This document shows, piece by piece, positions 1 through 64,000 of a DNA stretch of 64,000 nt. The notes beneath the pieces were generated by a model, which was not told the origin of the DNA, did not search any database, and saw only the letters and a program-made list of their open reading frames with translations. Position numbers and translations under genes: made by a program. The DNA lies in NCBI RefSeq assembly GCF_014200045.1, contig NZ_JACHOV010000002.1, positions 1-64,000 on the forward strand, given 5' to 3'. The stretch comes from Rhizorhapis suberifaciens (GTDB lineage Bacteria > Pseudomonadota > Alphaproteobacteria > Sphingomonadales > Sphingomonadaceae). The first letter of the stretch is position 1. Every line of letters begins with the position of its first letter.

Positions 1-1
1 T

Positions 2-79
2 GTCGGCTCAATCTGCGAACTCTACTCCTCAGACGAATGCTGGAATTATCTCAAACACGCTGGGTATGTTGCAGATTAA
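2..79 (+). mobile_element. C-terminal end of an IS630-family transposase (cut by window edge)
   Basis: The second forward frame is open from the window edge to a TAA at 77-79. Its last residues include an E-C-W-N-Y-L-x-x-A-G-Y pattern just before the stop. IS630/Tc1-type DDE transposases characteristically end with EC-x-NY/F-F/L-x-x-AGY a few residues before the stop, so this is probably the tail of such an element. Only 25 residues are visible. No terminal inverted repeat could be assigned in the following 100 bases. The element marks the left flank of the rearranged catabolic region. Confidence 0.6.
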
Positions 80-243
80 TGGCTCGTTGCTCTAAAGGCG
101 CAGTGGTGGACATGACGCGCCAAATCTAACGCAGTGCACCACTCTAGGGCGGGCAGGGCGCGGCAGACGTCCCTTCCGCGTATCGACGCCAAGTGCTGTC
201 GATGAGCCAGTGCCCAGTATGTGGGCCGGTCGGAGGGGGTGGC

Positions 244-1095
244 ATGTCGTTGCAAGGCAAAATTAATTCCCGGATCGACCTTCCCGGCGTCTGCGTCCAG
301 ATGATCGATTATCGTTGGCATCGGGGCGCGGAGATTGTGGAGGAGGAGCCGCATCATCTGCTGCGCCGCCGAAGCAACCCAACGCAGCTCGGCGTGTCTG
401 CTATGGTGGACAATTCGGAACAGCCTTTCGGCCGACTGATGTTCTTTCCCGCGCATGTGCCCTTCTGCACGAACGCGGCCGCGAACGACGAGTATGTCCA
501 GACGATCACATGTCGCTTCGACCGCGACTGGTTTTCCGCCATGGCGAACATTCCCGGTGAGTGGGATAGTGGCAACCTCACACGCTGCTGCGACGTCCGG
601 AACAGCCGTATCGACCAGGCTATTCAATGGATGGGCAACGAGGTGGCGGCGCCTGGGCTAGCAAGCACGCTGCTGATCGAATCGCTTGCCTCGGCGGTAG
701 CGGTCGAGATCGCGCGCCATTTCAGCCAGCCGGACGAGCAACTGCGAGTACGCACCCGCGATGGCAAGCTTCAGCCGTCGCACCTGAACCGCGTGATGGA
801 ATTCATCGAAGCGACTATTCAGCGCTGCCCGACGATCGAGGAGATCGCCGCGAGCTGCGATGTTAGCCCCGCTCACCTGCGTCGAGCGTTTAAGAATTCG
901 ACCGGTCACACCATCCACGACTATGTCGAAAGGGTTCGGCTCACCAAAGCCAAGGCGCTGTTGTCCGAGACCGATCTTCCGCTGAAGGAAATCAGCTTCC
1001 GGCTGGGCTTCGCTGTATCCAGCACCTTCTCCTCCGCATTTCGCAAGCTTCAAGGCGAAACTCCCAGCGGCTTCCGTTTTCGCACGCGGCAGTGA
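244..1095 (+). CDS. AraC-family transcriptional regulator
   Basis: This 283-residue protein has an N-terminal cupin-like effector region (about 1-165). A C-terminal AraC DNA-binding domain with two helix-turn-helix motifs spans about 185-280, including A-S-C-D-V-S-P-A-H-L-R-R-A-F and the closing F-R-K-L-Q-G-E-T-P-S-G-F-R signature. I chose ATG 244 because a strong ribosome site (GGAGGGGGT) lies 5 bases upstream. An in-frame GTG at 193 would add 17 residues and has no such site. The gene ends 47 bases before the PQQ dehydrogenase on the same strand, so that enzyme is its likely target or operon partner. The ligand is unknown. Confidence 0.85.
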   Translation: MSLQGKINSRIDLPGVCVQMIDYRWHRGAEIVEEEPHHLLRRRSNPTQLGVSAMVDNSEQPFGRLMFFPAHVPFCTNAAANDEYVQTITCRFDRDWFSAMANIPGEWDSGNLTRCCDVRNSRIDQAIQWMGNEVAAPGLASTLLIESLASAVAVEIARHFSQPDEQLRVRTRDGKLQPSHLNRVMEFIEATIQRCPTIEEIAASCDVSPAHLRRAFKNSTGHTIHDYVERVRLTKAKALLSETDLPLKEISFRLGFAVSSTFSSAFRKLQGETPSGFRFRTRQ

Positions 1096-1142
1096 CGGGC
1101 TGGACAAGACGCAGCTCTCGTTCCGAGGCTGGAGGAGGCGTG

Positions 1143-3518
1143 ATGGCACTTCGAGAATCCGGGCGAGGCACGGTGATTGCACAACGCGCCTACGCATTGC
1201 TGCTGGTGGTGGTCGGCGCGATGCTAGTATGGCTGGGCGGACGGCTACTCGCCGTCGGCGGCTCACCCTACTACATCATAGCAGGCGCATTGACGTTCGC
1301 CGCTGGAGTGCTGCTGTGGCGCGACGATCGGCGGGGGGCATGGCTGTATTGGCTGATGCTCGCGGGCACCTACGGCTGGGCGCTTTGGGAGGCGGGATTC
1401 GATGGCTGGGCGCTGGCACCGCGGCTGATCGGGCCAAGCGTGCTGGCATTATGGCTCCTCACTCCTTTCGCCTACACTCGCTTGCCACGCTCGCCGGATC
1501 GGCGGATCGGCCGTGCGGCGATGGGCGCCGCCGTCGTCGTCCTAGTCGCACTGCCGTTGGCGGCGGGGCTTGCCTTTTCCTACGGCCGCGTCTCGGCGAC
1601 TCCGGCTGCGGCTTTCCCGGCGAGCGGCTCTGCCGAGGACGGCGATTGGCCGGTTTGGGGACGTGATGCAGCGGGGACGCGCTTTTCGCCGCTGACCCAG
1701 ATCACACCGGGCAACGTCGGTAGATTGGAGGTTGCCTGGACCTATCGAACCGGGTTCAAGCAGAAGGGTCGGCCTGCACCGTTCGAGGCGACTCCGCTCA
1801 AGATCGGCGATCTCCTCTTCCTCTGCACGCCCGCCAACGACGTGGTCGCGCTCGAGGCGGAGACTGGCAAGGTCCGCTGGCGCTTCCAGGCCCGCAGCGA
1901 CGAGAAGCGCGTCGGCTTCTCGGCGTGCCGCGGTGTCGCCTACTACCGCGTGCCCAACGCGGTCGCCGGCGTTTGTGCCGAACGCATCTATACTGCGACG
2001 ATCGACGCGCGATTGCTCGCCATCGACGCACAGACAGGGCGTTCCTGCCCGGCCTTTGGTCAGTCCGGCGCGGTCGATTTGCGCGACGGCATGGGCAGAG
2101 TCGACAAAGGTTATTACTACGTCACTTCCGCGCCGCAGATCATCCGCGGCAAGATCGTTTTCGGCGGCTGGGTATCCGACAACCAGCATCTCGGCGAGCC
2201 CTCGGGTGTGATACGCGCGTATGACGCAGTCACCGGCCAGTTCGCCTGGGCGTTCGACGTCGGCCGGCCGGACCAGCATGGCCGACCTGAGCCTGGTACG
2301 AGCTACACGGCCGATACGCCCAACAGTTGGGCGCCGATCAGCGCAGACGAGGGGCTGGGTCTCGTATTTCTCCCGATGGGCAACGCCGTGCCCGACTGGT
2401 ACGGCGGCAAGCGGCGGCCGTTTGACGACAAATATTCGAGTTCGGTGGTCGCGCTTGACGCTGAGACCGGGGCGGTGCGCTGGTCGTTCCAGACCACGCA
2501 TCACGATCTGTGGGATTACGACGTCGCTTCGCAGCCGACGCTCTACGACCTGCCGGTCGGCAGCGGCCGGGTGCCAGCTCTGATCCAGCCGACCAAGCGT
2601 GGCGAGATTTTCGTGCTCGACCGTCGCACCGGCAAACCTCTGACGCCGGTCCAGGAGCGTCAGGTGCCGCGCTCGGACGTGCCGGGCGAGCGCGCGGCTC
2701 CCACTCAGCCCTTCTCGATCGGTATGCCCAGCTTCGGCGGCCCGACGCTGACCGAAGCAATGATGTGGGGTCTGACGCCGATCGACCAGGCGTGGTGCCG
2801 GCTGGCATTCCGCAGGTCGAACTACAACGGCACCATGACCCCAGCGACCGTGAGCAGGCCAACCATTATCTTCCCCGGCTATGTCGGCGGTAGCGACTGG
2901 GGCGGCATCTCGATCGACAAGGATCGCGATATCCTGATCGGCAATTCCAACCGCGTCGCTATGCGCGCTACCCTGATCCCTCGCGTGGAGGCCGACGCGC
3001 TGGGTATCAAGCCTATCGCGACTAACGTCCACGGCGACGTGGGCGGTACGTCCGCACAAGCCGGCACCCCCTTCGCGGTCCGCATCGTGCCCTTCATGTC
3101 GCCGCTCAACGTGCCGTGCAATCAACCACCCTATGGGATGATTTCGGGCATCGACATGAAAACGCGCAAGCTGTTGTGGAGTCATCCGTTTGGCTCTGCA
3201 CATGATAGCGGACCGCTTGGCCTCGAATCACATCTGCCCTTCACCATGGGTGTCCCGAATACCGGCGGCTCGCTCATCACGCGTAGCGGACTGACGATCA
3301 TCGGCGCGACGCAGGACCGCTATCTACGCGCGTTGGAGACACGAACCGGCCGCTTATTGTGGCAGAGGCGGCTACCCGCCGGTGGCCAGGCGACGCCGAT
3401 GACCTACCTCTCCGGGAGCGGCCGCCAGTTCGTCGTGATTGCGGCCGGCGGAAACGACACTCTGCGCAGCAAGACCGGCGATTATGTCATGGCGTATGCG
3501 CTGCCGACCAGTCGATAG
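1143..3518 (+). CDS. Membrane-bound PQQ-dependent dehydrogenase, glucose/quinate/shikimate family
   Basis: This is a 791-residue quinoprotein. The N-terminal 150 residues contain about five hydrophobic membrane segments. From about residue 165 the PQQ propeller begins with D-W-P-V-W-G-R-D-A-A-G-T-R-F-S-P-L. Later family landmarks are G-G-W-V-S-D-N, Y-T-A-D-T-P-N-S-W-A-P and T-T-H-H-D-L-W-D-Y-D. The length and order match Gcd/QuiA enzymes, which oxidise a polyol or sugar in the periplasm and pass electrons to ubiquinone. ATG 1143 has a good GGAGGAGG site. A GTG at 1092 overlapping the araC stop is in frame but less likely. The sequence does not fix the substrate. No PQQ-synthesis genes are in the window. 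Confidence 0.9.
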   Translation: MALRESGRGTVIAQRAYALLLVVVGAMLVWLGGRLLAVGGSPYYIIAGALTFAAGVLLWRDDRRGAWLYWLMLAGTYGWALWEAGFDGWALAPRLIGPSVLALWLLTPFAYTRLPRSPDRRIGRAAMGAAVVVLVALPLAAGLAFSYGRVSATPAAAFPASGSAEDGDWPVWGRDAAGTRFSPLTQITPGNVGRLEVAWTYRTGFKQKGRPAPFEATPLKIGDLLFLCTPANDVVALEAETGKVRWRFQARSDEKRVGFSACRGVAYYRVPNAVAGVCAERIYTATIDARLLAIDAQTGRSCPAFGQSGAVDLRDGMGRVDKGYYYVTSAPQIIRGKIVFGGWVSDNQHLGEPSGVIRAYDAVTGQFAWAFDVGRPDQHGRPEPGTSYTADTPNSWAPISADEGLGLVFLPMGNAVPDWYGGKRRPFDDKYSSSVVALDAETGAVRWSFQTTHHDLWDYDVASQPTLYDLPVGSGRVPALIQPTKRGEIFVLDRRTGKPLTPVQERQVPRSDVPGERAAPTQPFSIGMPSFGGPTLTEAMMWGLTPIDQAWCRLAFRRSNYNGTMTPATVSRPTIIFPGYVGGSDWGGISIDKDRDILIGNSNRVAMRATLIPRVEADALGIKPIATNVHGDVGGTSAQAGTPFAVRIVPFMSPLNVPCNQPPYGMISGIDMKTRKLLWSHPFGSAHDSGPLGLESHLPFTMGVPNTGGSLITRSGLTIIGATQDRYLRALETRTGRLLWQRRLPAGGQATPMTYLSGSGRQFVVIAAGGNDTLRSKTGDYVMAYALPTSR

Positions 3519-3528
3519 GAGACGAGCG

Positions 3529-3618
3529 ATGAAGAAGTTCATGGCGCTGTTCGAGTGGATGCCCCTTCACATTGGTGGCAGTGTCTACCTCCGGTCACAA
3601 GCAGCGCTACGATTATAA
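3529..3618 (+). CDS. Possible 29-residue ORF or truncated gene start
   Basis: An ATG 10 bases after the PQQ dehydrogenase stop, preceded by GGAGACGAG, opens a 29-residue frame beginning M-K-K-F-M-A-L-F-E-W. It could be the surviving 5' end of a gene whose remainder was deleted, given the many scars nearby, or it could be chance. No family was recognised. The sequence from 3619 to the promoter at 3768 shows nothing else. Confidence 0.2.
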   Translation: MKKFMALFEWMPLHIGGSVYLRSQAALRL

Positions 3619-3767
3619 GCACTGGTCGCGGCAGGGAAGTATCACAAGACCGAGGGTTTCTCTGAACCATCGGTTTCATGCCTGACCTTGGTTCCAAGGC
3701 TGACTCAGGCGTCGATTGGATGCCCTTCCGAGACGCAAACCACAGGAATTTGGCATGTGATGTCAAC

Positions 3768-3796
3768 TTGACACTGATAGGCATGTTTGGCATTAC
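3768..3796 (+). promoter_or_regulatory. Candidate sigma-70-type promoter for the first P450
   Basis: A perfect TTGACA at 3768-3773 is followed after 17 bases by CATTAC (3791-3796), a weak -10. It lies 54 bases upstream of the P450 start codon. This is a match by eye only. Confidence 0.35.
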
Positions 3797-3850
3797 TCAC
3801 AGGGTGGCAGGTGTGTGAACCCGCGAGACCCGATAAGAGGAGAGTGCGCG

Positions 3851-5110
3851 ATGGCGCAGTGGCAAGAGCTCGACGATAACCTGACAACCTCTGCATATTT
3901 CACGACGGGCAAGTTCTACGAAGACTTCCGCCGCCTGCGGAGCGAGGACCCGGTTCACTGGACGAACGGCTGCAACGGGGTTAAGCCCTTCTGGTCGATC
4001 ACCCGCTACGCCGATTGCGTAACGGTGCTCGAAGATCCCCACGCCTTCAGTTCCGAATATGGCGGCATCATGCCGCTGACGGCCGAAGAGCCGACGCCGG
4101 AGCAGCGCGAGGCGCTGGGTTTCGATAGCATGGCGACCTTCCTCGATCCGCCGCGCCACCTGCCACTGCGGCAACCCTTCAACAAGCATTTCTCGGTGCC
4201 GGCCATCGCACGCTTGCGCAATGCAGTGCAGAGCATTGTCGACCAGCTCCTCTCGGACGTATTGCCGAGGGGAGAGTGCGACTTGGTTGACGACATTGCC
4301 GGCCCGCTGCCAGCGCTAGTCGTGTGTGAGATGATGGGTATCCCACGCGAAGACTGGGACAAGGTACGCTATTATTGCACCGCCTTTATGGGCGCGCAGG
4401 ATCCGGAGAACCAGATCGACGGAGACAGGGTGAAAACTCAGCGCACGATGATCAAGGCGCTGTTCGACTATATGTTCGATCTTGCCATGCAGCGGCGCGC
4501 CAAGCCCACTGACGATTTTACCAGCCTGGTCAGCAATATGGTGTTGGCCAATGGCGAACGCATGAGCGAACGCGACGTCGGCTGGTGGTGTTTTTCGCTG
4601 GTTGTGGCCGGTTTGGAAACCACGCGCGGTGCTTTGTCCGTGGGCTTCCTTGGGCTCATCGAGAATCCCGAGCAAGCCGCCCTGCTACGCTCGGAATCCT
4701 CGCTTGCCCCGCAAGCAGCGGAAGAAGTCGTGCGCTGGGTAAGTCCGTCGAAGCATAAGTTCAGGGTCGCCACCCGAGACTATGAGTTGCACGGCAAGCT
4801 GATTCGCAAGGGGGACTGGGTGGTGCCGTGGCTGGCTTCGGCCAATCGCGACGAAACCATTTTCGAGAACCCGAACAAGCTGGACATCACGCGTTCTCCC
4901 AACCCCCATCTGGGCTTCAGCATCGGCACCCATAATTGTCTCGGTCGTCATCTCACTCGCATGGAGATGCAGCTCATGCTATCGGCGGTCGTCCAGCACA
5001 TGCCCGATCTGGAACTGGCGGGCGAAGTTTCCTGGCTGGTATCCGACAACACTAGCTCACTCACGAAGTTGCCCGTACGCTTTACCCAGAAGCGCTCGCT
5101 GGCGGCTTGA
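3851..5110 (+). CDS. Cytochrome P450 (class I, ferredoxin-dependent)
   Basis: This 419-residue soluble bacterial P450 has an I-helix oxygen-binding motif A-G-L-E-T-T at about 253-258, a K-helix E-x-x-R in E-E-V-V-R-W at about 290, and the heme loop F-S-I-G-T-H-N-C-L-G with the thiolate at Cys363. These fit a functional monooxygenase taking electrons from the 2Fe-2S ferredoxin 19 bases downstream. ATG 851 bases into the third kilobase (3851) is chosen because AGAGGAGAG precedes it; a GTG at 3815 is in frame. The protein resembles the second P450 at 6022 throughout (shared N-terminal T-T-S-A-Y-F and P-V-H-W-T motifs), so the two are paralogues. The substrate is unknown. Confidence 0.93.
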   Translation: MAQWQELDDNLTTSAYFTTGKFYEDFRRLRSEDPVHWTNGCNGVKPFWSITRYADCVTVLEDPHAFSSEYGGIMPLTAEEPTPEQREALGFDSMATFLDPPRHLPLRQPFNKHFSVPAIARLRNAVQSIVDQLLSDVLPRGECDLVDDIAGPLPALVVCEMMGIPREDWDKVRYYCTAFMGAQDPENQIDGDRVKTQRTMIKALFDYMFDLAMQRRAKPTDDFTSLVSNMVLANGERMSERDVGWWCFSLVVAGLETTRGALSVGFLGLIENPEQAALLRSESSLAPQAAEEVVRWVSPSKHKFRVATRDYELHGKLIRKGDWVVPWLASANRDETIFENPNKLDITRSPNPHLGFSIGTHNCLGRHLTRMEMQLMLSAVVQHMPDLELAGEVSWLVSDNTSSLTKLPVRFTQKRSLAA

Positions 5111-5129
5111 ATTTTGAAAGAGGCGTGAA

Positions 5130-5450
5130 GTGCCGCAAGTGAAATTTCGTTATCCGAACGGTGAAGTGCGGACAGTCGATGCCTCCGCCGGCAACAGCGT
5201 GATGCGTGCTGCCGTCGAGAACGGACTGGCGGGCATAGAGGCTGAATGCGGCGGTGCGTTGACCTGTGCGACCTGTCATGTCCATGTCGAGGATGGCTGG
5301 ACCGACAGGCTCGCGCCGCCTGATTTCGCTGAGAGCGAACTACTGCAAATGGTCGAGGAGTTTCGGCCCAACAGCCGCCTGAGCTGCCAAATCATGATTG
5401 ATCTGCCATTGGACGGCATCGTCATTGGTATACCTCAGTCGAACCTCTGA
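5130..5450 (+). CDS. [2Fe-2S] ferredoxin, adrenodoxin/putidaredoxin type
   Basis: This 106-residue electron carrier has cluster ligands Cys40, Cys46, Cys49 and Cys86 (C-x5-C-x2-C...C), the standard spacing for vertebrate/bacterial-type P450 redox partners. It starts at GTG 5130 after GAAAGAGGCG and lies directly downstream of the P450, presumably co-transcribed and supplying its electrons. The local ferredoxin reductase near 15 kb is broken, so reduction must come from elsewhere. The adrenodoxin-reductase-type enzyme at 59.9-61.2 kb is one candidate. Confidence 0.92.
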   Translation: MPQVKFRYPNGEVRTVDASAGNSVMRAAVENGLAGIEAECGGALTCATCHVHVEDGWTDRLAPPDFAESELLQMVEEFRPNSRLSCQIMIDLPLDGIVIGIPQSNL

Positions 5451-6010
5451 AATCGGCGACATAGCTGTGGTGGCGGGACAGCGCGGCGCCAATGGGTTCT
5501 TGCACGCGACGCATCACGGACGTGCCAAACCTTCGCTGCTGAGTTTTTCATCTCGCGAGCAAGCTTTGCCGGGATCGGGCGTGCTGCGCCCGGCACACGT
5601 CAAGCAACCCACGGGCGATCTCAGGCATCCGGTCGGTCTAGATCATGCAACGCAGATGAGGATCCCACCCAGCGAAATCTATCCTGGAAATTCGGCTCAT
5701 GGCTCTCTCCCGCTTCCACTATCCGCGTTCTCGGTGCTGGCAGGCATCGGCAATCAAGGTGACCGGCGCATTCATAGGTCACGAACTCGCCGACCACTCA
5801 TTCCCGTATCGGCTTGCGCTCGCGTCTCGGCTGCTTACGGAAGCGCCCGTTGGATATAATGCCAAAACTGCTCTCGACCTGCTCCTCGAGGGTCGATGAC
5901 CGGTGTGCCAGGGGAGATTTCGACAAAAATCTGATGTTTTCGACAGTCTCCGTGAGCGTATCGGTCACGGATATGTCTAATTGAAGGGAGAGGCATTCAA
6001 AGGGAGGCGC
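5451..6010. other. Gene-free interval between ferredoxin and second P450
   Basis: About 560 bases without a supportable gene. A 66-codon frame at 5699-5899 has a vaguely enoyl-CoA-hydratase-like end but no diagnostic motif, so it is not called. The last 60 bases contain an AT-richer stretch (ATATGTCTAATTG, 5971-5983) that may belong to the promoter of the next gene. Confidence 0.4.
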
Positions 6011-6025
6011 ATGGCGCGCGCATGA
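6011..6025 (+). other. Four-codon mini-ORF overlapping the P450 start
   Basis: ATG 6011 reads M-A-R-A-stop, and its TGA (6023-6025) overlaps the P450 ATG (6022-6024) as ATGA. The AGGGAGG ribosome site at 6001-6007 sits only 3 bases before the mini-ORF and 14 before the P450 start. Coupled re-initiation is possible. Chance is equally possible. Confidence 0.25.
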
Positions 6026-7290
6026 CTGATTACAAAGAAATCGACCGCAATATCACGACGTCCGCCTATTTCGCGGGCCGCGATTTCCATGCAGACTTCG
6101 AGATTTTGCGCAAGGAAGATCCTGTCCATTGGACAGACGGCGTTTACGGCAGGCCATTCTGGTCGATCACCCGCCATGCCGATGTAACGCAGGTTCTACA
6201 CGACGTTGATACGTTCAGCTCGCGTCTCGGCGGCCATCTGCCCCCTGATCCCGAGGAAGTTTTTAAGGTTGATCAGTACGCCGCTGGCTACAATTCCCTT
6301 CCGACCTATACGGATGCACCCCGGCATATGCAGTATCGGCGGCCGTTCAACCGTCACTTCACCACGCCGGTCGTCGCCAAGCTGACGACAGGGGTCCGTG
6401 AGCTTTGCCGCGAAATTATCGACGAGGTTCTGCCACGCGGAAAATGCGACCTAGTGGAGGATGTGTCGGCCGAGCTTCCTTCTCGCTTCGTCTGCAAGCT
6501 CATGGGCGTGCCTCCCGAGGACATGGGCCGGATGCGTCGATATACCTCCGTCTTCCTCGGGTCGCAGGATCCCGATCACCGCGTGAAGGGGATGACGGCG
6601 AGCGAAAGCCGGCTTCATGCGCAAAAGGAGATGTTCGACTATCTTCTCGATCTCGCCCTACAGCGCCGGTCGGATCCGAAGGACGATTTGACCACGCTGA
6701 TCGCGAACATGGCGACCGACGGGACGCCATGGGACGATCGCGATGTCGGCTGGTGGTGCTGGACGATGGTGGCGGCCGGGCTGGATACCACGCGGAATGG
6801 CTTCTCTCTTACCATGCAGGCACTATTGGAGAATCGCGAGCAATTCGAGTTGCTTCTCGCCGATCGCTCGCTTCTCGACAAGGCCGTCGAGGAGGGTTTG
6901 CGCTATGGTTGCCCTGCGAAGCATCGGTTCCGCGTTGTCGCGAAAGACATCGAGTTCGGAGGGAAGCAGCTGAAGGAGGGTGATTGGGTGGTCGCATGGC
7001 TCGTATCGGCCAATCGTGACGAGACGGTATTCGAGAACCCGCAAAGCTTCGACATCAAGCGGGCCCCCAACCCCCATCTTACCTTCGGTACTTCGAAGGG
7101 CGACCATTTCTGCCTGGGCCGCAATTTGGCTCGGTTGGAAATGAAGCTGCTGCTTGACGAAATTCTTACCCGCCTTCCGGATATCGACCTCGATGGCCCG
7201 GGAAGTTGGCTTGGGTCCACCAACGGCAGTGGGCTCAAATACATGCCCGTACTGTTTACCCCGCAAACGGCCGAGGCGAAGGCATTGTAA
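6022..7290 (+). CDS. Cytochrome P450, second paralogue, with extended heme loop
   Basis: This 422-residue P450 has I-helix A-A-G-L-D-T-T-R at about 251-258, K-helix E-E-G-L-R-Y, and heme ligand Cys364 in G-D-H-F-C-L-G-R. The heme loop reads F-G-T-S-K-G-D-H-F-C, two residues longer between the Phe and the Gly-x-His-x-Cys core than the usual F-x-x-G-x-H-x-C and than its paralogue. It probably shares the ferredoxin at 5130 and may act on the same or a successive intermediate. No own ferredoxin follows; an SDR lies 89 bases downstream. ATG 6022 is the only sensible start. Confidence 0.92.
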   Translation: MTDYKEIDRNITTSAYFAGRDFHADFEILRKEDPVHWTDGVYGRPFWSITRHADVTQVLHDVDTFSSRLGGHLPPDPEEVFKVDQYAAGYNSLPTYTDAPRHMQYRRPFNRHFTTPVVAKLTTGVRELCREIIDEVLPRGKCDLVEDVSAELPSRFVCKLMGVPPEDMGRMRRYTSVFLGSQDPDHRVKGMTASESRLHAQKEMFDYLLDLALQRRSDPKDDLTTLIANMATDGTPWDDRDVGWWCWTMVAAGLDTTRNGFSLTMQALLENREQFELLLADRSLLDKAVEEGLRYGCPAKHRFRVVAKDIEFGGKQLKEGDWVVAWLVSANRDETVFENPQSFDIKRAPNPHLTFGTSKGDHFCLGRNLARLEMKLLLDEILTRLPDIDLDGPGSWLGSTNGSGLKYMPVLFTPQTAEAKAL

Positions 7291-7379
7291 AACGCTGCGC
7301 GCTCGGATCGTCGATCCTCGGGTTTGGGGGTCGGCGGCGCACGACTGGCTTCAGGCGACAGAAGATTGGAAACGTAGAA

Positions 7380-8267
7380 ATGAAAGAGCTTAACGGAAAG
7401 GCCGCAGTCGTCACCGGAGCGGGAAGCGGTATCGGCAGGGCGATCGCTCATTCACTCGCGAGCGCCGGCGTCGCCGTGGCGGTCGCGGATATCGAGTTGC
7501 ATAACGCCGAGGCCGTGGCAGCGGAAATCATTGCGGCGGGGGGCCGAGCGATCGGAGTTCGAACGGACGTTGCCAAACTGGCCGACGTCGAGGCGCTTGC
7601 CGATGCTGCCTACCAGGCCTTCGGCGACATTCACATTCTGGTGAACAATGCCGGCGTGGCATTCCGCCCATTCCGAGCCATTTGGGACACGAGCCATGCC
7701 GACTTCGAGTGGATGGTCGGCGTCAACATCTGGGGCGTAATCCATGGGATCGAAGTCTTCGTGCCGCGCATGCGGGCTATCCCCGGCGAAAAACACATCG
7801 TCAATACATCGTCGATCTCCACACTATTGAAGGTCCCCGGCAACGCGACGTACACGATGACGAAATTCGCGGTCGACGGGTTGTCGGAGATCATTCGCGA
7901 GGAACTCGAGGCCGACAACATTGGAGTCACGATCCTGTATCCAGGCCATATCCTCACCAACGTATCGAAGAGCGGCCGGTTGCGCTCCGCCGAGGAACAG
8001 GCACGCGACGCCGAACTTCGCTCGTACGTAAGTTACGCCGAGGAACGTGGCGAAGCGCCGAAAGGTGATCCCTCGTCGTCGGCTGGCGGTGCAGTCAATC
8101 TGATCGGGGCAGGTGACGTGACGCGGGGTATCGAGCCATCCGAAGTCGGCCCGATGGTTGTTGCTGCGATCAAAGCCAACCGCCTTTACTGCATGACCCA
8201 TCCCGCGCCCCGGGAGGGGATAGAGACCCGCACCAACGCGCTGCTCGATGGATATATTCCGGGATAA
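7380..8267 (+). CDS. Short-chain dehydrogenase/reductase (SDR)
   Basis: This 295-residue classical SDR has the nucleotide-binding T-G-A-G-S-G-I-G at 12-19, N-N-A-G near residue 90, a catalytic Ser in N-T-S-S-I-S, and Tyr-x-x-x-Lys in T-Y-T-M-T-K near 158-162. It is longer than the usual 250 because of an insertion or tail after the substrate loop. ATG 7380 begins the domain directly; the frame is open back to 7206 but that part is not SDR-like. It follows P450 number two, so it plausibly oxidises the alcohol the P450 makes. It is followed by a G-rich tract and a deletion junction. Confidence 0.9.
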   Translation: MKELNGKAAVVTGAGSGIGRAIAHSLASAGVAVAVADIELHNAEAVAAEIIAAGGRAIGVRTDVAKLADVEALADAAYQAFGDIHILVNNAGVAFRPFRAIWDTSHADFEWMVGVNIWGVIHGIEVFVPRMRAIPGEKHIVNTSSISTLLKVPGNATYTMTKFAVDGLSEIIREELEADNIGVTILYPGHILTNVSKSGRLRSAEEQARDAELRSYVSYAEERGEAPKGDPSSSAGGAVNLIGAGDVTRGIEPSEVGPMVVAAIKANRLYCMTHPAPREGIETRTNALLDGYIPG

Positions 8268-8272
8268 CGCGC

Positions 8273-8284
8273 GGGGGGGGGGGG
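8273..8284 (+). repeat. Twelve-G homopolymer
   Basis: Twelve consecutive G residues, then C and five more G, lie just after the SDR stop. There is no coding frame across it. It could be a slippage-prone tract or an assembly uncertainty. Confidence 0.8.
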
Positions 8285-8534
8285 CGGGGGCTGGGCTGCT
8301 CTCCAAAACTCGAAGCCTCGCGCGAAAGTGTTCGTACTGAGAACAAATCTATCATTTCAGTTGCGACACGGGCACGCGATATCTACGCGGAGAGAATGCG
8401 AAGGCGTCAAGACTTTGTACGCCGCCTTTCCGCCGAGGCGTGTTCCGCGATCGATGAGTATCACGCCACACGCCTCTCTCTAAATACAATCGCGGTCTGA
8501 ACACAGACGCATCCTTAATTCCTGGGGAGGAAAA

Positions 8535-8669
8535 ATGATCGAACTGAACAAATCGCGGTACCTTGGGGGATCGCTCGTTTCGTTGGGCATAGCACTTGCC
8601 GCGCCAGCATTAGCTCAAGAGGCTGTACCGGTGCCGCGATCAGCGCGAACGTCTTGCCAGTCGCAGTGA
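8535..8669 (+). pseudogene. Truncated TonB-dependent receptor (signal peptide stub)
   Basis: Behind a strong GGGGAGG site, ATG 8535 opens a 44-residue frame. Its first 30 residues are a typical exported-receptor signal peptide (basic start, hydrophobic core, cleavage after A-P-A-L-A-Q). Soon after residue 32 the reading continues into the antisense of an mhpA fragment and stops at 8667-8669. I infer a receptor gene that lost everything after its signal peptide in a deletion whose join lies at about 8625-8640. The intact receptor at 25555 has a comparable beginning, but this stub is not an obvious copy of it. Confidence 0.6.
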
Positions 8670-8922
8670 GGAACCGCATTTTCTGGCCCGGGGTCGTGTG
8701 CGCCGCGACCGCGTCGCCAAGTCCGATCGACTGGAAGCTGCGCAAACACTCGTCGTCCATTCCGACGCCGCGCGGATAGTCGATCAATTTTTCGCGCTGT
8801 TCGAGGATCAGGGTCTTGACCCCCATGCTCCCGAGATAGTTCGCGATGGTGAGGCCGACCGGTCCAGCGCCGACAATTGCGACATCGACGTCTATGGGGC
8901 CCTCGTGATCTCCTGACATCAT
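8628..8922 (-). pseudogene. 5' fragment of an MhpA-like FAD-dependent 3-(3-hydroxyphenyl)propionate hydroxylase
   Basis: From a double ATG at 8922/8919 the minus strand reads about 98 residues typical of MhpA N-termini: [13 protein letters not shown] (FAD Rossmann motif), then [11 protein letters not shown] and [11 protein letters not shown]. After F-A-L-I-A-A-P it runs into antisense of the receptor stub and stops at 8515, so only about the first sixth of a roughly 550-residue enzyme remains. It lies downstream of mhpB and mhpC on the same strand, so it was probably the third gene of that operon. No activity is expected. Confidence 0.85.
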
Positions 8923-9059
8923 CTTTTATTTCCTAGGGCTTACCGTCGAGGAGAGCATCAACCTGGAGCGGATATGACACACACAAGGGCTCCCGGCTCC
9001 ACTTGAATGCGACACGGGCGGTTTTGCAGAACGAAAATGATCGCGGACGCTCAATTCCG

Positions 9060-9926
9060 TCACCTGCCAAGAAGGAAGTCGATGTGAATGGCATTGAACC
9101 GATCGGCATCCTCGAATTGCGGCCAGTGACCGCACCCGTTCATTACCTCGTAGCGAGAGTCAGGCAATAGGTCCGCAATCCGCTTGCCCTCCTCGGGAGA
9201 CGCCGTTGGGTCGTGCGACGTCCACAGAACGAGGGTAGGGGATGCGATTCGCCTCGTCTCGTCATCCGAGAACATGTTGCGCCGCCGGATATCCATCTCC
9301 TGCATGCACAACACCTTCTCCATCACTTCAGGGAAGCCGGGCTGGGCGTAGATCGCGCGCCTGGTCTCGACGAGGTCGTCGTTCACCTTGGATGTGTCAT
9401 GCATCAAGAACTCAAGCCGACTACGGATACGCTCAGGCGTCGGATCTCGGGTGGCCTCCATCGACAGGCGCTTGATGCGCTCCATCACTTCGGGATGCGC
9501 AGTCCATCCCCCTGAAGTGTTCAGCACCAGCCGATCGACTTTTTCAGGATGATGCAAGGCGATCCAGGCCGCGACCCAACCGCCAAGCGATTCTCCTGAG
9601 AAATGCGCCTTGTCGCGGCCGAGCGCCTTCAGCACCGCCAGCGCGTGTCTGCCATAGTCTGGGATCTCATATCCGCTCTCGGGCTTGTCGGTCCAGCCAT
9701 GCCCAATCAGATCAATCGCGACCGTCCAGAAAAATTCGCCATGTGCCGCGAAGTTTCGGCTGTAAGCTTCTGCGTGTCCGCCGGTGCCATGAAGCAGGAT
9801 GAGGAGCGGCTTCTCAGTCGAACCGGACGATATGAACCGCGTTCTGATCCCGTCGGCGTCGATATAGCCTTGCGCGAAGGAAGCCTTGCTCAGGTCTGAC
9901 CAAATTGAATTGTAAAACTCAGACAT
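9060..9926 (-). CDS. mhpC: MhpC-like meta-cleavage product (C-C bond) hydrolase
   Basis: This 288-residue alpha/beta hydrolase has a nucleophile elbow G-E-S-L-G-G (Ser113), acid Asp239 in T-S-H-D-P, and His267 in C-G-H-W-P. An N-terminal G-T-G-G-H oxyanion segment is also present. Length and triad positions correspond closely to E. coli MhpC (288 residues; triad near 110/235/263). MhpC hydrolyses the dienedioate ring-cleavage product to 2-hydroxypentadienoate and succinate. The start at 9926 has GAGAGAGG 5 bases upstream. It lies 34 bases after mhpB and before the truncated mhpA on the same strand. The precise substrate could be another aromatic ring-fission product. Confidence 0.85.
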   Translation of the reverse strand: MSEFYNSIWSDLSKASFAQGYIDADGIRTRFISSGSTEKPLLILLHGTGGHAEAYSRNFAAHGEFFWTVAIDLIGHGWTDKPESGYEIPDYGRHALAVLKALGRDKAHFSGESLGGWVAAWIALHHPEKVDRLVLNTSGGWTAHPEVMERIKRLSMEATRDPTPERIRSRLEFLMHDTSKVNDDLVETRRAIYAQPGFPEVMEKVLCMQEMDIRRRNMFSDDETRRIASPTLVLWTSHDPTASPEEGKRIADLLPDSRYEVMNGCGHWPQFEDADRFNAIHIDFLLGR

Positions 9927-9960
9927 ATGCCTCTCTCAAAATGATGTCAGTGGGTGCGGT

Positions 9961-10905
9961 TTACTCAGGCATTTGGGTCGGAGTACTCCAGAGAATGCCC
10001 ATTCCGGTGATCCATTCGTCGATCGCCGCATAATATAGTTCGGTCGAGAAATAGCTGTTGCCGAGAGCAGACAGGGCGGCGATCCAAGTGCGCGCCTCAT
10101 GTCCGCCGCGCCCACCGGTCTGGCTGATCGCGACATCGGACCAATCGTCGAGCACGGACAAGTCGCCCGACGCGAACGCGTTGAGCAGCATTCTGTCCCA
10201 CTCGGGGTTCGCGCGTAACAGCGTCGATATCCCGGCGGCCATGCTATTGCCCTCACTCCGGGCACGGCTTTGGCGCGCAAACCGCGCGGAATGATCGAGC
10301 GGCGCGCCCGATATTAGACGGTGACGCATCTCAGGGGGCGCTGTTGCGAGATCGGCCATCGGTGGGTCGTGCGATAGTCCGCCCGAGCCGACGATCAGCA
10401 CACGCTCGGGTACGGCGCGCGCCCAAGTGCCCACCGTCCTTCCCAGAGCACGTGCACGGTCGAACGTAGGCAGGGGCGGGGCGGCGCAGTTGACAAAGAT
10501 CGGTATGACGCGGGACAGCGGATAATGAGCTGACAGCCACTCGATGGGCTGCATGGCGCCGTGGTCCACCTGCATGTTGTAAGAGATCGCGGCATCAACT
10601 CCGGAATTGAGCGCCGAGCGCGCGAGATCGGCTGCTCGCGCTTCGGGGACATTCAGCTTGCCGGCCGCGGTGCCATAGTCTCCGATCGACGTAGCCTCCA
10701 TCGCAATGCAGAAAGACGGGAGAAGACCATAGAAAAAGCCATTTATATGATCGGGATAGAATATGACGGTAATGTCGGGCTGCTGCTCGGCGACCAGTTT
10801 CGCAGCTTTCGATACCGCGGCATCAAATTTGGCCTCAACTGCAGTATCCGGCCGATTTTGGTCTTTCAACGGACTGTGCGAAAGGCACATGGCGCCGACG
10901 ATCAT
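9961..10905 (-). CDS. mhpB: MhpB-like extradiol dioxygenase (LigB superfamily)
   Basis: This 314-residue enzyme has the same length as E. coli 2,3-dihydroxyphenylpropionate 1,2-dioxygenase. It has the N-terminal C-L-S-H-S-P-L motif, D-H-I-N-G-F-F-Y near residue 52, His115 in V-D-H-G-A, and His179 in G-L-S-H-D. Those two positions equal the catalytic histidines I recall for the E. coli enzyme. It would cleave a catechol ring next to the propionate side chain using Fe(II). The start is set at ATG 10905, preceded by AAAGGAC; the frame is open to 10998 but the extension is not family-like. It is divergent from the IclR regulator and first in the mhpB-mhpC-(mhpA fragment) operon. Confidence 0.9.
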   Translation of the reverse strand: MIVGAMCLSHSPLKDQNRPDTAVEAKFDAAVSKAAKLVAEQQPDITVIFYPDHINGFFYGLLPSFCIAMEATSIGDYGTAAGKLNVPEARAADLARSALNSGVDAAISYNMQVDHGAMQPIEWLSAHYPLSRVIPIFVNCAAPPLPTFDRARALGRTVGTWARAVPERVLIVGSGGLSHDPPMADLATAPPEMRHRLISGAPLDHSARFARQSRARSEGNSMAAGISTLLRANPEWDRMLLNAFASGDLSVLDDWSDVAISQTGGRGGHEARTWIAALSALGNSYFSTELYYAAIDEWITGMGILWSTPTQMPE

Positions 10906-10927
10906 GCAATTGTCCTTTAGCCTTTCC

Positions 10928-10938
10928 GCACCGTGTGC
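10928..10938. promoter_or_regulatory. Possible IclR-type operator, GCAC-CGT-GTGC
   Basis: A perfect 4-bp inverted repeat GCAC/GTGC with a 3-base centre lies in the 129-base gap between the divergent mhpB and iclR genes. A second GTGCGG half-site is at 10946-10951. MhpR-type regulators bind GGTGCAC-like sequences, so this is a reasonable but unproven site. Confidence 0.3.
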
Positions 10939-11034
10939 CTGATCCGTGCGGTTGTTGGAGGAAACCATCGATAAACGCTTGACGGCTTGCAACATCATTT
11001 CCAGAACTGTTCCCCAAGTGAACAGAGGGTCCCG

Positions 11035-11841
11035 ATGAGTGAAGTGGAGCGAAGCCCCTACAAGGATGTACGATCGCTTGTACGAGGCCTGCAGATCATA
11101 GAGGTGCTCAGCGAGCTCGGTCCGATCAAGATGGGCGAACTAAGCGAAAGGGCCGGCATCGAACGCTCTTCAGCGTATCGGCTGGTCAAGACGCTGTCTC
11201 AACTCGGTTATGTGTCGCGCCGCGATGATGACGGCGCGATCGGGCTCACTCCAAAGTTTGCGTATCTTGCTGATGCCCTGAAGGACGACGACGTCGTCAC
11301 ACAGTTCGCCTGGCCGCCACTTTTCGACCTGAGCAAGGACATCCTGTGGCCGTGCGATTTCGCCAGCTTTGAAAGCGGTAAGGTCCTGATCCGCATCTCG
11401 ACCCACAAGATCAGCCCGATGTCGATCCACCGCGCAATGGTCGGCAAAGAGCGTCATTTGACCCGCTCGGCACTAGGATTGGCAATCCTGGCCGCTATGA
11501 CCCAAGAGGAGTTCGAAGCTTCCCTTGCAATCATTGAGGCGCTGGGCGGACCGGCGGCGGACGACGTGCGAGATCGCGAAACTGTCCGGCGTCTGAGTGA
11601 AGCGGTACGCGCGCGCGGCTATGCAAGCTCGGCGGGACAGACGGAAAGCAAGATCAGCGCGATCGCACTTCCCGTGATGGCGCCTCACGGCCGTGTCGCC
11701 GGTGCTGTCAACATCATCTTCTTCCGCAGTGTGATGACCACCGAACAGGCGGCACAGCGCTACCTGCCTAAGCTACAAGAATGCGTTTCGAAGATTGAAC
11801 AGTCGCTGCAAGACTTCGCGGAGAGGAAGAGCGCATCGTAG
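11035..11841 (+). CDS. IclR-family transcriptional regulator (MhpR-like position)
   Basis: This 268-residue protein has an N-terminal winged HTH (about 12-75: I-K-M-G-E-L-S-E-R-A-G-I-E-R-S-S-A-Y-R-L) and a C-terminal effector-binding domain (about 90-260) of IclR type. ATG 11035 follows AGAGGG. It is transcribed away from mhpB, as mhpR is from mhp genes in E. coli, so it probably activates the meta-cleavage operon in response to a phenylpropanoid. The following SDR is convergent (stop at 11899). Confidence 0.88.
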   Translation: MSEVERSPYKDVRSLVRGLQIIEVLSELGPIKMGELSERAGIERSSAYRLVKTLSQLGYVSRRDDDGAIGLTPKFAYLADALKDDDVVTQFAWPPLFDLSKDILWPCDFASFESGKVLIRISTHKISPMSIHRAMVGKERHLTRSALGLAILAAMTQEEFEASLAIIEALGGPAADDVRDRETVRRLSEAVRARGYASSAGQTESKISAIALPVMAPHGRVAGAVNIIFFRSVMTTEQAAQRYLPKLQECVSKIEQSLQDFAERKSAS

Positions 11842-11898
11842 CTGGCAACACCTCGATGGATCAAATGCAGAAATGAAATTAGCAGTCGCTCCCCGACA

Positions 11899-12660
11899 TC
11901 AGCGTGCGGTGAGCCCTCCATCCACAATGATGGCCTGCCCGGTGATAAAGGAAGCCTGTTCGGACGCAAGGAAAGCGACGACCGCGGCGATTTCTTCCGG
12001 ACGGCCCCAACGACCCATCGGGACGCGCAGTGTACCGTTGATGAGCGCGTCACTTTCGGCCGGTGTCGGCGCGAATTTCGCGGTCATTGGCGTTTCGATG
12101 TATCCAGGACATACCACGTTGACCCGAATTCCGTCCTTCGCGTGCTTGAGCGCAGCGTCCTTCGTCGCGCCGACGACGCCGTGCTTTGCCGGACCATAGC
12201 CGGCGGGGCCGATCGATCCGGTTACGCCCGCGATCGACGCGATATTGATCAACGATCCGCCGCCAAATTTCTGCAATAGAGGCAGCGCGGCCCGCATCAC
12301 GCGCCAGGTGCCGAGCAGGAACATATCGACGTTACGTTCGAAATCGTCATATTCATCCGTGGAGGTCTTTCCCGCGGAGTTCACGACGATGTCGAGCCTG
12401 CCAAATCGATCGACCGCAGCACCCAGGCTCGACCTCGCAGACAGGTCGTCTAACACGTCGACCCGGCAAAACGCGGCCTCGCCGTCGCAACTCTTTATAT
12501 TCGCGATAGCCTGAGCCGCTGCGTCCTCATCGACATCGGCAATCAGCACTTTCACGCCGCTGGCAGCAAGCGACAGGGCGATCGCCCGTCCGATGCCGCT
12601 TGAGCCGCCCGAAACCCAACCGACTTTTCCGCGAAGGCTTGGGTACGTGATATTGTCCAT
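11899..12660 (-). CDS. Short-chain dehydrogenase/reductase (SDR), FabG-like
   Basis: This 253-residue classical SDR has G-G-S-S-G-I-G at 18-24, N-S-A-G (a Ser in place of the usual second Asn of N-N-A-G), I-A-S-I around the catalytic Ser, and Y-G-P-A-K near 158-162. The C-terminal [13 protein letters not shown] is typical. The start at 12660 is where family homology begins; an in-frame ATG 18 bases further upstream (12678) is closer to a GAGGG site and cannot be excluded. The cofactor is likely NAD(H), from the Asp after the second strand (I-A-D-V-D). Convergent with iclR, role in the pathway unknown. Confidence 0.88.
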
Positions 12661-13081
12661 GGAGTCTTTTTCCCTCATTCGTCGCGGCTCGTGCGATGGA
12701 TTTGTCCCAGGCCAATGGGCGCAGTCCCGCTGGCACATAGCGCAGCTATTACAGGCGCCGTCGTGCACAGGGCAACGAGTATTCCTAATCTGTTCTCCGG
12801 GCGAACTGCCGTTGCCAGTTTGCGCAAGCTGTCCGATCAACGATTTGCCTGGCGAACTCAATGGCACCAAAAGTGGCGGCGTTTGCTGTAGGTCGCAGTG
12901 GCTGACCAGTAATGTTCACGCAGCGAACGATCCAATCATTCGTGATTGCGAAGGCAATAAGCAGCATTTACGCCGCAACAAAGCACGTCGCGCTGAGCCT
13001 GCGGCCGGGCCTCCCCTGGAGGCCGCTTGGCCTCATCATGTCCGAAGCGCCCCGGTGTCGAGTCAGGAATAGGATGCGTTC
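12661..13081. other. Intergenic region between divergent SDR and FMO
   Basis: About 420 bases. Frames across it are GC-driven shadows without start signals or motifs. It must carry the divergent promoters. I see no convincing -35/-10 pair or repeat. Confidence 0.5.
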
Positions 13082-14860
13082 ATGAATGATCTTCAAGTCG
13101 AGACCGAAGCGGTCGAGTGGGTTTCGGCATTCGATGACGCAATCGGTTCACGAGATGCTGCCAAGTTGAAGGATCTGTTCAGCGACCCCGCCTATTTCCG
13201 GGACAATGGCGCTCTAACCTGGGATTATCGGCAGTTCCATGGGCGAGATGTCGTCGTCTCGACCTTGGTCGGTCTGGCTGGCGAGATTCAGCCGCATCGC
13301 TTCCGTATCTCGAGCGATTGGCCCGCGCCCAACCTGCAGGACCACGGAGGCAACGAGATTTTTGAAGCCTTCTTCGACTTCGACACAAAATTCGGCAAGG
13401 GCGTTCTGGTGCTGAATGCGGTTCGCGACGGTGCGTCTTCAAGATTGAGAGCCCGCGCGATCTTCACGCGTTTGGAAGATCTTCATGGTACGGAGCCCCT
13501 GGCGCGTCATCCCGCTGGACGTGGCTATGTATCCGCGCATCCAGGCCAGACCTGGAAGCAGCACCGTGACGCCGCCCGGCAATATCTGGACAGGGAACCG
13601 GAGGTCGTCGTCGTCGGCGCCGGACAGGCGGGGCTGACTACCGCAGCGTGCTTGCGGCGGCTAGGCGTGGACGTACTCAATATCGACCGGTACGATCATG
13701 TGGGCGACAGTTGGAACAAGCGCTACGATGCTCTTTACCTGCACAATCCCATCGAGATGAACGGCTTTCCGTTCCTGCCCTTCCCGCCACACTATCCCCA
13801 GTATTTGCCGAAAGACCTGATCGGGGATTGGCTCGACATCTACGCCCGCTACATGGACCTGACCGTGTGGACCGGGACAGAATTTGTAAGCGCCACGTAC
13901 GACGCGAGTGCAGACCGCTGGGATGCGGTGGTGCGGTCGTCCGACGGAACGGAACGCGAGTTGCATCCCCGCCACATCGTCTGGGCGACCGGTGGCATCG
14001 GCGGCAAGCCATTCGTTCCGACCTGGGACGGTATCGAGGCGTTCGCCGGGAAGGTTATGCACTCGTCTCAATACACCGGCGCGGCGGACTACGGGATCAA
14101 GAAGGCGATCATCATCGGCGTGGCTACGAGCGCACACGATATCGCCCGTAACCTGCATGACGGCGGCGTCGAGGTCACAATGTTCCAGCGCGGCCCTGTC
14201 GTCGTGAACAATGTTGATACGGCCAATCTCGCCTATGCCGGATATCTAGACCCGGCGATCCCGACGGAGCTTGTCGATCTTCGCTACGGCATCGGCCTCA
14301 TCAATCCGCTCCGCGAAAGCGCCAGTCGGGCCTATCACACAATGGCGCAAGATATTGATCGCGAGTTGCTTGATGGGCTGAAGGCTGCCGGACTCGAGTT
14401 GGGTGATGGCGTTGATGGCCAGGGCTGGCTGGATCTCTTCTTACGGACGGGTGGCGGCTATTACCTGAACACAGGCACCTCGGAGCTCATTGCCGCAGGG
14501 AAGATCAAAATCGAGCAGTTCAAGCGGATTGTCGAGTTCGTACCCGCAGGCGTGGAGCTCGATGACGGCTCCATCGTCCAGGGCGACATCATCGTCCTCG
14601 CCACCGGCTATCAAAGCCGCAAGTCGGAAGTGGCGAGTGTGTTCGGTCAGGACATAGGCGATCGTGTCGGGGAAATCGCGCGGCTCGATCCCGAAGGGGA
14701 ATGGGCGAGCATGTGGGGACAGACCGGGCAACGTGGTTTGTGGTTCAATGGCGGCGGCATAAATCAGATGCGGCCTGGTTCGCAACGCCTCGCTTTGCTT
14801 ATCAAGGCTGATCTGGCGGGCTACATCTCCGAGACGTTCCGAAGGAAGGCGAATGGTTGA
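13082..14860 (+). CDS. NTF2-like/flavin-containing monooxygenase fusion (FMO/Baeyer-Villiger type)
   Basis: This 592-residue protein carries an N-terminal SnoaL/NTF2-like region (about 5-150) fused to a group B flavoprotein. The FAD motif V-V-V-V-G-A-G-Q-A-G-L lies near 175 and is followed by G-D-S-W-N-K-R-Y. The FMO/BVMO-like F-x-G-x-x-x-H-S-x-x-Y reads F-A-G-K-V-M-H-S-S-Q-Y. The NADPH-binding loop reads I-G-V-A-T-S-A-H-D, where family members usually have G-x-G-x-S/T-A. ATG 13082 has AGGAATAGGA upstream. It likely oxygenates a ketone or hetero-atom of a pathway intermediate. It is followed by the remains of a ferredoxin reductase. Confidence 0.88.
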   Translation: MNDLQVETEAVEWVSAFDDAIGSRDAAKLKDLFSDPAYFRDNGALTWDYRQFHGRDVVVSTLVGLAGEIQPHRFRISSDWPAPNLQDHGGNEIFEAFFDFDTKFGKGVLVLNAVRDGASSRLRARAIFTRLEDLHGTEPLARHPAGRGYVSAHPGQTWKQHRDAARQYLDREPEVVVVGAGQAGLTTAACLRRLGVDVLNIDRYDHVGDSWNKRYDALYLHNPIEMNGFPFLPFPPHYPQYLPKDLIGDWLDIYARYMDLTVWTGTEFVSATYDASADRWDAVVRSSDGTERELHPRHIVWATGGIGGKPFVPTWDGIEAFAGKVMHSSQYTGAADYGIKKAIIIGVATSAHDIARNLHDGGVEVTMFQRGPVVVNNVDTANLAYAGYLDPAIPTELVDLRYGIGLINPLRESASRAYHTMAQDIDRELLDGLKAAGLELGDGVDGQGWLDLFLRTGGGYYLNTGTSELIAAGKIKIEQFKRIVEFVPAGVELDDGSIVQGDIIVLATGYQSRKSEVASVFGQDIGDRVGEIARLDPEGEWASMWGQTGQRGLWFNGGGINQMRPGSQRLALLIKADLAGYISETFRRKANG

Positions 14861-14981
14861 AAGATCAACAGCGCTGCGAAGCGACGGGATGACTTCGCTT
14901 CCCAGAGATCAGGCACCCGCTCCCGCCGACAGACAGATGACATGTCAGCATAACCGGCACGCGCTTCAGCCGACGAGGTAG

Positions 14982-15311
<330 letters not shown>

Positions 15312-15325
<14 letters not shown>

Positions 15326-15437
15326 GCATCGCCCGCAAGACCGCGATGGCCTGACGCGAGAGCGGCACCAGATGCTCGAATGCTTCCTCGTCCTTGCGAT
15401 CAAGGATCAGCTTCATCCGCGCCGCCAGAATGCGCCA
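15312..15437 (-). mobile_element. Tyrosine-recombinase (phage-type integrase) fragment
   Basis: The minus strand reads 41 residues to a TAG at 15312-15314. They contain W-R-I-L-A-A-R-M-K and then H-L-V-P-L-S-R-Q-A-I-A-V-L-R. The W-x-I-x-x-x-R-M-K plus H-x-V-P-L-S-x-Q-A pattern is typical of the middle of P4-type integrases. Neither the catalytic Arg upstream nor the Tyr is present. It abuts the broken ferredoxin reductase and records an integration or deletion event. Confidence 0.7.
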
Positions 15438-15731
15438 GAGAGGCGACGCCGTTGCCGGCAGCCAGCTTCGTGATCGCGGGCTGACGTCCCTTCTTTGGCA
15501 GTGGCTTGAGCGCCCTCATCCGCCGCATCGATGGACTGTCAACGCGTCGGCAGACGACGCCCCGCTTCGGCAAACCTTTCAGACTTCCCGTTCCAAGACC
15601 GGACACCACTGGGCGGTCCGAATCAGTCAGGATCGTTGACCACGAGTGTTTGCAGCCACCAAACTGCTCCTGCAGCGGCGAGCTCAGCGCGGGTGTTGGT
15701 GCGATCACAGGCGGCAATGCCTATCACTTCA
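15438..15731. other. Unassigned sequence after the integrase fragment
   Basis: Nearly 300 bases between the integrase remnant and the phosphotransferase stop. Several short frames exist on both strands, none with a recognisable motif or ribosome site. It may be degraded mobile-element DNA; that cannot be shown from the sequence alone. Confidence 0.4.
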
Positions 15732-16805
15732 TCAGGGAAACTCAGGTCTAATTCCAGTCAGCTTCAATGCGATCCGCGCCAATTCGGGAAAGGCCTCGGC
15801 CCGTTCCGCGGCCTGGGCTGATGACGCTGTTCCCCGTAAAACGCGGCCCTTGATCCCGTGGAATATCGCCGCGAGTCTGAAGAAGTTGAAGGCGAGATAG
15901 AAGGAATAGTCCGATATTCCGCCGCGACCGACCCGCTGACAATAGGCACCGACATAGGCGTCTTCCCGAGGGATATTCAGCGCGGCCAGATCGGCGCCCG
16001 CCAATCCCGCAACGATACGCGGCGGCATGTGATACATCATTGCGTGATAGGCGAAGTCCGCCAGCGGATGACCGAGCGTGGACAGTTCCCAGTCCAACAC
16101 GGCGAGCACACGCGGCTCGGTCGGATGGAAAATCATATTGTCGATGCGGAAATCGCCATGGACGATCGAGACATCTTCGCCCGCGGGGATATGGCTACTA
16201 AGCCATTCGATGACCTTGTCCATGTTAGGGTCGCGGCCCGCCTCGTGATCATCGCGGTATTGCTGCGACCATCGCGCTATCTGCCGCTCAAAGTAATTGC
16301 CGGAACGGCCATAGTCGCCAAGGCCGATCGCCTCATGATCAACGCGGTGCAACTGCGCGATCGTCGCGTTCATCGCGTCGAAATAAGCCGGGCGGTCCGC
16401 CAGATCGATCTCGGGCAAGGTCGCATTCCAGAAGATGCGCCCCTCGACCATTTCCATCACATAGAACCAGGTTCCGATCACGGAATCGTCGGTGCATAAG
16501 CCATAGATGCGCGCGACCGGAAAGCCGACAGTCGCCAGCGCCGAGAGGACCCTGGCTTCGCGTTCGATCGCGTGCGCGCCTTTTAGGAGTTCCCCTGGCG
16601 GCTTGCGGCGCAGCACATAGCTCATGCCCGGCGTGACGAGTTTGTAGGTCGGGTTGGATTGGCCGCCCTTAAACTGCTCAATAGTCAGCGGTCCGGCATA
16701 ACCATTCACATTGGCGACCATCCAGGCGTCGAGGGCGGCTTCGTCGAAACGTAACTCCTCACGCACGGCGGTGGTGCCGACATTGGCATCGACGACCGCA
16801 CTCAT
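15732..16805 (-). CDS. APH/ChoK-fold phosphotransferase (ACAD10/LvaA-like)
   Basis: This 357-residue kinase-fold protein has a catalytic loop H-G-D-F-R-I-D-N and a metal-binding D-W-E in V-L-D-W-E-L-S-T-L-G-H-P. The N-terminal G-G-Q-S-N-P-T-Y and V-L-R-R-K-P-P-G motifs are typical of the acyl-CoA-dehydrogenase-associated APH subgroup. Its ATG overlaps the TGA of the upstream acyl-CoA dehydrogenase (ATGA), so the pair is translationally coupled. By analogy with ACAD10/11 and Pseudomonas LvaA/LvaC it probably phosphorylates a 4-hydroxyacyl-CoA for the partner to process. The frame extends further upstream, but the overlap start fits best. Confidence 0.85.
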   Translation of the reverse strand: MSAVVDANVGTTAVREELRFDEAALDAWMVANVNGYAGPLTIEQFKGGQSNPTYKLVTPGMSYVLRRKPPGELLKGAHAIEREARVLSALATVGFPVARIYGLCTDDSVIGTWFYVMEMVEGRIFWNATLPEIDLADRPAYFDAMNATIAQLHRVDHEAIGLGDYGRSGNYFERQIARWSQQYRDDHEAGRDPNMDKVIEWLSSHIPAGEDVSIVHGDFRIDNMIFHPTEPRVLAVLDWELSTLGHPLADFAYHAMMYHMPPRIVAGLAGADLAALNIPREDAYVGAYCQRVGRGGISDYSFYLAFNFFRLAAIFHGIKGRVLRGTASSAQAAERAEAFPELARIALKLTGIRPEFP

Positions 16806-17980
16806 GCCGTTTGAGCCTTGCCATGGTCGCGCTTGATCTTCTTGGCGAGCGACCATTTGTGGACCTCGGTCGGGCCGTCGTAAATGCGGAAGGCGCGGAT
16901 CTCGCGGAACACCTGTTCGACGATGGTGTCGCCCGAGACACCCGTGCCCCCCATTACCTGCACGCAGCGATCAGCGACCCGCATCAGCGCCTCAGAGACC
17001 GCGACCTTCGTCATTGAGCTTTCGACCGTGCCAAGCGATCCGCTGTCGAGCACATCGGCGCACCAGTCGATCATGAGTTCGGATTGCTTTAGATCGATCA
17101 TATTCTCGGCGAGCATGAAGCCAACGCCCTCATGGTCGACGAGCGGCTTGCCGAAAGCATGGCGGCGGCACGCATAGTCCGATGCGATCTCCTGCGCGCG
17201 GGTCGCGCTGCCGAACCAGCGCATGCAATGCGACAGGCGGGCCGGACTGAGGCGGACCTGGGCATATTTGAAGCCCTCGCCGCTCTGCCCCAGCATCTGG
17301 TCGGCCGGCACGCGCAGATTGTCGATGGTCACGATCGAATGCCCGCCGGGCATCGAACTGTCGATCGTGTCGAGGATTCGATCGATCCGGATTGCCGGGT
17401 CGGGAAGGTCGACGAGGAACATGCAGGCGCCGTCGCCCGACTTTGCCATGATGATGCCCACGCTCGCGCCTTGCGCACCGGTAATGAAGGCTTTGCGGCC
17501 GTTGATCACCCAATGATTGCCGTCGAGCACCGCTGTGGTCTGCATCATCGATGGATCCGAACCTGCCCCACCATCTTCGGCGGGCTCGGTCATGAAAAAA
17601 GCGGACCGGGCTTGGCCCGCGATCAGCGGCGTAAGAAACCGAGATTTCTGTTCGTCGGTGCCGACCCGGCCGAGCAGGTACATATTGCCCTCGTCCGGAG
17701 CCATGGTGTTAACGGCGACCGGGCCGAGTGGCGACAGGCCAGAAGGCTTGAGCACGACGGCGGTCTCGCGCTGGCTCATATGCGTCCCATCGGTTGGGAT
17801 ATGCGGCGTCAGCACTCCGGCTTCTCGGGCCTTTGCGCGCAACTCGAGGACGAGATCCTCTGAGGGGCCATGCGGGCCGCAGCGCGGATCGCGTTCATAG
17901 GGCACGACTACACTGCGCACAAAGGCCTCGACCTTGGCCGCCATCGCCGTGGCGCGATCGCTCGCATGGGCAGCTTGCAT
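16802..17980 (-). CDS. Acyl-CoA dehydrogenase family protein (ACAD10/11, LvaC-like)
   Basis: This 392-residue flavoprotein has A-F-F-M-T-E-P in the FAD-binding region, W-V-I-N-G-R-K-A-F-I-T-G in the middle beta domain, and a C-terminal helical domain with Q-V-M-G-G-T-G-V-S-G-D-T and F-R-E-I-R-A-F-R-I-Y-D-G-P-T-E-V-H. ATG 17980 is chosen because GAGGAG lies 8 bases upstream; a GTG at 17989 overlaps that site. With the APH kinase it likely converts a 4-hydroxyacyl-CoA to a beta-oxidisable form. It directly follows a CoA-transferase remnant. Confidence 0.88.
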   Translation of the reverse strand: MQAAHASDRATAMAAKVEAFVRSVVVPYERDPRCGPHGPSEDLVLELRAKAREAGVLTPHIPTDGTHMSQRETAVVLKPSGLSPLGPVAVNTMAPDEGNMYLLGRVGTDEQKSRFLTPLIAGQARSAFFMTEPAEDGGAGSDPSMMQTTAVLDGNHWVINGRKAFITGAQGASVGIIMAKSGDGACMFLVDLPDPAIRIDRILDTIDSSMPGGHSIVTIDNLRVPADQMLGQSGEGFKYAQVRLSPARLSHCMRWFGSATRAQEIASDYACRRHAFGKPLVDHEGVGFMLAENMIDLKQSELMIDWCADVLDSGSLGTVESSMTKVAVSEALMRVADRCVQVMGGTGVSGDTIVEQVFREIRAFRIYDGPTEVHKWSLAKKIKRDHGKAQTA

Positions 17981-17985
17981 CTTGG

Positions 17986-18255
17986 TCACTCCTCGTAGTG
18001 GGCCTCGGTCAGGTCGCGAACCTGCGCGCCGCCGACGCCGGGCGCGATTTCACGCAGCAATCGTCCCAGCCCGAAGTCGTCAACGCCGGCATTGTTGGAG
18101 ATGATCGTGAGGTCACGCACGCCGTTCGTGCAAATCGCATTGTTCAAGGTCTCGGGAATTCCGCAAAGACCGAAACCGCCGGATGCGATCGTCATCCCGT
18201 CATGGAGGAGTTCGGCCAGGGCTTCGGGCGCGCTAGCGAAAAGCTTGCTTTTCAT
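17986..18255 (-). pseudogene. In-frame chimera of 3-oxoacid CoA-transferase subunits A (start) and B (end)
   Basis: This 89-residue frame begins as a normal subunit A: L-H-D-G-M-T-I-A-S-G-G-F-G-L-C-G-I-P-E, then S-N-N-A-G-V-D-D-F-G-L-G. After about residue 66 it switches to R-E-I-A-P-G-V-x-x-x-Q-V-R-D-L-T-E-A, which resembles the C-terminus of subunit B (x-E-I-A-P-G-V-x-V-E-x-V-x-x-x-T-E). The catalytic Glu region of subunit B and most of both proteins are missing. I infer a deletion of more than 1 kb that fused two adjacent genes in frame. Not expected to be active. Confidence 0.75.
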
Positions 18256-18263
18256 TGTCGGTC

Positions 18264-19022
18264 CTAAAGTCCGGAAACCATGTGTCCGCCATCGACCGTG
18301 ACCACCGAGCCGGTCATGAAGCGCGAAGCATCGGACGCCAGAAGAAGAAGAGGTCCGTTCAGTTCTTCGAGTTGGCCAAGACGCCTCAACGGCATGCGCC
18401 TGATCATCGCTTCGCCAGGCGGGCTCTTCCAGAAATCCTCGTTGAGTTCTGTCGCGAAATATCCAGGTGCCAGGGCGTTCACGCGCACGCCAAAGCGCGC
18501 TAGTTCCAAAGCCATCGTCTTCGTCAACTGGATCACGCCCGATTTCGAGACCGCGTAGGGTAGAACGCCCGCGCTCTGGCGAAGTCCGAGGATCGAGGCG
18601 ATGTTGATGATCGAGCCGCTGGCCCCTCTCGCAAGCATCGCTTGGGCAACCGCCTGCGATAGCAGGAATGCGCCCTTGAGGTTCGTATCGAGAACGAGAT
18701 CCCAATCCGGCTCGGACTGATCAAGCGCCCCGCCCTCGCGAACCAGGCCGGCGTTGTTAACGAGGATGTCGACACTGGACAGCAACTCGCCAGCGGCCGC
18801 GATGCTGGAACTATCCGATACGTCCAGTCTGAGAGTGGAACATTTGCCGCCAGCGTCGCGAACCTCGTCTGCCTGCGCATTGAGTTCCGCTGGCCGTCGC
18901 GCAGCCATGATGACGTGTGCGCCGGAGGATGCGAGCACCTTTGCGAAATGCGCACCGAGCCCGCTCGACGCGCCTGTCACTAGCGCTGTTCGGCCATCCA
19001 AGTCCCACAATGCTGTATCCAC
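18264..19022 (-). CDS. Short-chain dehydrogenase/reductase (SDR)
   Basis: This 252-residue classical SDR has T-G-A-S-S-G-L-G at 16-23, N-N-A-G near 90, I-A-S-I around the catalytic Ser, Y-A-V-S-K near 155-159 and the C-terminal T-V-D-G-G. It starts at GTG 19022 with GGGAGAG 6 bases upstream. It lies 8 bases upstream of the CoA-transferase remnant and 60 bases downstream of the enoyl-CoA hydratase, in one minus-strand run. That placement suggests a beta-oxidation-like 3-hydroxyacyl step. Confidence 0.88.
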   Translation of the reverse strand: MDTALWDLDGRTALVTGASSGLGAHFAKVLASSGAHVIMAARRPAELNAQADEVRDAGGKCSTLRLDVSDSSSIAAAGELLSSVDILVNNAGLVREGGALDQSEPDWDLVLDTNLKGAFLLSQAVAQAMLARGASGSIINIASILGLRQSAGVLPYAVSKSGVIQLTKTMALELARFGVRVNALAPGYFATELNEDFWKSPPGEAMIRRMPLRRLGQLEELNGPLLLLASDASRFMTGSVVTVDGGHMVSGL

Positions 19023-19082
19023 TCATCGCTCTCCCGTTCATTTTTGACGCGACTCCTGGTTCAGCGGAGTCGCCGTATCCCC

Positions 19083-19904
19083 TCAACTGCCTGTGAAGGG
19101 AAAATCCGGCCGGGGCTTCTGTTCGATGAACGCCTTGGCCGAGGCTGGAAGCGCCATCTTTACGTCGTTCGTTTCAAACAGCGGCATCGCGATGTCGAAC
19201 ATCGCCTGATCGGCGGCTGCAACGCCGCTTGTCGCCCATATGCGCAACAGCGCCTTATGCGCCGCGTGGGCCCGAGTCGGACCCTTCGCCAGCTTTTCCG
19301 CGAACGCCAACGTATCGGACCACAATGTTTCATCAGACATAACGCGGTTCACGACTCCGCGCTGCGCCATTTCTTCTGCCGAAATAGGGTCGGATGTCAT
19401 CGCCCACTCGATTGCCTTCGCCCGGCCGGCGCGCTCGGCCGCACGATATACGCCGCCGAGCACTGTCACGATCGCCAGCGATTGCTCTGGATGACCAAAA
19501 ATCGCCGACTGGCCCGCGAAAATCACATCGGCACGCAACGCGAGTTCAAAGCCCCCACCAAAGCACTTGCCTTGGGCTGCGACGATCGTTGGAATCGAAA
19601 GCTGCTCGAACTGATTGAAGGTGCGCATGTAGCGCTCGAAAAGCCCTCTCAATTCATTGGGGGCCATGTCGACCCAAGGGACGATATCGCCTCCGAAACA
19701 GAAGTCAGAGCCATCTGCCCGCACGACCAGGACACGGGCATCGCTGTTCTGGACCTCGCCGAGAAGGATTTCCATTTCCAAGAGCATTTCGATTGAAAGC
19801 CGGTTCTGCGGACCGTTGTTAAGGGTCATGACCGCTATCTGATTCTGAATGTTTAACGCCGCTTGCGACAACGTCCGAACTCCATTTCTGTTGATGCCGC
19901 ACAT
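19083..19904 (-). CDS. Enoyl-CoA hydratase/isomerase family protein
   Basis: A crotonase-fold protein of about 273 residues. The oxyanion-hole segments are present: F-C-F-G-G-D-I in the first, G-K-C-F-G-G-G-F-E-L-A-L in the second, then A-I-F-G-H-P-E. The Glu of G-H-P-E-Q matches one of the catalytic acids of hydratases. Start codon uncertain: ATG 19904, with TTG 19874 (GGAG 8 bases upstream) as an alternative; a further upstream start at 19925 is less likely. It is the first gene of a minus-strand run and is preceded by the palindromic operator at 19934-19958. Confidence 0.85.
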   Translation of the reverse strand: MCGINRNGVRTLSQAALNIQNQIAVMTLNNGPQNRLSIEMLLEMEILLGEVQNSDARVLVVRADGSDFCFGGDIVPWVDMAPNELRGLFERYMRTFNQFEQLSIPTIVAAQGKCFGGGFELALRADVIFAGQSAIFGHPEQSLAIVTVLGGVYRAAERAGRAKAIEWAMTSDPISAEEMAQRGVVNRVMSDETLWSDTLAFAEKLAKGPTRAHAAHKALLRIWATSGVAAADQAMFDIAMPLFETNDVKMALPASAKAFIEQKPRPDFPFTGS

Positions 19905-19933
19905 AGCTGGTGTGTTCGCTAGCACGGCTAACT

Positions 19934-19958
19934 ATGTGCATATGCGCTTTTATAAGCG
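19934..19958. promoter_or_regulatory. Candidate operator, copy 1
   Basis: GTGCATATGCGCTTTTATA at 19936-19954 holds the palindrome GCATATGC and is followed by a second dyad CGCTT-TTAT-AAGCG (19945-19958). It lies 30 bases upstream of the enoyl-CoA hydratase start. The same motif recurs at 20150, 23291 and 25414. Confidence 0.6.
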
Positions 19959-20139
19959 AAAGTCGACCAGCGCAACTGGCAAAAAGCGAACATTGACCAA
20001 TGGGATGTGCCGACGCTTGGAGGCCGAGCCCGATTCCCAGTGAATTGGCGGTGTCGCACATGTGCTTGGACCGGATGAAATCTGCGGCCCTCGCTTTGAT
20101 GAAGTCTGCACAGGCTTTCCCAAGTCTGCGATATTCCTC

Positions 20140-20172
20140 TTGCAATTAAGTGCATATGCCCTTTTATATGAG
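20140..20172 (+). promoter_or_regulatory. Promoter with candidate operator, copy 2
   Basis: TTGCAA (20140-20145), a 17-base spacer and TTTATA (20163-20168) form a plausible promoter. The spacer contains AAG-T-GCATATGC-C-CTT, a nearly perfect dyad. This is the placement expected for a repressor site. It precedes the gutted hydrolase paralogue. Confidence 0.6.
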
Positions 20173-20233
20173 AACCCGATGCCGAGCCGATCGAATCGGG
20201 CCAGAAAATCGGATCTGTTGGAGGACTCTTGAA

Positions 20234-20565
20234 GTGACGATGGGTACTAACGGTACAGCTGCCGCTGATTCCGCCATCTTCGTTCATGGGTGTCCGGATT
20301 CAGGAGCGATCTGGGATGACGTAATCGCATTGCTCGAACAATCCACCATAAGCTCGACAAGTCTCGACCTGCCGCAGATCCCCCCGTTCGCCGACGCGAT
20401 CAAGGCTATTGCCGCCTACTCCGGCGACGCCGACGGGCAGGAGGTGTTCAAAAAGTGGTCTGCGAGCGTTTTCGCTGACCCCTTTACCGAGAATGTGCAG
20501 CTCGAGGCCGTTGTCCTGTATCGCCCGATCAGAGGTCGTGACAACAACAAGCAGGTGAGGCACGC
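20234..20565 (+). pseudogene. Gutted paralogue of the hydrolase-NTF2 fusion protein
   Basis: GTG 20234/ATG 20240 opens a frame starting like the intact protein at 23377 (F-V-H-G-C-P-D-S-G-A-I-W-D-D-V against F-V-H-G-F-L-D-A-A-D-V-W-N-G-V). It then jumps to the C-terminal NTF2-like part (V-Q-L-E-A-V-V-L-Y-R-P-I-R-G-R against V-V-L-E-A-V-A-L-Y-R-P-V-R-G-R). The hydrolase core with its catalytic Ser, Asp and His is missing, and similarity ends near 20565. The open frame continues to 21121 only as the antisense of marR. Promoter and operator copy 2 are intact. Confidence 0.75.
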
Positions 20566-20602
20566 ACGGCCCTGCGGCAAATATCGGGCGAAGGGCTGGA
20601 CG

Positions 20603-21049
20603 TCAGGCGAGTTCGGTAGCGACGACCTGCTGCATCGCCGAGCGCATGGCTTTCGCTTCGCCGACGCCAAATTTCGCCTCGAATACGCGCTGCGCCTCGA
20701 TCCAGACCAGATGTCCCTTTTCGACGACGTCGATTCCGGCCTTCGTGAGGTTCAGCAGGCGGGAGCGCTTGTCGGTGGGATCTACGGTAACGGTGAGCAG
20801 CCCATCGCGTTCCAGCGGCCGAATCGCACGCCCGACCGTCGTGCGATCCATGACAGTGAGAGCGGCAAGCGCATTGATGCTGATGTCCGCGTTACGATAG
20901 ATCAAGCGCAGGATGGCGTACTGGTTCGTTTTGAGGCCCAGGTGAGCGATGCAGGCATCGAAGTAGCGCGTCATGTGACGCGACGCGTGCCGGATCGTCG
21001 AAAAATTACATACCATCTCAGCGGGCGTGGTCCTGGGCTTGTTTGTCAT
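20603..21049 (-). CDS. MarR-family transcriptional regulator
   Basis: This 148-residue winged-helix protein has the recognition segment I-N-A-L-A-A-L-T-V-M-D-R-T-T-V-G-R-A-I and the wing D-P-T-D-K-R-S-R-L-L-N-L-T, the DxRxxx-L hallmark of MarR. The start is uncertain: ATG 21049 gives a typical MarR length; a GTG at 21088 would add 13 residues. Neither has a strong ribosome site. It is the only MarR-type protein in the block and sits between operator copies, so I suspect it binds that motif. This is not shown by the sequence. Confidence 0.88.
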   Translation of the reverse strand: MTNKPRTTPAEMVCNFSTIRHASRHMTRYFDACIAHLGLKTNQYAILRLIYRNADISINALAALTVMDRTTVGRAIRPLERDGLLTVTVDPTDKRSRLLNLTKAGIDVVEKGHLVWIEAQRVFEAKFGVGEAKAMRSAMQQVVATELA

Positions 21050-21174
21050 AGGAGACTGTCCGGATCGATGAAAAGAGTGACTACACACCTATGTTGCAAC
21101 AGCGTAGCTGTTTGTCAATGATTCATCGGATTCCAGACCTTCACAAATGCCCCAATTGCTTAACGAGGAAAAGA

Positions 21175-22155
21175 ATGACCGAAAGAAACAAAGCGATTCG
21201 CACAGGCAATATCGTTCACAATGATCGTAACGATCCATTCAACCAGATCGAAGTTTCATTCTCGTCGTGCGGCGAGACTTTACGAGGCTTGTTCCTGACG
21301 CCCAAGGGCGGAAGCGGTCCGTTTCCGACGATCGTCATGGCGCCGGGTATGTCGGGAGTGAAGGAAGGCTCGATCATGCAATATGCCTCCTACTTCGCGA
21401 GTGGGGGTTTTGCTGTTCTTGCCTACGACAATATCTATTTCGGCGAGTCCGGCGGCGAACCGCGTCAGGAAGTCGATCCGGTGTTGCAGCGGCGCGGCTA
21501 CCGCGACGCGCTCACTTTCGTCAGCCTGCGTGACGACGTGGATGAAACCCGTCTGGGCATTTTCGGCACCAGCTATGCAGGTGGTCATGTCCTCGAGGTT
21601 GCGGCGCACGATCGCCGCGTGAAGTGCGTCGTCTCGCAGATTCCGGCGATGAGTGGCCAGGAAGCCTTCAAACGTGCGATCCGCGCGGACATGCGGCCGG
21701 CCATTCTTGCTGCTCAGGATGAGGATCGCAAACAGCGCTACCTCGGCAATCCGCCCGCTATGATCAAGGCGGTGTCAGACGATCCGACGGAACCATGCGC
21801 GATGGCGGGCCGGGCCTCGTTCGACTATTTCTCGGAGCAGGGGCAGATCGCGCCGCGCTGGCGCAATGAGATGACGCTGCGGTCGCTCGACCTTTACCGA
21901 GTAGTCGATAATGCCAAGTTCCTGCCGCATATCTCGCCGACGCCGTTGCTGATGATCGTTGCACTGAACGACGAACTGGCACCGCCGGATCTTGCACTCG
22001 CCGCATATGCAACCGCGCTCGAGCCCAAGAAGCTGGTGCTGCTTCCTGGCAATCATTTCGATCCTTATGGGCCGGAATTCGCCCTGACGAGCAACGAGGC
22101 CCGCGACTGGTTCACGCGGCATCTCGTGGTTGGCGGGTCGATCGGTCTGAACTAA
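21175..22155 (+). CDS. Alpha/beta hydrolase (dienelactone-hydrolase/acetyl-esterase-like)
   Basis: This 326-residue protein has nucleophile elbow G-T-S-Y-A-G-G (Ser133), an early M-A-P-G-M-S-G oxyanion segment, acid in A-L-N-D-E-L and His in P-G-N-H-F-D-P near the end. The YcjY/DLH-type architecture has an N-terminal beta-strand layer (F-S-S-C-G-E-T-L-R-G-L-F-L-T-P). ATG 21175 has CGAGGAAAAG upstream. The substrate is unknown; an ester or lactone in the same pathway is plausible. Transcribed divergently from marR with a 125-base gap. Confidence 0.82.
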   Translation: MTERNKAIRTGNIVHNDRNDPFNQIEVSFSSCGETLRGLFLTPKGGSGPFPTIVMAPGMSGVKEGSIMQYASYFASGGFAVLAYDNIYFGESGGEPRQEVDPVLQRRGYRDALTFVSLRDDVDETRLGIFGTSYAGGHVLEVAAHDRRVKCVVSQIPAMSGQEAFKRAIRADMRPAILAAQDEDRKQRYLGNPPAMIKAVSDDPTEPCAMAGRASFDYFSEQGQIAPRWRNEMTLRSLDLYRVVDNAKFLPHISPTPLLMIVALNDELAPPDLALAAYATALEPKKLVLLPGNHFDPYGPEFALTSNEARDWFTRHLVVGGSIGLN

Positions 22156-22206
22156 TCGGCGCCGTTCAGCACGACCGATCAGCCCTTCTCCATGGAGCGA
22201 TTTGAC

Positions 22207-23100
22207 ATGCAGGACTCAAACACGACCACCCCGGCTGCGGCCCATGCACCCACGACCAAGCTCGGCTGGCAGACCTTTGTCACGCCGGGTGTGCCGACAG
22301 TGTCCGACGACATCCCTCCGGGCGAGACGGCTCGCTGGTGGTCGCCGATCACCTCGATTCTGATCTACGGTGACAAGGACGCAGTCCTGATCGACACGCC
22401 GACAACTGTTGCGCAGGCGACGGCTGTCACAGACTGGGTAGTGGCCAGCGGCAAGAATCTGACCACGATCTATATCACTCATGGCCATGGCGACCATTTC
22501 TTCGGGACGGGGACGGTTCAGGAGCGCTTTCCCGATGCACGTGCGATCGCGGCCTCCGACGTCGTCGACCGCATGCGCGATCAGATCGCGCCTGCTATGA
22601 TGGAGGGGATGTGGAACAAGCGCTTTCCCGGCCTGATCCCCGATAATATCGTGATCGCCGATCCGCTCGCCGAGACCAGCTTTTTTCTTGAAGGGCACGA
22701 GCTACGGGTGGTGCCAACCGGCCATTCGGATACCGACGACACGACCTGTCTGTACGTCCCCTCGCTCGACCTCGTCGTAGCTGGAGATGTCGTCTACAAC
22801 GACGTTCACCAATATCTGAGCGAGTCGACGACCCGCGAAAAGCGCCTGGAGTGGATCGCGGCGCTTGACACTATCGATGCACTGAAGCCGAAGGTCGTGA
22901 TCGCAGGGCACAAGCGGCCAGAGAATGGCGACGGACCGGAGACTATCGAAGAAACGCGACAGTATCTGCGTGATTTCGACCGTCTGGTCGATGAGACGGC
23001 GTCAACATCCGAACTCTACCGGGCGATGCTTGCCCTTTATCCCAATCGAGTGAATCCAGGGGCCCTCTGGGGATCTGCCCGTGCTGTGAAGGGCTTCTAG
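22207..23100 (+). CDS. Metallo-beta-lactamase-fold hydrolase
   Basis: This 297-residue protein carries T-H-G-H-G-D-H-F-F-G (the H-x-H-x-D-H zinc motif) near 95-104. A further metal His lies in G-H-S-D-T-D-D, then A-G-D-V-V-Y-N and A-G-H-K-R, completing the MBL metal set. It probably hydrolyses an ester, lactone or thioester. ATG 22207 is favoured (GGAGCG 7 bases upstream); ATG 22192 is in frame. It lies about 50 bases after the hydrolase gene and is probably co-transcribed. Confidence 0.85.
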   Translation: MQDSNTTTPAAAHAPTTKLGWQTFVTPGVPTVSDDIPPGETARWWSPITSILIYGDKDAVLIDTPTTVAQATAVTDWVVASGKNLTTIYITHGHGDHFFGTGTVQERFPDARAIAASDVVDRMRDQIAPAMMEGMWNKRFPGLIPDNIVIADPLAETSFFLEGHELRVVPTGHSDTDDTTCLYVPSLDLVVAGDVVYNDVHQYLSESTTREKRLEWIAALDTIDALKPKVVIAGHKRPENGDGPETIEETRQYLRDFDRLVDETASTSELYRAMLALYPNRVNPGALWGSARAVKGF

Positions 23101-23280
23101 ACCTAGTCTCATTACCTCCCGTTTCAGCACCACCGTCGAGCGCATTTCGCGTCAGTCCGTCTTCCTGCCTGCAAAACCGATCAGAGCTTCGAGGCAATGA
23201 TCTATCTCGCCGCCGCCGTCATCAACTCGCGATGAATCCCCACAAGCCTTAGCTTGTACTTCCTGCCGCATAACTTTCGC

Positions 23281-23311
23281 TTGCATTTATGTGTATATGC
23301 GCGTTTATATG
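23281..23311 (+). promoter_or_regulatory. Promoter with candidate operator, copy 3
   Basis: TTGCAT (23281-23286), a 17-base spacer and TTTATA (23304-23309) reproduce exactly the geometry of copy 2. The spacer holds GTGTATATGCGC (23291-23302). The start codon of the hydrolase-NTF2 fusion gene is 66 bases further on. Confidence 0.6.
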
Positions 23312-23376
23312 TAGGCGCTCAATAATATGGCATGGACAAAAATGGTGCGTGAGAAGGACGCCGAGAGGAGAGCCTG

Positions 23377-24573
23377 GTGATAGCAACTGATGGGAGCGGC
23401 GCTCCGGCCGATTCAGTCCAAGTTCGTGGGACCATCGTTTTTGTCCACGGATTTCTGGATGCCGCAGATGTCTGGAATGGTGTCGTCGAACATGTTCCTG
23501 ACGATCTCAACAAGATTTCGGTCGATCTGCCGGGAATGGGCGCTGCCAGCGACGATGACGGCGTCCTCAGCCTGGATCGTTATGCGGATATTGTTTCTGC
23601 GGTGGTTCGTCGCGCGGCAGGGCCGGTGATACTCGTGGGTCAGAGCATGGGCGCACAGGTCGTGGAACTGGCAGCGCTGGCAAACCCCGATGCCATTGCC
23701 GGATTGGTGCTCATCACGCCTGTTCCTCTGGCTGGCGTGCATGCTCCCGAAGAGGCGGTGGCATCGTTCAAGGCTCTTGGTGGCGATCCGGCTGCGCAGC
23801 GCAAGGCGAGGACTTCGCTGTCACCGGCTCTGTCTGCGCCTGAACTTGACCGGCTGGATCGATTCGGTGCTCCAGTCAAGCCCGGCAACGTCCCCAGGCT
23901 GGTCGATATCTGGAATCAAGGGCATCCGGCCGGCGTGGACGCCAGTGCGTTTGCAAAGCCAGTCGCCATCCTCCGTGGCTCGCTCGACCCGTTCGTCACG
24001 GAACAGATGGCGCAGCAGATCTCCGACCGCTTCTCGAACGTGGAGAATATTGTGGTCGATTCCGGTGGACATTGGCTGCATGTGGAACAGCCGGAGCTGG
24101 TCGCCCGGACTATTATGGAATTGTTACAACGGCCGGCCGCCGGGAGCGACTGGAAGGCCGCCTTTTCCGAGCGTTCGGCGCAGGCTTTCGGAATGGCGCT
24201 GGCGGATGATGTCGTGCTTGAGGCGGTGGCTTTGTATCGGCCGGTCCGTGGTCGCGAAAGGGTCCAGCAGGTGATGGAGGCGGCCAGCAAGATATATGAG
24301 TTCCTGGAATTCACGGATCAAGCGTCAGAGGGCCGCAACCAATATCTGCAATGGCGGGCAAAAGCATTTGGCGGGATATCGATCAGCGGTATCACGATCA
24401 TAAGCAGGAATGAAGCGGGTCAAATCGCCCAGGTGGCGATCCATCATCGCCCTTTGGCCGCGGCAATGAAGTTCTCTGCCACCCTTGGCGAGAGTCTGAA
24501 GCAGCAGGACGACTTTTTGAGCTATTTTATGGCTCAATCGGACTTGCCCAAGACACTGGAGCTCATTCCATGA
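23377..24573 (+). CDS. Alpha/beta hydrolase fused to an NTF2-like domain
   Basis: This 398-residue protein has an alpha/beta hydrolase domain (about 15-250): F-V-H-G-F-L-D oxyanion loop, V-G-Q-S-M-G with Ser90, R-G-S-L-D-P acid near 206 and G-G-H-W-L-H near 231. A C-terminal SnoaL/NTF2-like domain (about 255-398) follows. It starts at GTG 23377 with GAGAGGAG 6 bases upstream. The ATG of the flavin reductase overlaps its stop (ATGA). I do not know a characterised protein with this domain order. The mutilated copy at 20234 shows that the fusion existed before the duplication. Confidence 0.8.
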   Translation: MIATDGSGAPADSVQVRGTIVFVHGFLDAADVWNGVVEHVPDDLNKISVDLPGMGAASDDDGVLSLDRYADIVSAVVRRAAGPVILVGQSMGAQVVELAALANPDAIAGLVLITPVPLAGVHAPEEAVASFKALGGDPAAQRKARTSLSPALSAPELDRLDRFGAPVKPGNVPRLVDIWNQGHPAGVDASAFAKPVAILRGSLDPFVTEQMAQQISDRFSNVENIVVDSGGHWLHVEQPELVARTIMELLQRPAAGSDWKAAFSERSAQAFGMALADDVVLEAVALYRPVRGRERVQQVMEAASKIYEFLEFTDQASEGRNQYLQWRAKAFGGISISGITIISRNEAGQIAQVAIHHRPLAAAMKFSATLGESLKQQDDFLSYFMAQSDLPKTLELIP

Positions 24574-25286
24574 TTATCAACGCTGACGACCTCGACGCAA
24601 CGCAGACGTACAAATTGCTTATCGGAACTATCGTACCGCGGCCCATTGGCTGGATCAGCACGGTTACCAAAGAAGGGGTTGCCAATCTGGCCCCATTCTC
24701 GTTCTTCACGGTCGTCGGGCGCAAACCGCCGGTTCTTTCCATCAGCATCCAGCGCAAATCGGACGGGGTGACGGACAAGGACACTTACGTAAATATCTGT
24801 GACACCAAAGAGTTCGTCGCCAACATCGCAACCTTGGCTCTCGCATCCGAGCTGCACAACTCGGCTTTCGAATTCCCATCGGGGACCGACGAGTTCGAGG
24901 CAACCGGCCTCGCCAAAGCCCCCAGCGTGATGGTCCGCGCGCCGCGGGTGGCGTTGGCGCCGATCGCGATGGAATGTATTCTTGAACGCGAATTCACCGT
25001 CGGTGATTATAACGATCATGTCGTCTGGGGCCGCATCGTCAGGTACCACATCCGAGACGATCTGTACCTGGGAGGTGGGCGGATTGACACGGCAGCGCTT
25101 GGGCCTGTCGGACGCTTGGCTGCCGAATATACACTGATCGACAACGTCTTCACCACGCCTCTCGATCCGGGATTGGTCGAAGCGCGGGAAGGCCACCGTA
25201 TGCAGCGCCTCGATGGGCGTCCAACGGATTGGGCGGCGGCGGCTCAGGCGAGCTGGTCACCATCGGGGAGTGTAACCGAACTTTGA
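24570..25286 (+). CDS. Flavin reductase-like (FMN-binding split-barrel) protein
   Basis: This 238-residue protein has the flavin-reductase signature: I-V-P-R-P-I-G-W-I-S-T, A-N-L-A-P-F-S-F-F and P-P-V-L-S-I-S-I. Such proteins either supply reduced FMN to a monooxygenase or bind FMN for another redox step. Its ATG overlaps the stop of the hydrolase-NTF2 gene by 4 bases, indicating a two-gene operon under operator copy 3. No flavin-dependent partner monooxygenase of the two-component type is adjacent. Confidence 0.87.
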   Translation: MIINADDLDATQTYKLLIGTIVPRPIGWISTVTKEGVANLAPFSFFTVVGRKPPVLSISIQRKSDGVTDKDTYVNICDTKEFVANIATLALASELHNSAFEFPSGTDEFEATGLAKAPSVMVRAPRVALAPIAMECILEREFTVGDYNDHVVWGRIVRYHIRDDLYLGGGRIDTAALGPVGRLAAEYTLIDNVFTTPLDPGLVEAREGHRMQRLDGRPTDWAAAAQASWSPSGSVTEL

Positions 25287-25397
25287 TCGGTCGCTGAAGA
25301 GCAATGAAGCGTGGCCTTGGCAAGCGCGAAGGTCTATTCGTGTCCGTCTGACCTGCATTGATCCCCAGAGATACAGCGTTTTACCAGTTGAACGTCG

Positions 25398-25438
25398 TTG
25401 ACAGCGGATATGAGTGCGTATACGCCTAATTAGATAAG
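25398..25438 (+). promoter_or_regulatory. Candidate operator, copy 4, upstream of the TonB-dependent receptor
   Basis: TTGACA at 25398-25403 is followed by GTGCGTATACGCC (25414-25426), containing the perfect 10-base palindrome GCGTATACGC, then TAATTA (25427-25432). It aligns with the other three copies without gaps over 12 bases at most positions. The -35/-10 spacing is not standard here, so the promoter itself is less clear. Confidence 0.45.
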
Positions 25439-25554
25439 AGATGGGTAACAGCCGTCAGGTAGCCGATGTCGAACTAATATCGGTGTGGGTGCTTCGAGAA
25501 GGCTCGGCTGACAAGAGCTGCAATGCTTGCGGTATGAGATCAGGAGAGGATTGT

Positions 25555-27780
25555 ATGACGATTTCGAAAAACCAGCTTAAATCCGTGTTCTACCTTTCGG
25601 CTGCGTCCGTTGCACTGCTGGCCGGAGGGTCTGCCTTTGCGCAGGAGGAAGTTGCGCCAGTGACGACGACGGACGAAGCGCTAAGCGGCATGGTCGACAT
25701 AGTCGTAACTGCCCGGCGTCGCGCAGAAAACCTGCAGGATGTGCCGATCGCCGTGACGGCGCTTGGTGGGGCAGCGCTCGAAAAAGGCGGAATTACCTCG
25801 GTGCTCGACATTGCGAAGGTTACGCCGAATGTGACGATGACGCAGTTCAATGTCGGTGAGCCCCAAACTTACGTTCGCGGCGTCGGCTCTCAAACGGATT
25901 CGGCCGCCTCGGAATCCTCTGTCACAGTATCCGTGGACGATGTGCCGATTGGAAGAGGTGGTGCGCCGTCAGTCGCCTTTCTCGATGTCAGCCGGATTGA
26001 GGTGCTTCGTGGGCCGCAGGGAACGTTGTACGGCCGCAATGCATCGGCCGGCACGATAAGCTTCTATGCCAATCGCCCGGAGGACAGCTTTAGCGGCTAT
26101 GTGGAAGGTTCCTATGGTAGTTTCGATACCTATGGGGCCAAGGCGATCATAAACACGCCGGTAGCGGAAGGCTTTGCCTTGCGCGCTGCGGGCCAATATT
26201 CGCACAGCGACGGTTATGCCAAGAACATCGCAACCGGCGAGCGCCTGCAAGGAGGGGAGCGCTACGCGGGCCGCTTGCAACTGCAGGCGGAAACCGGGGC
26301 CTGGGTATTCTTGATCAGCGGCGATTATTCGAAGGACGATCTGACCGGAGACTCGCGCTATGTCGTTGGATCGTCTGAATCGTCTCCCGGCCTGCTTGCG
26401 GTGGCTAACGCGATTCAGGCACCTTATGCCGGAGACGTGTGGAAGAGTTCCGGTTTTCCCGGCACGTTCCAGAAGCGGCGCAATTATGGAATTGTCGGCC
26501 GGATCGAATATGATGCGGGATGGTCGACCATAACTTCGGTCTCGGCCTACCGGAATAACGAATATTCCCTGCGAGCCGACTATTCGGGTCTCCGGGATGC
26601 GTTTCCTCTGCGCGTCGACGATCGCATCCAGGAATCGTCTCACCAGGTGACGCAGGAATTGAGGCTTAACTCGCCTTCGACTTCGAAGATCCAGTGGGTG
26701 GCTGGCCTTTTCTATTATAAGGATGACGTCGATCGCGTGGAACAGTTTGTCGTGACGGCAAACGCGCCAATACCTGCAGTGCTTGGCGGGGACAATACGG
26801 GCAGCCAGGCTGCCCAGACTACCAGCTATGCCGCCTTCGCCCAGGCGACCTTGCCTTTTGCGGAGATATTCGAACTGACCCTGGGCGGGCGTTTGACGCA
26901 CGACAAGAAGGAAGTTTTCCAGACGCTCGTACATAACGGCCCGGCGGGTAGCGGTGTCGGTTTCCCCTTTTTCCCGGGGTCTCCTTATGCCGTTCCCGCG
27001 AAGGCCAGCTTCACGAAGCCTACCTGGCGCGTCACCCTTGCGGCTGAACCGGCTCCTGGCAAACATATTTATCTGAGCTATGACCGGGGATACAAGTCCG
27101 GGACATTTACGAGCCAGGCGCAGAATGCGGTGCAGGCGGGTTTTCTCGTCAAGCCGGAGAAGCTGGACAGCTTCGATCTCGGCTTTAAAACGCAGTGGCT
27201 GGACAACAGTTTGCGGCTGAATGCCGATGCATTCTACCTGAAGTATCAGGATCTTCAGGTCTTCGAGTTTGGCCAGACGCTCAATTTCGTCCTCGCCAAC
27301 GCCGACGCGACGGTAAAGGGGGTAGAGGTTCAGGCGGTCATTGCGCCAACACGCAACTTCAACTCTGGTTTCAATTTCAGCTATCAGGACGCGAAGTTCA
27401 CGTCGAACCCGTTCTTTTCGGGCGCGACACTGCCTTATGATGGAAATAGATTGTCGCGAGCGCCGAAGATAAAGTGGAGTACATTTGTAGAACTATCCCA
27501 GCCTGTCGGATCTGGAACCGCTACTGTTCGTGCAAACTATGACTTTCAGGATGCCTTTTACTATAATCCTGCGAACGATGCTGCAAGTCTTCAGAAGAGC
27601 TACGGCGTTCTTGGAGCATTTGCGGCCTGGGAATCGTCGAACGGCCTGAAATTATCCTTGACCGGGACCAATTTGCTTAATGAAAAATATTCGGTCCACC
27701 ATATTAGTTTCCAAGGTTTAGGTTTGCGTATTTTTTCACCGCCACGTGCTGTCACTTTCGCTGTATCCAAGTCATTCTAA
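25555..27780 (+). CDS. TonB-dependent outer-membrane receptor
   Basis: This 741-residue receptor has a signal peptide ending A-G-G-S-A-F-A-Q, then a TonB-box-like D-I-V-V-T-A-R-R-R. The plug domain has V-P-I-A-V-T-A-L, R-G-V-G, V-L-R-G-P-Q-G-T-L-Y-G-R-N-A-S-A-G-T-I and the barrel ends in a C-terminal aromatic (K-S-F). It belongs to the sphingomonad receptor type that usually imports aromatic or terpenoid substrates or siderophores. ATG 25555 has AGGAGAGGA upstream; the open frame back to 25441 lacks a signal peptide. Located after operator copy 4, it is likely the uptake component of the catabolic cluster. Confidence 0.93.
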   Translation: MTISKNQLKSVFYLSAASVALLAGGSAFAQEEVAPVTTTDEALSGMVDIVVTARRRAENLQDVPIAVTALGGAALEKGGITSVLDIAKVTPNVTMTQFNVGEPQTYVRGVGSQTDSAASESSVTVSVDDVPIGRGGAPSVAFLDVSRIEVLRGPQGTLYGRNASAGTISFYANRPEDSFSGYVEGSYGSFDTYGAKAIINTPVAEGFALRAAGQYSHSDGYAKNIATGERLQGGERYAGRLQLQAETGAWVFLISGDYSKDDLTGDSRYVVGSSESSPGLLAVANAIQAPYAGDVWKSSGFPGTFQKRRNYGIVGRIEYDAGWSTITSVSAYRNNEYSLRADYSGLRDAFPLRVDDRIQESSHQVTQELRLNSPSTSKIQWVAGLFYYKDDVDRVEQFVVTANAPIPAVLGGDNTGSQAAQTTSYAAFAQATLPFAEIFELTLGGRLTHDKKEVFQTLVHNGPAGSGVGFPFFPGSPYAVPAKASFTKPTWRVTLAAEPAPGKHIYLSYDRGYKSGTFTSQAQNAVQAGFLVKPEKLDSFDLGFKTQWLDNSLRLNADAFYLKYQDLQVFEFGQTLNFVLANADATVKGVEVQAVIAPTRNFNSGFNFSYQDAKFTSNPFFSGATLPYDGNRLSRAPKIKWSTFVELSQPVGSGTATVRANYDFQDAFYYNPANDAASLQKSYGVLGAFAAWESSNGLKLSLTGTNLLNEKYSVHHISFQGLGLRIFSPPRAVTFAVSKSF

Positions 27781-27791
27781 CGAGCATTGCT

Positions 27792-27826
27792 CCCGGGCGC
27801 AGTTGTTCAAATAGCATGCGTCCGGG
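27792..27826 (+). terminator. Hairpin after the TonB-dependent receptor
   Basis: CCCGGGCGCA (27792-27801) pairs with TGCGTCCGGG (27817-27826), 10 bp with one G-U, loop 15 bases. No T-run follows, so an intrinsic terminator is doubtful; it could protect the 3' end or attenuate. Confidence 0.3.
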
Positions 27827-27895
27827 AATGTTCCAAGATGCGGCAGTGGCTTTGGCTAAACGGCCCAGGCCGCGCACGCGGAGAGTATGTGATCG

Positions 27896-29575
27896 ATGGA
27901 ACATCTTAGCCACGTTATAGGAGCGGGCCATCCACCGCTTTTGAAACACACCATCGGTCGGGCACTGGAACTGGCGGTGGAGAAATGGGGCGGCGACGAA
28001 GCGCTGGTTTCCGTCCATCAAGGGGTACGGCTCACCTGGGCTGACTTGGCCGAAAAAGTGGACCGTTTCGCCGCCGGATTGCTGGCGCTCGGTCTGCAAC
28101 CGGGCGATCGTGTTGGGCTTTGGGCATCGAACTGCGTCGAATGGACTATTGTCCAGTTCGCTACCGCGCGGATCGGCATCATCCAGGTCAACATAAATCC
28201 GGCCTATCGGGTCAACGAGCTGCAGCACACGCTGCGCAGCGTAGGGGTAAAGGCCCTGATCTGCGCAGACCGCTTCAAGACGAGCGATTATCTCGCAATG
28301 ACCGAATCGCTGTTGTCGGAAGACGACCTCGGCAGCAGCCCGATGGCATCGGCGACGCTGCCGATGCTGCGGTATCTGATCAAGATCGGCGGACCTGCAC
28401 GGTCAGCTTGGCTGGACTTTGCCGCCGTCAGCGACCTCGCATCCGAGGAAGAGCGCCAAAGAATTGCGCCTATCGCTGCCTCCCTGGATGGTGACGATCC
28501 GATTAACATACAATTCACAAGTGGCACCACCGGATTGCCGAAGGCGGCAACCTTGTCGCACCATAATATCCTGAACAATGGTTACTTGTCAGGTGGCGCT
28601 GCGGGATTGAAGCATGGCGACCGCCTCTGCATCCCGCTTCCGCTTTATCACTGTTTTGGCATGGTCGTGGGCAACCTGGCCTGTCTCGTCCATGGCGCGA
28701 CGATGATCTATCCGTCGCCAGCGTTCGATCGAACGACGGCCCTCCGGGCGATCGAAACCGAGCGGTGCACCATGATACATGGGGTGCCGACAATGTTCAT
28801 CGACATGCTCGAACATCCTGACTTCGGGCAGTTCGACCTTTCCTCCCTGCGCGGTGGTCTGATGGGGGGCGCACCCTGTTCCATTGAGATCATGGGCAAG
28901 GTGATGGACCGGATGAATATGTCCGATGTCGGGATCGCCTACGGCATAACGGAAACCAGTCCCGTCAGCTTCCAAACCGCCATAGACGACACCATCGAAC
29001 GCCGCGTCTCGACGCTCGGGCGCGTTCAGCCCCATCTGGAGGTCAAGATCATCGACACCGCCACCGGCGAAACGGTGCAACGGGGAGAGGTGGGGGAATT
29101 ATGCACCAGAGGCTATTCGGTCATGCTTGGCTATTGGGAAGATCCTGCCAAGACGGCTGAAGCGATCCATGAAGGTTGGATGCACACGGGTGATCTCGCA
29201 GTCATCGACGAGGACGGATATGCAAGGATCGTCGGTCGCATAAAGGACATGGTGATCCGGGGGGGCGAGAATATCTACCCCAGAGAAATAGAAGAAGTCA
29301 TCGGCCGTCACTCAAAGGTAGAAGATGTGCACGTCGTCGGCGTTCCCGACGCCAGGCTGGGGGAAGAGATCTGTGCTTGGATCAAGATCCGCGCGGGTCT
29401 ATCAGCTACGCTAGAGGAGATCGAGCTGTATTGCAGGGAGAAACTCGCACATTACAAAGTGCCGCGCCATCTCCGGTTCGTGAGCTCATTTCCCATGACC
29501 GTGACCGGAAAAGTCCAGAAGTTCGAGATACGACAAACGATGATGGCAGAATTGGGGCTCGTCGATAAAGAATAG
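27896..29575 (+). CDS. AMP-binding acyl-CoA synthetase (FadD-like)
   Basis: This 559-residue ANL-superfamily ligase has the A3 P-loop [12 protein letters not shown]5 Y-G-I-T-E-T-S-P, A7 H-T-G-D-L-A, A8 [16 protein letters not shown], and the C-terminal catalytic Lys in V-T-G-K-V-Q-K. It activates a carboxylic acid as its CoA thioester with ATP. Within the cluster it would prime the acid imported by the receptor for the acyl-CoA dehydrogenase and hydratase. The exact acid is unknown. ATG 27896 has CGGAGAG 8-14 bases upstream. Confidence 0.92.
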
Positions 29576-29581
29576 CCGGCG

Positions 29582-29959
29582 TTGATTGGTGCGAACGCGA
29601 CAAAGCAAAGCAGCATGGGCTGCCTGACTTCGTCCAGCTCGGCGGCAAAGCCCCTTTCTGACGCCTGGATCGCGTCTCGATTTTATCGCAACTCTCCGCT
29701 ATCGAACGAGGTCCGCGTTCATTGGGCAACTTTCAACGCAGCGGACGGAGCGGACTACAACCTTGGCAATTGTCAGATGGCGGCCAGGATTCTCAATGCT
29801 AATCTGGAAGCATCGGCCAAAGCCGAAGGGAGGCAGCCATTTTCCAATGTGGGCTTTTGGTGCGAGGTAGGCACCTATTCCGAAACCGGGGGCGTTCCGA
29901 TCAAGTTTGATGCTGAATATCCATCGGACACGACAGGTCCGATGCGATTTTCTGAGTAG
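29582..29959 (+). CDS. Hypothetical protein, possibly 5'-truncated
   Basis: A 125-residue frame whose C-terminal 80 residues look like real protein (H-W-A-T-F-N-A-A-D-G, Y-N-L-G-N-C, F-W-C-E-V-G-T-Y). They resemble small sphingomonad hypotheticals with a V-A-T-F-D...N-C...Y-W-C-E-K-G pattern. The first 40 residues are Ser-rich and unconvincing, and there is no ribosome site at 29582. It may be a gene that lost its 5' end at the boundary of the accessory region. Confidence 0.45.
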   Translation: MIGANATKQSSMGCLTSSSSAAKPLSDAWIASRFYRNSPLSNEVRVHWATFNAADGADYNLGNCQMAARILNANLEASAKAEGRQPFSNVGFWCEVGTYSETGGVPIKFDAEYPSDTTGPMRFSE

Positions 29960-30008
29960 TCGCTCCCTTGTAAGGAAGATTATCGACGGCGTAGACGTTG
30001 CCGGATGC

Positions 30009-30785
30009 TTAGCCTTTGTATTTGGCCAATGTCGCTTGGAAGGTGTGCACCTCGTCACCTGTCCGCACCTCGATTGTGATCGGAATGGGTGTCTTGCTGG
30101 ATCGCACCGCCGATGGGATCATATACTGGACGATACCGCCGAATGCCTGCCCAGGATCAACGGTGGTTGTTTTCATGAGTTGAGCCAAATCCTCTCTTTT
30201 CGCGGCTTGGTTCAATTGCATCGCTTGCATGTCGCGCTTGTTTTGCTCGTTAGCGATAGCTTGCGCGGCAAATGCAGCGCCAGCGTTATAGCCCGAATAG
30301 GTAGCGGTTCCGAAGCTGTTCGCCGTGTATGGCGTTGAACCAATAGTCCCGTAGGAATTGCCGGAGTACGTCGCCGTGCCGTAGCTATTGCCTGCTTGGC
30401 TGGCCTGCATGTTCCGCCCAGCGGCGGCCAGTCCGACCGCAAGCGCCTGCCATGCCGCCCGCCGCCTTTCTTGTTTGAGTAGGTCCTGATAGGTAAGCAT
30501 CGCAACGGACGTGCCGTCCGGCATTTTGACCGTGATGCATTCAGGTCCAAAATTGAAAGGCTTTTCGCTGTTGTTCAGGACATAAATCCTGAAGCCACCT
30601 TGCTTGGGAGTCTGTTGCCGAGGCTCCAAGATACGCACTGAACTTGCTGGCGACGCGTCATCTATGGCTTCGCGGCCATCTTCAAAACGCGAGGTTTGCT
30701 CAGCCTTCGCAGTCACGTCCAGCACATATTCAGCCGCCAGTGCCGGAGTGCCGACAAGTACGAGCGCGCAAATCGTTGATGCCAT
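30009..30785 (-). CDS. Exported hypothetical protein with short Gly/Ser/Tyr repeats
   Basis: This 258-residue protein begins with a signal peptide (cleavage about A-L-A-A, residue 18). The middle (about 132-166) has imperfect G-N-S-Y-G-T-A-T-Y-S-type repeats. The rest is a beta-rich region with no catalytic motif I recognise. Location: periplasm or outer envelope. The start at 30785 has no obvious ribosome site. It stands alone; no operon partner is visible. Confidence 0.7.
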   Translation of the reverse strand: MASTICALVLVGTPALAAEYVLDVTAKAEQTSRFEDGREAIDDASPASSVRILEPRQQTPKQGGFRIYVLNNSEKPFNFGPECITVKMPDGTSVAMLTYQDLLKQERRRAAWQALAVGLAAAGRNMQASQAGNSYGTATYSGNSYGTIGSTPYTANSFGTATYSGYNAGAAFAAQAIANEQNKRDMQAMQLNQAAKREDLAQLMKTTTVDPGQAFGGIVQYMIPSAVRSSKTPIPITIEVRTGDEVHTFQATLAKYKG

Positions 30786-31156
30786 TCAACGGCTCAGCGG
30801 CGGGAAATTTTGTGAACCGAATCAATGCTTTTATCCGCTCTGACTCGCAAATGGCTTTGGTGCAGCCTCCCCAAGTCAGATTTGACGGAGAAGCTGCCAT
30901 TTGCCGAAACACGCGGATTTGCTGGCTTTGGGGCTGCGATTTGTCGCGTAGGGTGTGGGGTCGGACCGGGAATGCGGCCCGAACTGGATCGCGGGAATTG
31001 CGCAGTCATTCGATCCGGATTTGTGAGCGGTTGGCGCACATGCCCGCTGCTTTGGAACCCGATTTGTCCAGTGGCGTCCGGCTTGAAGCAAACGCACTAT
31101 CGGTTATGGGAACATCGCCCTTTATTTGGAAAAATATCAATAAAATCAAGGAATAA
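30786..31156. other. Intergenic region upstream of tRNA-Ser
   Basis: About 370 bases with only shadow frames. It should hold the promoter of the exported hypothetical. No repeat, hairpin or attachment-site duplication of the tRNA 3' end was seen here. Confidence 0.5.
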
Positions 31157-31247
31157 TGGCGGAGCGGGAGGGATTCGAACCCTCGATACGCTTTTGACGT
31201 ATACTCACTTTCCAGGCGAGCGCCTTCGACCACTCGGCCACCGCTCC
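31157..31247 (-). tRNA. tRNA-Ser (anticodon GGA)
   Basis: On the minus strand the acceptor GGAGCGG pairs with CCGCTCC. The D-arm is T-GGCCGAG, the anticodon loop reads CTGGAAA (anticodon GGA), and a long class II variable arm with an AC-GT-rich stem follows. The T-arm AGGGTTCGAATCCCT is standard, and CCA is encoded. The 91-base length fits serine tRNA. It reads UCC/UCU codons. Confidence 0.95.
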
Positions 31248-31412
31248 GCATGCTCTGGAAGGCGGCTCACTATCGCGCCTCCCGGCTTTTCGCAAGCAGG
31301 CAGTTCATAAAAGGCGTGTCCGCTGCGCAATTGGGCAATGCTGGCAAGCAAAGGCTGCCGATCCTATATTCCTGAAACCCAAGAGCCAGCTCTGGCGTAC
31401 AGGAGGAGTTCG

Positions 31413-32528
31413 ATGATTGTCGGCACGGTCCGCGAGATCAAGAACAATGAATATCGTGTGGGGCTAACGCCGGAAAGCGTTCACGAACTTACAGCTCATG
31501 GCCATCAGGTGCTGGTGGAAACCGGGGCGGGGCTGGGGATAGGCGCCAGTAACCATGAGTATCGCAAGGCGGGTGCGGAGATAGTGGAGGAAGCGGCCGC
31601 TGTCTTCGACCAGGCAGAGTTGATCGTCAAGGTAAAGGAACCGCAGGAGGGAGAGCGAGCGCTTTTGCGGGAAGGGCAGGTCCTGTTCACTTATCTTCAT
31701 CTCGCCCCGGATCCCGAACAGACGAGAGATCTTCTTGCATCCGGCGTGGTCGCCGTCGCTTATGAAACGGTGACAGATGCCAATGGCGGCCTGCCGCTTT
31801 TAAAGCCGATGAGCCAAGTTGCGGGCCGAATGTCCATTCAGGCCGGCGCGACGGCGCTGGAAAAAGTGCATGGCGGGCGTGGCGTCTTGCTCGGCGGAGT
31901 GCCGGGGGTGATGCCAGCCAAGGTGGTGGTGATCGGCGGCGGTGTGGTGGGATTCAATGCTGCCCAAATGGCCGCCGGACTGGGCGCGGACGTTACCATA
32001 TTGGATCGCAATCCGGAGGTGCTGGAACGGCTGGGAACCTATTTTGAGGCGCGGGCGAAGACTCGATTTTCGAACCGGGCCAATATTGCCGACAGCCTGG
32101 AGCAGGCCGATCTGATCATCGGCGCCGTGCTGATCCCCGGCGCGGCCGCGCCCAAGCTGGTTTCCCGCGCCATGCTGAAGACGTTGCGGCGGGGCGCGGT
32201 TCTGGTGGATGTGGCCATAGATCAGGGCGGCTGCTTTGAAACATCGGTGCCGACCACCCATGATGACCCCACCTATATCGTCGATGGCATCGTTCATTAT
32301 TGCGTGGCCAACATGCCCGGCGCCGTGGCGCGGACGAGTACCTATGCGCTCAACAATGTCACGCTGCCTCATGCGCTGCGAATTGCCGATCTAGGGTGGA
32401 AAGAAGCAATGCGGCAGGACAGGCACCTTCTGAACGGCCTCAACATATGGGATGGCAAGATAACCTGCGAACCCGTAGCGCGTGAGCTTGGTCATCGTTA
32501 TGTGGCGCAGGCAGAGGCGCTTGCCTGA
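31413..32528 (+). CDS. ald: Alanine dehydrogenase
   Basis: This 371-residue protein matches the family length. The N-terminal [10 protein letters not shown][10 protein letters not shown], K-V-K-E-P, the F-T-Y-L-H-L-A catalytic-His segment, the NAD Rossmann [12 protein letters not shown] and D-V-A-I-D-Q-G-G are all present. It catalyses reversible NAD-dependent oxidative deamination of L-alanine to pyruvate in the cytoplasm. ATG 31413 follows AGGAGGAG; the frame open from 31338 adds non-homologous residues. Monocistronic or with the small DUF5818 gene behind it. Confidence 0.96.
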
Positions 32529-32545
32529 GCATCAGGAAGATATGA

Positions 32546-32752
32546 ATGCCCCACATTGGCGAAAGGATTGAAGCAAGCGGAACGCTTCTGCGCGACGGCG
32601 CGGGGTTCCTTCTGAAATGCCATCATGGGGTCAATTGGAGGCTGAACCTCCATAGGGTCCCAATCGATCATGTAGCAAAGCAGGTCCGGATCGTCGGCGT
32701 GATGGCTGCAGAAGATCAAATCGATGTGGAAGGGGTCGCGAGCGCGGGATAG
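32546..32752 (+). CDS. Small DUF5818-like protein
   Basis: A 68-residue protein with the pattern S-G-T-L-L-R-D-G-x-G-F-L-L-K...W-R-L-N...V-A-K-Q-V-R-I-V-G-V...I-D-V-E-G-V. This matches the short beta-barrel DUF5818 proteins common in sphingomonads. AGGAAG precedes the start by about 7 bases. Function unknown. It follows ald by 17 bases and may be co-transcribed. Confidence 0.65.
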   Translation: MPHIGERIEASGTLLRDGAGFLLKCHHGVNWRLNLHRVPIDHVAKQVRIVGVMAAEDQIDVEGVASAG

Positions 32753-32803
32753 AGGCTTGTCGAGTAAAGGCGGGTGCGTACGATCGGTAATAATACCAAT
32801 GGG

Positions 32804-33025
32804 TTATTGATCGTTGCCCCGGAGCTTCTTGGCGAGCGTCCGGACACCCCATGTCACGCCCATGCCCACCGAAACCGGAACGGCGATTGCCGTCAGCACC
32901 ACCGCCAGACCACCGGTCACGAGAGCAGAACCAGCAAGGTGCACGGCCTCAACTGCAATGCCTGCCTTGGCAGTTCCTGCCGCCTGGCGAGTTTGCGCAA
33001 CGGAGCCTGAATCCTTCGCAATCAT
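32804..33025 (-). CDS. Small membrane protein
   Basis: A 73-residue protein with one or two hydrophobic segments (about 28-60, A-G-S-A-L-V-T-G-G-L-A-V-V-L-T-A-I-A) and a basic C-terminus (T-L-A-K-K-L-R). The ATG at 33025 has GGGGAGAG about 10 bases upstream. Function not recognised. It is convergent with the DUF5818 gene. Confidence 0.5.
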   Translation of the reverse strand: MIAKDSGSVAQTRQAAGTAKAGIAVEAVHLAGSALVTGGLAVVLTAIAVPVSVGMGVTWGVRTLAKKLRGNDQ

Positions 33026-33500
33026 GTCGCTTCTGCTCTCCCCCGAGTGCACAGTAGTTTAGAAACCATCAGCTTCATGCCCGTTACAGCACGAACCAAA
33101 ATCTAATATTCCCCACAAGACGTTGAATTCAGAGATGCTTCTCGGCCGCGCCCAGGCGGCTTATCACAAGTTCCCCTCAATCCCCCAAAAGACTCATAGC
33201 CGTTTTCCCACTGGCTCTCAACTAAGTGCTTCCACTAATGTTGAATTCGTTAAGAAAAGCCAAAGCGAGAGGGCGGATGGGAGGCAGCGCGATATGCGGA
33301 GCCGAAAATCCGATGAGGGGACGAAAGCGGCTTACATCGAAAGTTCAAGTCCTGGCATAGCCGCGTTATGATCGCGGTGGCCCGTTCGAAGGTCGCAAAA
33401 AAATTTGGGATGTCCTGAAGGCCGGTTCCGGTTGGCGGCGCATTACTTTTTGTGTCCTGCGCCGGTTCTGAAAAAATATAGCATAAGGGAATCGTACGCC
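33026..33500. other. Intergenic region before the exopolysaccharide locus
   Basis: About 475 bases. An 82-codon frame at 33123-33371 has no ribosome site or recognisable content and is not called. The last 60 bases before 33501 are AT-richer and probably carry the locus promoter. No JUMPstart-like element was seen. Confidence 0.5.
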
Positions 33501-34655
33501 ATGAAGATTCATGTCACGGGACTCCGCGGTATTCCCGGCGTGATGGGCGGCGTCGAAAGCCATTGCGAGGAACTGCTTCCCCGCATCAAGGCCCGTAATG
33601 CCGATCTGGATATCACTATTTTATGCCGCGCGCCTTATGTAGGAGAGGGCGTGCGCAATTATCGCGGGCTGGTTCTGGAACCATTGCCCTCACCCCGATC
33701 AAAGTCGCTCGAGGCTATCGTTGCGACCTTCATCGCCATTATCTATGCCTGGTTCCGGCGGGCTGATGTCGTGCATATTCATGCCATCGGACCGGGGCTG
33801 ATGGCCCCGCTCGCTCGATTGCTAGGTTTGCATGTGGTCGTTACCCACCATGGCGCCGATTATGAGCGGGCCAAATGGGGCCGCTTTGCCAAATTGGCTT
33901 TGCGACTCGGGGAACGATCGGCTCTCATCTGGGCTCACCGCGTCATTGCCGTTTCGCCATCGCTGGCGAACAGCCTGAAGGCGGTCTTTCCTTCCCAGGC
34001 TTACAAGGTGGTCTATATTCCAAACGGAACGCCGAGACTGCCTCGCGGCGAGAGCGATCCCATCAATATTTTGAAGGAACTGGGCCTTAAGCCGAAAGAC
34101 TATGTCCTGGCTGTGGGCAGACTGGTCCCCGAAAAGGGGTTTGACGATCTGATCGAAGCCTTCCGCGCCAGCAACCAACCTGAGGGACGCAAGCTGGTGA
34201 TAGCGGGCGGTGCGGACCACGAGACGGACTATGTCCGCGCCCTGAGGGCCAAGGCATGCGACCGCGTGATATTTGTCGGGCGTCAGCCACGTGCGGTGCT
34301 CAAATGCCTGTACGATAATTGCACTTTGTTCGCCATGCCGTCTTATCATGAAGGGTTGCCGATTGCGGCGCTTGAGGCAGCGTCATGCGTGGCGCCCATG
34401 ATCCTCAGCGATATCCCGGCCAATCTTGACCTTGGTCTCAGTGCCGAGCGGTATTTCCCCGTAGGTGATAAGGCCAGGCTCGCCCATATGCTTGAGAAGG
34501 GGTATGATCCTTTCGAGGCCGAGGCGCAGATGGTCCAGCGCAAGTTCGATTGGGACAAGTCGGCGGATACGACCGCCAAGTTGTACCATAGCTTCCGGCC
34601 GGCATCGCCCGTAGCCGTGCGCCATAAACGGATAGGCACCGGGCTGGTAGAATAG
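33501..34655 (+). CDS. GT4-family glycosyltransferase
   Basis: This 384-residue GT-B enzyme has the N-terminal G-L-R-G-I-P-G-V-M-G-G-V-E-S-H donor/acceptor loop, V-T-H-H-G-A-D-Y, A-V-G-R-L-V-P-E-K-G-F-D-D-L and the E-x7-E region M-P-S-Y-H-E-G-L-P-I-A-A-L-E. The closest recognisable type is the rhamnosyl/galactosyltransferase WchF/WbbL-like group. It adds a sugar to a lipid-linked repeat unit at the cytoplasmic face. ATG 33501 marks the domain start. First gene of a plus-strand run of three. Confidence 0.9.
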   Translation: MKIHVTGLRGIPGVMGGVESHCEELLPRIKARNADLDITILCRAPYVGEGVRNYRGLVLEPLPSPRSKSLEAIVATFIAIIYAWFRRADVVHIHAIGPGLMAPLARLLGLHVVVTHHGADYERAKWGRFAKLALRLGERSALIWAHRVIAVSPSLANSLKAVFPSQAYKVVYIPNGTPRLPRGESDPINILKELGLKPKDYVLAVGRLVPEKGFDDLIEAFRASNQPEGRKLVIAGGADHETDYVRALRAKACDRVIFVGRQPRAVLKCLYDNCTLFAMPSYHEGLPIAALEAASCVAPMILSDIPANLDLGLSAERYFPVGDKARLAHMLEKGYDPFEAEAQMVQRKFDWDKSADTTAKLYHSFRPASPVAVRHKRIGTGLVE

Positions 34656-34659
34656 GCGA

Positions 34660-35865
34660 GTGACAGCCGGCGTGCGAAGGAAAGCCCTGTTCATCATCAA
34701 TTCGCTCGCAGGTGGCGGGGCGGAACGAGTGATGACAACCCTGCTTGAAGGGTCGTCACCCTGGCGGGACCGGTTCGATATCGGTCTTGCGCTGCTTGAC
34801 CGTGAAGAGGCGGCCTATAATCCGCCATCATGGATAAAGACCTACCGGCTGGATTGCGGCGGACGATTTCTGGCGAGCCTCTGGGCGGCGCGGCAACTGG
34901 TATCCCGCTTGCAGCCGGACGTGACGATCAGTTTTTTGACCCGATCGAATGCAGCGAATATCCTGGCAACGGCGGGCTATCCTACCGCTTGCCTCATTAG
35001 CGAGCGCGTGAACGCCTCGGCCCATTTGAACCACGGACTTGGAGGACTGGCGGCCCGGACGTTGGTGCGTCTGACCTATCCTCGTGCTGATCGCGTCATT
35101 GCGGTGTCGCAGGGTGTGGCTTCCGATCTGGAACAGAATTTCCACGTTAGGGCGGATCGGATTTCGGTCATCGCCAATCCGGTACATCATGACCGCATCG
35201 CTACCATGTCGGAAGCTCCCTCCGGAGTTGCCCTGGAGGGCGAATATATTGCCGCTGCTGGGCGGCTGGTTCCCAACAAGAATTTTTCAATGTTGATTGA
35301 CGCTTTTGCGCGCGCACAACTGCCTGCATCCCTCGTTATTCTGGGCGAGGGGCCGCTTCGGGGCGCTCTAGAACAGCAGGTGGAGGAATTGGGGCTGGCG
35401 GGCCGGGTGCTGATGCCCGGCTTTCTGGAGAATCCATTTGCCGTCTTGCGGAGGGCTTCCTTGTTCGCTCTGCCCTCCAACGCGGAAGGGTTCCCCAATG
35501 GCATGGTCGAAGCCATGGCATGCGGCCTGCCCATAGTCGCGGCCAATTGTGCTTCCGGCCCATCGGAGATCTTGTTGGGCAAGGCACGTGAGGAGGTCGA
35601 CGGCATCGTTCATGGGCCAGCTGGGGCGGTGGTGCCGCAGAACGATCCAGATGCGTTCGCCGAGGCGTTGAAAACCGTATTTCAGCCCGGCGGTCGCAAT
35701 GGACGGGGAGCGGCGGCGCTAGAACTATCGCGACAGTTCAGCGTTGAACGCACCGCCGAACGCTATTGGAAAACTATCGAAGCGGCGCTTCCCCCGGTTG
35801 AAACCGAGCCGCGATCAGTGGCCCCGCCGGCGGCCAAACATAAAATCAGGGAGCAACGTTTCTGA
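34660..35865 (+). CDS. GT4-family glycosyltransferase
   Basis: This 401-residue GT-B enzyme has N-S-L-A-G-G-G-A-E-R-V at the N-terminus (typical of GT4), A-A-G-R-L-V-P-N-K-N-F and the catalytic region P-S-N-A-E-G-F-P-N-G-M-V-E-A-M-A-C-G-L-P. It starts at GTG 34660, four bases after the previous stop, so it is co-transcribed. It would add a further sugar of the repeat unit; donor and linkage cannot be read from the sequence. Confidence 0.9.
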   Translation: MTAGVRRKALFIINSLAGGGAERVMTTLLEGSSPWRDRFDIGLALLDREEAAYNPPSWIKTYRLDCGGRFLASLWAARQLVSRLQPDVTISFLTRSNAANILATAGYPTACLISERVNASAHLNHGLGGLAARTLVRLTYPRADRVIAVSQGVASDLEQNFHVRADRISVIANPVHHDRIATMSEAPSGVALEGEYIAAAGRLVPNKNFSMLIDAFARAQLPASLVILGEGPLRGALEQQVEELGLAGRVLMPGFLENPFAVLRRASLFALPSNAEGFPNGMVEAMACGLPIVAANCASGPSEILLGKAREEVDGIVHGPAGAVVPQNDPDAFAEALKTVFQPGGRNGRGAAALELSRQFSVERTAERYWKTIEAALPPVETEPRSVAPPAAKHKIREQRF

Positions 35866-35870
35866 ACAAG

Positions 35871-36566
35871 ATGACACCTATTGTCCAGGAAATGGGAAAG
35901 CCGCATAGCCGCGGCTGCGCTCGTACCCTGCGAGGTCTCGTGGCGCTGCTTCAGGCCGATCTCTATCGCTATGAAGGACGGATCAGTTTTGCCTCCTTCT
36001 GGCGGCATTTTCTTTTCACCCCCGGCTATAAATATACCGTTGTGATGCGGACTTGCGGATATTTGCGCACGCGCCGATTCCAGGCTTTTGGCCTTTATCC
36101 CCTGTTCAAGCTCTGGCTGCTGCGACTGCGTTACAAATTCGGCTTTGCCATTCCGGAATATACGGTGATTGGAGCGGGCCTGTTCATCAATCGCTTCGGC
36201 GGCATCTACATCAATGGGGATGCGGTGATCGGGGCGAACGCCAACCTTACCCACGGGATCATGTTGGGTCAGTCCAACCGGGGAGAACGGGCCGGATCGC
36301 CCATATTGGGAGACAGGGTATTCCTTGCATCGGGTTGCAAGGTGATCGGTCGAATTCACCTTGGCAATGATTGCGCGGTGGGGGCGAATGCAGTGGTCAC
36401 CAAGGATGTCCCCGAAATGGGCGTGGTAGGGGGAATCCCCGCGAAGCTTCTGTCGAACGCGGGTTCGGACGGTTATATCAATCGGCTGGTGCCCAATGAT
36501 CTGATGAAGCGTTGTGCAGGCGCTTTTGACGGCGTGCCCCCATTGCCGATATCCCCGGCGGTCTGA
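35871..36566 (+). CDS. Serine-acetyltransferase-like hexapeptide acyltransferase
   Basis: This 231-residue left-handed beta-helix protein has hexapeptide repeats between about 100 and 190 (I-N-G-D-A-V-I-G-A-N-A-N-L-T-H-G, L-G-N-D-C-A-V-G-A-N-A-V-V-T-K-D-V-P). It has an N-terminal helical part as in CysE/EpsH-like proteins. In this context it more likely acetylates a sugar of the polysaccharide than makes O-acetylserine. It starts 5 bases after the GT4 stop at ATG 35871. Convergent with the following GT2 gene. Confidence 0.82.
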   Translation: MTPIVQEMGKPHSRGCARTLRGLVALLQADLYRYEGRISFASFWRHFLFTPGYKYTVVMRTCGYLRTRRFQAFGLYPLFKLWLLRLRYKFGFAIPEYTVIGAGLFINRFGGIYINGDAVIGANANLTHGIMLGQSNRGERAGSPILGDRVFLASGCKVIGRIHLGNDCAVGANAVVTKDVPEMGVVGGIPAKLLSNAGSDGYINRLVPNDLMKRCAGAFDGVPPLPISPAV

Positions 36567-36576
36567 AAGCCCTTCC

Positions 36577-37542
36577 TTATGGCGTGGCCACCTGCCGGCG
36601 CATATGTTTCCGTGTGAAGCCGTGACCTGCCTGTCGAAAGGTGGCGGGTAGCCATTTTGCGGCCATCAGCAGCGCGAGGGTTCCGATGCCCTCGGGCATG
36701 GCGACTTGCCGCAACGGGATATTGATCCGCTCGGTGCCCTTCATCGAATAGCGGGCATAATGACTGATTTCCTGATTAATCAGCCGTCTCAGCAATTTTC
36801 GCTCCTCAGCCGAGGCGTCCTTCATCAGGGCATGGGCAGAGTCCACCAGGCAAGGCGGTGAAAGCGTTTTGGTGGCGTTGCTGACCTTGTTGACCGACTC
36901 GCGACTGAATTCAGCGGTTTTTACTGGGGTATAAGCCAGCCGGGTGAGGCGCATGGTGCGTAGCCAAAGGTCCTTGTCGCCACCGCGGACGGCCCGGCCA
37001 TCGGGGAAGAGGCCTGCTTCAATCAGCAGCTCCTGGCGGAAGGCTATTGCGCCTGTCCAGAGGGGGCATTCCCGTACCTCCAGCCAGGCTTCAAGAAATT
37101 GCCGGAAATTCAGCACGCCGCCTTGTTCGAGCCGCCGCGCAATGCGTTGCGGCTGACGCCGGTTCTCAAAAATATGGTCAAAGCGGGTGGCGGCCGCTCC
37201 TGCATTGGGCGCGTCGGCTATGGCTTGCGCCAGTACCTCCAGATGGTTGGCGCTCCACAAATCATCGGCATCTAGAAATGCGATCCAATCGCCCCGGGCT
37301 TCCCTTATGCCCAGATTGCGCGCCGCATATCCGCCGGGCCCTGGCACGTGCCGGTCGAGCAGCCGCACGCGGGGATCGTCAATGGCCGCAACAATCTCTC
37401 GCCCGCCATCGGTGGAGCAGTCGTCAATGATGACGAGTTCCTTTGGCGAAAGCGTCTGGCCAAGAACCGATGCTATCGATTCGGCGACATGCGGCGCCTT
37501 GTTATAGAGCGGCATTATGACCGAAAACTGCGGCGGCTTCAT
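36577..37542 (-). CDS. GT2-family glycosyltransferase
   Basis: This 321-residue GT-A enzyme has F-S-V-I-M-P-L-Y-N-K-A-P-H-V at the N-terminus, I-I-D-D-C-S-T-D-G and the D-x-D motif in F-L-D-A-D-D-L-W. ATG 37542 is chosen because the GT2 fold starts there and AGGA lies 9 bases upstream. Minus strand, in tandem with the next GT2 gene (11-base gap), so probably co-transcribed with it. Specificity unknown. Confidence 0.9.
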   Translation of the reverse strand: MKPPQFSVIMPLYNKAPHVAESIASVLGQTLSPKELVIIDDCSTDGGREIVAAIDDPRVRLLDRHVPGPGGYAARNLGIREARGDWIAFLDADDLWSANHLEVLAQAIADAPNAGAAATRFDHIFENRRQPQRIARRLEQGGVLNFRQFLEAWLEVRECPLWTGAIAFRQELLIEAGLFPDGRAVRGGDKDLWLRTMRLTRLAYTPVKTAEFSRESVNKVSNATKTLSPPCLVDSAHALMKDASAEERKLLRRLINQEISHYARYSMKGTERINIPLRQVAMPEGIGTLALLMAAKWLPATFRQAGHGFTRKHMRRQVATP

Positions 37543-37553
37543 GTATAGATATC

Positions 37554-38429
37554 CTAGTCCCTTATTGCCGCCTGCCCGCGAAAGAGGCGCCAAAATTCGA
37601 GTGTTGCAACGATGGAAAGTTCCAGCGTCAATCGCATGACGGCCAGCCGCCGCCCTAAGGAAAGGCCGGGAGCCAGCGCCGCCCTGCGGAGCCGGCGGCC
37701 GGTATCATAAAGCGTGACCAGCATGACGCGCAGAAGACGTCCTGGCGTGCCGGTCCTATCCCAGCGACCGCCGCTCAACCGTCGGCGCTTCTGGACAAGG
37801 CTGCCCCGGGACGCGCGAACCGGATGAAGCACTAGCATTTCGGGCGCATGGATCAGGGGCAGGCCCGCTTCCCTGATGCGGAGGGCCATCTGCCGATCCC
37901 CGCCCGATTTCAATCGCTCGTCAAACCCGCCCAGTTCCTCGAAGACTGTCTTTCGACTGAACCAGTTTGCCGTTGCGCAATTGCCACGCGCGGCATGCGA
38001 TTGGGGAAAGCTGAAAAGCCGCTCATAGTCGGTGAAGACAGGGCCTTCCGTCTCTCCTTCCTCAAATAGCTCGATCCGCCCTGCCAGCACCCCGGCGTCC
38101 GGGTGGCGACCGGCGGCGTCAAGCGCCTTTTCCAGCCAATCCGGCGCTGGCAGGCAATCGGCATCGGTGAAGGCGACATACACGCCGCGGGCATGCTGCA
38201 ATCCACGGTTACGGGCAGCGTAGGAGCCCGGCCGCGTTTCCTTCAGGAGGATAACTCCAGGAACCGACCGCGCTACCTCCGCCGTATTGTCGGTGGAACC
38301 ATTGTCCACGACGATGATTTCGAAGGTATCGCGCCCCAGATTTTGTCCCTCCAAAGCATCCAGGCAGCGACGGAGGAGGCCGGGGCTGTTCCAAACCGGA
38401 ATGATAACACTGATAATCGGGTCGAGCAT
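37554..38429 (-). CDS. GT2-family glycosyltransferase
   Basis: This 291-residue GT-A enzyme has I-S-V-I-I-P-V-W-N-S, I-V-V-D-N-G-S-T-D-N-T, A-A-R-N-R-G, and the D-x-D-like F-T-D-A-D-C-L-P. A further R-x-x-R-R-L-S-G-G segment lies downstream, and the C-terminus is basic and hydrophobic. It starts at ATG 38429 (weak ribosome site); an ATG at 38459 is possible. First gene of the minus-strand GT2 pair. Confidence 0.9.
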   Translation of the reverse strand: MLDPIISVIIPVWNSPGLLRRCLDALEGQNLGRDTFEIIVVDNGSTDNTAEVARSVPGVILLKETRPGSYAARNRGLQHARGVYVAFTDADCLPAPDWLEKALDAAGRHPDAGVLAGRIELFEEGETEGPVFTDYERLFSFPQSHAARGNCATANWFSRKTVFEELGGFDERLKSGGDRQMALRIREAGLPLIHAPEMLVLHPVRASRGSLVQKRRRLSGGRWDRTGTPGRLLRVMLVTLYDTGRRLRRAALAPGLSLGRRLAVMRLTLELSIVATLEFWRLFRGQAAIRD

Positions 38430-38750
38430 ATGAAGCCTATAACTATTCACCCAGCGCATTGTTGCGTTGCAGTAAGGCTCGCGCAGCTCCCTCCGCCCGT
38501 CAAGCAGCCACCCCTACCGGTCCGGACGAGCCGGTGGCCGGATTGGTCAAGTCGTTACAGATGCCCGCGAGGCACTTCACCCATCGCCTTAATCTCTCAT
38601 CATACCGCATTAAGCTTACCCATATCGGCTTTGCGCTTGCGCTGCGCTGCAAAATCCGGTTTCTTTTCTATCACTTGGATCGCACGGGTCGCAATCGGTG
38701 CATACGGTCGTGGTATAACGATAAAGGGTTAGCAGCATCGGCGTAGGCAT
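38430..38750. other. Divergent promoter region inside the polysaccharide locus
   Basis: About 320 bases between the GT2 pair (minus) and the GT25/wzx run (plus). No coding frame with support and no clear -35/-10 pair found by eye. Confidence 0.45.
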
Positions 38751-39500
38751 ATGGCAGACGTAGATTCCTCTTGTCCGGTGGTCGTGGTGTCCATGGCCAA
38801 TGCGACGACACGCCGTAAAGCTTTCGCCGCCCGTGCGCAGCGGGCGAGGGTGCCTTGGCGCTTTTTCAACGCCTGTACCGACCTTGCTGATGGTCTTGTT
38901 TACGACGGGGAGTCTGCGGAGCGGAACAAGGGCCGGCAGCTTACATCAGGCGAGATAGGCTGCTATTCCAGTCACTATTCGGTCTGGCAGGAAATGGTGT
39001 TGCGGGCTATTCCTCAATGCATCGTGCTGGAGGATGACACGATCGTGGACTGGGCCTTTCTTTCCGCGTTAGCGGCGACCGACCTTGCGGCGTTGGACAT
39101 GCCATATCTCCGCCTTTACGCGAAGCAGCCCGCCTTTTGCCGAACCGTCGAGCGCGATTTCATTCAGCATTCCCGCAGCGTAGTGGAATATGTCGGTCAT
39201 GCTTACGGGACGCAGGCCTATGCCATAACCCAAAGCGGGGCAAAGGCGTTTATTGAGGCCTGCGCCATCATCCAGCGCCCTATTGACGATCAGATGGATC
39301 GCAGTTGGGAGCATGGCATACGCAATCTCGCCGTCTTTCCAGCGCCCGTCATTGAAGAGTTCGTTGAATCCGGCATCGGCGCTTCCCGCTTTCAATCCTA
39401 CCGGAGCCCCGCTTTCTATTCCCCACGCCAGCGCATCTCCCGCTGGATCGATCGGCAAAAAATCCGCGCGATGAAATTGAGCATGCTGAGTGGCGGCTGA
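38751..39500 (+). CDS. GT25-family (LPS-type) glycosyltransferase
   Basis: This 249-residue protein has the GT25 layout: short N-terminal strand with V-V-V-V-S-M-A-N-A-T-T-R-R, S-G-E-I-G-C-Y-S-S-H-Y and C-I-V-L-E-D-D-T, the E-D-D acid motif. A G-T-Q-A-Y-A-I segment follows. GT25 enzymes commonly transfer Gal or Glc to lipooligosaccharide or capsule. ATG 38751 is the first good start. Its end overlaps the flippase start by 11 bases. Confidence 0.85.
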   Translation: MADVDSSCPVVVVSMANATTRRKAFAARAQRARVPWRFFNACTDLADGLVYDGESAERNKGRQLTSGEIGCYSSHYSVWQEMVLRAIPQCIVLEDDTIVDWAFLSALAATDLAALDMPYLRLYAKQPAFCRTVERDFIQHSRSVVEYVGHAYGTQAYAITQSGAKAFIEACAIIQRPIDDQMDRSWEHGIRNLAVFPAPVIEEFVESGIGASRFQSYRSPAFYSPRQRISRWIDRQKIRAMKLSMLSGG

Positions 39501-40980
39501 CCCTTATGCGTCCACGGTGGGCGCGCGATTTGACAAGGACCTGCGGCGGCAAAGCAAGCATTCGATAGGGTGGACAGTGGTCCGATTCATGTCGGACCAG
39601 TTTTTTTCATTTGTCGTATTCGTTCTACTCGCGCGCCTGCTGACCCGTGCCGACATCGGCGCCTTCGCCATTATCGCCATTGTCTCGGAAATTTTCCGAA
39701 CCGTCAGCACCGCCGGCTTGGTCCAGATCGTCGCGCGGGAGCCGAACCTCACTGAGGAATTCACCGATACGGTTTATCGCGGCAATCTGGGTTTCAGCCT
39801 TATTGCCTGCGCCGTCATCGTTCTTTTCGCTTATCCTTTCGCCGATTTCATGGATGCGCCGCAGATCGCCGCTCCCCTGCAGGTGTTGAGCATGGTCCTG
39901 CCGATATCTGCGCTGGGTCAAACCCACATGGCGTTGCGGCTGCGTCAATTCGGTCACAAAACGACGGCGCTTCGGTCCGTGGTGAGCGGGGTAGTGGGAG
40001 GCGGCGCGGCGGTGGCCGCCGCTTTCGCGGGATTTGGCCTTTGGGCCCTGGTCATTCAGCGGCTGGTGACGGAATTGATCAGCGTCATTCTTTCCCGTGC
40101 CTCCTATAGATGGAAGCCCGGTTGGAAGTTCCGCTGGACGATCTTCCGGCATAAACTTGGTTTGAACGGCAGCCTCACCGCCACGCAGCTGGTCTTTATC
40201 TTCACCCTGCGACTGCAGGAACTAGTGATCGGCAATGTCATCGGGATGGTGGCCGTGGGCGTTTATCGCACCGCCTGGCGAACGGTGGAGCTGATTTCCA
40301 ACGGCGCTATCCGCCCATTCACGACGGTGGCGATGCAGACGCTGGCACGAGTGAAGGATGACAAGGCCGAACTTGGCCGCGCCTATGAATGGATGATCTC
40401 CAAGGCTGCGGTTATCTCCTTTCCGGCGCTCGTGGGTTTTGCGGTCGTAGCTCCCCTGGCTGTTCCAACGGTCTTCGGCCCTAAATGGGGGCAAGCGGGG
40501 GAGTTGGCGCAGATATTCGCATTCATGGTTCTGCCCTTCACTCTCAACCAGTTTGCCTCGCCCTCACTAGGCGCAGTGGGGGCAAGCCGCAGCTTGCTTC
40601 TTATCGCCATTGCCCAGCTTGGCCTCACTGCGCTCTTTACCTCTTTCGCGGCACCCTTTGGCCTGTTCGCGGTTGCGTGGGCCTATGTTGCGCGCGCATA
40701 TTTGACGTTGCCGCTGCAGATCATTGCGCTGAAAAGAGCTTCGGGCATCGGCCTCGGTCATAGCTGGGCAGCGATCTGGCAACCGCTGGCGGCATCGACC
40801 GTCATGGCGGTGGCGCTCTATGTTTCGCTGCCTGAAATGGGCATTTTGATCCCTAATCCATGGGCCCGGCTGTTGCTGGTCGTCGTGGCAGGAACGCTGG
40901 TGTACGGTTTGACTTTAATGGCCATATCTCCGCTGTGGCGCGCGCTTTTCTTCCGGACCCTGAAGCAGGTGCGGCGATGA
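39490..40980 (+). CDS. Polysaccharide flippase (MOP/PST family, WzxC/RfbX-like)
   Basis: This 496-residue membrane protein has about 12-14 hydrophobic helices along its whole length and the PST-family N-terminal signature (S-D-Q-F-F-S-F-V-V-F-V-L-L-A-R-L-L). A conserved polar segment G-V-Y-R-T-A-W-R lies in the middle. It flips the lipid-linked repeat unit across the inner membrane. It starts at GTG 39490, inside the previous gene, and its stop overlaps the next ATG (ATGA), so the four genes 38751-42696 form one operon. Confidence 0.9.
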   Translation: MAADPYASTVGARFDKDLRRQSKHSIGWTVVRFMSDQFFSFVVFVLLARLLTRADIGAFAIIAIVSEIFRTVSTAGLVQIVAREPNLTEEFTDTVYRGNLGFSLIACAVIVLFAYPFADFMDAPQIAAPLQVLSMVLPISALGQTHMALRLRQFGHKTTALRSVVSGVVGGGAAVAAAFAGFGLWALVIQRLVTELISVILSRASYRWKPGWKFRWTIFRHKLGLNGSLTATQLVFIFTLRLQELVIGNVIGMVAVGVYRTAWRTVELISNGAIRPFTTVAMQTLARVKDDKAELGRAYEWMISKAAVISFPALVGFAVVAPLAVPTVFGPKWGQAGELAQIFAFMVLPFTLNQFASPSLGAVGASRSLLLIAIAQLGLTALFTSFAAPFGLFAVAWAYVARAYLTLPLQIIALKRASGIGLGHSWAAIWQPLAASTVMAVALYVSLPEMGILIPNPWARLLLVVVAGTLVYGLTLMAISPLWRALFFRTLKQVRR

Positions 40981-41981
40981 CGGCGCTGCTCATCGAAGAA
41001 CGTATTTCGGCCAACCAGCTGGTGGGCGAGCTTCAAGCCAAGGTCGGTGACCTATTCGCGCGAACCATTCCCTCAGGACCGGTTGCCCTCGTGGATTTCC
41101 CCGATCACTCCAATGTCGGAGATTCTGCCATCTGGCTGGGCGAAATGGCTTGGCTGGACGATATGGGCCGCACGCCTGTCTATTCGGCGGCGCTCAACAA
41201 TTTTGCGGCCGGAGAGCTGGTCCAACATGTACCTGAAGGGCCGATTCTGATCCACGGCGGCGGCAATTTCGGCACCATCTGGCCCAAGCATGAAGCGCTG
41301 CGGCTGCACTTGCTACGCCAATTTCGCGGGCGGCCGGTCATACAGCTCCCCCAGTCCATTCATTATGAGGATGAAGCCAGCGCGCGGGAAATGGCGGATG
41401 CGATCCGCACGCATGGCGCGTTCACTCTGCTCGTCCGGGATGAGCGCTCGTTGGAATTCGCGCGGAACCATTTTGAGTGCGACATTCACCTTTGCCCGGA
41501 CGCGGCGCTCTATCTTGGCCGCTTTCAGAAAGCCTTTCCTAAGGCCGATATATTGGCGCTGCTCCGGACCGATCATGAGCGAGTGGCGGACAGCGCGATC
41601 CCCCCGCCTGACACCATCGTTGACGACTGGCTGGAGGAAAGCGCGGGCGAACGGAACCTGATGCGCGCCAGGATCAAGATCGATTCTCTCATGGCGGCTA
41701 CGACACAGGGCAAGCGGTTGCGGCGATACCGCATGCTCGCGACCTGGCGGCTTCGGCGTGGCCTGGCCATGCTGTCGCAGGGGCGGGTCGTGGTTACCGA
41801 CCGGTTGCATGCTCACATCTTGTCGCTGCTTCTCGACATTCCCCAGGTCGTGCTGGACAATAATTATGGCAAGGTAAGCGGTTTCGCCGCCGAATGGACG
41901 CGCGGATATGAAGGTTTTCATCTCGCCACCTCCCGCGCCGACGCATTCGCTCTAGCTTTGCAGATCATTGGACGGAGATGA
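40977..41981 (+). CDS. Polysaccharide pyruvyl transferase family protein
   Basis: This 334-residue protein carries D-H-S-N-V-G-D-S-A-I near the N-terminus, the I-H-G-G-G-N-F-G-T-I-W loop, L-P-Q-S-I-H and a final T-D-R-L-H-A-H-I-L pattern, all typical of PF04230 (CsaB/ExoV-like). It would transfer pyruvate from phosphoenolpyruvate as a ketal to a sugar, adding charge to the polymer. It starts by ATGA overlap with wzx; the frame open upstream is wzx antisense-free extension without homology. Next gene begins 1 base after its stop. Confidence 0.9.
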   Translation: MTALLIEERISANQLVGELQAKVGDLFARTIPSGPVALVDFPDHSNVGDSAIWLGEMAWLDDMGRTPVYSAALNNFAAGELVQHVPEGPILIHGGGNFGTIWPKHEALRLHLLRQFRGRPVIQLPQSIHYEDEASAREMADAIRTHGAFTLLVRDERSLEFARNHFECDIHLCPDAALYLGRFQKAFPKADILALLRTDHERVADSAIPPPDTIVDDWLEESAGERNLMRARIKIDSLMAATTQGKRLRRYRMLATWRLRRGLAMLSQGRVVVTDRLHAHILSLLLDIPQVVLDNNYGKVSGFAAEWTRGYEGFHLATSRADAFALALQIIGRR

Positions 41982-41982
41982 C

Positions 41983-42696
41983 ATGCTCACCACGTTGAAA
42001 CGCCGCACCAGCCACTGGATCGATCAAATGCGGCTTAGTGAGACCGCGCGGCGGATCAAGGCGGAGCGGCTCACCTATTTGCCGGTACGCAAGCTGGTGC
42101 GCATTGAAGCGGCGCTCTCCGAAATACAGAAGAACAATGTGGCCGGTGATATTGTGGAATTTGGCGTGGCGCTGGGCGGATCGGCCATATTGCTTGCACA
42201 GGCGGCAGGGCAGGGCAGGCGCTTTTTCGGCTTGGATGTCTTCGCCATGATCCCGCCGCCCACATCCGAAAAGGACGACGCCAAATCAAAAGAACGCTAC
42301 GAAACCATAGCTTCGGGGCAGGCGACCGGCTTTGGCGACGATGCCTATTATGGCTATCGCAATGACCTGTATGAACATGTCGCGGCACAGCTCGCCCGCT
42401 TTGGCAGGCCGGTGGACGGTGAGCGCATCAACCTTGTGAAGGGGTTGTTCGAAGAGACGCTTCCGACACTGGCTTTAGATCAGATCGCATTCGCCCATGT
42501 CGACTGCGATTGGTATGATCCCGTGCGCTACTGCCTGGAGGAAACCGCCTGCCGTCTTACACCCGGCGGCGTCATCGTTATTGATGACTATAACGACTAT
42601 GCGGGATGTCGGACTGCGGTTGACGAATTCCTGGCCGGACACGCCGATTTCCATATGGAGCCCGGCTTGAACCCGATCTTGCGGCGCCTCGGCTGA
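41983..42696 (+). CDS. TylF-like (macrocin O-methyltransferase family) methyltransferase
   Basis: This 237-residue SAM enzyme has G-D-I-V-E-F-G-V-A-L-G-G-S as motif I and H-V-D-C-D-W-Y-D-P-V, then G-G-V-I-V-I-D-D-Y-N-D-Y, which contains the metal-binding Asp pair of TylF/NovP enzymes. Mg-dependent O-methylation of a sugar hydroxyl is likely. ATG 41983 has ACGGAGATGAC upstream. Its last 119 bases overlap the convergent polymerase gene. Confidence 0.88.
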   Translation: MLTTLKRRTSHWIDQMRLSETARRIKAERLTYLPVRKLVRIEAALSEIQKNNVAGDIVEFGVALGGSAILLAQAAGQGRRFFGLDVFAMIPPPTSEKDDAKSKERYETIASGQATGFGDDAYYGYRNDLYEHVAAQLARFGRPVDGERINLVKGLFEETLPTLALDQIAFAHVDCDWYDPVRYCLEETACRLTPGGVIVIDDYNDYAGCRTAVDEFLAGHADFHMEPGLNPILRRLG

Positions 42697-43999
42697 GTGC
42701 CGCGGCCCGAGCGCTGAAGAGCGTATAGCCGCAAAGCAATCCGTAAAAGGCCAATCCCTCCACCTGCCAGAAGGGCATGGTGGCGAAATTCATGATGATG
42801 AAGCTTAGATGCGCGGCAATAAGCGTCATCCGTTCCGTGCGGCGTACGCCAACGGCCAGCAGCAACATGCTGAACCACAGGATCAGCATTGCGCCCACGC
42901 CGAACATCCCCAGCTCGTATAATGTGCCGACCAACGTATTGTGGGGATAGACGTTGAATGTGTCGGTCCAGGATTCCGCTCCGAAACCGAACAGATGTTG
43001 GACGGGCGTACCGTCGGCATAGGCGTATAGATACTGACTCCAGATCAGCGGCCGGCCCGACATGATCTGCCGGTCTAATTGGGTGAATTCGCGTGGTTGC
43101 TTGATGAGCGAGCCAGGATCGGAAAGGAAAGTCGCGAGATCGACGAACTTTTCGTGATAAGCAACGGCGACGGCGGCCGCTGCGGCCATCACCACCACCA
43201 ATGCGACAGTCCCGACCGCACGGCGCTGCTCCGGCTTGACATAGTCTGTGAGCACCCCCCAGGCCGCCATAAAGGCGAGTGGCCCAACGGCGAAGATCGC
43301 CGTGCGATAGCCTGCCAGGAAAATGCCGACGAGCGTCGCGATCATGAAGCCGATGCGAAGGCCCGGATGAAGCTTTCTCGCCAGGCATCCCGCCATGAAA
43401 GCGGTGGCAAGGGCGAGGGAGAATGCAGCCTCATGGTTAAAGCCGCCGATCCACACAAGACCGGTTCCTTCCTCCGAACCCTTCGGCATGTTCATCGCGA
43501 GGGATAGCCATTGGAACAACAGCAGTGGTGCGAAGGCCCAAAGGAGCCAAGGCATCACCTTACCCTCTTCATCCTGTCTCAATGCCTCGAAGGTGGCGAC
43601 GATGACTACCGTCAGATAGGCATATTTAATGGCAACACCGAACGCCCCGGTCATGTCATTGTTCAAAATGCCGCTCAGCAGAACCAGCGATATGAGCAAA
43701 TAAATAGGCAATAGCGCGGTCAGCATTAAATGCCGCAATCTTATGACCAACAGGCCGAGACCCGCAAAGGTAATTGATGCGAATGCGTTGCCTGACAGGC
43801 CGGCCGCCAACGGCTTGAACATAAACACATGATAAGCGCCGAAGAGATAACGCGCCCATAACGCAAAGAGCACGAACCGCCCAGGCCAGCTGTGCATCTT
43901 TCTGGCAGCGAAGATCGTCGCAATCAGCAGCACCAGCGTCACCGGCGCCAAGATATGCAGCCCGAAAGACGGGATCTGAGAAGCGACGCCTCCGTTCAT
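42578..43999 (-). CDS. O-antigen ligase/polymerase-like membrane protein (Wzy type)
   Basis: This 473-residue protein has about 11-12 hydrophobic helices. A large loop (about 300-360) contains Q-L-D-R-Q-I-M-S-G-R-P-L-I-W and the F-G-F-G-A-E-S...Y-P-H-N-T pattern of the Wzy_C superfamily. It would polymerise flipped repeat units. The last roughly 40 residues are Arg/Ser/Pro-rich and lie antisense to the TylF gene, so they may be a run-on past a lost stop. Divided from the BY-kinase by 15 bases on the same strand. Confidence 0.82.
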   Translation of the reverse strand: MNGGVASQIPSFGLHILAPVTLVLLIATIFAARKMHSWPGRFVLFALWARYLFGAYHVFMFKPLAAGLSGNAFASITFAGLGLLVIRLRHLMLTALLPIYLLISLVLLSGILNNDMTGAFGVAIKYAYLTVVIVATFEALRQDEEGKVMPWLLWAFAPLLLFQWLSLAMNMPKGSEEGTGLVWIGGFNHEAAFSLALATAFMAGCLARKLHPGLRIGFMIATLVGIFLAGYRTAIFAVGPLAFMAAWGVLTDYVKPEQRRAVGTVALVVVMAAAAAVAVAYHEKFVDLATFLSDPGSLIKQPREFTQLDRQIMSGRPLIWSQYLYAYADGTPVQHLFGFGAESWTDTFNVYPHNTLVGTLYELGMFGVGAMLILWFSMLLLAVGVRRTERMTLIAAHLSFIIMNFATMPFWQVEGLAFYGLLCGYTLFSARAAALSRGAARSGSSRAPYGNRRVRPGIRQPQSDIPHSRYSHQ

Positions 44000-44014
44000 T
44001 CGGCAAGTGCTCCG

Positions 44015-46222
44015 TCAGGCATAATAGCTTTTGTAGGCGCTGTAATAATAGCCGACGTCGCCATAGCCGACGCGGGTCTGTTGAACCATGTCGACCAGCG
44101 TAAGGCTGGCGCCGATGACATGGGCGCCTACTTCGTCAAGCTGGCGCAAGGCAAGCTCGGCGGCCTTGCCCGGCGTCTTGCGCCAGCGGACGAGCATGAC
44201 GACGCCGTCGGCCATGGCGGAAACGACGCGGCTGTCGTCGACCGGCAGCACGGGCGGAGTATCCAGCACGACAAGGTCGAAGCGCACGCGCAATTCAGCA
44301 AGCAACGCAGCGAAGGCGGGGCTGTCCGAAAGCGAGATATTGGTGCTGTCATCCGGACGTTGCGCCAGAACATAAGCGCCAGTGGCTTCGTCCACGAACA
44401 GCGCTTCGTCCAATGTACCCTTTCCGGCCAGCAGCTTGGCTAGCCCTATCGACCGCAGCGGGCTGAACTGAAGGCTGGAGGAACGGCGCCGTATGTCGCA
44501 ATCGACAAGCACGACCTTTACACCGGCCAGAGCAGCCGATCGGGCGAGGCAGATTGCGGTCGTGGTTTTGCCTTCTCCGGGCAGGGAAGAGGTGACCGCC
44601 ACGACAGCCGATCTTGCCTCAGGCAAAGCGAAGTGGATCGACGTGCGCAATCGCCGGAACGCCTCCGCAAATGCGGACTGCGGCTTGTCCACGATGATCT
44701 GGGTCGCCGGGATCCCTGCTTCTTCCTTGCTGAGTTCGGGTAGCCGCGCCGTATCCGGGACGGATCCCAGCGATGCCACGCCCAGCATCTTTTCAATGCC
44801 GTCACTTGTCTCGATACCGCGTTCCAGCAACTGGAGGATAGCGACGGCAATCGACGATGCCGCGAGGGCGGAAACGATGCCCGCTGCGATGAAGATCATC
44901 AGGTTGGGCGTGGTCGGGAATGTCGGAACACCGGCACGCGCGATGATGTAGGAATTACTGCGTTCCAGGCCCTTTTGGGCGCGTGTCTGTTTGTAGCGGT
45001 CGAGGAACGCCAGATAAAGCACACGCGCGGATTCAGCGTTGCGTTCCAATTCCGCCAGCCGCACTGACGCCTTGTTGTTGGCGGCAAGAGTGCCCTCAGT
45101 AGCCGCCAGCGATCCGGCCAGAGACGATGTACGCTGGCGGGCTGCATTGGCCTGAATACTGACATTGGAAATGATGCGCTTCACCTCGCTGTTGATCTGA
45201 TCGTCAAGATCGCGAAGCTCTTCCTGGGCGTTGCGCAGTTCGGGATAGCCGGGGCCATAGCGCTGACGCAGCGAGGCTACTTTGGCGCTCACTTGCGCCC
45301 GTTGAGACCGGAGGGCGCTCACCACGGGAGAATCCAGGGCTTCGCCTAATTCTTCTCCAGTGCTGCCTTGGGCAAGCTGCGCCCTGGCGGTCGACAGCCT
45401 TGCTTCCGCCTCCGCTTGGGACGCGCGGGCCTGGGCTACTTGGCTATTAAGACCCGACAACTCTTCCTGAGTGACACTGCTGCCGGCTGATGCATCGAAC
45501 AGGCCATTGGCCGCACGATATTGCGCCACGGTTGCCTCCGCCGTCTGTACCTGCGCACGGAGTTGACTAAGCTGCGCCTCCAGGAACTTCGTGGCTCGGT
45601 CGGTTGCGCCCGATTTCTCTTCGACCTGCGCCGAGACATAAATTTCCGACAGCGCATTCACCACGCGAGCCGCGGTCGTCGGTGAGATGGACTCAAAATT
45701 GATTGTTATGGCGTAAGAAAAGCCCTCCCTTACCACTTCCAGCCGGGAAAGGAGTATGGTTACCGCCGTTTTTCGCGCCTCATCAGCCTCTATGGTGAAG
45801 CCTTCCTTCAGGGCGGGATTGAATTCAGGATCGTCGATCAGCTTCAGCTTATCCACCACCCGTGCCGCAAGTTGCGGTGACTTAAGGATCTGCACCTCCG
45901 TATCCACGGCCGCAGAATCCGGCGGTACGTCCGGCACCACCTGCTGCACCTGAAGGACCTGTTCGCGTGAACGCTCAAGCGCCACTCTGCCAGTTGCCAG
46001 ATAGCGGGGCTCTGCAAGCAGGTAGGCGGCGGCCGTGGCGATCAACATTATCGCGCTGACGCTCAGGATGACCCAGATCCTCCGCCGGATAATTCCGGCT
46101 ATATGGTGCAGGTCGATGAGCGCGCCTTCGTCCACCGGGCTTGGGGGCCGGGCAGGCCGGTCGATCGGACCATGTGTGCGTGCGTCCATCATTCTGGCCC
46201 TCCCATTCCAGTCAAAGCCCAT
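44015..46222 (-). CDS. Fused Wzz/Wzc-type polysaccharide co-polymerase with bacterial tyrosine kinase
   Basis: This 735-residue protein has a Wzz domain with a TM near 50-70, a long coiled-coil periplasmic stretch (about 180-400) and a second TM near 430-450. The kinase domain has Walker A S-L-P-G-E-G-K-T-T-T near 545, Walker A' V-L-V-D-C-D-I-R-R and Walker B L-V-V-L-D-T-P-P. A Tyr cluster of seven residues lies within the last 17. It controls chain length and export; autophosphorylation on the Tyr tail regulates it. ATG 46222 has AAGGAGGG 9 bases upstream; a TTG at 46255 is in frame. Confidence 0.93.
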   Translation of the reverse strand: MGFDWNGRARMMDARTHGPIDRPARPPSPVDEGALIDLHHIAGIIRRRIWVILSVSAIMLIATAAAYLLAEPRYLATGRVALERSREQVLQVQQVVPDVPPDSAAVDTEVQILKSPQLAARVVDKLKLIDDPEFNPALKEGFTIEADEARKTAVTILLSRLEVVREGFSYAITINFESISPTTAARVVNALSEIYVSAQVEEKSGATDRATKFLEAQLSQLRAQVQTAEATVAQYRAANGLFDASAGSSVTQEELSGLNSQVAQARASQAEAEARLSTARAQLAQGSTGEELGEALDSPVVSALRSQRAQVSAKVASLRQRYGPGYPELRNAQEELRDLDDQINSEVKRIISNVSIQANAARQRTSSLAGSLAATEGTLAANNKASVRLAELERNAESARVLYLAFLDRYKQTRAQKGLERSNSYIIARAGVPTFPTTPNLMIFIAAGIVSALAASSIAVAILQLLERGIETSDGIEKMLGVASLGSVPDTARLPELSKEEAGIPATQIIVDKPQSAFAEAFRRLRTSIHFALPEARSAVVAVTSSLPGEGKTTTAICLARSAALAGVKVVLVDCDIRRRSSSLQFSPLRSIGLAKLLAGKGTLDEALFVDEATGAYVLAQRPDDSTNISLSDSPAFAALLAELRVRFDLVVLDTPPVLPVDDSRVVSAMADGVVMLVRWRKTPGKAAELALRQLDEVGAHVIGASLTLVDMVQQTRVGYGDVGYYYSAYKSYYA

Positions 46223-46550
46223 GGGATGAGGCCCTCCTTGATATTGGTCATGCAAAACGGATTCATGTTTTCAGCCCCACGCATCAACGGTACTCGAATG
46301 CCCATATGACGGCGCGGCGGCGTATCTCGTCCTCGAGTCGCCAACCTGCCCGCTTCTGGTGCGCTGCAACAAGCCCGCTTCGTCGGGGCGTGCCAAAGCC
46401 GCGTCTTTCCGGCCGGCACACGTCCCGAGTCCATTGGGCACGCCCACTCTTAATCAATTCACAACCTCGCTTCCCTTATACGGGATCGGCCGGTCGCCTG
46501 CATCATAGGCCATGGCGTCGGCAGGCCCAGTTCATGGGCAGGAGATCGTC

Positions 46551-46724
46551 ATGGATGTATCTTTTAACTTGTCGGGGCATTCGGCATCGGTAGATCCGTT
46601 CGCCAGCTTCTATCACCGCCGCACCCCACGCTGGCATGACCGCGGAGCGTTGCTGCTCGCCATGGGGACCGCGTTGACCGCGGGTGGCGCGATCATGCTT
46701 TCGGCCCTCGCACTCCTGGCTTGA
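46551..46724 (+). CDS. Small membrane protein
   Basis: A 57-residue protein: a polar N-terminus of about 30 residues (S-F-Y-H-R-R-T-P-R-W-H-D-R) followed by one C-terminal hydrophobic helix. ATG 46551 has a good AGGAGATCGTC site. Located between the co-polymerase and UDP-glucose dehydrogenase genes on the opposite strand. Function unknown. Confidence 0.5.
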   Translation: MDVSFNLSGHSASVDPFASFYHRRTPRWHDRGALLLAMGTALTAGGAIMLSALALLA

Positions 46725-46765
46725 CCGACAGGTCCTGCTGGGGAGGGAAAGGGCCGAAGTCTCCA

Positions 46766-48067
46766 TCATCTACCCACGCCGTGATAAGTGAGCCCAGCCT
46801 TTTCAACGTCGGCTCGTGGATAGATATTGCGCAAGTCTACCAGTACAGGCTGGCCCAGCAGCGACTTGACGCGAGTGAGATCGAGCGCGCGAAACGCGTC
46901 CCATTCCGTGGCGATGGCCAGGCCGTCGGCCCCTTCCATCGCCTCATAGGGACCATTGCAATAGGTGACGTTTTCAAGCACCAGCCTGGCCTGGTCCATC
47001 CCTTCCGGATCGAAGGCCCGGACCTTGGCGCCGGCGTCCTGAAGCGTACGGACTACCGCAATAGCCGGGGAATCCCGCATGTCGTCGGTATTGGGTTTGA
47101 AGGTAAGGCCGAGCAATGCAATAGTCTTGCCGCGCACATCCCCGCCCATGGCGGCAATCACCTTGCGCCCCATGGCGCGTTTGCGATTGTCGTTGACGGC
47201 GACGACAGCTTCGACGATCCGCTGCGGCGCGTCGAAGTCCTGGCTGGTCTTCAGAAGCGCAAGGGTATCCTTAGGGAAGCAGGATCCGCCATAGCCCGGC
47301 CCTGCATGCAGGAATTTGGACCCGATCCGATTGTCGAGGCCGATGCCGCGGGCTACGTCCTGAACGTCCGCGCCTACCTTCTCACACAGGTCCGCGATCT
47401 CATTGATGAAAGTGATTTTCGTCGCAAGGAACGCATTAGCCGCATATTTTGTCAACTCTGCGCCGCGACGGGTCATGACCATCAGCGGGGACTTGTTGAG
47501 ATATAAGGGTCGGTAGATCGCCCGCATCACCTCAGTTGCACGTTCATCGCCCGATCCGATCACTATGCGATCAGGCCGCTTGAAATCGTCGATCGCCGCA
47601 CCTTCGCGCAGGAATTCGGGATTCGAAACCACCGCGACATCGGCAGAAGGGTTCGCCTCACGCACGATCCGTTCGACATCGTCGCCCGTCCCTACCGGCA
47701 CGGTGGATTTAGTGACGATGACGGTAAAGCCCGTCACGGCGCGAGCAATTTCTTCGGCCGCGGCATGAACATAGCTAAGGTCAGCATGGCCATCGCCCCG
47801 CCGCGAAGGGGTTCCCACCGCGATGAACACCGCATCGGCATCCTTGACGCCTTCAGCAAGGTCGGTGGTGAAGCGCAACCGTCCTGCCGCGACATTGGTG
47901 GCCACCAAATGGTCAAGCCCCGGCTCATAGATCGGCATGCGTCCGTCAAGAAGCGCGGCAATCTTTGCCTCGTCCTTGTCGACACACACGATATCATGGC
48001 CAAAATCGGCAAAGCAGGCTCCAGAAACCAGGCCAACATAGCCCGAACCAATCATAGTTAAGCGCAT
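46766..48067 (-). CDS. ugd: UDP-glucose 6-dehydrogenase
   Basis: This 433-residue enzyme has an N-terminal NAD motif I-G-S-G-Y-V-G-L-V-S-G, V-G-T-P-S, N-P-E-F-L-R-E-G-A-A-I, and the catalytic Cys (near 261) in G-P-G-Y-G-G-S-C-F-P-K-D. The C-terminal domain has G-L-T-F-K-P-N-T-D-D-M-R-D-S-P. It oxidises UDP-glucose to UDP-glucuronate in the cytoplasm, suggesting uronic acid in the polymer. The start at 48067 has AGGGGG about 9 bases upstream. Confidence 0.96.
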   Translation of the reverse strand: MRLTMIGSGYVGLVSGACFADFGHDIVCVDKDEAKIAALLDGRMPIYEPGLDHLVATNVAAGRLRFTTDLAEGVKDADAVFIAVGTPSRRGDGHADLSYVHAAAEEIARAVTGFTVIVTKSTVPVGTGDDVERIVREANPSADVAVVSNPEFLREGAAIDDFKRPDRIVIGSGDERATEVMRAIYRPLYLNKSPLMVMTRRGAELTKYAANAFLATKITFINEIADLCEKVGADVQDVARGIGLDNRIGSKFLHAGPGYGGSCFPKDTLALLKTSQDFDAPQRIVEAVVAVNDNRKRAMGRKVIAAMGGDVRGKTIALLGLTFKPNTDDMRDSPAIAVVRTLQDAGAKVRAFDPEGMDQARLVLENVTYCNGPYEAMEGADGLAIATEWDAFRALDLTRVKSLLGQPVLVDLRNIYPRADVEKAGLTYHGVGR

Positions 48068-48585
48068 TGGAAGCGACCCCCTGAGAAAACGCCGTTCCAA
48101 CGAAGTTCGTAGCACCTAGTTCCCGTCCGGGTCTTGCCGGTCATGTGAATAGCCCCTTTTTTGCCAGGTTAAGTAGCCAGTCTACCCGATCGGATAGGTA
48201 GGCGCAGCTTTTTGCAGCAACAATATGTTCATTACGGCGTCCAGTTGGGAACGGTGAACCGGTCTGTCCCTTCGCTCAGGCGCTTTAGAGCCTGTTAAAT
48301 GCAGAATTTTTTGCTGATCCGAGTGTCCACAGCCGGCTCGCTGATTGATTCACACTGCCCAGGAAAGTGGGCCACCGCGACCCCATCGCAAGAGAATCTG
48401 AACATCTAGGCACGCCAATTCAATGGTATTTTGTCAATCCCACCCACTCCCAATAATAATCCAAATCGGTTAGGTCGATGGTATTAATAAACTAATTTAA
48501 CATTATTATAGTGCAGAAATATATTTATTTTGAAAAATAATCTCACTTGTCATTAGAATCGCAATTGGCGGATAGCTGAATTACA
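48068..48585. other. AT-rich intergenic region between ugd and the beta-methyl amino acid-like cassette
   Basis: About 520 bases without a gene. The half towards 48585 is markedly AT-rich against its surroundings (for example around 48480-48545), consistent with acquisition of the following cassette by transfer. It holds the promoter at 48497-48525. Confidence 0.6.
48497..48525 (+). promoter_or_regulatory. Strong sigma-70-type promoter candidate for the four-gene cassette
   Basis: TTAACA (48497-48502), exactly 17 bases, then TATATT (48520-48525). Predicted start of transcription lies near 48532, giving a leader of about 54 bases to the ATG at 48586. No operator-like palindrome overlaps it. 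Confidence 0.6.
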
Positions 48586-49560
48586 ATGATAAAAGCGTGG
48601 GTCTTCGAACAGATGAATATTTCTACTGATGAAGATCCTTCGTCGTTCGACATAGATGTTTGCAGAAAAGAATATGCATGGCGGATCGATCTGGGTACCC
48701 GAGCCGAAGCTTTGGGCTTCTACGGAATATTCTTTAGCGAACACCATTTTGCTGGCGTGCGCGCCTGCCCCTCACCCAGTCTCCTGGCCGCAGCGGTGGC
48801 AAGCCGGACAACGACATTGCGCGTGGGGGTGCTTGGCTGGGTTCTGCCAATGTCGCAACCGTGGCGCCTCCTGGAAGAGATCGCGGTGCTGGATCACCTC
48901 AGTCAGGGCCGTGTGGAAGTTGGTGTTGCGCGCGGATCACATGTGAAGGAAGCAAAGGCGATCGGAATCGCTGAAGATGATGTCCCCGCTATGTTTGAGG
49001 AAGCGCTCGACATCCTGGATAAAGGATGGCGTTCCGTCACCTTGTTACATGAGGGGCGGCATTGGTCATTTGGTCCGGTAGCGATCATACCCAGACCGAT
49101 CCAGATGCCGGCTCCTCCTATTTGGGCGACAGCGCGTAGTGCAGCATCTGCGACTGCGGCGGCGCGGCGAGGCTACAAATTGTGTACGGGGTTCCTGCCA
49201 ACGACGCAAATAAAGCGGCTTTTCGATAACTATCGTGTTGCGGCTGCGGCGGCAGAACAACCCTATGATGCGGAGCGGCTAGCCTTTCGCCGTTGCGTCT
49301 TTGTTGCGCCGAGTGCGACCGAAGCGACCGAGCATATGTATGCCGCACGCGAACAAATGCCGGCCATCGTGGCGGACGATATCATTGCCGGGACTCCCTC
49401 GGATGTCGCGGACCAGATTGTGGCTCAGGCGCGCGAAGTGGGCGCAACGAACTTCGTCGGTTTCTTTGCCGGAAATCTGCGGGATCGGCGATCCATCGAA
49501 CAGTCCTACCAACTTTTTGGTTCTAAAGTCATTCCCAGCCTCGTCAACGCAACTGACTAG
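48586..49560 (+). CDS. Luciferase-like (LLM-class) flavin-dependent monooxygenase
   Basis: This 324-residue TIM-barrel flavoprotein has E-A-L-G-F-Y-G-I-F-F-S-E-H-H-F, V-G-V-L-G-W-V-L-P-M-S-Q-P-W-R-L-L-E-E-I-A-V-L-D, S-Q-G-R-V-E-V-G-V-A-R-G and C-terminal G-T-P-S-D-V-A-D-Q-I. Such enzymes use reduced FMN and oxygen on varied substrates, including N- and C-hydroxylations in natural product pathways. No dedicated flavin reductase is in the cassette (one lies at 24.6 kb). First gene after the AT-rich promoter; weak ribosome site. Its role here is unknown. Confidence 0.88.
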   Translation: MIKAWVFEQMNISTDEDPSSFDIDVCRKEYAWRIDLGTRAEALGFYGIFFSEHHFAGVRACPSPSLLAAAVASRTTTLRVGVLGWVLPMSQPWRLLEEIAVLDHLSQGRVEVGVARGSHVKEAKAIGIAEDDVPAMFEEALDILDKGWRSVTLLHEGRHWSFGPVAIIPRPIQMPAPPIWATARSAASATAAARRGYKLCTGFLPTTQIKRLFDNYRVAAAAAEQPYDAERLAFRRCVFVAPSATEATEHMYAAREQMPAIVADDIIAGTPSDVADQIVAQAREVGATNFVGFFAGNLRDRRSIEQSYQLFGSKVIPSLVNATD

Positions 49561-49606
49561 ATCACTTTTTGCATCCGATGCCAATCTTCGACAGCGGAGA
49601 AAGACT

Positions 49607-49990
49607 ATGAAGGAAAAGGTGCAATACCATCAGGATCTACCGGTCATGAAGGTGGTGGCTGGACATCATCAGTCTGTACCGTTCATTCTTACAAGGGAAA
49701 TGTTCGGTGGCATATCCGTGGAACTCGCCGGTGCAGAGATAAGTAATCTCATAGAATGCCCGGTTGCCGCTGCACATGTTCATGACGTCCCAGAAATTTA
49801 TCTCCTATTCTCTCCACGTCCTGGCGGAGCGGTGATCGCCGTGGAGGTCGAGGACGAAACGGTCATCCTGAAGTCACCCGGAGCACTTTATGTTCCGGCA
49901 GGAAAAGTTCACCGTTTTATTACGAAGAAAGCGGAGGCCGGGAGTTTTTGTTTCGGTTTGTTTTTGTTCGATAAGGATCGATCTTCGTAA
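49607..49990 (+). CDS. Small cupin, MarH-like epimerase candidate
   Basis: A 127-residue single cupin. The metal triad is complete: His57 and His59 in A-H-V-H-D, Glu63 in P-E-I-Y, and His102 in P-A-G-K-V-H-R-F. Size and position beside an aminotransferase and a SAM methyltransferase match Streptomyces MarH/StnK3, zinc cupins that epimerise the beta-carbon of beta-methyl-indolepyruvate. ATG 49607 has GCGGAGAAAG upstream. Its TAA overlaps the next ATG by one base (TAATG), so it is coupled with the aminotransferase. The assignment rests on context; a cupin alone is not specific. Confidence 0.75.
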   Translation: MKEKVQYHQDLPVMKVVAGHHQSVPFILTREMFGGISVELAGAEISNLIECPVAAAHVHDVPEIYLLFSPRPGGAVIAVEVEDETVILKSPGALYVPAGKVHRFITKKAEAGSFCFGLFLFDKDRSS

Positions 49991-51057
49991 TGAGGAATTC
50001 AACGATCACTTCATATGACGTCAATGCTCTATCGGACGGCGATATAGTCCGGCTGCATCTGAACGAGTCGCCCTTCGCACTGCCTCCCGCCGTATCCCAA
50101 GCGCTGGAATGCAAGCTTGAACGACATCTTTCGCTCTATCCTGACAGCGATTGTAGTGCGCTGAGAACTCGTCTGGCAGAATATGTCGGAGTTTCGCCGG
50201 AAATGGTCGCGATTGGGAATGGCATTGACGAGTTGATCTTGTTGACAACGCTCAGTCTCAGCGGAGCAAAGGGTAAAGTAATACTGACTGAGTCCACCTT
50301 TCCCGGTTATGCGTCTTCGGCCGCAGTAGTTGGCGCTGCAACAGAAGTTGTTGCCGTCAAGGATCATGGATTGGTCGCGAACGACATTATCCGAGCGTTT
50401 AAAAGCAATGCCAATATCGCGTTCATATGCAATCCTCACAATCCTACCGGCACCATTCTTTCTTCTGGTGACGTCGATAGAATGGTGGACGCCGCGGAGG
50501 CCGCAGGAATCATCCCTATCTTTGATGAAGCTTATATGGATTATGCCGACGATCAGAGGTCGTCTGCCCTTCGCCATGTTCAGACCGGTCGCAACATTCT
50601 GGTCATGCGCACCTTCTCAAAAGCGTGGGGACTTGCCTCGATCCGTGCCGGATATGTGATCGGTTCGCCTAAAGCCATTGGCCGAATATGGGAGTTTCGC
50701 CGGACGATACCATTCAATGTTAACCGGTTTGCCCAAAAATTAATTCCTGTAGCGCTTGATAATGACGAATATCTCCATTCTACCAGAAACGTAATAAGGA
50801 TCACTAAAGAGGCATTATACTCGTATTTGGATAGCAGAAACCTAAACTATATTCCATCTGTCACCAACTTTGTCATGGTTCATGTTGATCGCGACAGCAC
50901 CTATTTAGCAAAACGGTTGATCGAACGTCATGGAGTCATGATTAGGGACCTGGCTCCATTTGGAATTCCTGGTCATGTCCGGATTTCCATTGGAACTCCA
51001 GACGATATGAAACGCCTTTGCGAAGCTCTTGATGAGGAGATTTTCAGCAATGCATAA
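49990..51057 (+). CDS. Class I/II PLP aminotransferase, HisC-like (MarG-like candidate)
   Basis: This 355-residue aminotransferase has L-N-E-S-P-F at the N-terminus, C-N-P-H-N-P-T-G-T near 147-155, F-D-E-A-Y at 178-182, the Schiff-base Lys211 in T-F-S-K-A-W-G-L-A-S-I-R-A-G-Y, and an Arg for the substrate carboxylate near the end (G-H-V-R-I-S-I-G). It resembles histidinol-phosphate and aromatic aminotransferases. In a beta-methyl amino acid pathway it would deaminate the amino acid to the alpha-keto acid and re-aminate after methylation. It overlaps both neighbours: 1 base with the cupin, 8 with the methyltransferase. Confidence 0.9.
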   Translation: MRNSTITSYDVNALSDGDIVRLHLNESPFALPPAVSQALECKLERHLSLYPDSDCSALRTRLAEYVGVSPEMVAIGNGIDELILLTTLSLSGAKGKVILTESTFPGYASSAAVVGAATEVVAVKDHGLVANDIIRAFKSNANIAFICNPHNPTGTILSSGDVDRMVDAAEAAGIIPIFDEAYMDYADDQRSSALRHVQTGRNILVMRTFSKAWGLASIRAGYVIGSPKAIGRIWEFRRTIPFNVNRFAQKLIPVALDNDEYLHSTRNVIRITKEALYSYLDSRNLNYIPSVTNFVMVHVDRDSTYLAKRLIERHGVMIRDLAPFGIPGHVRISIGTPDDMKRLCEALDEEIFSNA

Positions 51058-52099
51058 ATCCCATGAGCAAGATGAACACGCTTATAAACCACATTGGGAA
51101 ACGCCCGTACCAACACTTCCGGCAATGAACTCCGCGACGATTTTTAACGGATTTGCAGGTGCTTATATAGTCCAGGCATTGGAAAGGCTTGATGTCTGGT
51201 CCGCGTTACAGCAGGCCCCTCAAAGTCTGGATGACTTGGCTGCGCGCCGGGGGACATCCAAACGGGAGTTGAATGCTCTTTTACGAAGCGCTGCCTTGCT
51301 GGGGTATGTCAACTGGGACGCCCAGGTTGCCAAGCTGACGGACGCGGGGGAGTCGTTGGTAAAGGACATTGGTTTTTTCATATGGGGCGTGGGAGGCTAT
51401 GGCCCCTTGCTGCATGCGTTCTCGGCGGACCTCAACGGCCATTCTGATCGCTTAGGGGACATGCCAAGGAATGGAGCGCTTATCGCAAAGGGAGCCGGGC
51501 AGGTGGGGACTGGGCTCATGCTTCCCATTGAACAGGAGGTTATATCGGGAATTGCGTTTTCCAAGGCCGCCGATATCGGATGCGGCGATGGCACGCGTCT
51601 CATCCGGCTGATCAATTCCCGAGAGAACGCTACCGGTATCGGGATCGATATCAACCAGGGAGCTTGCGATCTTGCGGTTCAGAGAGTTCGCGAAGCTGGT
51701 CTTGAGGAACGGCTGAGCATCCATTGCGAAAATATCGTCGATGCCCTGAGCGATCGATCTTTCCCGCAGGTCGACCTTGTGTGCTGCTTCCTTATGATGC
51801 ACGATCTGTTTGCAACATCAGAAGATAAATCACTTGTGGTACGGACGCTTCGGACAGCTTTTCCCGATGCCCGGCATTTTCTCATCGCCGACACCGTGGT
51901 CCAGCCCTGGAGTGAGCATAAGGCGGATTTACCCATCTTCTCGCTGCAGTTCGAATTGGTCCATTCGCTGATGGATACTCCCCTCTACGATCTCGCCTCC
52001 TATCGCCGCGCTTTTGAAGGTGGAGGACTTCGCGTGGTGGAATGCAGACCGTTTGGAGCTCCCTCAACATGGCTATTTCATCTTTGTCCAGATGACTGA
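51050..52099 (+). CDS. SAM-dependent methyltransferase, MppJ/MarI-like alpha-keto acid C-methyltransferase candidate
   Basis: This 349-residue protein has an N-terminal helical dimerisation/winged-helix region (about 25-110) as in PF00891 O-methyltransferases, SAM motif I A-D-I-G-C-G-D-G-T at 174-182 and acidic motif G-I-D-I-N near 198. His251-Asp252 (M-M-H-D-L-F) and His305 (E-L-V-H-S-L) reproduce in kind and spacing the two-His-one-Asp iron site described for phenylpyruvate C-methyltransferase MppJ. In plain O-methyltransferases His251 would be the general base. ATG 51050 lies inside the aminotransferase end, with GAGGAG upstream. Substrate (phenyl- or indolepyruvate) not determinable. Confidence 0.82.
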   Translation: MHKSHEQDEHAYKPHWETPVPTLPAMNSATIFNGFAGAYIVQALERLDVWSALQQAPQSLDDLAARRGTSKRELNALLRSAALLGYVNWDAQVAKLTDAGESLVKDIGFFIWGVGGYGPLLHAFSADLNGHSDRLGDMPRNGALIAKGAGQVGTGLMLPIEQEVISGIAFSKAADIGCGDGTRLIRLINSRENATGIGIDINQGACDLAVQRVREAGLEERLSIHCENIVDALSDRSFPQVDLVCCFLMMHDLFATSEDKSLVVRTLRTAFPDARHFLIADTVVQPWSEHKADLPIFSLQFELVHSLMDTPLYDLASYRRAFEGGGLRVVECRPFGAPSTWLFHLCPDD

Positions 52100-52195
52100 A
52101 GCTGGCTTGACAATCGTTGCGGGGCGCACGTCATCGGTTGGTGGCTCCCATCCGCGGCGATCCATATCCGAACCAAAAATCGTAAGATTTGTCAG

Positions 52196-52537
52196 TCACA
52201 GCTCAAGCGCTTTGTTTCCATTTCGGAGCAGAAGGTCATCGGTTACCGTCATAGTGAGCATGGGGGCATGATCAGGGGGAGCGTCGGAAACCGCGTCGAT
52301 GAACATTGCTCTGGCTTCGGCATCGTCATAGACCATCTTCTGCGCAAATGCGGCCTGCCACGTCTCCTCGTCCGGCCATTCTGCATAGCCTATGAAGCGG
52401 CCATCGGTATCCTGATGCAGGCGCGATCCATAAGAGCCGTATATACGGGTGATTGCCTCGGTTCCGCGTCGCCAAGCGGCGCGAAACTGGTCCTCTTTAC
52501 CCGGATGTACACGCCACCAATAGACCGCAACGAACAT
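52196..52537 (-). CDS. ABM-fold (antibiotic biosynthesis monooxygenase-like/dimeric alpha-beta barrel) protein
   Basis: A 113-residue protein with the short ABM pattern: V-A-V-Y-W-W-R-V-H-P-G-K-E-D-Q-F at the start, G-S-Y-G-S-R-L-H, I-G-Y-A-E-W-P-D-E-E-T-W. Members include cofactor-free monooxygenases and heme-degrading or unknown-function proteins. A strong AAGGAGGG sits 4 bases from ATG 52537. Next to the AraC gene on the same strand and convergent with the methyltransferase. Confidence 0.8.
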   Translation of the reverse strand: MFVAVYWWRVHPGKEDQFRAAWRRGTEAITRIYGSYGSRLHQDTDGRFIGYAEWPDEETWQAAFAQKMVYDDAEARAMFIDAVSDAPPDHAPMLTMTVTDDLLLRNGNKALEL

Positions 52538-52557
52538 GAAACCCTCCTTCTGTCATT

Positions 52558-53406
52558 TCATCCTCGGACGCGCTCTGCCTCAGCATTTGGCAGGAGCCGC
52601 ATTCGCAATGCCGGGGTGAACAATGGAGTAGGCGCCTGAACGAATTGCTGAGGCGTCATACCAATGAACTTTTTGAATTCACGGTTCCGATGCGACTGGT
52701 CAAAATAGCGTAATTCCGCCAGTTGTTCATTGCTCGCGCTGCCCAGACCCCTCAGCACCGACGCCATATCCAGAAAGCGGCTCCGGCGGAGCACCAATTT
52801 CGGGCTGTGGCCAAAATGGGCCAGGCAATGACGTTCGAATTGTCGAGGCGACAGTCCCAGTTGAGCGGCCACATCCTTGACCTGTCGTGTGCTGTCAATC
52901 TGAGCGATGTGCTCAAACATCAGCATGGCCTCGTCCGCTTCCCAACTTCCAATACCACTTAGATGGCGTATGATCTCGTCCTCTACCGTTTGAATGATCT
53001 TGCGCGGTTCGCTGTCATTCAACATCGCCTCATCCAGACATGACGCGCTTTTGGGCCAAAGGTCGGCAAATGGCATGACGGAATCCGCAAACTCATTGGC
53101 GGGTCGCTGAAACAAGGCCTTCCACCCACTTGGACGAAAGGAAATGGCGATCAACTGGCATGGGGATTTCATGTGGATGCGGATAGCCCGGCTAGCCGGA
53201 CCCGCGAAGGTAATACCTGGCAACCTACGCCATGTACCGGGGGATGCCTCTATCCACCAATCGCCCCAGGTGAGGCAAAGAGCGGCCGAATCCGCCAGTG
53301 AAAAGTCGCTCAGTTCGAAACCAGGGGTGTCTGACGAGAATATGTTGTAGCGCGAAATAAAAGGGGAAAGTGCCGCCGATGGCTGGAAGTTGCGCGTCAG
53401 CAGCAT
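52558..53406 (-). CDS. AraC-family transcriptional regulator
   Basis: This 282-residue regulator has an N-terminal effector region (about 1-150). The C-terminal AraC domain has V-K-D-V-A-A-Q-L-G-L-S-P-R-Q-F-E-R-H-C (first HTH) and Y-F-D-Q-S-H-R-N-R-E-F-K-K-F-I-G-M-T-P-Q-Q-F (second). It ends 21 bases before the ABM gene start, so the two form an operon. It may regulate itself, the ABM gene or the adjoining cassette. Start ATG 53406, with AGGAG about 13 bases upstream. Confidence 0.87.
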   Translation of the reverse strand: MLLTRNFQPSAALSPFISRYNIFSSDTPGFELSDFSLADSAALCLTWGDWWIEASPGTWRRLPGITFAGPASRAIRIHMKSPCQLIAISFRPSGWKALFQRPANEFADSVMPFADLWPKSASCLDEAMLNDSEPRKIIQTVEDEIIRHLSGIGSWEADEAMLMFEHIAQIDSTRQVKDVAAQLGLSPRQFERHCLAHFGHSPKLVLRRSRFLDMASVLRGLGSASNEQLAELRYFDQSHRNREFKKFIGMTPQQFVQAPTPLFTPALRMRLLPNAEAERVRG

Positions 53407-53554
53407 TTCCGATCGCCATCTCCTGATCTAAACAGACCCTCCCTAGGTAGGTCCAAGGACTGACGAGCGCAATAGCTAGTAATGTGCCCAATACAAATGG
53501 CCCATGTGCCCCATCCTTGGGGATCAAGCGCTAATGGCTAAATTGAATGCAATT

Positions 53555-54934
53555 TTATTGTTCTACAACCAGATTGGTTACGAAATGCTCTGTTTGGAGC
53601 TTCATTTCGGAAAGGTGCTGATCCACCGAACCAAAGCCTTCTTCCAGGCGGGTGACTCTTTCGGTCATTTTCTCGGTATCCGTCCGGATCGCGGCAATGG
53701 TGCCGGAAATTCCATCTGCGGTCCGCGCTGTTTCATCTACCGACGCTGCGATTAGGGTGACCGTATTGTTCTGCTTTTCCATCGATTGGCGAATATTCTG
53801 TGCCGATTGTTCCACAGCCTGAATAGTTTGGCAGACGGAATCGTTCGTGCTGACGGCCTGATGGGTGGCCGACTGGATGGCCATGATCTTGCTTGCAATG
53901 TCATCCGTGGCGCGTGCTGTTTGAGCGGCCAGCGATTTAACCTCCTGTGCGACCACGGCAAAGCCCCTGCCCGCGTCGCCCGCACGGGCGGCTTCGATTG
54001 TTGCATTCAAGGCCAGCAAATTGGTCTGGCCGGCAATATCGCGGATGAAACCCAGGATCGATTCGATTGACTGGACCTCTCCCGAAAGTTGCCGGGTGTT
54101 TTGCGCCGCCTGTGCCGATTGGGTTGCCGCTTCGGCAAAGATGATGTTGGTCTTTTCAACCTCGCGCTCAACATCGGCGATCGATTGTGCCATCCGGGCC
54201 GCCGTCCTTGCAGCTTCCAACATCGATTGGGAGGACTGCTGAGCCGCCATCGCCACTTCAGACGCGCGTGACAGAGTTACCCGCGCAGCGTCGCTGGTTG
54301 CCGCGGTTTCCCGACGAAGCCTCTCGGATTCGTCCAGCGCCACGTCCAGTTGCTTGGCAACGTCACGCCGGAAGATTTCGCCTGCCTTGCCTCGATCTTC
54401 TGCGGCCTGCTGCTTTTCGAGTTGGGTGAGTTCGGCCAGTATGATTTCCAACTCGCAGGTGGTGAGGCGATATAATACGGGAATTAACGAGTTTCGCTTT
54501 TGTGGTTCGCTTTCATATTTCTGCTGGATCTTCGATCCGATCCGTTCCGCCAGATCGGCCAGTGTCGACACAATGAGAGGACTCGCAACACCGAAGTTGA
54601 AGAAATGCCGTGCAGGGCGGCCCACCTGTCTCACCCATTCGCGGTCGATGGGCGTGGTGAATTTGATGCGAGTCGTCTCTAAAGTTTTTTCGATCCAGAT
54701 CTGCCAATGTTCGGCCGGTATGTTCATGCGATCGGGGCTTTGAAATTCTTTGGCCCAGATTTCTCTGGCAGAATCCATAATGATTTCGGAACATTCCGAC
54801 CAAAGAAGGTGAATGCCGCGTTCGAATTCCCCATTTTCATTGTACAGCCTGGCGCGCATGTCCAGGGCTTCGCCGGACAATTTCTGCAGGTGACTTCTGG
54901 CGGGATTAACCTTGAGAACGCCCGGTGCATTCAT
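53555..54934 (-). CDS. Soluble globin-coupled chemoreceptor (methyl-accepting chemotaxis protein)
   Basis: This 459-residue protein has no membrane segment. The N-terminal domain (about 20-190) resembles globin-coupled sensors: candidate proximal His76 (A-E-H-W-Q-I-W) and, 34 residues later, [13 protein letters not shown], comparable to I-G-x-x-H-x-R-I-G-L in HemAT. A coiled linker follows, then the chemoreceptor signalling hairpin with [20 protein letters not shown] and [17 protein letters not shown]. It probably senses oxygen or another heme ligand and signals to CheA. No che genes are in the window. Start 54934 with AAGGAG. Confidence 0.87.
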
Positions 54935-55016
54935 TCCATCTTCTCCTTACCGGCCGGCATAATAAGGGAAGCGTGGTAAATATTTATTAAAGCCGAGAAA
55001 TTTGCCAGGAAATAAT

Positions 55017-55043
55017 AAAGCCGGATCAATAAGATCCGGCTTT
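55017..55043 (-). terminator. Intrinsic terminator of the cold-shock protein gene
   Basis: AAAGCCGGATC (55017-55027) and GATCCGGCTTT (55033-55043) form a perfect 11-bp stem with loop AATAA. On the minus strand the hairpin is followed by a T-rich run, fitting termination of the csp transcript ending at 55082. It also separates the following chemoreceptor gene. Confidence 0.9.
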
Positions 55044-55081
55044 ATCATCTCACTTACGAGGTGAAGCGTCTTATTTGGCGC

Positions 55082-55885
55082 TTAATCCTGCTTTGGCTGC
55101 AGATTCACGGCGGCATATTTGCCGCGCCGATCTACTTCCAACTCGAAGTCAAGCCGATCACCTTCATTAAGAGCGCTCATGCCGGCGCGTTCCACAGCGC
55201 TGATATGGACGAATGCATCTGGCTGCCCATCGTCGCGCTGAATGAAACCGAAACCCTTCATTGCATTGAAGAATTTGACCGTTCCGCTTGCCTTTTCACC
55301 AGTCAATTGGCGCTGCGGACCGCGATCGCCCCCACCGGGGCCACCGAAACCGCCACGTTCTCGCGGGGCTGGAGCAGCGCGCTCTTCCACCGGCAGTGGC
55401 TCGCCCTCGATCTTCAGGTCGGTGGCAGAAACCTTGCCGCCCCTGTCAACCAGAGTGAATTCCAGGGGCTGACCTTCCGCAAGGCCCGCAAGCCCCGCCT
55501 GTTCGACAGCGCTGATGTGAACGAATACGTCCTCGCCGCCATCGTCCCGGACGATGAACCCAAAACCTTTCTGGCCGTTGAAGAATTTTACGACGCCTTT
55601 GCCTTCGCCCACAACTTGAGCTGGCATTCCGCGACCGCCACCACCAGCACCGCCTCGAGGCCCGCCGAAACCGCCTCGATCGCCGCCGCCGAAACCGCCC
55701 CGGTCGCCGCCGAAGCCGCCGCGATCACCGAAACCGCCACCGCCAAAACCGCCACGATCACCGCCGAAGCCTCCGCCATAACGGCCGCCGCCGCCCTGAT
55801 CCGAATACCCGCCGTAATTTTCGTCGCCGAAACCGTCCCGCTTGTCCTTGCCGCGACCGCCGCGGCGTCCTCTGTCAAAACTCAT
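55082..55885 (-). CDS. Protein with Gly/Arg-rich N-terminus and two cold-shock domains
   Basis: This 267-residue protein has an N-terminal RGG-type tract (about 6-88: many G-G-F-G, R-G-G-F-G-G units). CSD1 at about 95-160 contains V-V-K-F-F-N-G-Q-K-G-F-G-F-I and V-F-V-H-I-S, and CSD2 at about 198-265 contains T-V-K-F-F-N-A-M-K-G-F-G-F-I and A-F-V-H-I-S. The RNP1 and RNP2 RNA-binding motifs are intact in both. RNA chaperone or post-transcriptional regulator role likely. Double-CSD proteins are common in alphaproteobacteria; the long RGG tract at the N-terminus is less usual. Confidence 0.92.
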   Translation of the reverse strand: MSFDRGRRGGRGKDKRDGFGDENYGGYSDQGGGGRYGGGFGGDRGGFGGGGFGDRGGFGGDRGGFGGGDRGGFGGPRGGAGGGGRGMPAQVVGEGKGVVKFFNGQKGFGFIVRDDGGEDVFVHISAVEQAGLAGLAEGQPLEFTLVDRGGKVSATDLKIEGEPLPVEERAAPAPRERGGFGGPGGGDRGPQRQLTGEKASGTVKFFNAMKGFGFIQRDDGQPDAFVHISAVERAGMSALNEGDRLDFELEVDRRGKYAAVNLQPKQD

Positions 55886-56156
55886 GCCCTGTTAGTCACT
55901 TTCGCTTCGTCCAAACCAAAATTAGGATATGTATGACGGACGAAAGTCACACAATACCCGCCGCAAAAGCAAGCGGCATAGGATTCGGTATAGCGGATTT
56001 TTACCATTGGCGCGACTTATTTTACTTCAGCGTGGCTCGAATATCACAGAATCGGCTTTATTCGGCCGCAGGGCCGATCGCCCAGGAGCGCCATTGGTCT
56101 GATCTTGCAGCGATTTGGAACTTGCGGACGGCCTGCGCTTTGGGCAATGCAATTCC

Positions 56157-56966
56157 ATGATCGAAATATTTGGTATTTTCGCGGACCCGGCCGTCTGGGC
56201 CGCCCTGACAGCCCTTGTCGTCATGGAAGTCGTGCTTGGCATCGACAATCTGATCTTCATTTCCATCTTGTCGAACAAACTGCCCGCGCACCAGCAAAGC
56301 AAGGCGCGGCGGGTGGGGATTGCCCTCGCGCTGGTGCTGCGGCTGGCGTTGTTGTCGGGCATTGCCTGGCTCGTGGGTCTGACGGCACCGATCTTCGACC
56401 TCGGCCTTTCCGGGCCCATCGACAAGCTGACGGGGCATCCGGTCTATGAAACCGCCTTTTCGGCGCGCGATCTAATCTTGATCGCGGGTGGACTCTTCCT
56501 GCTGTGGAAAGCGACGAAGGAAATTCATCACAATATGGATGTCGAGGCTTCCGGAAACCTGCTCGACAAAAAGGGCCATGCCGCAATCAGCTTCGGGTCG
56601 GTGATTTTTCAGATATTGCTGTTGGACATGGTCTTCTCAATCGACTCCATCCTCACCGCTGTCGGCATGACCGATCACCTTCCGGTGATGGTGATCGCCG
56701 TCGTCGTGGCTGTGGCCGTCATGCTGCTGGCCGCTGATCCTCTCGCACGCTTTATCGACCGCAACCCGACGGTCGTCATGCTGGCCTTGGGCTTCTTGCT
56801 GATGATCGGTGCGGTACTCATCGCCGATGGATTTGGCATCCATGTGCCCAAAGGCTACATTTATGCAGCGATGGCTTTTTCGGCCTTTGTGGAAATGCTC
56901 AACATTATGGGCCGCCGGGCACGCACGAAGAAGGTTCCCCAGGAAACCGCCGAAACGGTTCATTGA
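56157..56966 (+). CDS. TerC-family integral membrane protein
   Basis: This 269-residue membrane protein has about seven hydrophobic helices. The paired TerC motifs are present: [16 protein letters not shown] in helix 1 and [16 protein letters not shown] in the second half; their acidic residues probably bind metal. TerC proteins export Mn(II) or assist membrane protein metalation. ATG 56157 starts the domain. The upstream 240 bases (towards csp) hold the divergent promoters. Confidence 0.92.
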
Positions 56967-56997
56967 GTTGTACCGCACGCCAGCCTAAAGAGAGGTC

Positions 56998-57615
56998 ATG
57001 ACAGTCCATTTCCACGAAGAAGACCTTCCCGAAGGCGTGCTCGCCGAAGGGCCGGTCGCGGTAGATACCGAAACCATGGGCCTGCTGACCCACCGCGACC
57101 GTCTGTGCGTGGTTCAGATAAGCGACGGCCGTGGTGATGAGCATCTTGTTCGCTTTGGGCCGGGCAGCAGCTATGCCGCGCCTAATTTGAAGAGCGTGCT
57201 CGCTGATCCGGGCCGGCTTAAGCTCTATCATTTCGCCCGCTTCGACATCGCCGCGATCCAGCATTATCTGGGTGTTCTTGCAGCGCCCGTTTATTGCACG
57301 AAGACGGCTTCCCGTCTGATACGGACGTACACCGACCGCCACGGGCTGAAGGAAATCGTGCGGGAGCTTCTGGGCCAGGAAATTTCAAAACAGCAGCAAA
57401 GCTCTGACTGGGGAGCCCCGGAACTCAGCGATGCGCAGAAGGATTATGCCGCATCGGACGTGCGCTATTTGCACTTGCTGCGTGCCGAGCTGGACAAGCG
57501 GCTGGCCCGCGAGGGGCGAATGGAACTCGCGCAGGCCTGCTTCGATTTTCTGCCGCACCGGGCGAAGCTTGATCTCGCGGGCTGGTCCGATATCGACATA
57601 TTTGCGCATATTTAG
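56998..57615 (+). CDS. rnd: RNase D-type 3'-5' exonuclease (DEDDy)
   Basis: A 205-residue stand-alone DEDDy nuclease domain: V-D-T-E-T-M-G-L (Exo I, D-x-E), H-F-A-R-F-D-I-A (Exo II Asp), and Y-A-A-S-D-V-R-Y-L (Exo III Y-x3-D). The HRDC domains of E. coli RNase D are absent, which is usual for the short alphaproteobacterial enzyme. It trims tRNA or other RNA 3' ends. ATG 56998 has AAGAGAGG. It lies upstream of lptC by 8 bases, a common sphingomonad gene order. Confidence 0.92.
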   Translation: MTVHFHEEDLPEGVLAEGPVAVDTETMGLLTHRDRLCVVQISDGRGDEHLVRFGPGSSYAAPNLKSVLADPGRLKLYHFARFDIAAIQHYLGVLAAPVYCTKTASRLIRTYTDRHGLKEIVRELLGQEISKQQQSSDWGAPELSDAQKDYAASDVRYLHLLRAELDKRLAREGRMELAQACFDFLPHRAKLDLAGWSDIDIFAHI

Positions 57616-57623
57616 GACGAGGG

Positions 57624-58271
57624 ATGTCGGTTCAGGCGGAAAGGGAACGCGGCAAACGTCACGTCTGGGCGGCTCCAGGCAGTAGTCATGATCGGCTGGT
57701 TCGGCCGTTGAAGCGTATTCTGCCCGTCGCGATCGGAGTCCTCACCGCCTTTTTGGCAACCGCGCCTTTTACTCATCAAAGCGAAGTCAGCTTTGTGCTG
57801 GACAAGAACAAGGTGGAGGTCGCGCGGGAACGCATGCGTGTTACCGAAGCGCTGTACCGTGGCGAAGACAGCAAGGGCCAACCCTTTTCCCTCCGGGCTG
57901 GTTCCGCGGTGCAGAAGACTTCGCGCGACGCGGTTGTAGAGCTTAAGGATCTTTCCGCCCGCATCCTTCTCAACGACGGCCCGGCGGTCCTCACCGCGCA
58001 GCAAGGCATGTATGACATGGACCGGGAGGACGTGACAGTCCGGGGGCCGGTCCAGTTCCAGTCGGCTGGCGGCTATCGGCTCACTACGCGGGACGTTGGC
58101 ATTGACCTGAAGGCGCGTGAAATGGAAAGCCGGGGGAGGGTGGATGGACGGATGCCGGTCGGCACCTTCAGCGCTAACCAGCTCAAGGCCGATCTTCGCG
58201 ATCGCACAGTGACATTGGTGGGCAACGCCCGCTTGCGTATCGACCAAAATGCCATCAAGGGGCGTCAGTGA
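57624..58271 (+). CDS. lptC: LPS export system periplasmic/bitopic protein LptC
   Basis: A 215-residue protein with one N-terminal membrane helix (about 32-48) and the LptC/OstA-like beta-jellyroll: F-S-L-R-A-G-S-A-V, G-M-Y-D-M-D-R-E-D-V-T-V-R-G-P-V, G-Y-R-L-T-T-R-D-V. It links LptB2FG in the inner membrane to LptA. ATG 57624; its stop overlaps the lptA start (TGATG). Confidence 0.9.
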   Translation: MSVQAERERGKRHVWAAPGSSHDRLVRPLKRILPVAIGVLTAFLATAPFTHQSEVSFVLDKNKVEVARERMRVTEALYRGEDSKGQPFSLRAGSAVQKTSRDAVVELKDLSARILLNDGPAVLTAQQGMYDMDREDVTVRGPVQFQSAGGYRLTTRDVGIDLKAREMESRGRVDGRMPVGTFSANQLKADLRDRTVTLVGNARLRIDQNAIKGRQ

Positions 58272-58807
58272 TGAAGACAGCAGCTGGATTCGCGCTCGGC
58301 GCCGCCATTGGGACAGCCCTTTTCCTGACCAACATGGCGCCTGCTCAGGTGCTGAAAGGGCATGACAGCAGCGCGCCGGTCAATTTTTCCGCCGACCGGA
58401 TAGAGGTTCAGGATCGGGCTGACCGTGTGGTGGTGTCCGGTAATGTTCAGGTGACCCAGGCAGGATTGACGCTCAATGCAGCTCGCATGACGGTAGCCTA
58501 CCGCAATGCGGGTGGTGTTGAGATCGAGCGGATCGATGCCAACGGCAATGTCGTGGTGACCAAAGGTAATGAGACCGCGCGCGGCAACGCTGCCATATAT
58601 GACCTTAACCGTCGCCTTATTACGATGCTCGGCAATGTGCAGTTGACGCAGGGATCAAACCGGCTGACGGGCGGCCGGTTGCTGATCGATCTTAATACAG
58701 GTCGCTCCACGGTTGACGGCCGAGCCGCTGCTCCAGGAACCACCGGCGCGGCGGGCGGACGGGTGTCGGGCACGTTCACCGTTCCCAAGCGCAATGGGCA
58801 GCAATAG
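58271..58807 (+). CDS. lptA: LPS transport periplasmic protein LptA
   Basis: This 178-residue exported protein has a signal peptide (first about 25 residues). The OstA domain has V-N-F-S-A-D-R-I-E-V-Q-D-R-A-D-R-V-V-V-S-G-N-V, G-N-V-V-V-T-K-G-N and N-R-L-T-G-G-R-L-L-I-D-L. It forms the periplasmic LPS bridge. Starts at ATG 58271, sharing one base with the lptC stop. LptB is not in the window. Confidence 0.92.
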   Translation: MKTAAGFALGAAIGTALFLTNMAPAQVLKGHDSSAPVNFSADRIEVQDRADRVVVSGNVQVTQAGLTLNAARMTVAYRNAGGVEIERIDANGNVVVTKGNETARGNAAIYDLNRRLITMLGNVQLTQGSNRLTGGRLLIDLNTGRSTVDGRAAAPGTTGAAGGRVSGTFTVPKRNGQQ

Positions 58808-58854
58808 CTAGCCCGTTGCGACGGAAACGCCCTTATCGGGTTTTGAAACGGACA

Positions 58855-58881
58855 TAAGGAAAAGCTTGCGAAAGCAGGCTT
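58855..58881 (-). terminator. Probable terminator downstream of purQ
   Basis: On the minus strand AAGCCTGC-TTTC-GCAAGCTT (58881 to 58862) forms an 8-bp stem with one G-U and a 4-base loop, followed by TTTTCCTT. It lies about 30 bases after the purQ stop. Confidence 0.5.
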
Positions 58882-58912
58882 CTGGCAGGGGTGGCGCTCG
58901 TAAGTCCCGCCC

Positions 58913-59581
58913 CTATGCAAGAACGCTTGCGAACAGACCTTCAAACAGGCGCCGTCCGTCGGTGCGGCCATGCGCCGTTTCGATCACGCGTTCGGGGTGG
59001 GGCATCATGCCCAGCACATTGCCTGCATCGTTGATAATGCCTGCAATGTCGCGTGCCGACCCGTTCACCTGCTCGGCATAGCGGAACGCAACGCGGCCTT
59101 CGCCTTCCAGCCGGTCGAGCGTCGCTTCGTCGGCGAAATAATTGCCGTCATGATGCGCAACAGGGAAAGTCACTTTTTCGCCCGCATCATAGCGGCTGGT
59201 GAATGCGCTTTGGCTGTTCTCGACCGCCAGGGCCACGTCGCGACAGACAAACTTGATGCCGCCATTGCGCATAAGCGCTCCTGGAAGGAGACCCGCTTCG
59301 GTAAGGACCTGAAAGCCATTGCAGATGCCGATGACGGCGACGCCGCGCTCCGCCGCCTTCACGACGGACTGCATGATCGGTGAGCGCGCCGCCATTGCGC
59401 CGGAACGCAGATAGTCGCCATAGGAAAAGCCGCCTGGCACCCCAATAACATCCAGACCGTCCGGCAATTCGCTGTCGCCATGCCACACCATATGGGCTTG
59501 CCGCCCCGAAATCTGGCTGAAAGCCACCGCCAGGTCGCGGTCGCAATTGGAACCGGGAAAGACGATGACCGCGCTTTTCAT
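58913..59581 (-). CDS. purQ: Phosphoribosylformylglycinamidine synthase, glutaminase subunit PurQ
   Basis: This 222-residue class I glutamine amidotransferase has [19 protein letters not shown], the nucleophile Cys87 in G-I-C-N-G-F-Q, and the His-x-Glu of M-P-H-P-E-R near the C-terminus. It supplies ammonia to PurL in purine synthesis. Its ATG overlaps the purS stop (ATGA), so purS-purQ are coupled. PurL is not in the window. Confidence 0.97.
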
Positions 59582-59814
59582 CCGGAGACCCTTTCGATCC
59601 GGTAATTTTCGATAACCGTGTTGGCGAGCAGCTTCTTGCACATGGCGTCGATATCGGCGTCACTGGTGCCGTCGGCCAGGTCCAACTCTATCAGCTTACC
59701 CGCGCGCACGTCATTGACGCCGGAAAAGCCCAGCCCTTCCAGCGCATGATGAATCGCCTTGCCCTGCGGGTCGAGCACGCCGCCCTTCAAGGTGACAAAA
59801 ACCCGGGTCTTCAT
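59578..59814 (-). CDS. purS: Phosphoribosylformylglycinamidine synthase subunit PurS
   Basis: A 78-residue Pur[17 protein letters not shown] at the start, [20 protein letters not shown]. It bridges PurL and PurQ. ATG 59814; translationally coupled to purQ by a 4-base overlap. Confidence 0.96.
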
Positions 59815-59891
59815 AATGGCCGATTCCCTGAAATTGCCGTTCGCCGCCTCCCTATGCCGGGCTGCGTCCCGGGGCAAGGTCTATCCTTTTT

Positions 59892-61187
59892 TTAGCTCTT
59901 GGCCCGGATCATTTCCTCGATCGCGATAAATTTCTCACGCGGTGCGCCCTGGCGGGCCCTTTGTACCTCGGCCTGTTCGATTTTTTGCCAGTCGCGGAAA
60001 GTGACGACGTCGACCCTACGCTCGGCCAATAGCGCGTCAAGGGCGGGGCTGCCGGATTTGCCACCGCCGGCGCCGATATCCTCAGCGATTTTGTCGGCGA
60101 TCATATAACCGTCGGGACGATTGGTGCCGATGGTGCCGGTCGGTCCCCGCCGCGCCCAGCCCACGCAGTAAAGACCGGGCAATATGCGTCCCTCATCGTT
60201 CGCAAAGCGGCCACGGCCATGTTCGTAGGGGACGCCTTCGATAGGCGGCGTGGAATAGCCGATGCAGCTCACGACGAGACTGCAATCGATGCTGTAGCGT
60301 TCGCCAGTGCCCTGGCTGCGAAGTTGATCGTCCAGTTCCGTGCGTTCGACGATGACACGTTCGACTTTGCCGTCACCCTCAACCGCCACTGGCATCGCGA
60401 AGAAGTCGAACTCGACCGTGATCGGCTTGGCCACGGGATTGGCCGCAAATTCGCGCAGATGCCCCACGGATTTGCGCATGCCTGGTTCTAGCAGCGCGTC
60501 CGCGCCTCCTTCAGGCAAATCAATTGGATCGACGCGCGGAGCGGCGCGCTGCAAATGGCCAAGCTCTCCCAATTCCTTTGGCGTCATGGCGATCTGATGC
60601 GGTCCGCGCCGTCCAAGGATGGTGATGTGCCGAATGAAGGATTGGTTCAACTGCTCCAGCGCGTGCGCTACAATATCGCTCCCGGCAAGCTCATCCTCCG
60701 TCTTCGACAGAATGCGAGCGACGTCCAGCGCCACATTGCCATTGCCGACGATTACCGCACCGGGGCCATTCAGCCTCGGTTCCAGGTCGGCAAATTCGGG
60801 ATGGCCGTTATACCAGCCGACAAACGCGGCGCTGCCAACCACTCCGGGGAGGTCGCTACCAGGAATGCCGAGCGGCCGATCCTTGGGCGCGCCGGTCGCA
60901 AGTACGACTGCGTCGTAAAGCTGTTGCAACTCGCCAATGCCGACATCCTGTCCGACGCACACATTACCGACGAACCGGACATTTTCCGACAGGGCCACCT
61001 GCTCGTAGCGGCGAGATACGGCCTTGATCGACTGGTGGTCGGGAGCGACGCCGAAACGGATGAGCCCATATGGAACCGGTAAGCGGTCTATGATGTCGAT
61101 TCTGACGTCGTCTCCAAATGCCTTCTGGCATGCCTCCGCAGTATAGTAGCCCGCTGGTCCAGATCCGATCACCGCCACATGCCGCAT
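59892..61187 (-). CDS. Ferredoxin-NADP+ reductase, adrenodoxin reductase/FprA type
   Basis: This 431-residue flavoprotein has an N-terminal FAD motif [30 protein letters not shown], the NADPH motif [14 protein letters not shown], and C-terminal [15 protein letters not shown]. It transfers electrons between NADPH and 2Fe-2S or 4Fe-4S ferredoxins and could reduce the P450 ferredoxin. ATG 61187 (GGGAGAG upstream); divergent from lepA with 94 bases between start codons. Confidence 0.93.
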
Positions 61188-61281
61188 GAAGCTCTCCCGC
61201 TTTTTCAAGGATGCTAGCGCGGAAAGCGGAGCGCGCAAGGGAAATGCTGACAGGACCAAGCCTTGCTGCTATCGGGCGCGC

Positions 61282-63087
61282 ATGACCGACCTTGCTGCTA
61301 TCCGCAACTTTTCCATTATCGCGCACATCGACCATGGCAAATCGACCTTGGCCGACCGGCTGATCCAGCGCTGCGGGGGACTGACTGACCGGGAAATGTC
61401 CGCTCAAGTTCTTGATAACATGGACATTGAAAAGGAACGCGGCATCACCATCAAGGCGCAGACGGTGCGCCTCAATTACACGGCCAAGGACGGCAAGGCC
61501 TATGAGCTCAACCTCATGGACACGCCGGGCCATGTGGACTTTGCCTATGAGGTCAGCCGCTCCCTTGCCGCGTGCGAAGGCGCGCTGCTCGTCGTCGACG
61601 CCGCACAAGGTGTGGAGGCGCAGACGCTGGCCAATGTCTACCATTCGATCGAGCACGACCATGAAATCGTTCCTGTCATCAACAAGATAGATCTTCCCGC
61701 GGCCGAACCGGAAAAGGTCCGGCACGAGATCGAGGACATTATCGGCTTGGACGCTTCGGAGGCTGTGCTCGCGTCCGCCAAGTCGGGTATCGGCATCGAC
61801 GATATCTTGGAACAGATCGTCGCGAAGATTCCCGCGCCCAAAGGCGACCGCAGCGCGCCGCTGAAGGCGATGCTGGTCGACAGCTGGTATGACCCCTATT
61901 TGGGCGTTGTGATTCTTGTCCGCGTGATGGACGGCGTCATTAAAAAGGGCCTGCCCGTCAAATTCATGCAGGGCGGCACCGAGCACCTGATCGACCGCGT
62001 CGGCTGCTTCCGGCCGAAGATCGAGCAGGTCGCCGAGCTTGGCCCCGGCGAAATTGGCTTCATCACCGCACAGATCAAGGAAGTCGCGCAGGCGATGGTC
62101 GGCGACACCGTCACGACGGTAAAAAATCCCGCGCCCGAGCCGCTGGCGGGGTTCAAGGAAGTGCAGCCGGTGGTGTTCTGCGGTCTGTTCCCGGTGGACG
62201 CGAACGATTTTGAAAAGCTGCGCGACAGCATCGCCAAGCTGCGGCTCAACGATGCCTCCTTCTCCTTCGAGATGGAGACCAGCGCCGCGCTGGGCTTCGG
62301 TTTCCGCTGTGGTTTCCTTGGGTTGCTGCATCTGGAGATCATCCAGGAGCGGCTGACGCGCGAATATGATCTCGACCTCATCACCACCGCGCCCAGCGTG
62401 GTGTATGACATTCACATGAATGACGGGTCGATCCAGCAGCTCCACAATCCGGCCGACATGCCCGAGGCCAATTATATCGACTTCATCGAGGAGCCGTGGA
62501 TCGAGGCGGTGATCTATGTTCCCGACGACTATCTGGGCTCGATCCTGAAGCTTTGTCAGGACCGGCGCGGCATTCAGAAGAATCTGACCTATGTCGGCGG
62601 GCGCGCGCAGGTGACCTATGAGCTGCCGCTCAATGAAGTGGTGTTCGACTTCTATGACCGGCTGAAATCGATCAGCCGGGGCTATGCGAGCTTCGATTAT
62701 CACCAGATCGGCATGCGCGAGGGTGATCTGGTCAAGATGAACATCCTGGTGAACAATGAACCGGTCGACGCGCTTTCCATGATCGTTCATCGGGGCGCAG
62801 CCGAAGCGCGTGGGCGGCACATGTGCGAGCGCCTGAAGGACCTGATCCCCCGGCACCTGTTCAAAATCCCGATCCAGGCGGCCATCGGCGGCAAGGTGAT
62901 CGCGCGCGAGACCATCGCGGCGCTGCGCAAGGATGTGACCGCAAAATGCTATGGCGGCGACATCACTCGCAAGAAAAAGCTGCTCGAAAAGCAGAAGGAA
63001 GGCAAGAAGAGGATGCGCGAATATGGATCGGTCAGCATCCCGCAGGAGGCGTTTATTGCAGCCCTGCGCATGGGGGATGAGGGGTGA
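61282..63087 (+). CDS. lepA: Elongation factor 4 (LepA)
   Basis: This 601-residue translational GTPase has G1 [10 protein letters not shown]3 D-T-P-G-H-V-D-F, G4 N-K-I-D-L-P, and the LepA-specific C-terminal domain with [15 protein letters not shown]. Length equals E. coli LepA within a few residues. It back-translocates or remodels stalled ribosomes. ATG 61282 is the homologous start; the open frame from 61186 is upstream sequence. Confidence 0.98.
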
Positions 63088-63380
63088 GCGGCGAGGACTA
63101 TGTCTTTGACGAGGAGGTCGGCGAGTGGGTGCCGGCGTCCGAATTAATGGCGAAGTCGGCCGAAACGATGGAAGTGCGCGACGCCGTTGGCAATCTGTTG
63201 CAGGACGGTGATCAGGTGACGCTGATCAAGGACCTAGCCGTCAAGGGCGCAGGCCAGACGCTTAAGCGCGGCACGCTGATCAAATCGATCCGCCTGACGG
63301 GCGATCCGCAAGAGATCGACTGCAAGTTTGAGGGGATCAAAGGGCTGGTGCTTCGGGCGGAGTTTGTGAAGAAGCGGTGA
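63084..63380 (+). CDS. PhnA-domain (YjdM-like) protein without zinc ribbon
   Basis: A 98-residue protein whose second half is the PhnA domain: [49 protein letters not shown]. The four-Cys N-terminal zinc ribbon of E. coli YjdM is absent; instead there is an acidic N-terminus. Starts at GTG 63084 overlapping the lepA stop. Despite the historical name, a phosphonate role is not expected. Confidence 0.82.
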
Positions 63381-63722
63381 GTCCACGTTCAGGAAACGGG
63401 CCGAGGCAGAGCCTCCAAATCCTCCTTGTTGTAATTCTACAAACGCATGAACGTTGCTTTGTGCGGCCGTCTAAATCGGTTCGCCGCACTATTCGCTCGA
63501 ATTGCCCGGACAACCATACATGTCATCCGGCGTGTTCATCTGCCCGCAAGGTTCCAGTGAACACGCAGGAAATCCATGGTGTTCAGGTGCAGCTGCATGC
63601 TGCGCATCGTAATGAAGCTCGATGGAGAGGGTTCTGGCAGCCGTACACGCCATCAGGCGCGACGGTCAGACGAGAAGCTGCGATCACGCAGGCCTGACTG
63701 TCGAGTCTGGAGGAGTAGTGCA
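63381..63722. other. Intergenic region before the last gene
   Basis: About 340 bases with no supportable gene. A long frame at 63377-63697 lacks any start signal or motif. It presumably contains the promoter of the exported protein. Confidence 0.5.
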
Positions 63723-64000
63723 ATGAGTATAATTTCCAAAAGTTCAAAAATTCTTTTACCGCTTGCCGTGCTCACCGGGTCGGCGTTGGCCGCGCAGTCG
63801 CAGGAGCCGCAGCAGGAGCCACCGCAGGCCGACCTTTCAGCGTCCTATAGCGAGCCTTCGCCCGAAGCGGCTGAGATGACCGAAGGGCCTGAGATCGAAG
63901 GCATCGTTTCCGCGCGCAGCGGCGACAAGGTGCAAGTCACCACGGCCGATGGCACCAACACGGTTATCGCTATAAATGATGCCACCCGGATCAAGTCCAG
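63723..64000 (+). CDS. Exported protein, likely N-terminus of an OmpA-family protein (cut by window end)
   Basis: The visible 92 residues begin with a signal peptide (about 1-22, cleavage A-L-A-A-Q). A Gln/Pro/Glu-rich linker follows, then a small beta domain with E-G-I-V-S-A-R-S-G-D-K-V-Q-V-T-T-A-D-G-T and V-I-A-I-N-D-A-T-R-I-K. In sphingomonads this arrangement commonly precedes a C-terminal OmpA peptidoglycan-binding domain. The rest is outside the window, so the family call is inference. Ribosome site weak (GGAGGAG 12 bases upstream). Confidence 0.65.
   Translation, partial: MSIISKSSKILLPLAVLTGSALAAQSQEPQQEPPQADLSASYSEPSPEAAEMTEGPEIEGIVSARSGDKVQVTTADGTNTVIAINDATRIKS

Follow-up and report, generated by a model that had tools for sequence, protein, structure and literature searches.

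A putative four-gene operon in the sphingomonad Rhizorhapis suberifaciens that may make a beta-methylated aromatic amino acid in free form or the corresponding keto acid

A run of four plus-strand genes (48586-52099, 3.5 kb; Table 1) in the window, the whole 64,000-nucleotide stretch of DNA analysed here, is read as an operon whose product would be an unattached aromatic amino acid with a beta-methyl group, or the matching keto acid, with a probability of about three in four. It encodes a luciferase-like monooxygenase (LLM), a cupin, a PLP aminotransferase (AT) and a C-methyltransferase (MT). In Streptomyces, a kit of the latter three enzymes adds an extra methyl group to tryptophan. The three-enzyme cassette is thus known. 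Unlike its counterparts for maremycin (Mar) and streptonigrin (Stn), the cassette in the window is located in a sphingomonad, has a changed gene order, is co-encoded with an LLM and lies in a genome with no NRPS condensation domain. A well-studied actinomycete cassette would thereby be extended to Proteobacteria.

Table 1. Positions of the candidate operon genes and leader in the window
Feature	Position	Strand	Remarks
AT-rich leader before LLM start	48484-48585	+	three sigma-70-like matches, two overlapping; consensus only
LLM monooxygenase	48586-49560	+	ORF, 324 aa
MarH/StnK3-type cupin (predicted)	49607-49990	+	ORF, 127 aa
MarG/StnR-type PLP aminotransferase (AT), HisC superfamily (predicted)	49990-51057	+	ORF, 355 aa
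MarI/StnQ1/MppJ-type C-methyltransferase (MT) (predicted)	51050-52099	+	ORF, 349 aa from ATG at 51050

The four genes are probably co-transcribed. A gap of 46 nt separates the LLM gene from the cupin gene, while cupin and AT overlap by 1 nt and AT and MT by 8 nt. The original prediction of four tightly packed genes, the last three overlapping, agrees with these ORF coordinates. The AT-rich stretch proposed upstream of the LLM gene is also present. It carries sigma-70-like consensus matches, three of them on the plus strand within 48484-48559, including TTAACA-17-TATATT at 48497. On both strands of 48116-52600, 10 such consensus matches were counted versus 4.2 ± 2.0 in shuffled sequences. Terminator-like sites were fewer than in shuffles (2 versus 4.6). 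A terminator-like consensus match lies at 49935-49959, near the cupin 3′ end; a search of the gap at 49561-49606 yielded no terminator-like site.

The MT is predicted to be an alpha-keto acid C-methyltransferase of the MarI/StnQ1/MppJ type, judged from its fold and aligned ligand positions. It matches Methyltransf_31 in Pfam (8.3e-10). The best NCBIfam match, TIGR04543 ketoArg_3Met, scored 76.5 bits, far under the cut-off of 425. A phmmer search of the PDB placed MppJ on top (1e-24), followed by SgvM (1.1e-8) and MrsA (4.8e-5). The structural model matched MppJ with a Z-score of 34.6, MrsA with 32.1 and SgvM with 28.7. Chains of these three enzymes occupied all of rows 1-17 of the Z-ranked matches and rows 1-24 in Foldseek, and the best named O-methyltransferase, MmcR, reached a Z-score of 23.4, though fold alone cannot tell which atom the MT methylates. 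In the tree, the MT grouped with 20 cassette MTs (support 100/100) when one very distant row, L003_11095, was left out; its inclusion lowered the support to 83/40. The window branch sits between MppJ and the clade holding the MarI-/StnQ1-type enzymes. H251, D252 and H305, predicted metal ligands, align with the HD...H positions of MppJ. H251 and H305 are kept in all 24 MT rows and D252 in 23 of the 24; the model has low pLDDT at 289-299, just before H305. Alignment position and conservation agree with the MppJ-like His-Asp...His proposed earlier. Instead of joining plain O-methyltransferases, the MT groups with the MarI/StnQ1-type enzymes, and C-methyltransferases precede O-methyltransferases by fold.

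Tree position and a shared insertion point to a MarG/StnR-type AT (Pfam Aminotran_1_2, 5.5e-52; PLP lysine K211). The protein grouped with 23 cassette ATs (support 100/99), apart from 10 HisC rows. A two-residue insertion occurs in 24/24 cassette-type rows, the window AT included, and in 0/10 HisC rows. RLHL and PHNP motifs are common to the window AT and the cassette ATs, and nine HisC-type positions are retained that the cassette ATs lost. In BLAST, cassette proteins (175-228 bits) had a modest lead over seven proteobacterial HisC2 rows (173-179 bits). The best NCBIfam match was HisC (TIGR01141) with 250 bits, under the curated cut-off of 276.55. Tree, insertion and cut-off argue against a HisC (histidinol-phosphate transaminase) paralog.

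The cupin is a predicted beta-methyl-alpha-keto acid epimerase of the MarH/StnK3 type. It gave no match in Pfam (E up to 0.001) or NCBIfam (E up to 0.01). In the PDB, 6j4b (MarH; 8.5e-35) and 7eqk (5.3e-33) were the sole sequence matches up to E 1, both 51% identical over 113-115 residues. The predicted metal ligands H57, H59, E63 and H102 are kept in 25/25 cupin rows; these residues, the AT lysine and the MT triad all stand where they had been predicted. In Foldseek, MarH and the 7eqk series filled rows 1-8. Since the folds overlay only loosely (rmsd 9.9 over 113 columns; TM 0.66 with 7eqk), the assignment rests on sequence. The cupin tree, with long branches and no outgroup, is by itself uninformative. 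For cupin and AT alike, relatives from an unrelated pathway were considered in the original prediction; none was closer than the MarH/StnK3 and MarG/StnR types, the nearest found.

MarG/H/I and StnR/StnK3/StnQ1 comprise the same three enzymes, group with the window proteins in the trees and keep the catalytic residues. Trees, PDB matches and kept residues thus support the predicted likeness of the beta-methyl cassette to these systems. Published identities are 64% for MarI/StnQ1, 82% for MarH/StnK3 and 64% for MarG/StnR (PMC4742848). The mutual identities of the actinomycete loci L019 and L024 equal these values (MT 63.8, cupin 82.4, AT 63.5%), and their cupins show no difference from 6j4b and 7eqk, respectively, within the aligned part. 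Both AT and MT were also present in 20 of the 24 actinomycete cupin loci. The window AT and MT are only 35-36% identical to the Mar/Stn counterparts and 32-39% to the cassette rows. The known gene order is MT-cupin-AT, with stnQ1-stnK3-stnR for streptonigrin (PMC4742848), versus LLM-cupin-AT-MT in the window. The MT-cupin-AT order and an NRPS partner are absent here; both belong to the anatomy of known examples rather than to catalytic need. MppJ from mannopeptimycin biosynthesis is the top match of the window MT by sequence and fold, but only 27% identical and outside the window-plus-cassette clade. MrsA from Pseudomonas syringae is reportedly the ketoarginine C-methyltransferase behind a free beta-methyl amino acid, 3-methylarginine. 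It is proteobacterial and shares the alpha-keto acid C-methyltransferase fold, but is 18% identical to the window MT; we know of no MarH-type cupin in the MrsA system. SgvM has the same fold, acts on an aliphatic keto acid (alpha-ketoleucine) and is 20-21% identical. H244 and H296 hold the SgvM metal (PMC10502145), a spacing of 52 versus 54 in the window MT.

We infer activity, stereochemistry, substrate, LLM step and biological role as follows. By homology to StnR, StnQ1 and StnK3, the AT would deaminate an aromatic L-amino acid to the alpha-keto acid, and the metal-dependent MT would add the SAM methyl group to the beta carbon (R). Epimerisation of the beta-methyl keto acid to (S) by the cupin and re-amination by the AT would yield the (2S,3S)-beta-methyl amino acid. 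Oxygenation of an intermediate or the product, e.g. by flavin-peroxide attack on the keto acid, may fall to the LLM. An aromatic substrate is suggested by the MT branch position between MppJ, crystallized with phenylpyruvate (PDB 4kic), and the clade of StnQ1, which uses indolepyruvate (PMC4742848). Low AT and MT identities and long basal branches imply that the substrate may have shifted. A speculative and rather unlikely extension has the LLM oxidise the beta-methyl aromatic keto acid in a stand-alone, assembly-line-free alphaproteobacterial pathway. Oxidative decarboxylation, for example, would turn it into an alpha-methyl arylacetic acid, alpha-methyl-indole-3-acetic acid being one candidate, that would act as antimetabolite or auxin-like signal. 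To our knowledge, no product of a beta-methyl cassette resembles such a compound. With four genes in 3.5 kb and no NRPS partner in sight, the operon could be rebuilt in E. coli, which would add a further way of making beta-branched amino acids under stereocontrol and test how an LLM acts on a beta-methyl keto acid.

The LLM is a member of PF00296 Bac_luciferase (5.4e-44; 151.3 bits versus a gathering score of 27.9) and reaches no NCBIfam subfamily cut-off. Its best PDB match is 7bip (5.2e-28), which we take to be RslO1. The nearest relatives are 41% identical over 234 residues (best in 249 family genomes) or 35-37% over the full length; some 35 residues present in them before a GTP motif are missing from the window LLM. 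LLM matches in 4 of the 24 actinomycete cupin loci (L003, L013, L014, L017) were weak (E 7e-10 to 7e-7) and, on visual inspection, belonged to other LLM groups; they were rejected as cassette partners. No relatives were confirmed in viral contigs.

The LLM may serve another reaction, e.g. in catabolism, and merely share the gene run with the cassette core, a doubtful reading that deserves some weight. One near relative adjoins a protocatechuate dioxygenase and a GMC oxidoreductase, a catabolic-looking setting; the neighbourhood of a second holds a Rieske protein and fumarylacetoacetate (FAA) hydrolases, that of a third a P450, an FAA hydrolase and a glyoxalase. The gap before the cupin gene, where the other three genes overlap, fits a separate role as well. 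However, the LLM gene is on the same strand, is first after the AT-rich leader and is followed by a gap without a terminator-like site. As no close relative occurred in the 249 family genomes, a catabolic gene widespread in the family is not what it represents. The locus anatomy supports a stand-alone cassette with an LLM in the same run. Slightly less probable is that the beta-methyl amino acid, a building block in maremycin and streptonigrin, serves as one here too and is joined elsewhere, in a cyclodipeptide, a conjugate or by a non-NRPS ligase. Condensation, AMP-binding and carrier domains, combined in one protein, lie 1-2.5 kb from the cassette in four of the seven Pfam-checked actinomycete loci (L004, L008, L010, L012), and the window encodes an AMP-binding enzyme at 27896-29575, at a distance of 19 kb. 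However, a tRNA and an exopolysaccharide cluster separate the operon from that gene, no assembly gene adjoins the operon, and a search of the own genome, whose 34 contigs are rated 100% complete, gave 0 hits to PF00668. The predicted absence of an NRPS therefore holds for condensation domains.

A non-aromatic alpha-keto acid as substrate of the same chemistry, like alpha-ketoleucine for SgvM or 2-ketoarginine for MrsA, is unlikely. In the fold ranking MrsA and SgvM come directly after MppJ, the top NCBIfam match, below its cut-off, is ketoArg_3Met, and in the trees both MT and AT of the window form long branches at a basal position; yet the MT branches between MppJ and the MarI/StnQ1-type clade, and its PDB match to MppJ far exceeds those to SgvM and MrsA. 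Very improbable is a set of ordinary genes, in which the AT would be a second histidinol-phosphate transaminase, the MT a plain O-methyltransferase and the cupin a generic one. The HisC match of the AT and the generic Pfam methyltransferase match of the MT would fit it, but it is contradicted by the trees, the insertion shared with cassette ATs, the specific PDB matches and the co-occurrence of the three genes. Contig C4 of the own genome, moreover, carries another HisC-like gene, 27% identical to the window AT. Fold ranking, PDB sequence matches and tree argue against a plain O-methyltransferase in particular.

Searches of 397 genomes of the family, 385 of the class and 398 of the phylum recovered the cupin from the own genome alone; a weak match in a second genome of the phylum set (E 6e-4 over 59 residues) was set aside as a generic cupin. 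Plasmids and phages gave no cupin match, and a viral library only remote cupins. Only two tRNA-synt_1b genes were found, as a single TyrRS plus a single TrpRS would require, so self-resistance via an extra TrpRS or TyrRS was discarded, a point that counts against the operon reading. Nothing resembling insertion ends was found in repeats around the operon. A same-genus genome (contig L065) keeps the neighbours ABM (84%), AraC (53%), cold-shock and TerC. There, AraC-ABM is turned round, the MCP gene was not found, and the cassette is missing between ABM and the cold-shock gene that it faces; with the UDP-glucose dehydrogenase side off the contig, this is a rearranged rather than a clean empty site. 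In keeping with a sphingomonad, LepA from the window shares 86% identity with its Sphingomonas parapaucimobilis counterpart; the UDP-glucose dehydrogenase discriminates less well (74% to Sinorhizobium, 73% to Sphingomonas). The operon has a G+C of 0.49-0.57, while picked actinomycete ORFs have a third-position G+C of mostly 0.75-0.99; a recent transfer from an actinomycete is therefore unsupported. AT and MT branch outside the actinomycete clade (23 AT, 20 MT rows) on long, basal branches, and this position can help to root the family.

The operon of Rhizorhapis suberifaciens is a genuine cassette of the MarG/H/I type that lies outside the actinomycete branch. Compared with MarG/MarH/MarI (maremycin) and StnR/StnK3/StnQ1 (streptonigrin), its gene order is rearranged, a luciferase-like monooxygenase (LLM) is added and an NRPS partner is not in sight. 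The four tightly packed genes named in the original prediction were recovered by ORF calling, on the plus strand at 48586-52099.

Operon genes and flanking genes in the window
Feature	Position	Strand	Remark
LLM	48586-49560	+	ORF call
Cupin	49607-49990	+	ORF call
HisC-like aminotransferase (AT)	49990-51057	+	ORF call
Methyltransferase (MT)	51050-52099	+	ORF call
UDP-glucose dehydrogenase of exopolysaccharide cluster	46766-48070	-	Flanks operon, transcribed away from it
ABM-domain gene	52196-52537	-	Other flank, transcribed towards operon
AraC-type regulator	52558-53406	-	Beyond ABM-domain gene, transcribed towards operon

The cupin matched nothing in Pfam or NCBIfam at the thresholds applied. 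Up to E 1, its only PDB sequence matches were 6j4b (8.5e-35), titled as MarH, 'an epimerase for biosynthesis of Maremycins', and 7eqk (5.3e-33), 'a novel non-heme iron epimerase/lyase'; it is 51% identical to both. On sequence identity, 7eqk is taken to be StnK3, because over the aligned stretch it matches the cupin of a Streptomyces albus locus (L024) residue for residue, and because identities between L024 and L019, the locus whose cupin equals MarH over the stretch aligned (MT 63.8%, cupin 82.4%, AT 63.5%), reproduce the values printed for MarI/StnQ1 (64%), MarH/StnK3 (82%) and MarG/StnR (64%) in PMC4742848. Residues H57, H59, E63 and H102 are conserved in all 25 aligned cupins.

HisC is the best named NCBIfam family for the AT, but the score of 250 bits lies below the cut-off of 276.55. 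A tree was built from 23 cassette ATs and ten HisC rows, the latter comprising the seven best non-own matches from 150 phylum genomes, the own HisC-like gene and two PDB chains. The window AT groups with the cassette ATs at 100/99, outside all 23. At 24 positions it agrees with at least 20 of the 23 cassettes and at most one of the ten HisC rows, and at nine with at least nine HisC rows and at most two cassettes. A two-residue insertion before PF(N/S) occurs in 24/24 cassette-type rows versus 0/10 HisC rows. The RLHL motif is present in the window AT and 22/23 cassette ATs, the exception (L017) having lost its start in trimming. All cassette ATs carry NPHNP except three, which have HPHNP.

The MT matched MppJ (1e-24), SgvM (1.1e-8) and MrsA (4.8e-5), all known alpha-keto acid C-methyltransferases, in phmmer searches. 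H251 and H305 are conserved in 24/24 rows and D252 in 23/24, MppJ being among the rows. These are predicted metal positions, and the MppJ residues aligned with them are iron ligands. The AlphaFold model has a mean pLDDT of 83.1 and is low at 289-299, just ahead of H305. Foldseek rows 1-24 are MppJ, MrsA and SgvM. By VIA, the model aligned with MppJ at Z 34.6 (rmsd 2.5, 314 aligned), MrsA at 32.1 (3.3, 319) and SgvM at 28.7 (4.7, 316), followed by TnmJ (25.8); the best named O-methyltransferase, MmcR, reached 23.4. The tree unites the MT with 20 cassette MTs (100/100), apart from MppJ and L003_8899, and places it outside these 20 at 96/89; support for the first grouping falls to 83/40 when the very distant row L003_11095 is included. 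H244 and H296 are the metal-holding residues in SgvM (PMC10502145).

Micromonospora orduensis (L003:8899-10408) carries an MppJ-type methyltransferase directly 5' of a MarH-type cupin. This methyltransferase pairs with MppJ at 100/100 in the tree, and the locus contains no cassette AT match. This pair is perhaps a beta-methylphenylalanine version.

Scanning of genome_contigs (84,980 species) confirmed 24 cupin loci, all actinomycete, two of them from one Allokutzneria genome; the scan patterns were built from three rows (A1), so diverged relatives may be missed. The cupin is adjoined by an AT in 23/24 loci and preceded within 5 kb by an MT in 21/24, including the MppJ-type one of L003, which stands without AT; all three occur together in 20/24. 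In L005, L013 and L018 the contig stops 0.3 to 3.3 kb upstream of the cupin gene, and the remaining stretch holds no MT. In genome samples that overlap and are each drawn from a larger group, the cupin was found in 1/397 family, 1/123 order (profile search) and 1/385 class genomes, each time only the own genome, and in 2/398 phylum genomes, the second being a weak 59-residue match that was set aside. The MT occurred in 1/229 phylum genomes at E 1e-10, again the own. No cupin match was obtained among 72,556 plasmid or 50,697 phage records. Sixteen plasmid records, 12 from Streptomyces, gave distant MT matches (under 60%; 23-32% in the 15 listed). No description of the cassette in Proteobacteria or Sphingomonadaceae appeared among the matches listed in open-access literature.

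No condensation domain was detected in the own genome by a search that, as a control, matched in 4/14 known genomes. Around the actinomycete cassettes, 15 neighbouring proteins from seven loci were checked. A condensation-adenylation-carrier protein lies near the cassette in four (L004, L008, L010, L012). In the remaining loci two proteins each were checked: in L007 an FAD oxidoreductase plus a hydrolase, in L020 a glyoxalase plus a transposase, in L026 an FAD oxidoreductase plus a P450. In L007 (7829-12871) and L026 (7738-13117), the FAD-dependent (DAO) oxidoreductase precedes the MT; 3' of the AT follow the alpha/beta hydrolase and the P450, respectively, and neither of the two proteins checked per locus is an NRPS.

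The LLM appears to have been recruited. It belongs to PF00296 (5.4e-44), reaches no NCBIfam subfamily cut-off and has 7bip as best PDB match (5.2e-28). Matches at 1e-20 occur in 41/249 family genomes, own counted, the best non-own being 41% identical over 234 residues. Three near relatives have catabolic-looking neighbourhoods; a fourth (locus L070) has a flavin reductase domain and riboflavin genes nearby. Full-length relatives carry about 35 extra residues near the C-terminal third.

The four genes form an isolated group between the UDP-glucose dehydrogenase and the ABM/AraC pair. Their third-codon-position G+C is 0.48-0.57 versus 0.60-0.79 in 18 other ORFs, some of which are not real genes; the nearest three downstream genes have 0.60-0.61. 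Because of this lower value, the operon fits acquisition from outside, but not one both recent and from a G+C-rich actinomycete. The window itself belongs to a sphingomonad; its LepA shares 86% identity with the Sphingomonas parapaucimobilis protein.

A contig of the same-genus genome G075 (L065) is syntenic with 52196-58807 (ABM 84%, AraC 53% identical). Its AraC-ABM orientation is opposite and the MCP gene was not found there; these differences are a local rearrangement beside the operon. The minus-strand gene at 55082-55885 encodes a protein with two cold-shock domain matches and lies over a stretch containing eight imperfect 24-nt repeats. The exopolysaccharide-type cluster (33405-48070) comprises glycosyltransferases, a polysaccharide synthesis/flippase-type protein, a TylF-type methyltransferase, Wzz/kinase and UDP-glucose dehydrogenase; its 473-aa product from 42578-43999 (-) has no Pfam match. 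At 25441-29575, a TonB-dependent receptor gene is followed after 115 nt by a same-strand AMP-binding (acyl-CoA ligase-type) gene.
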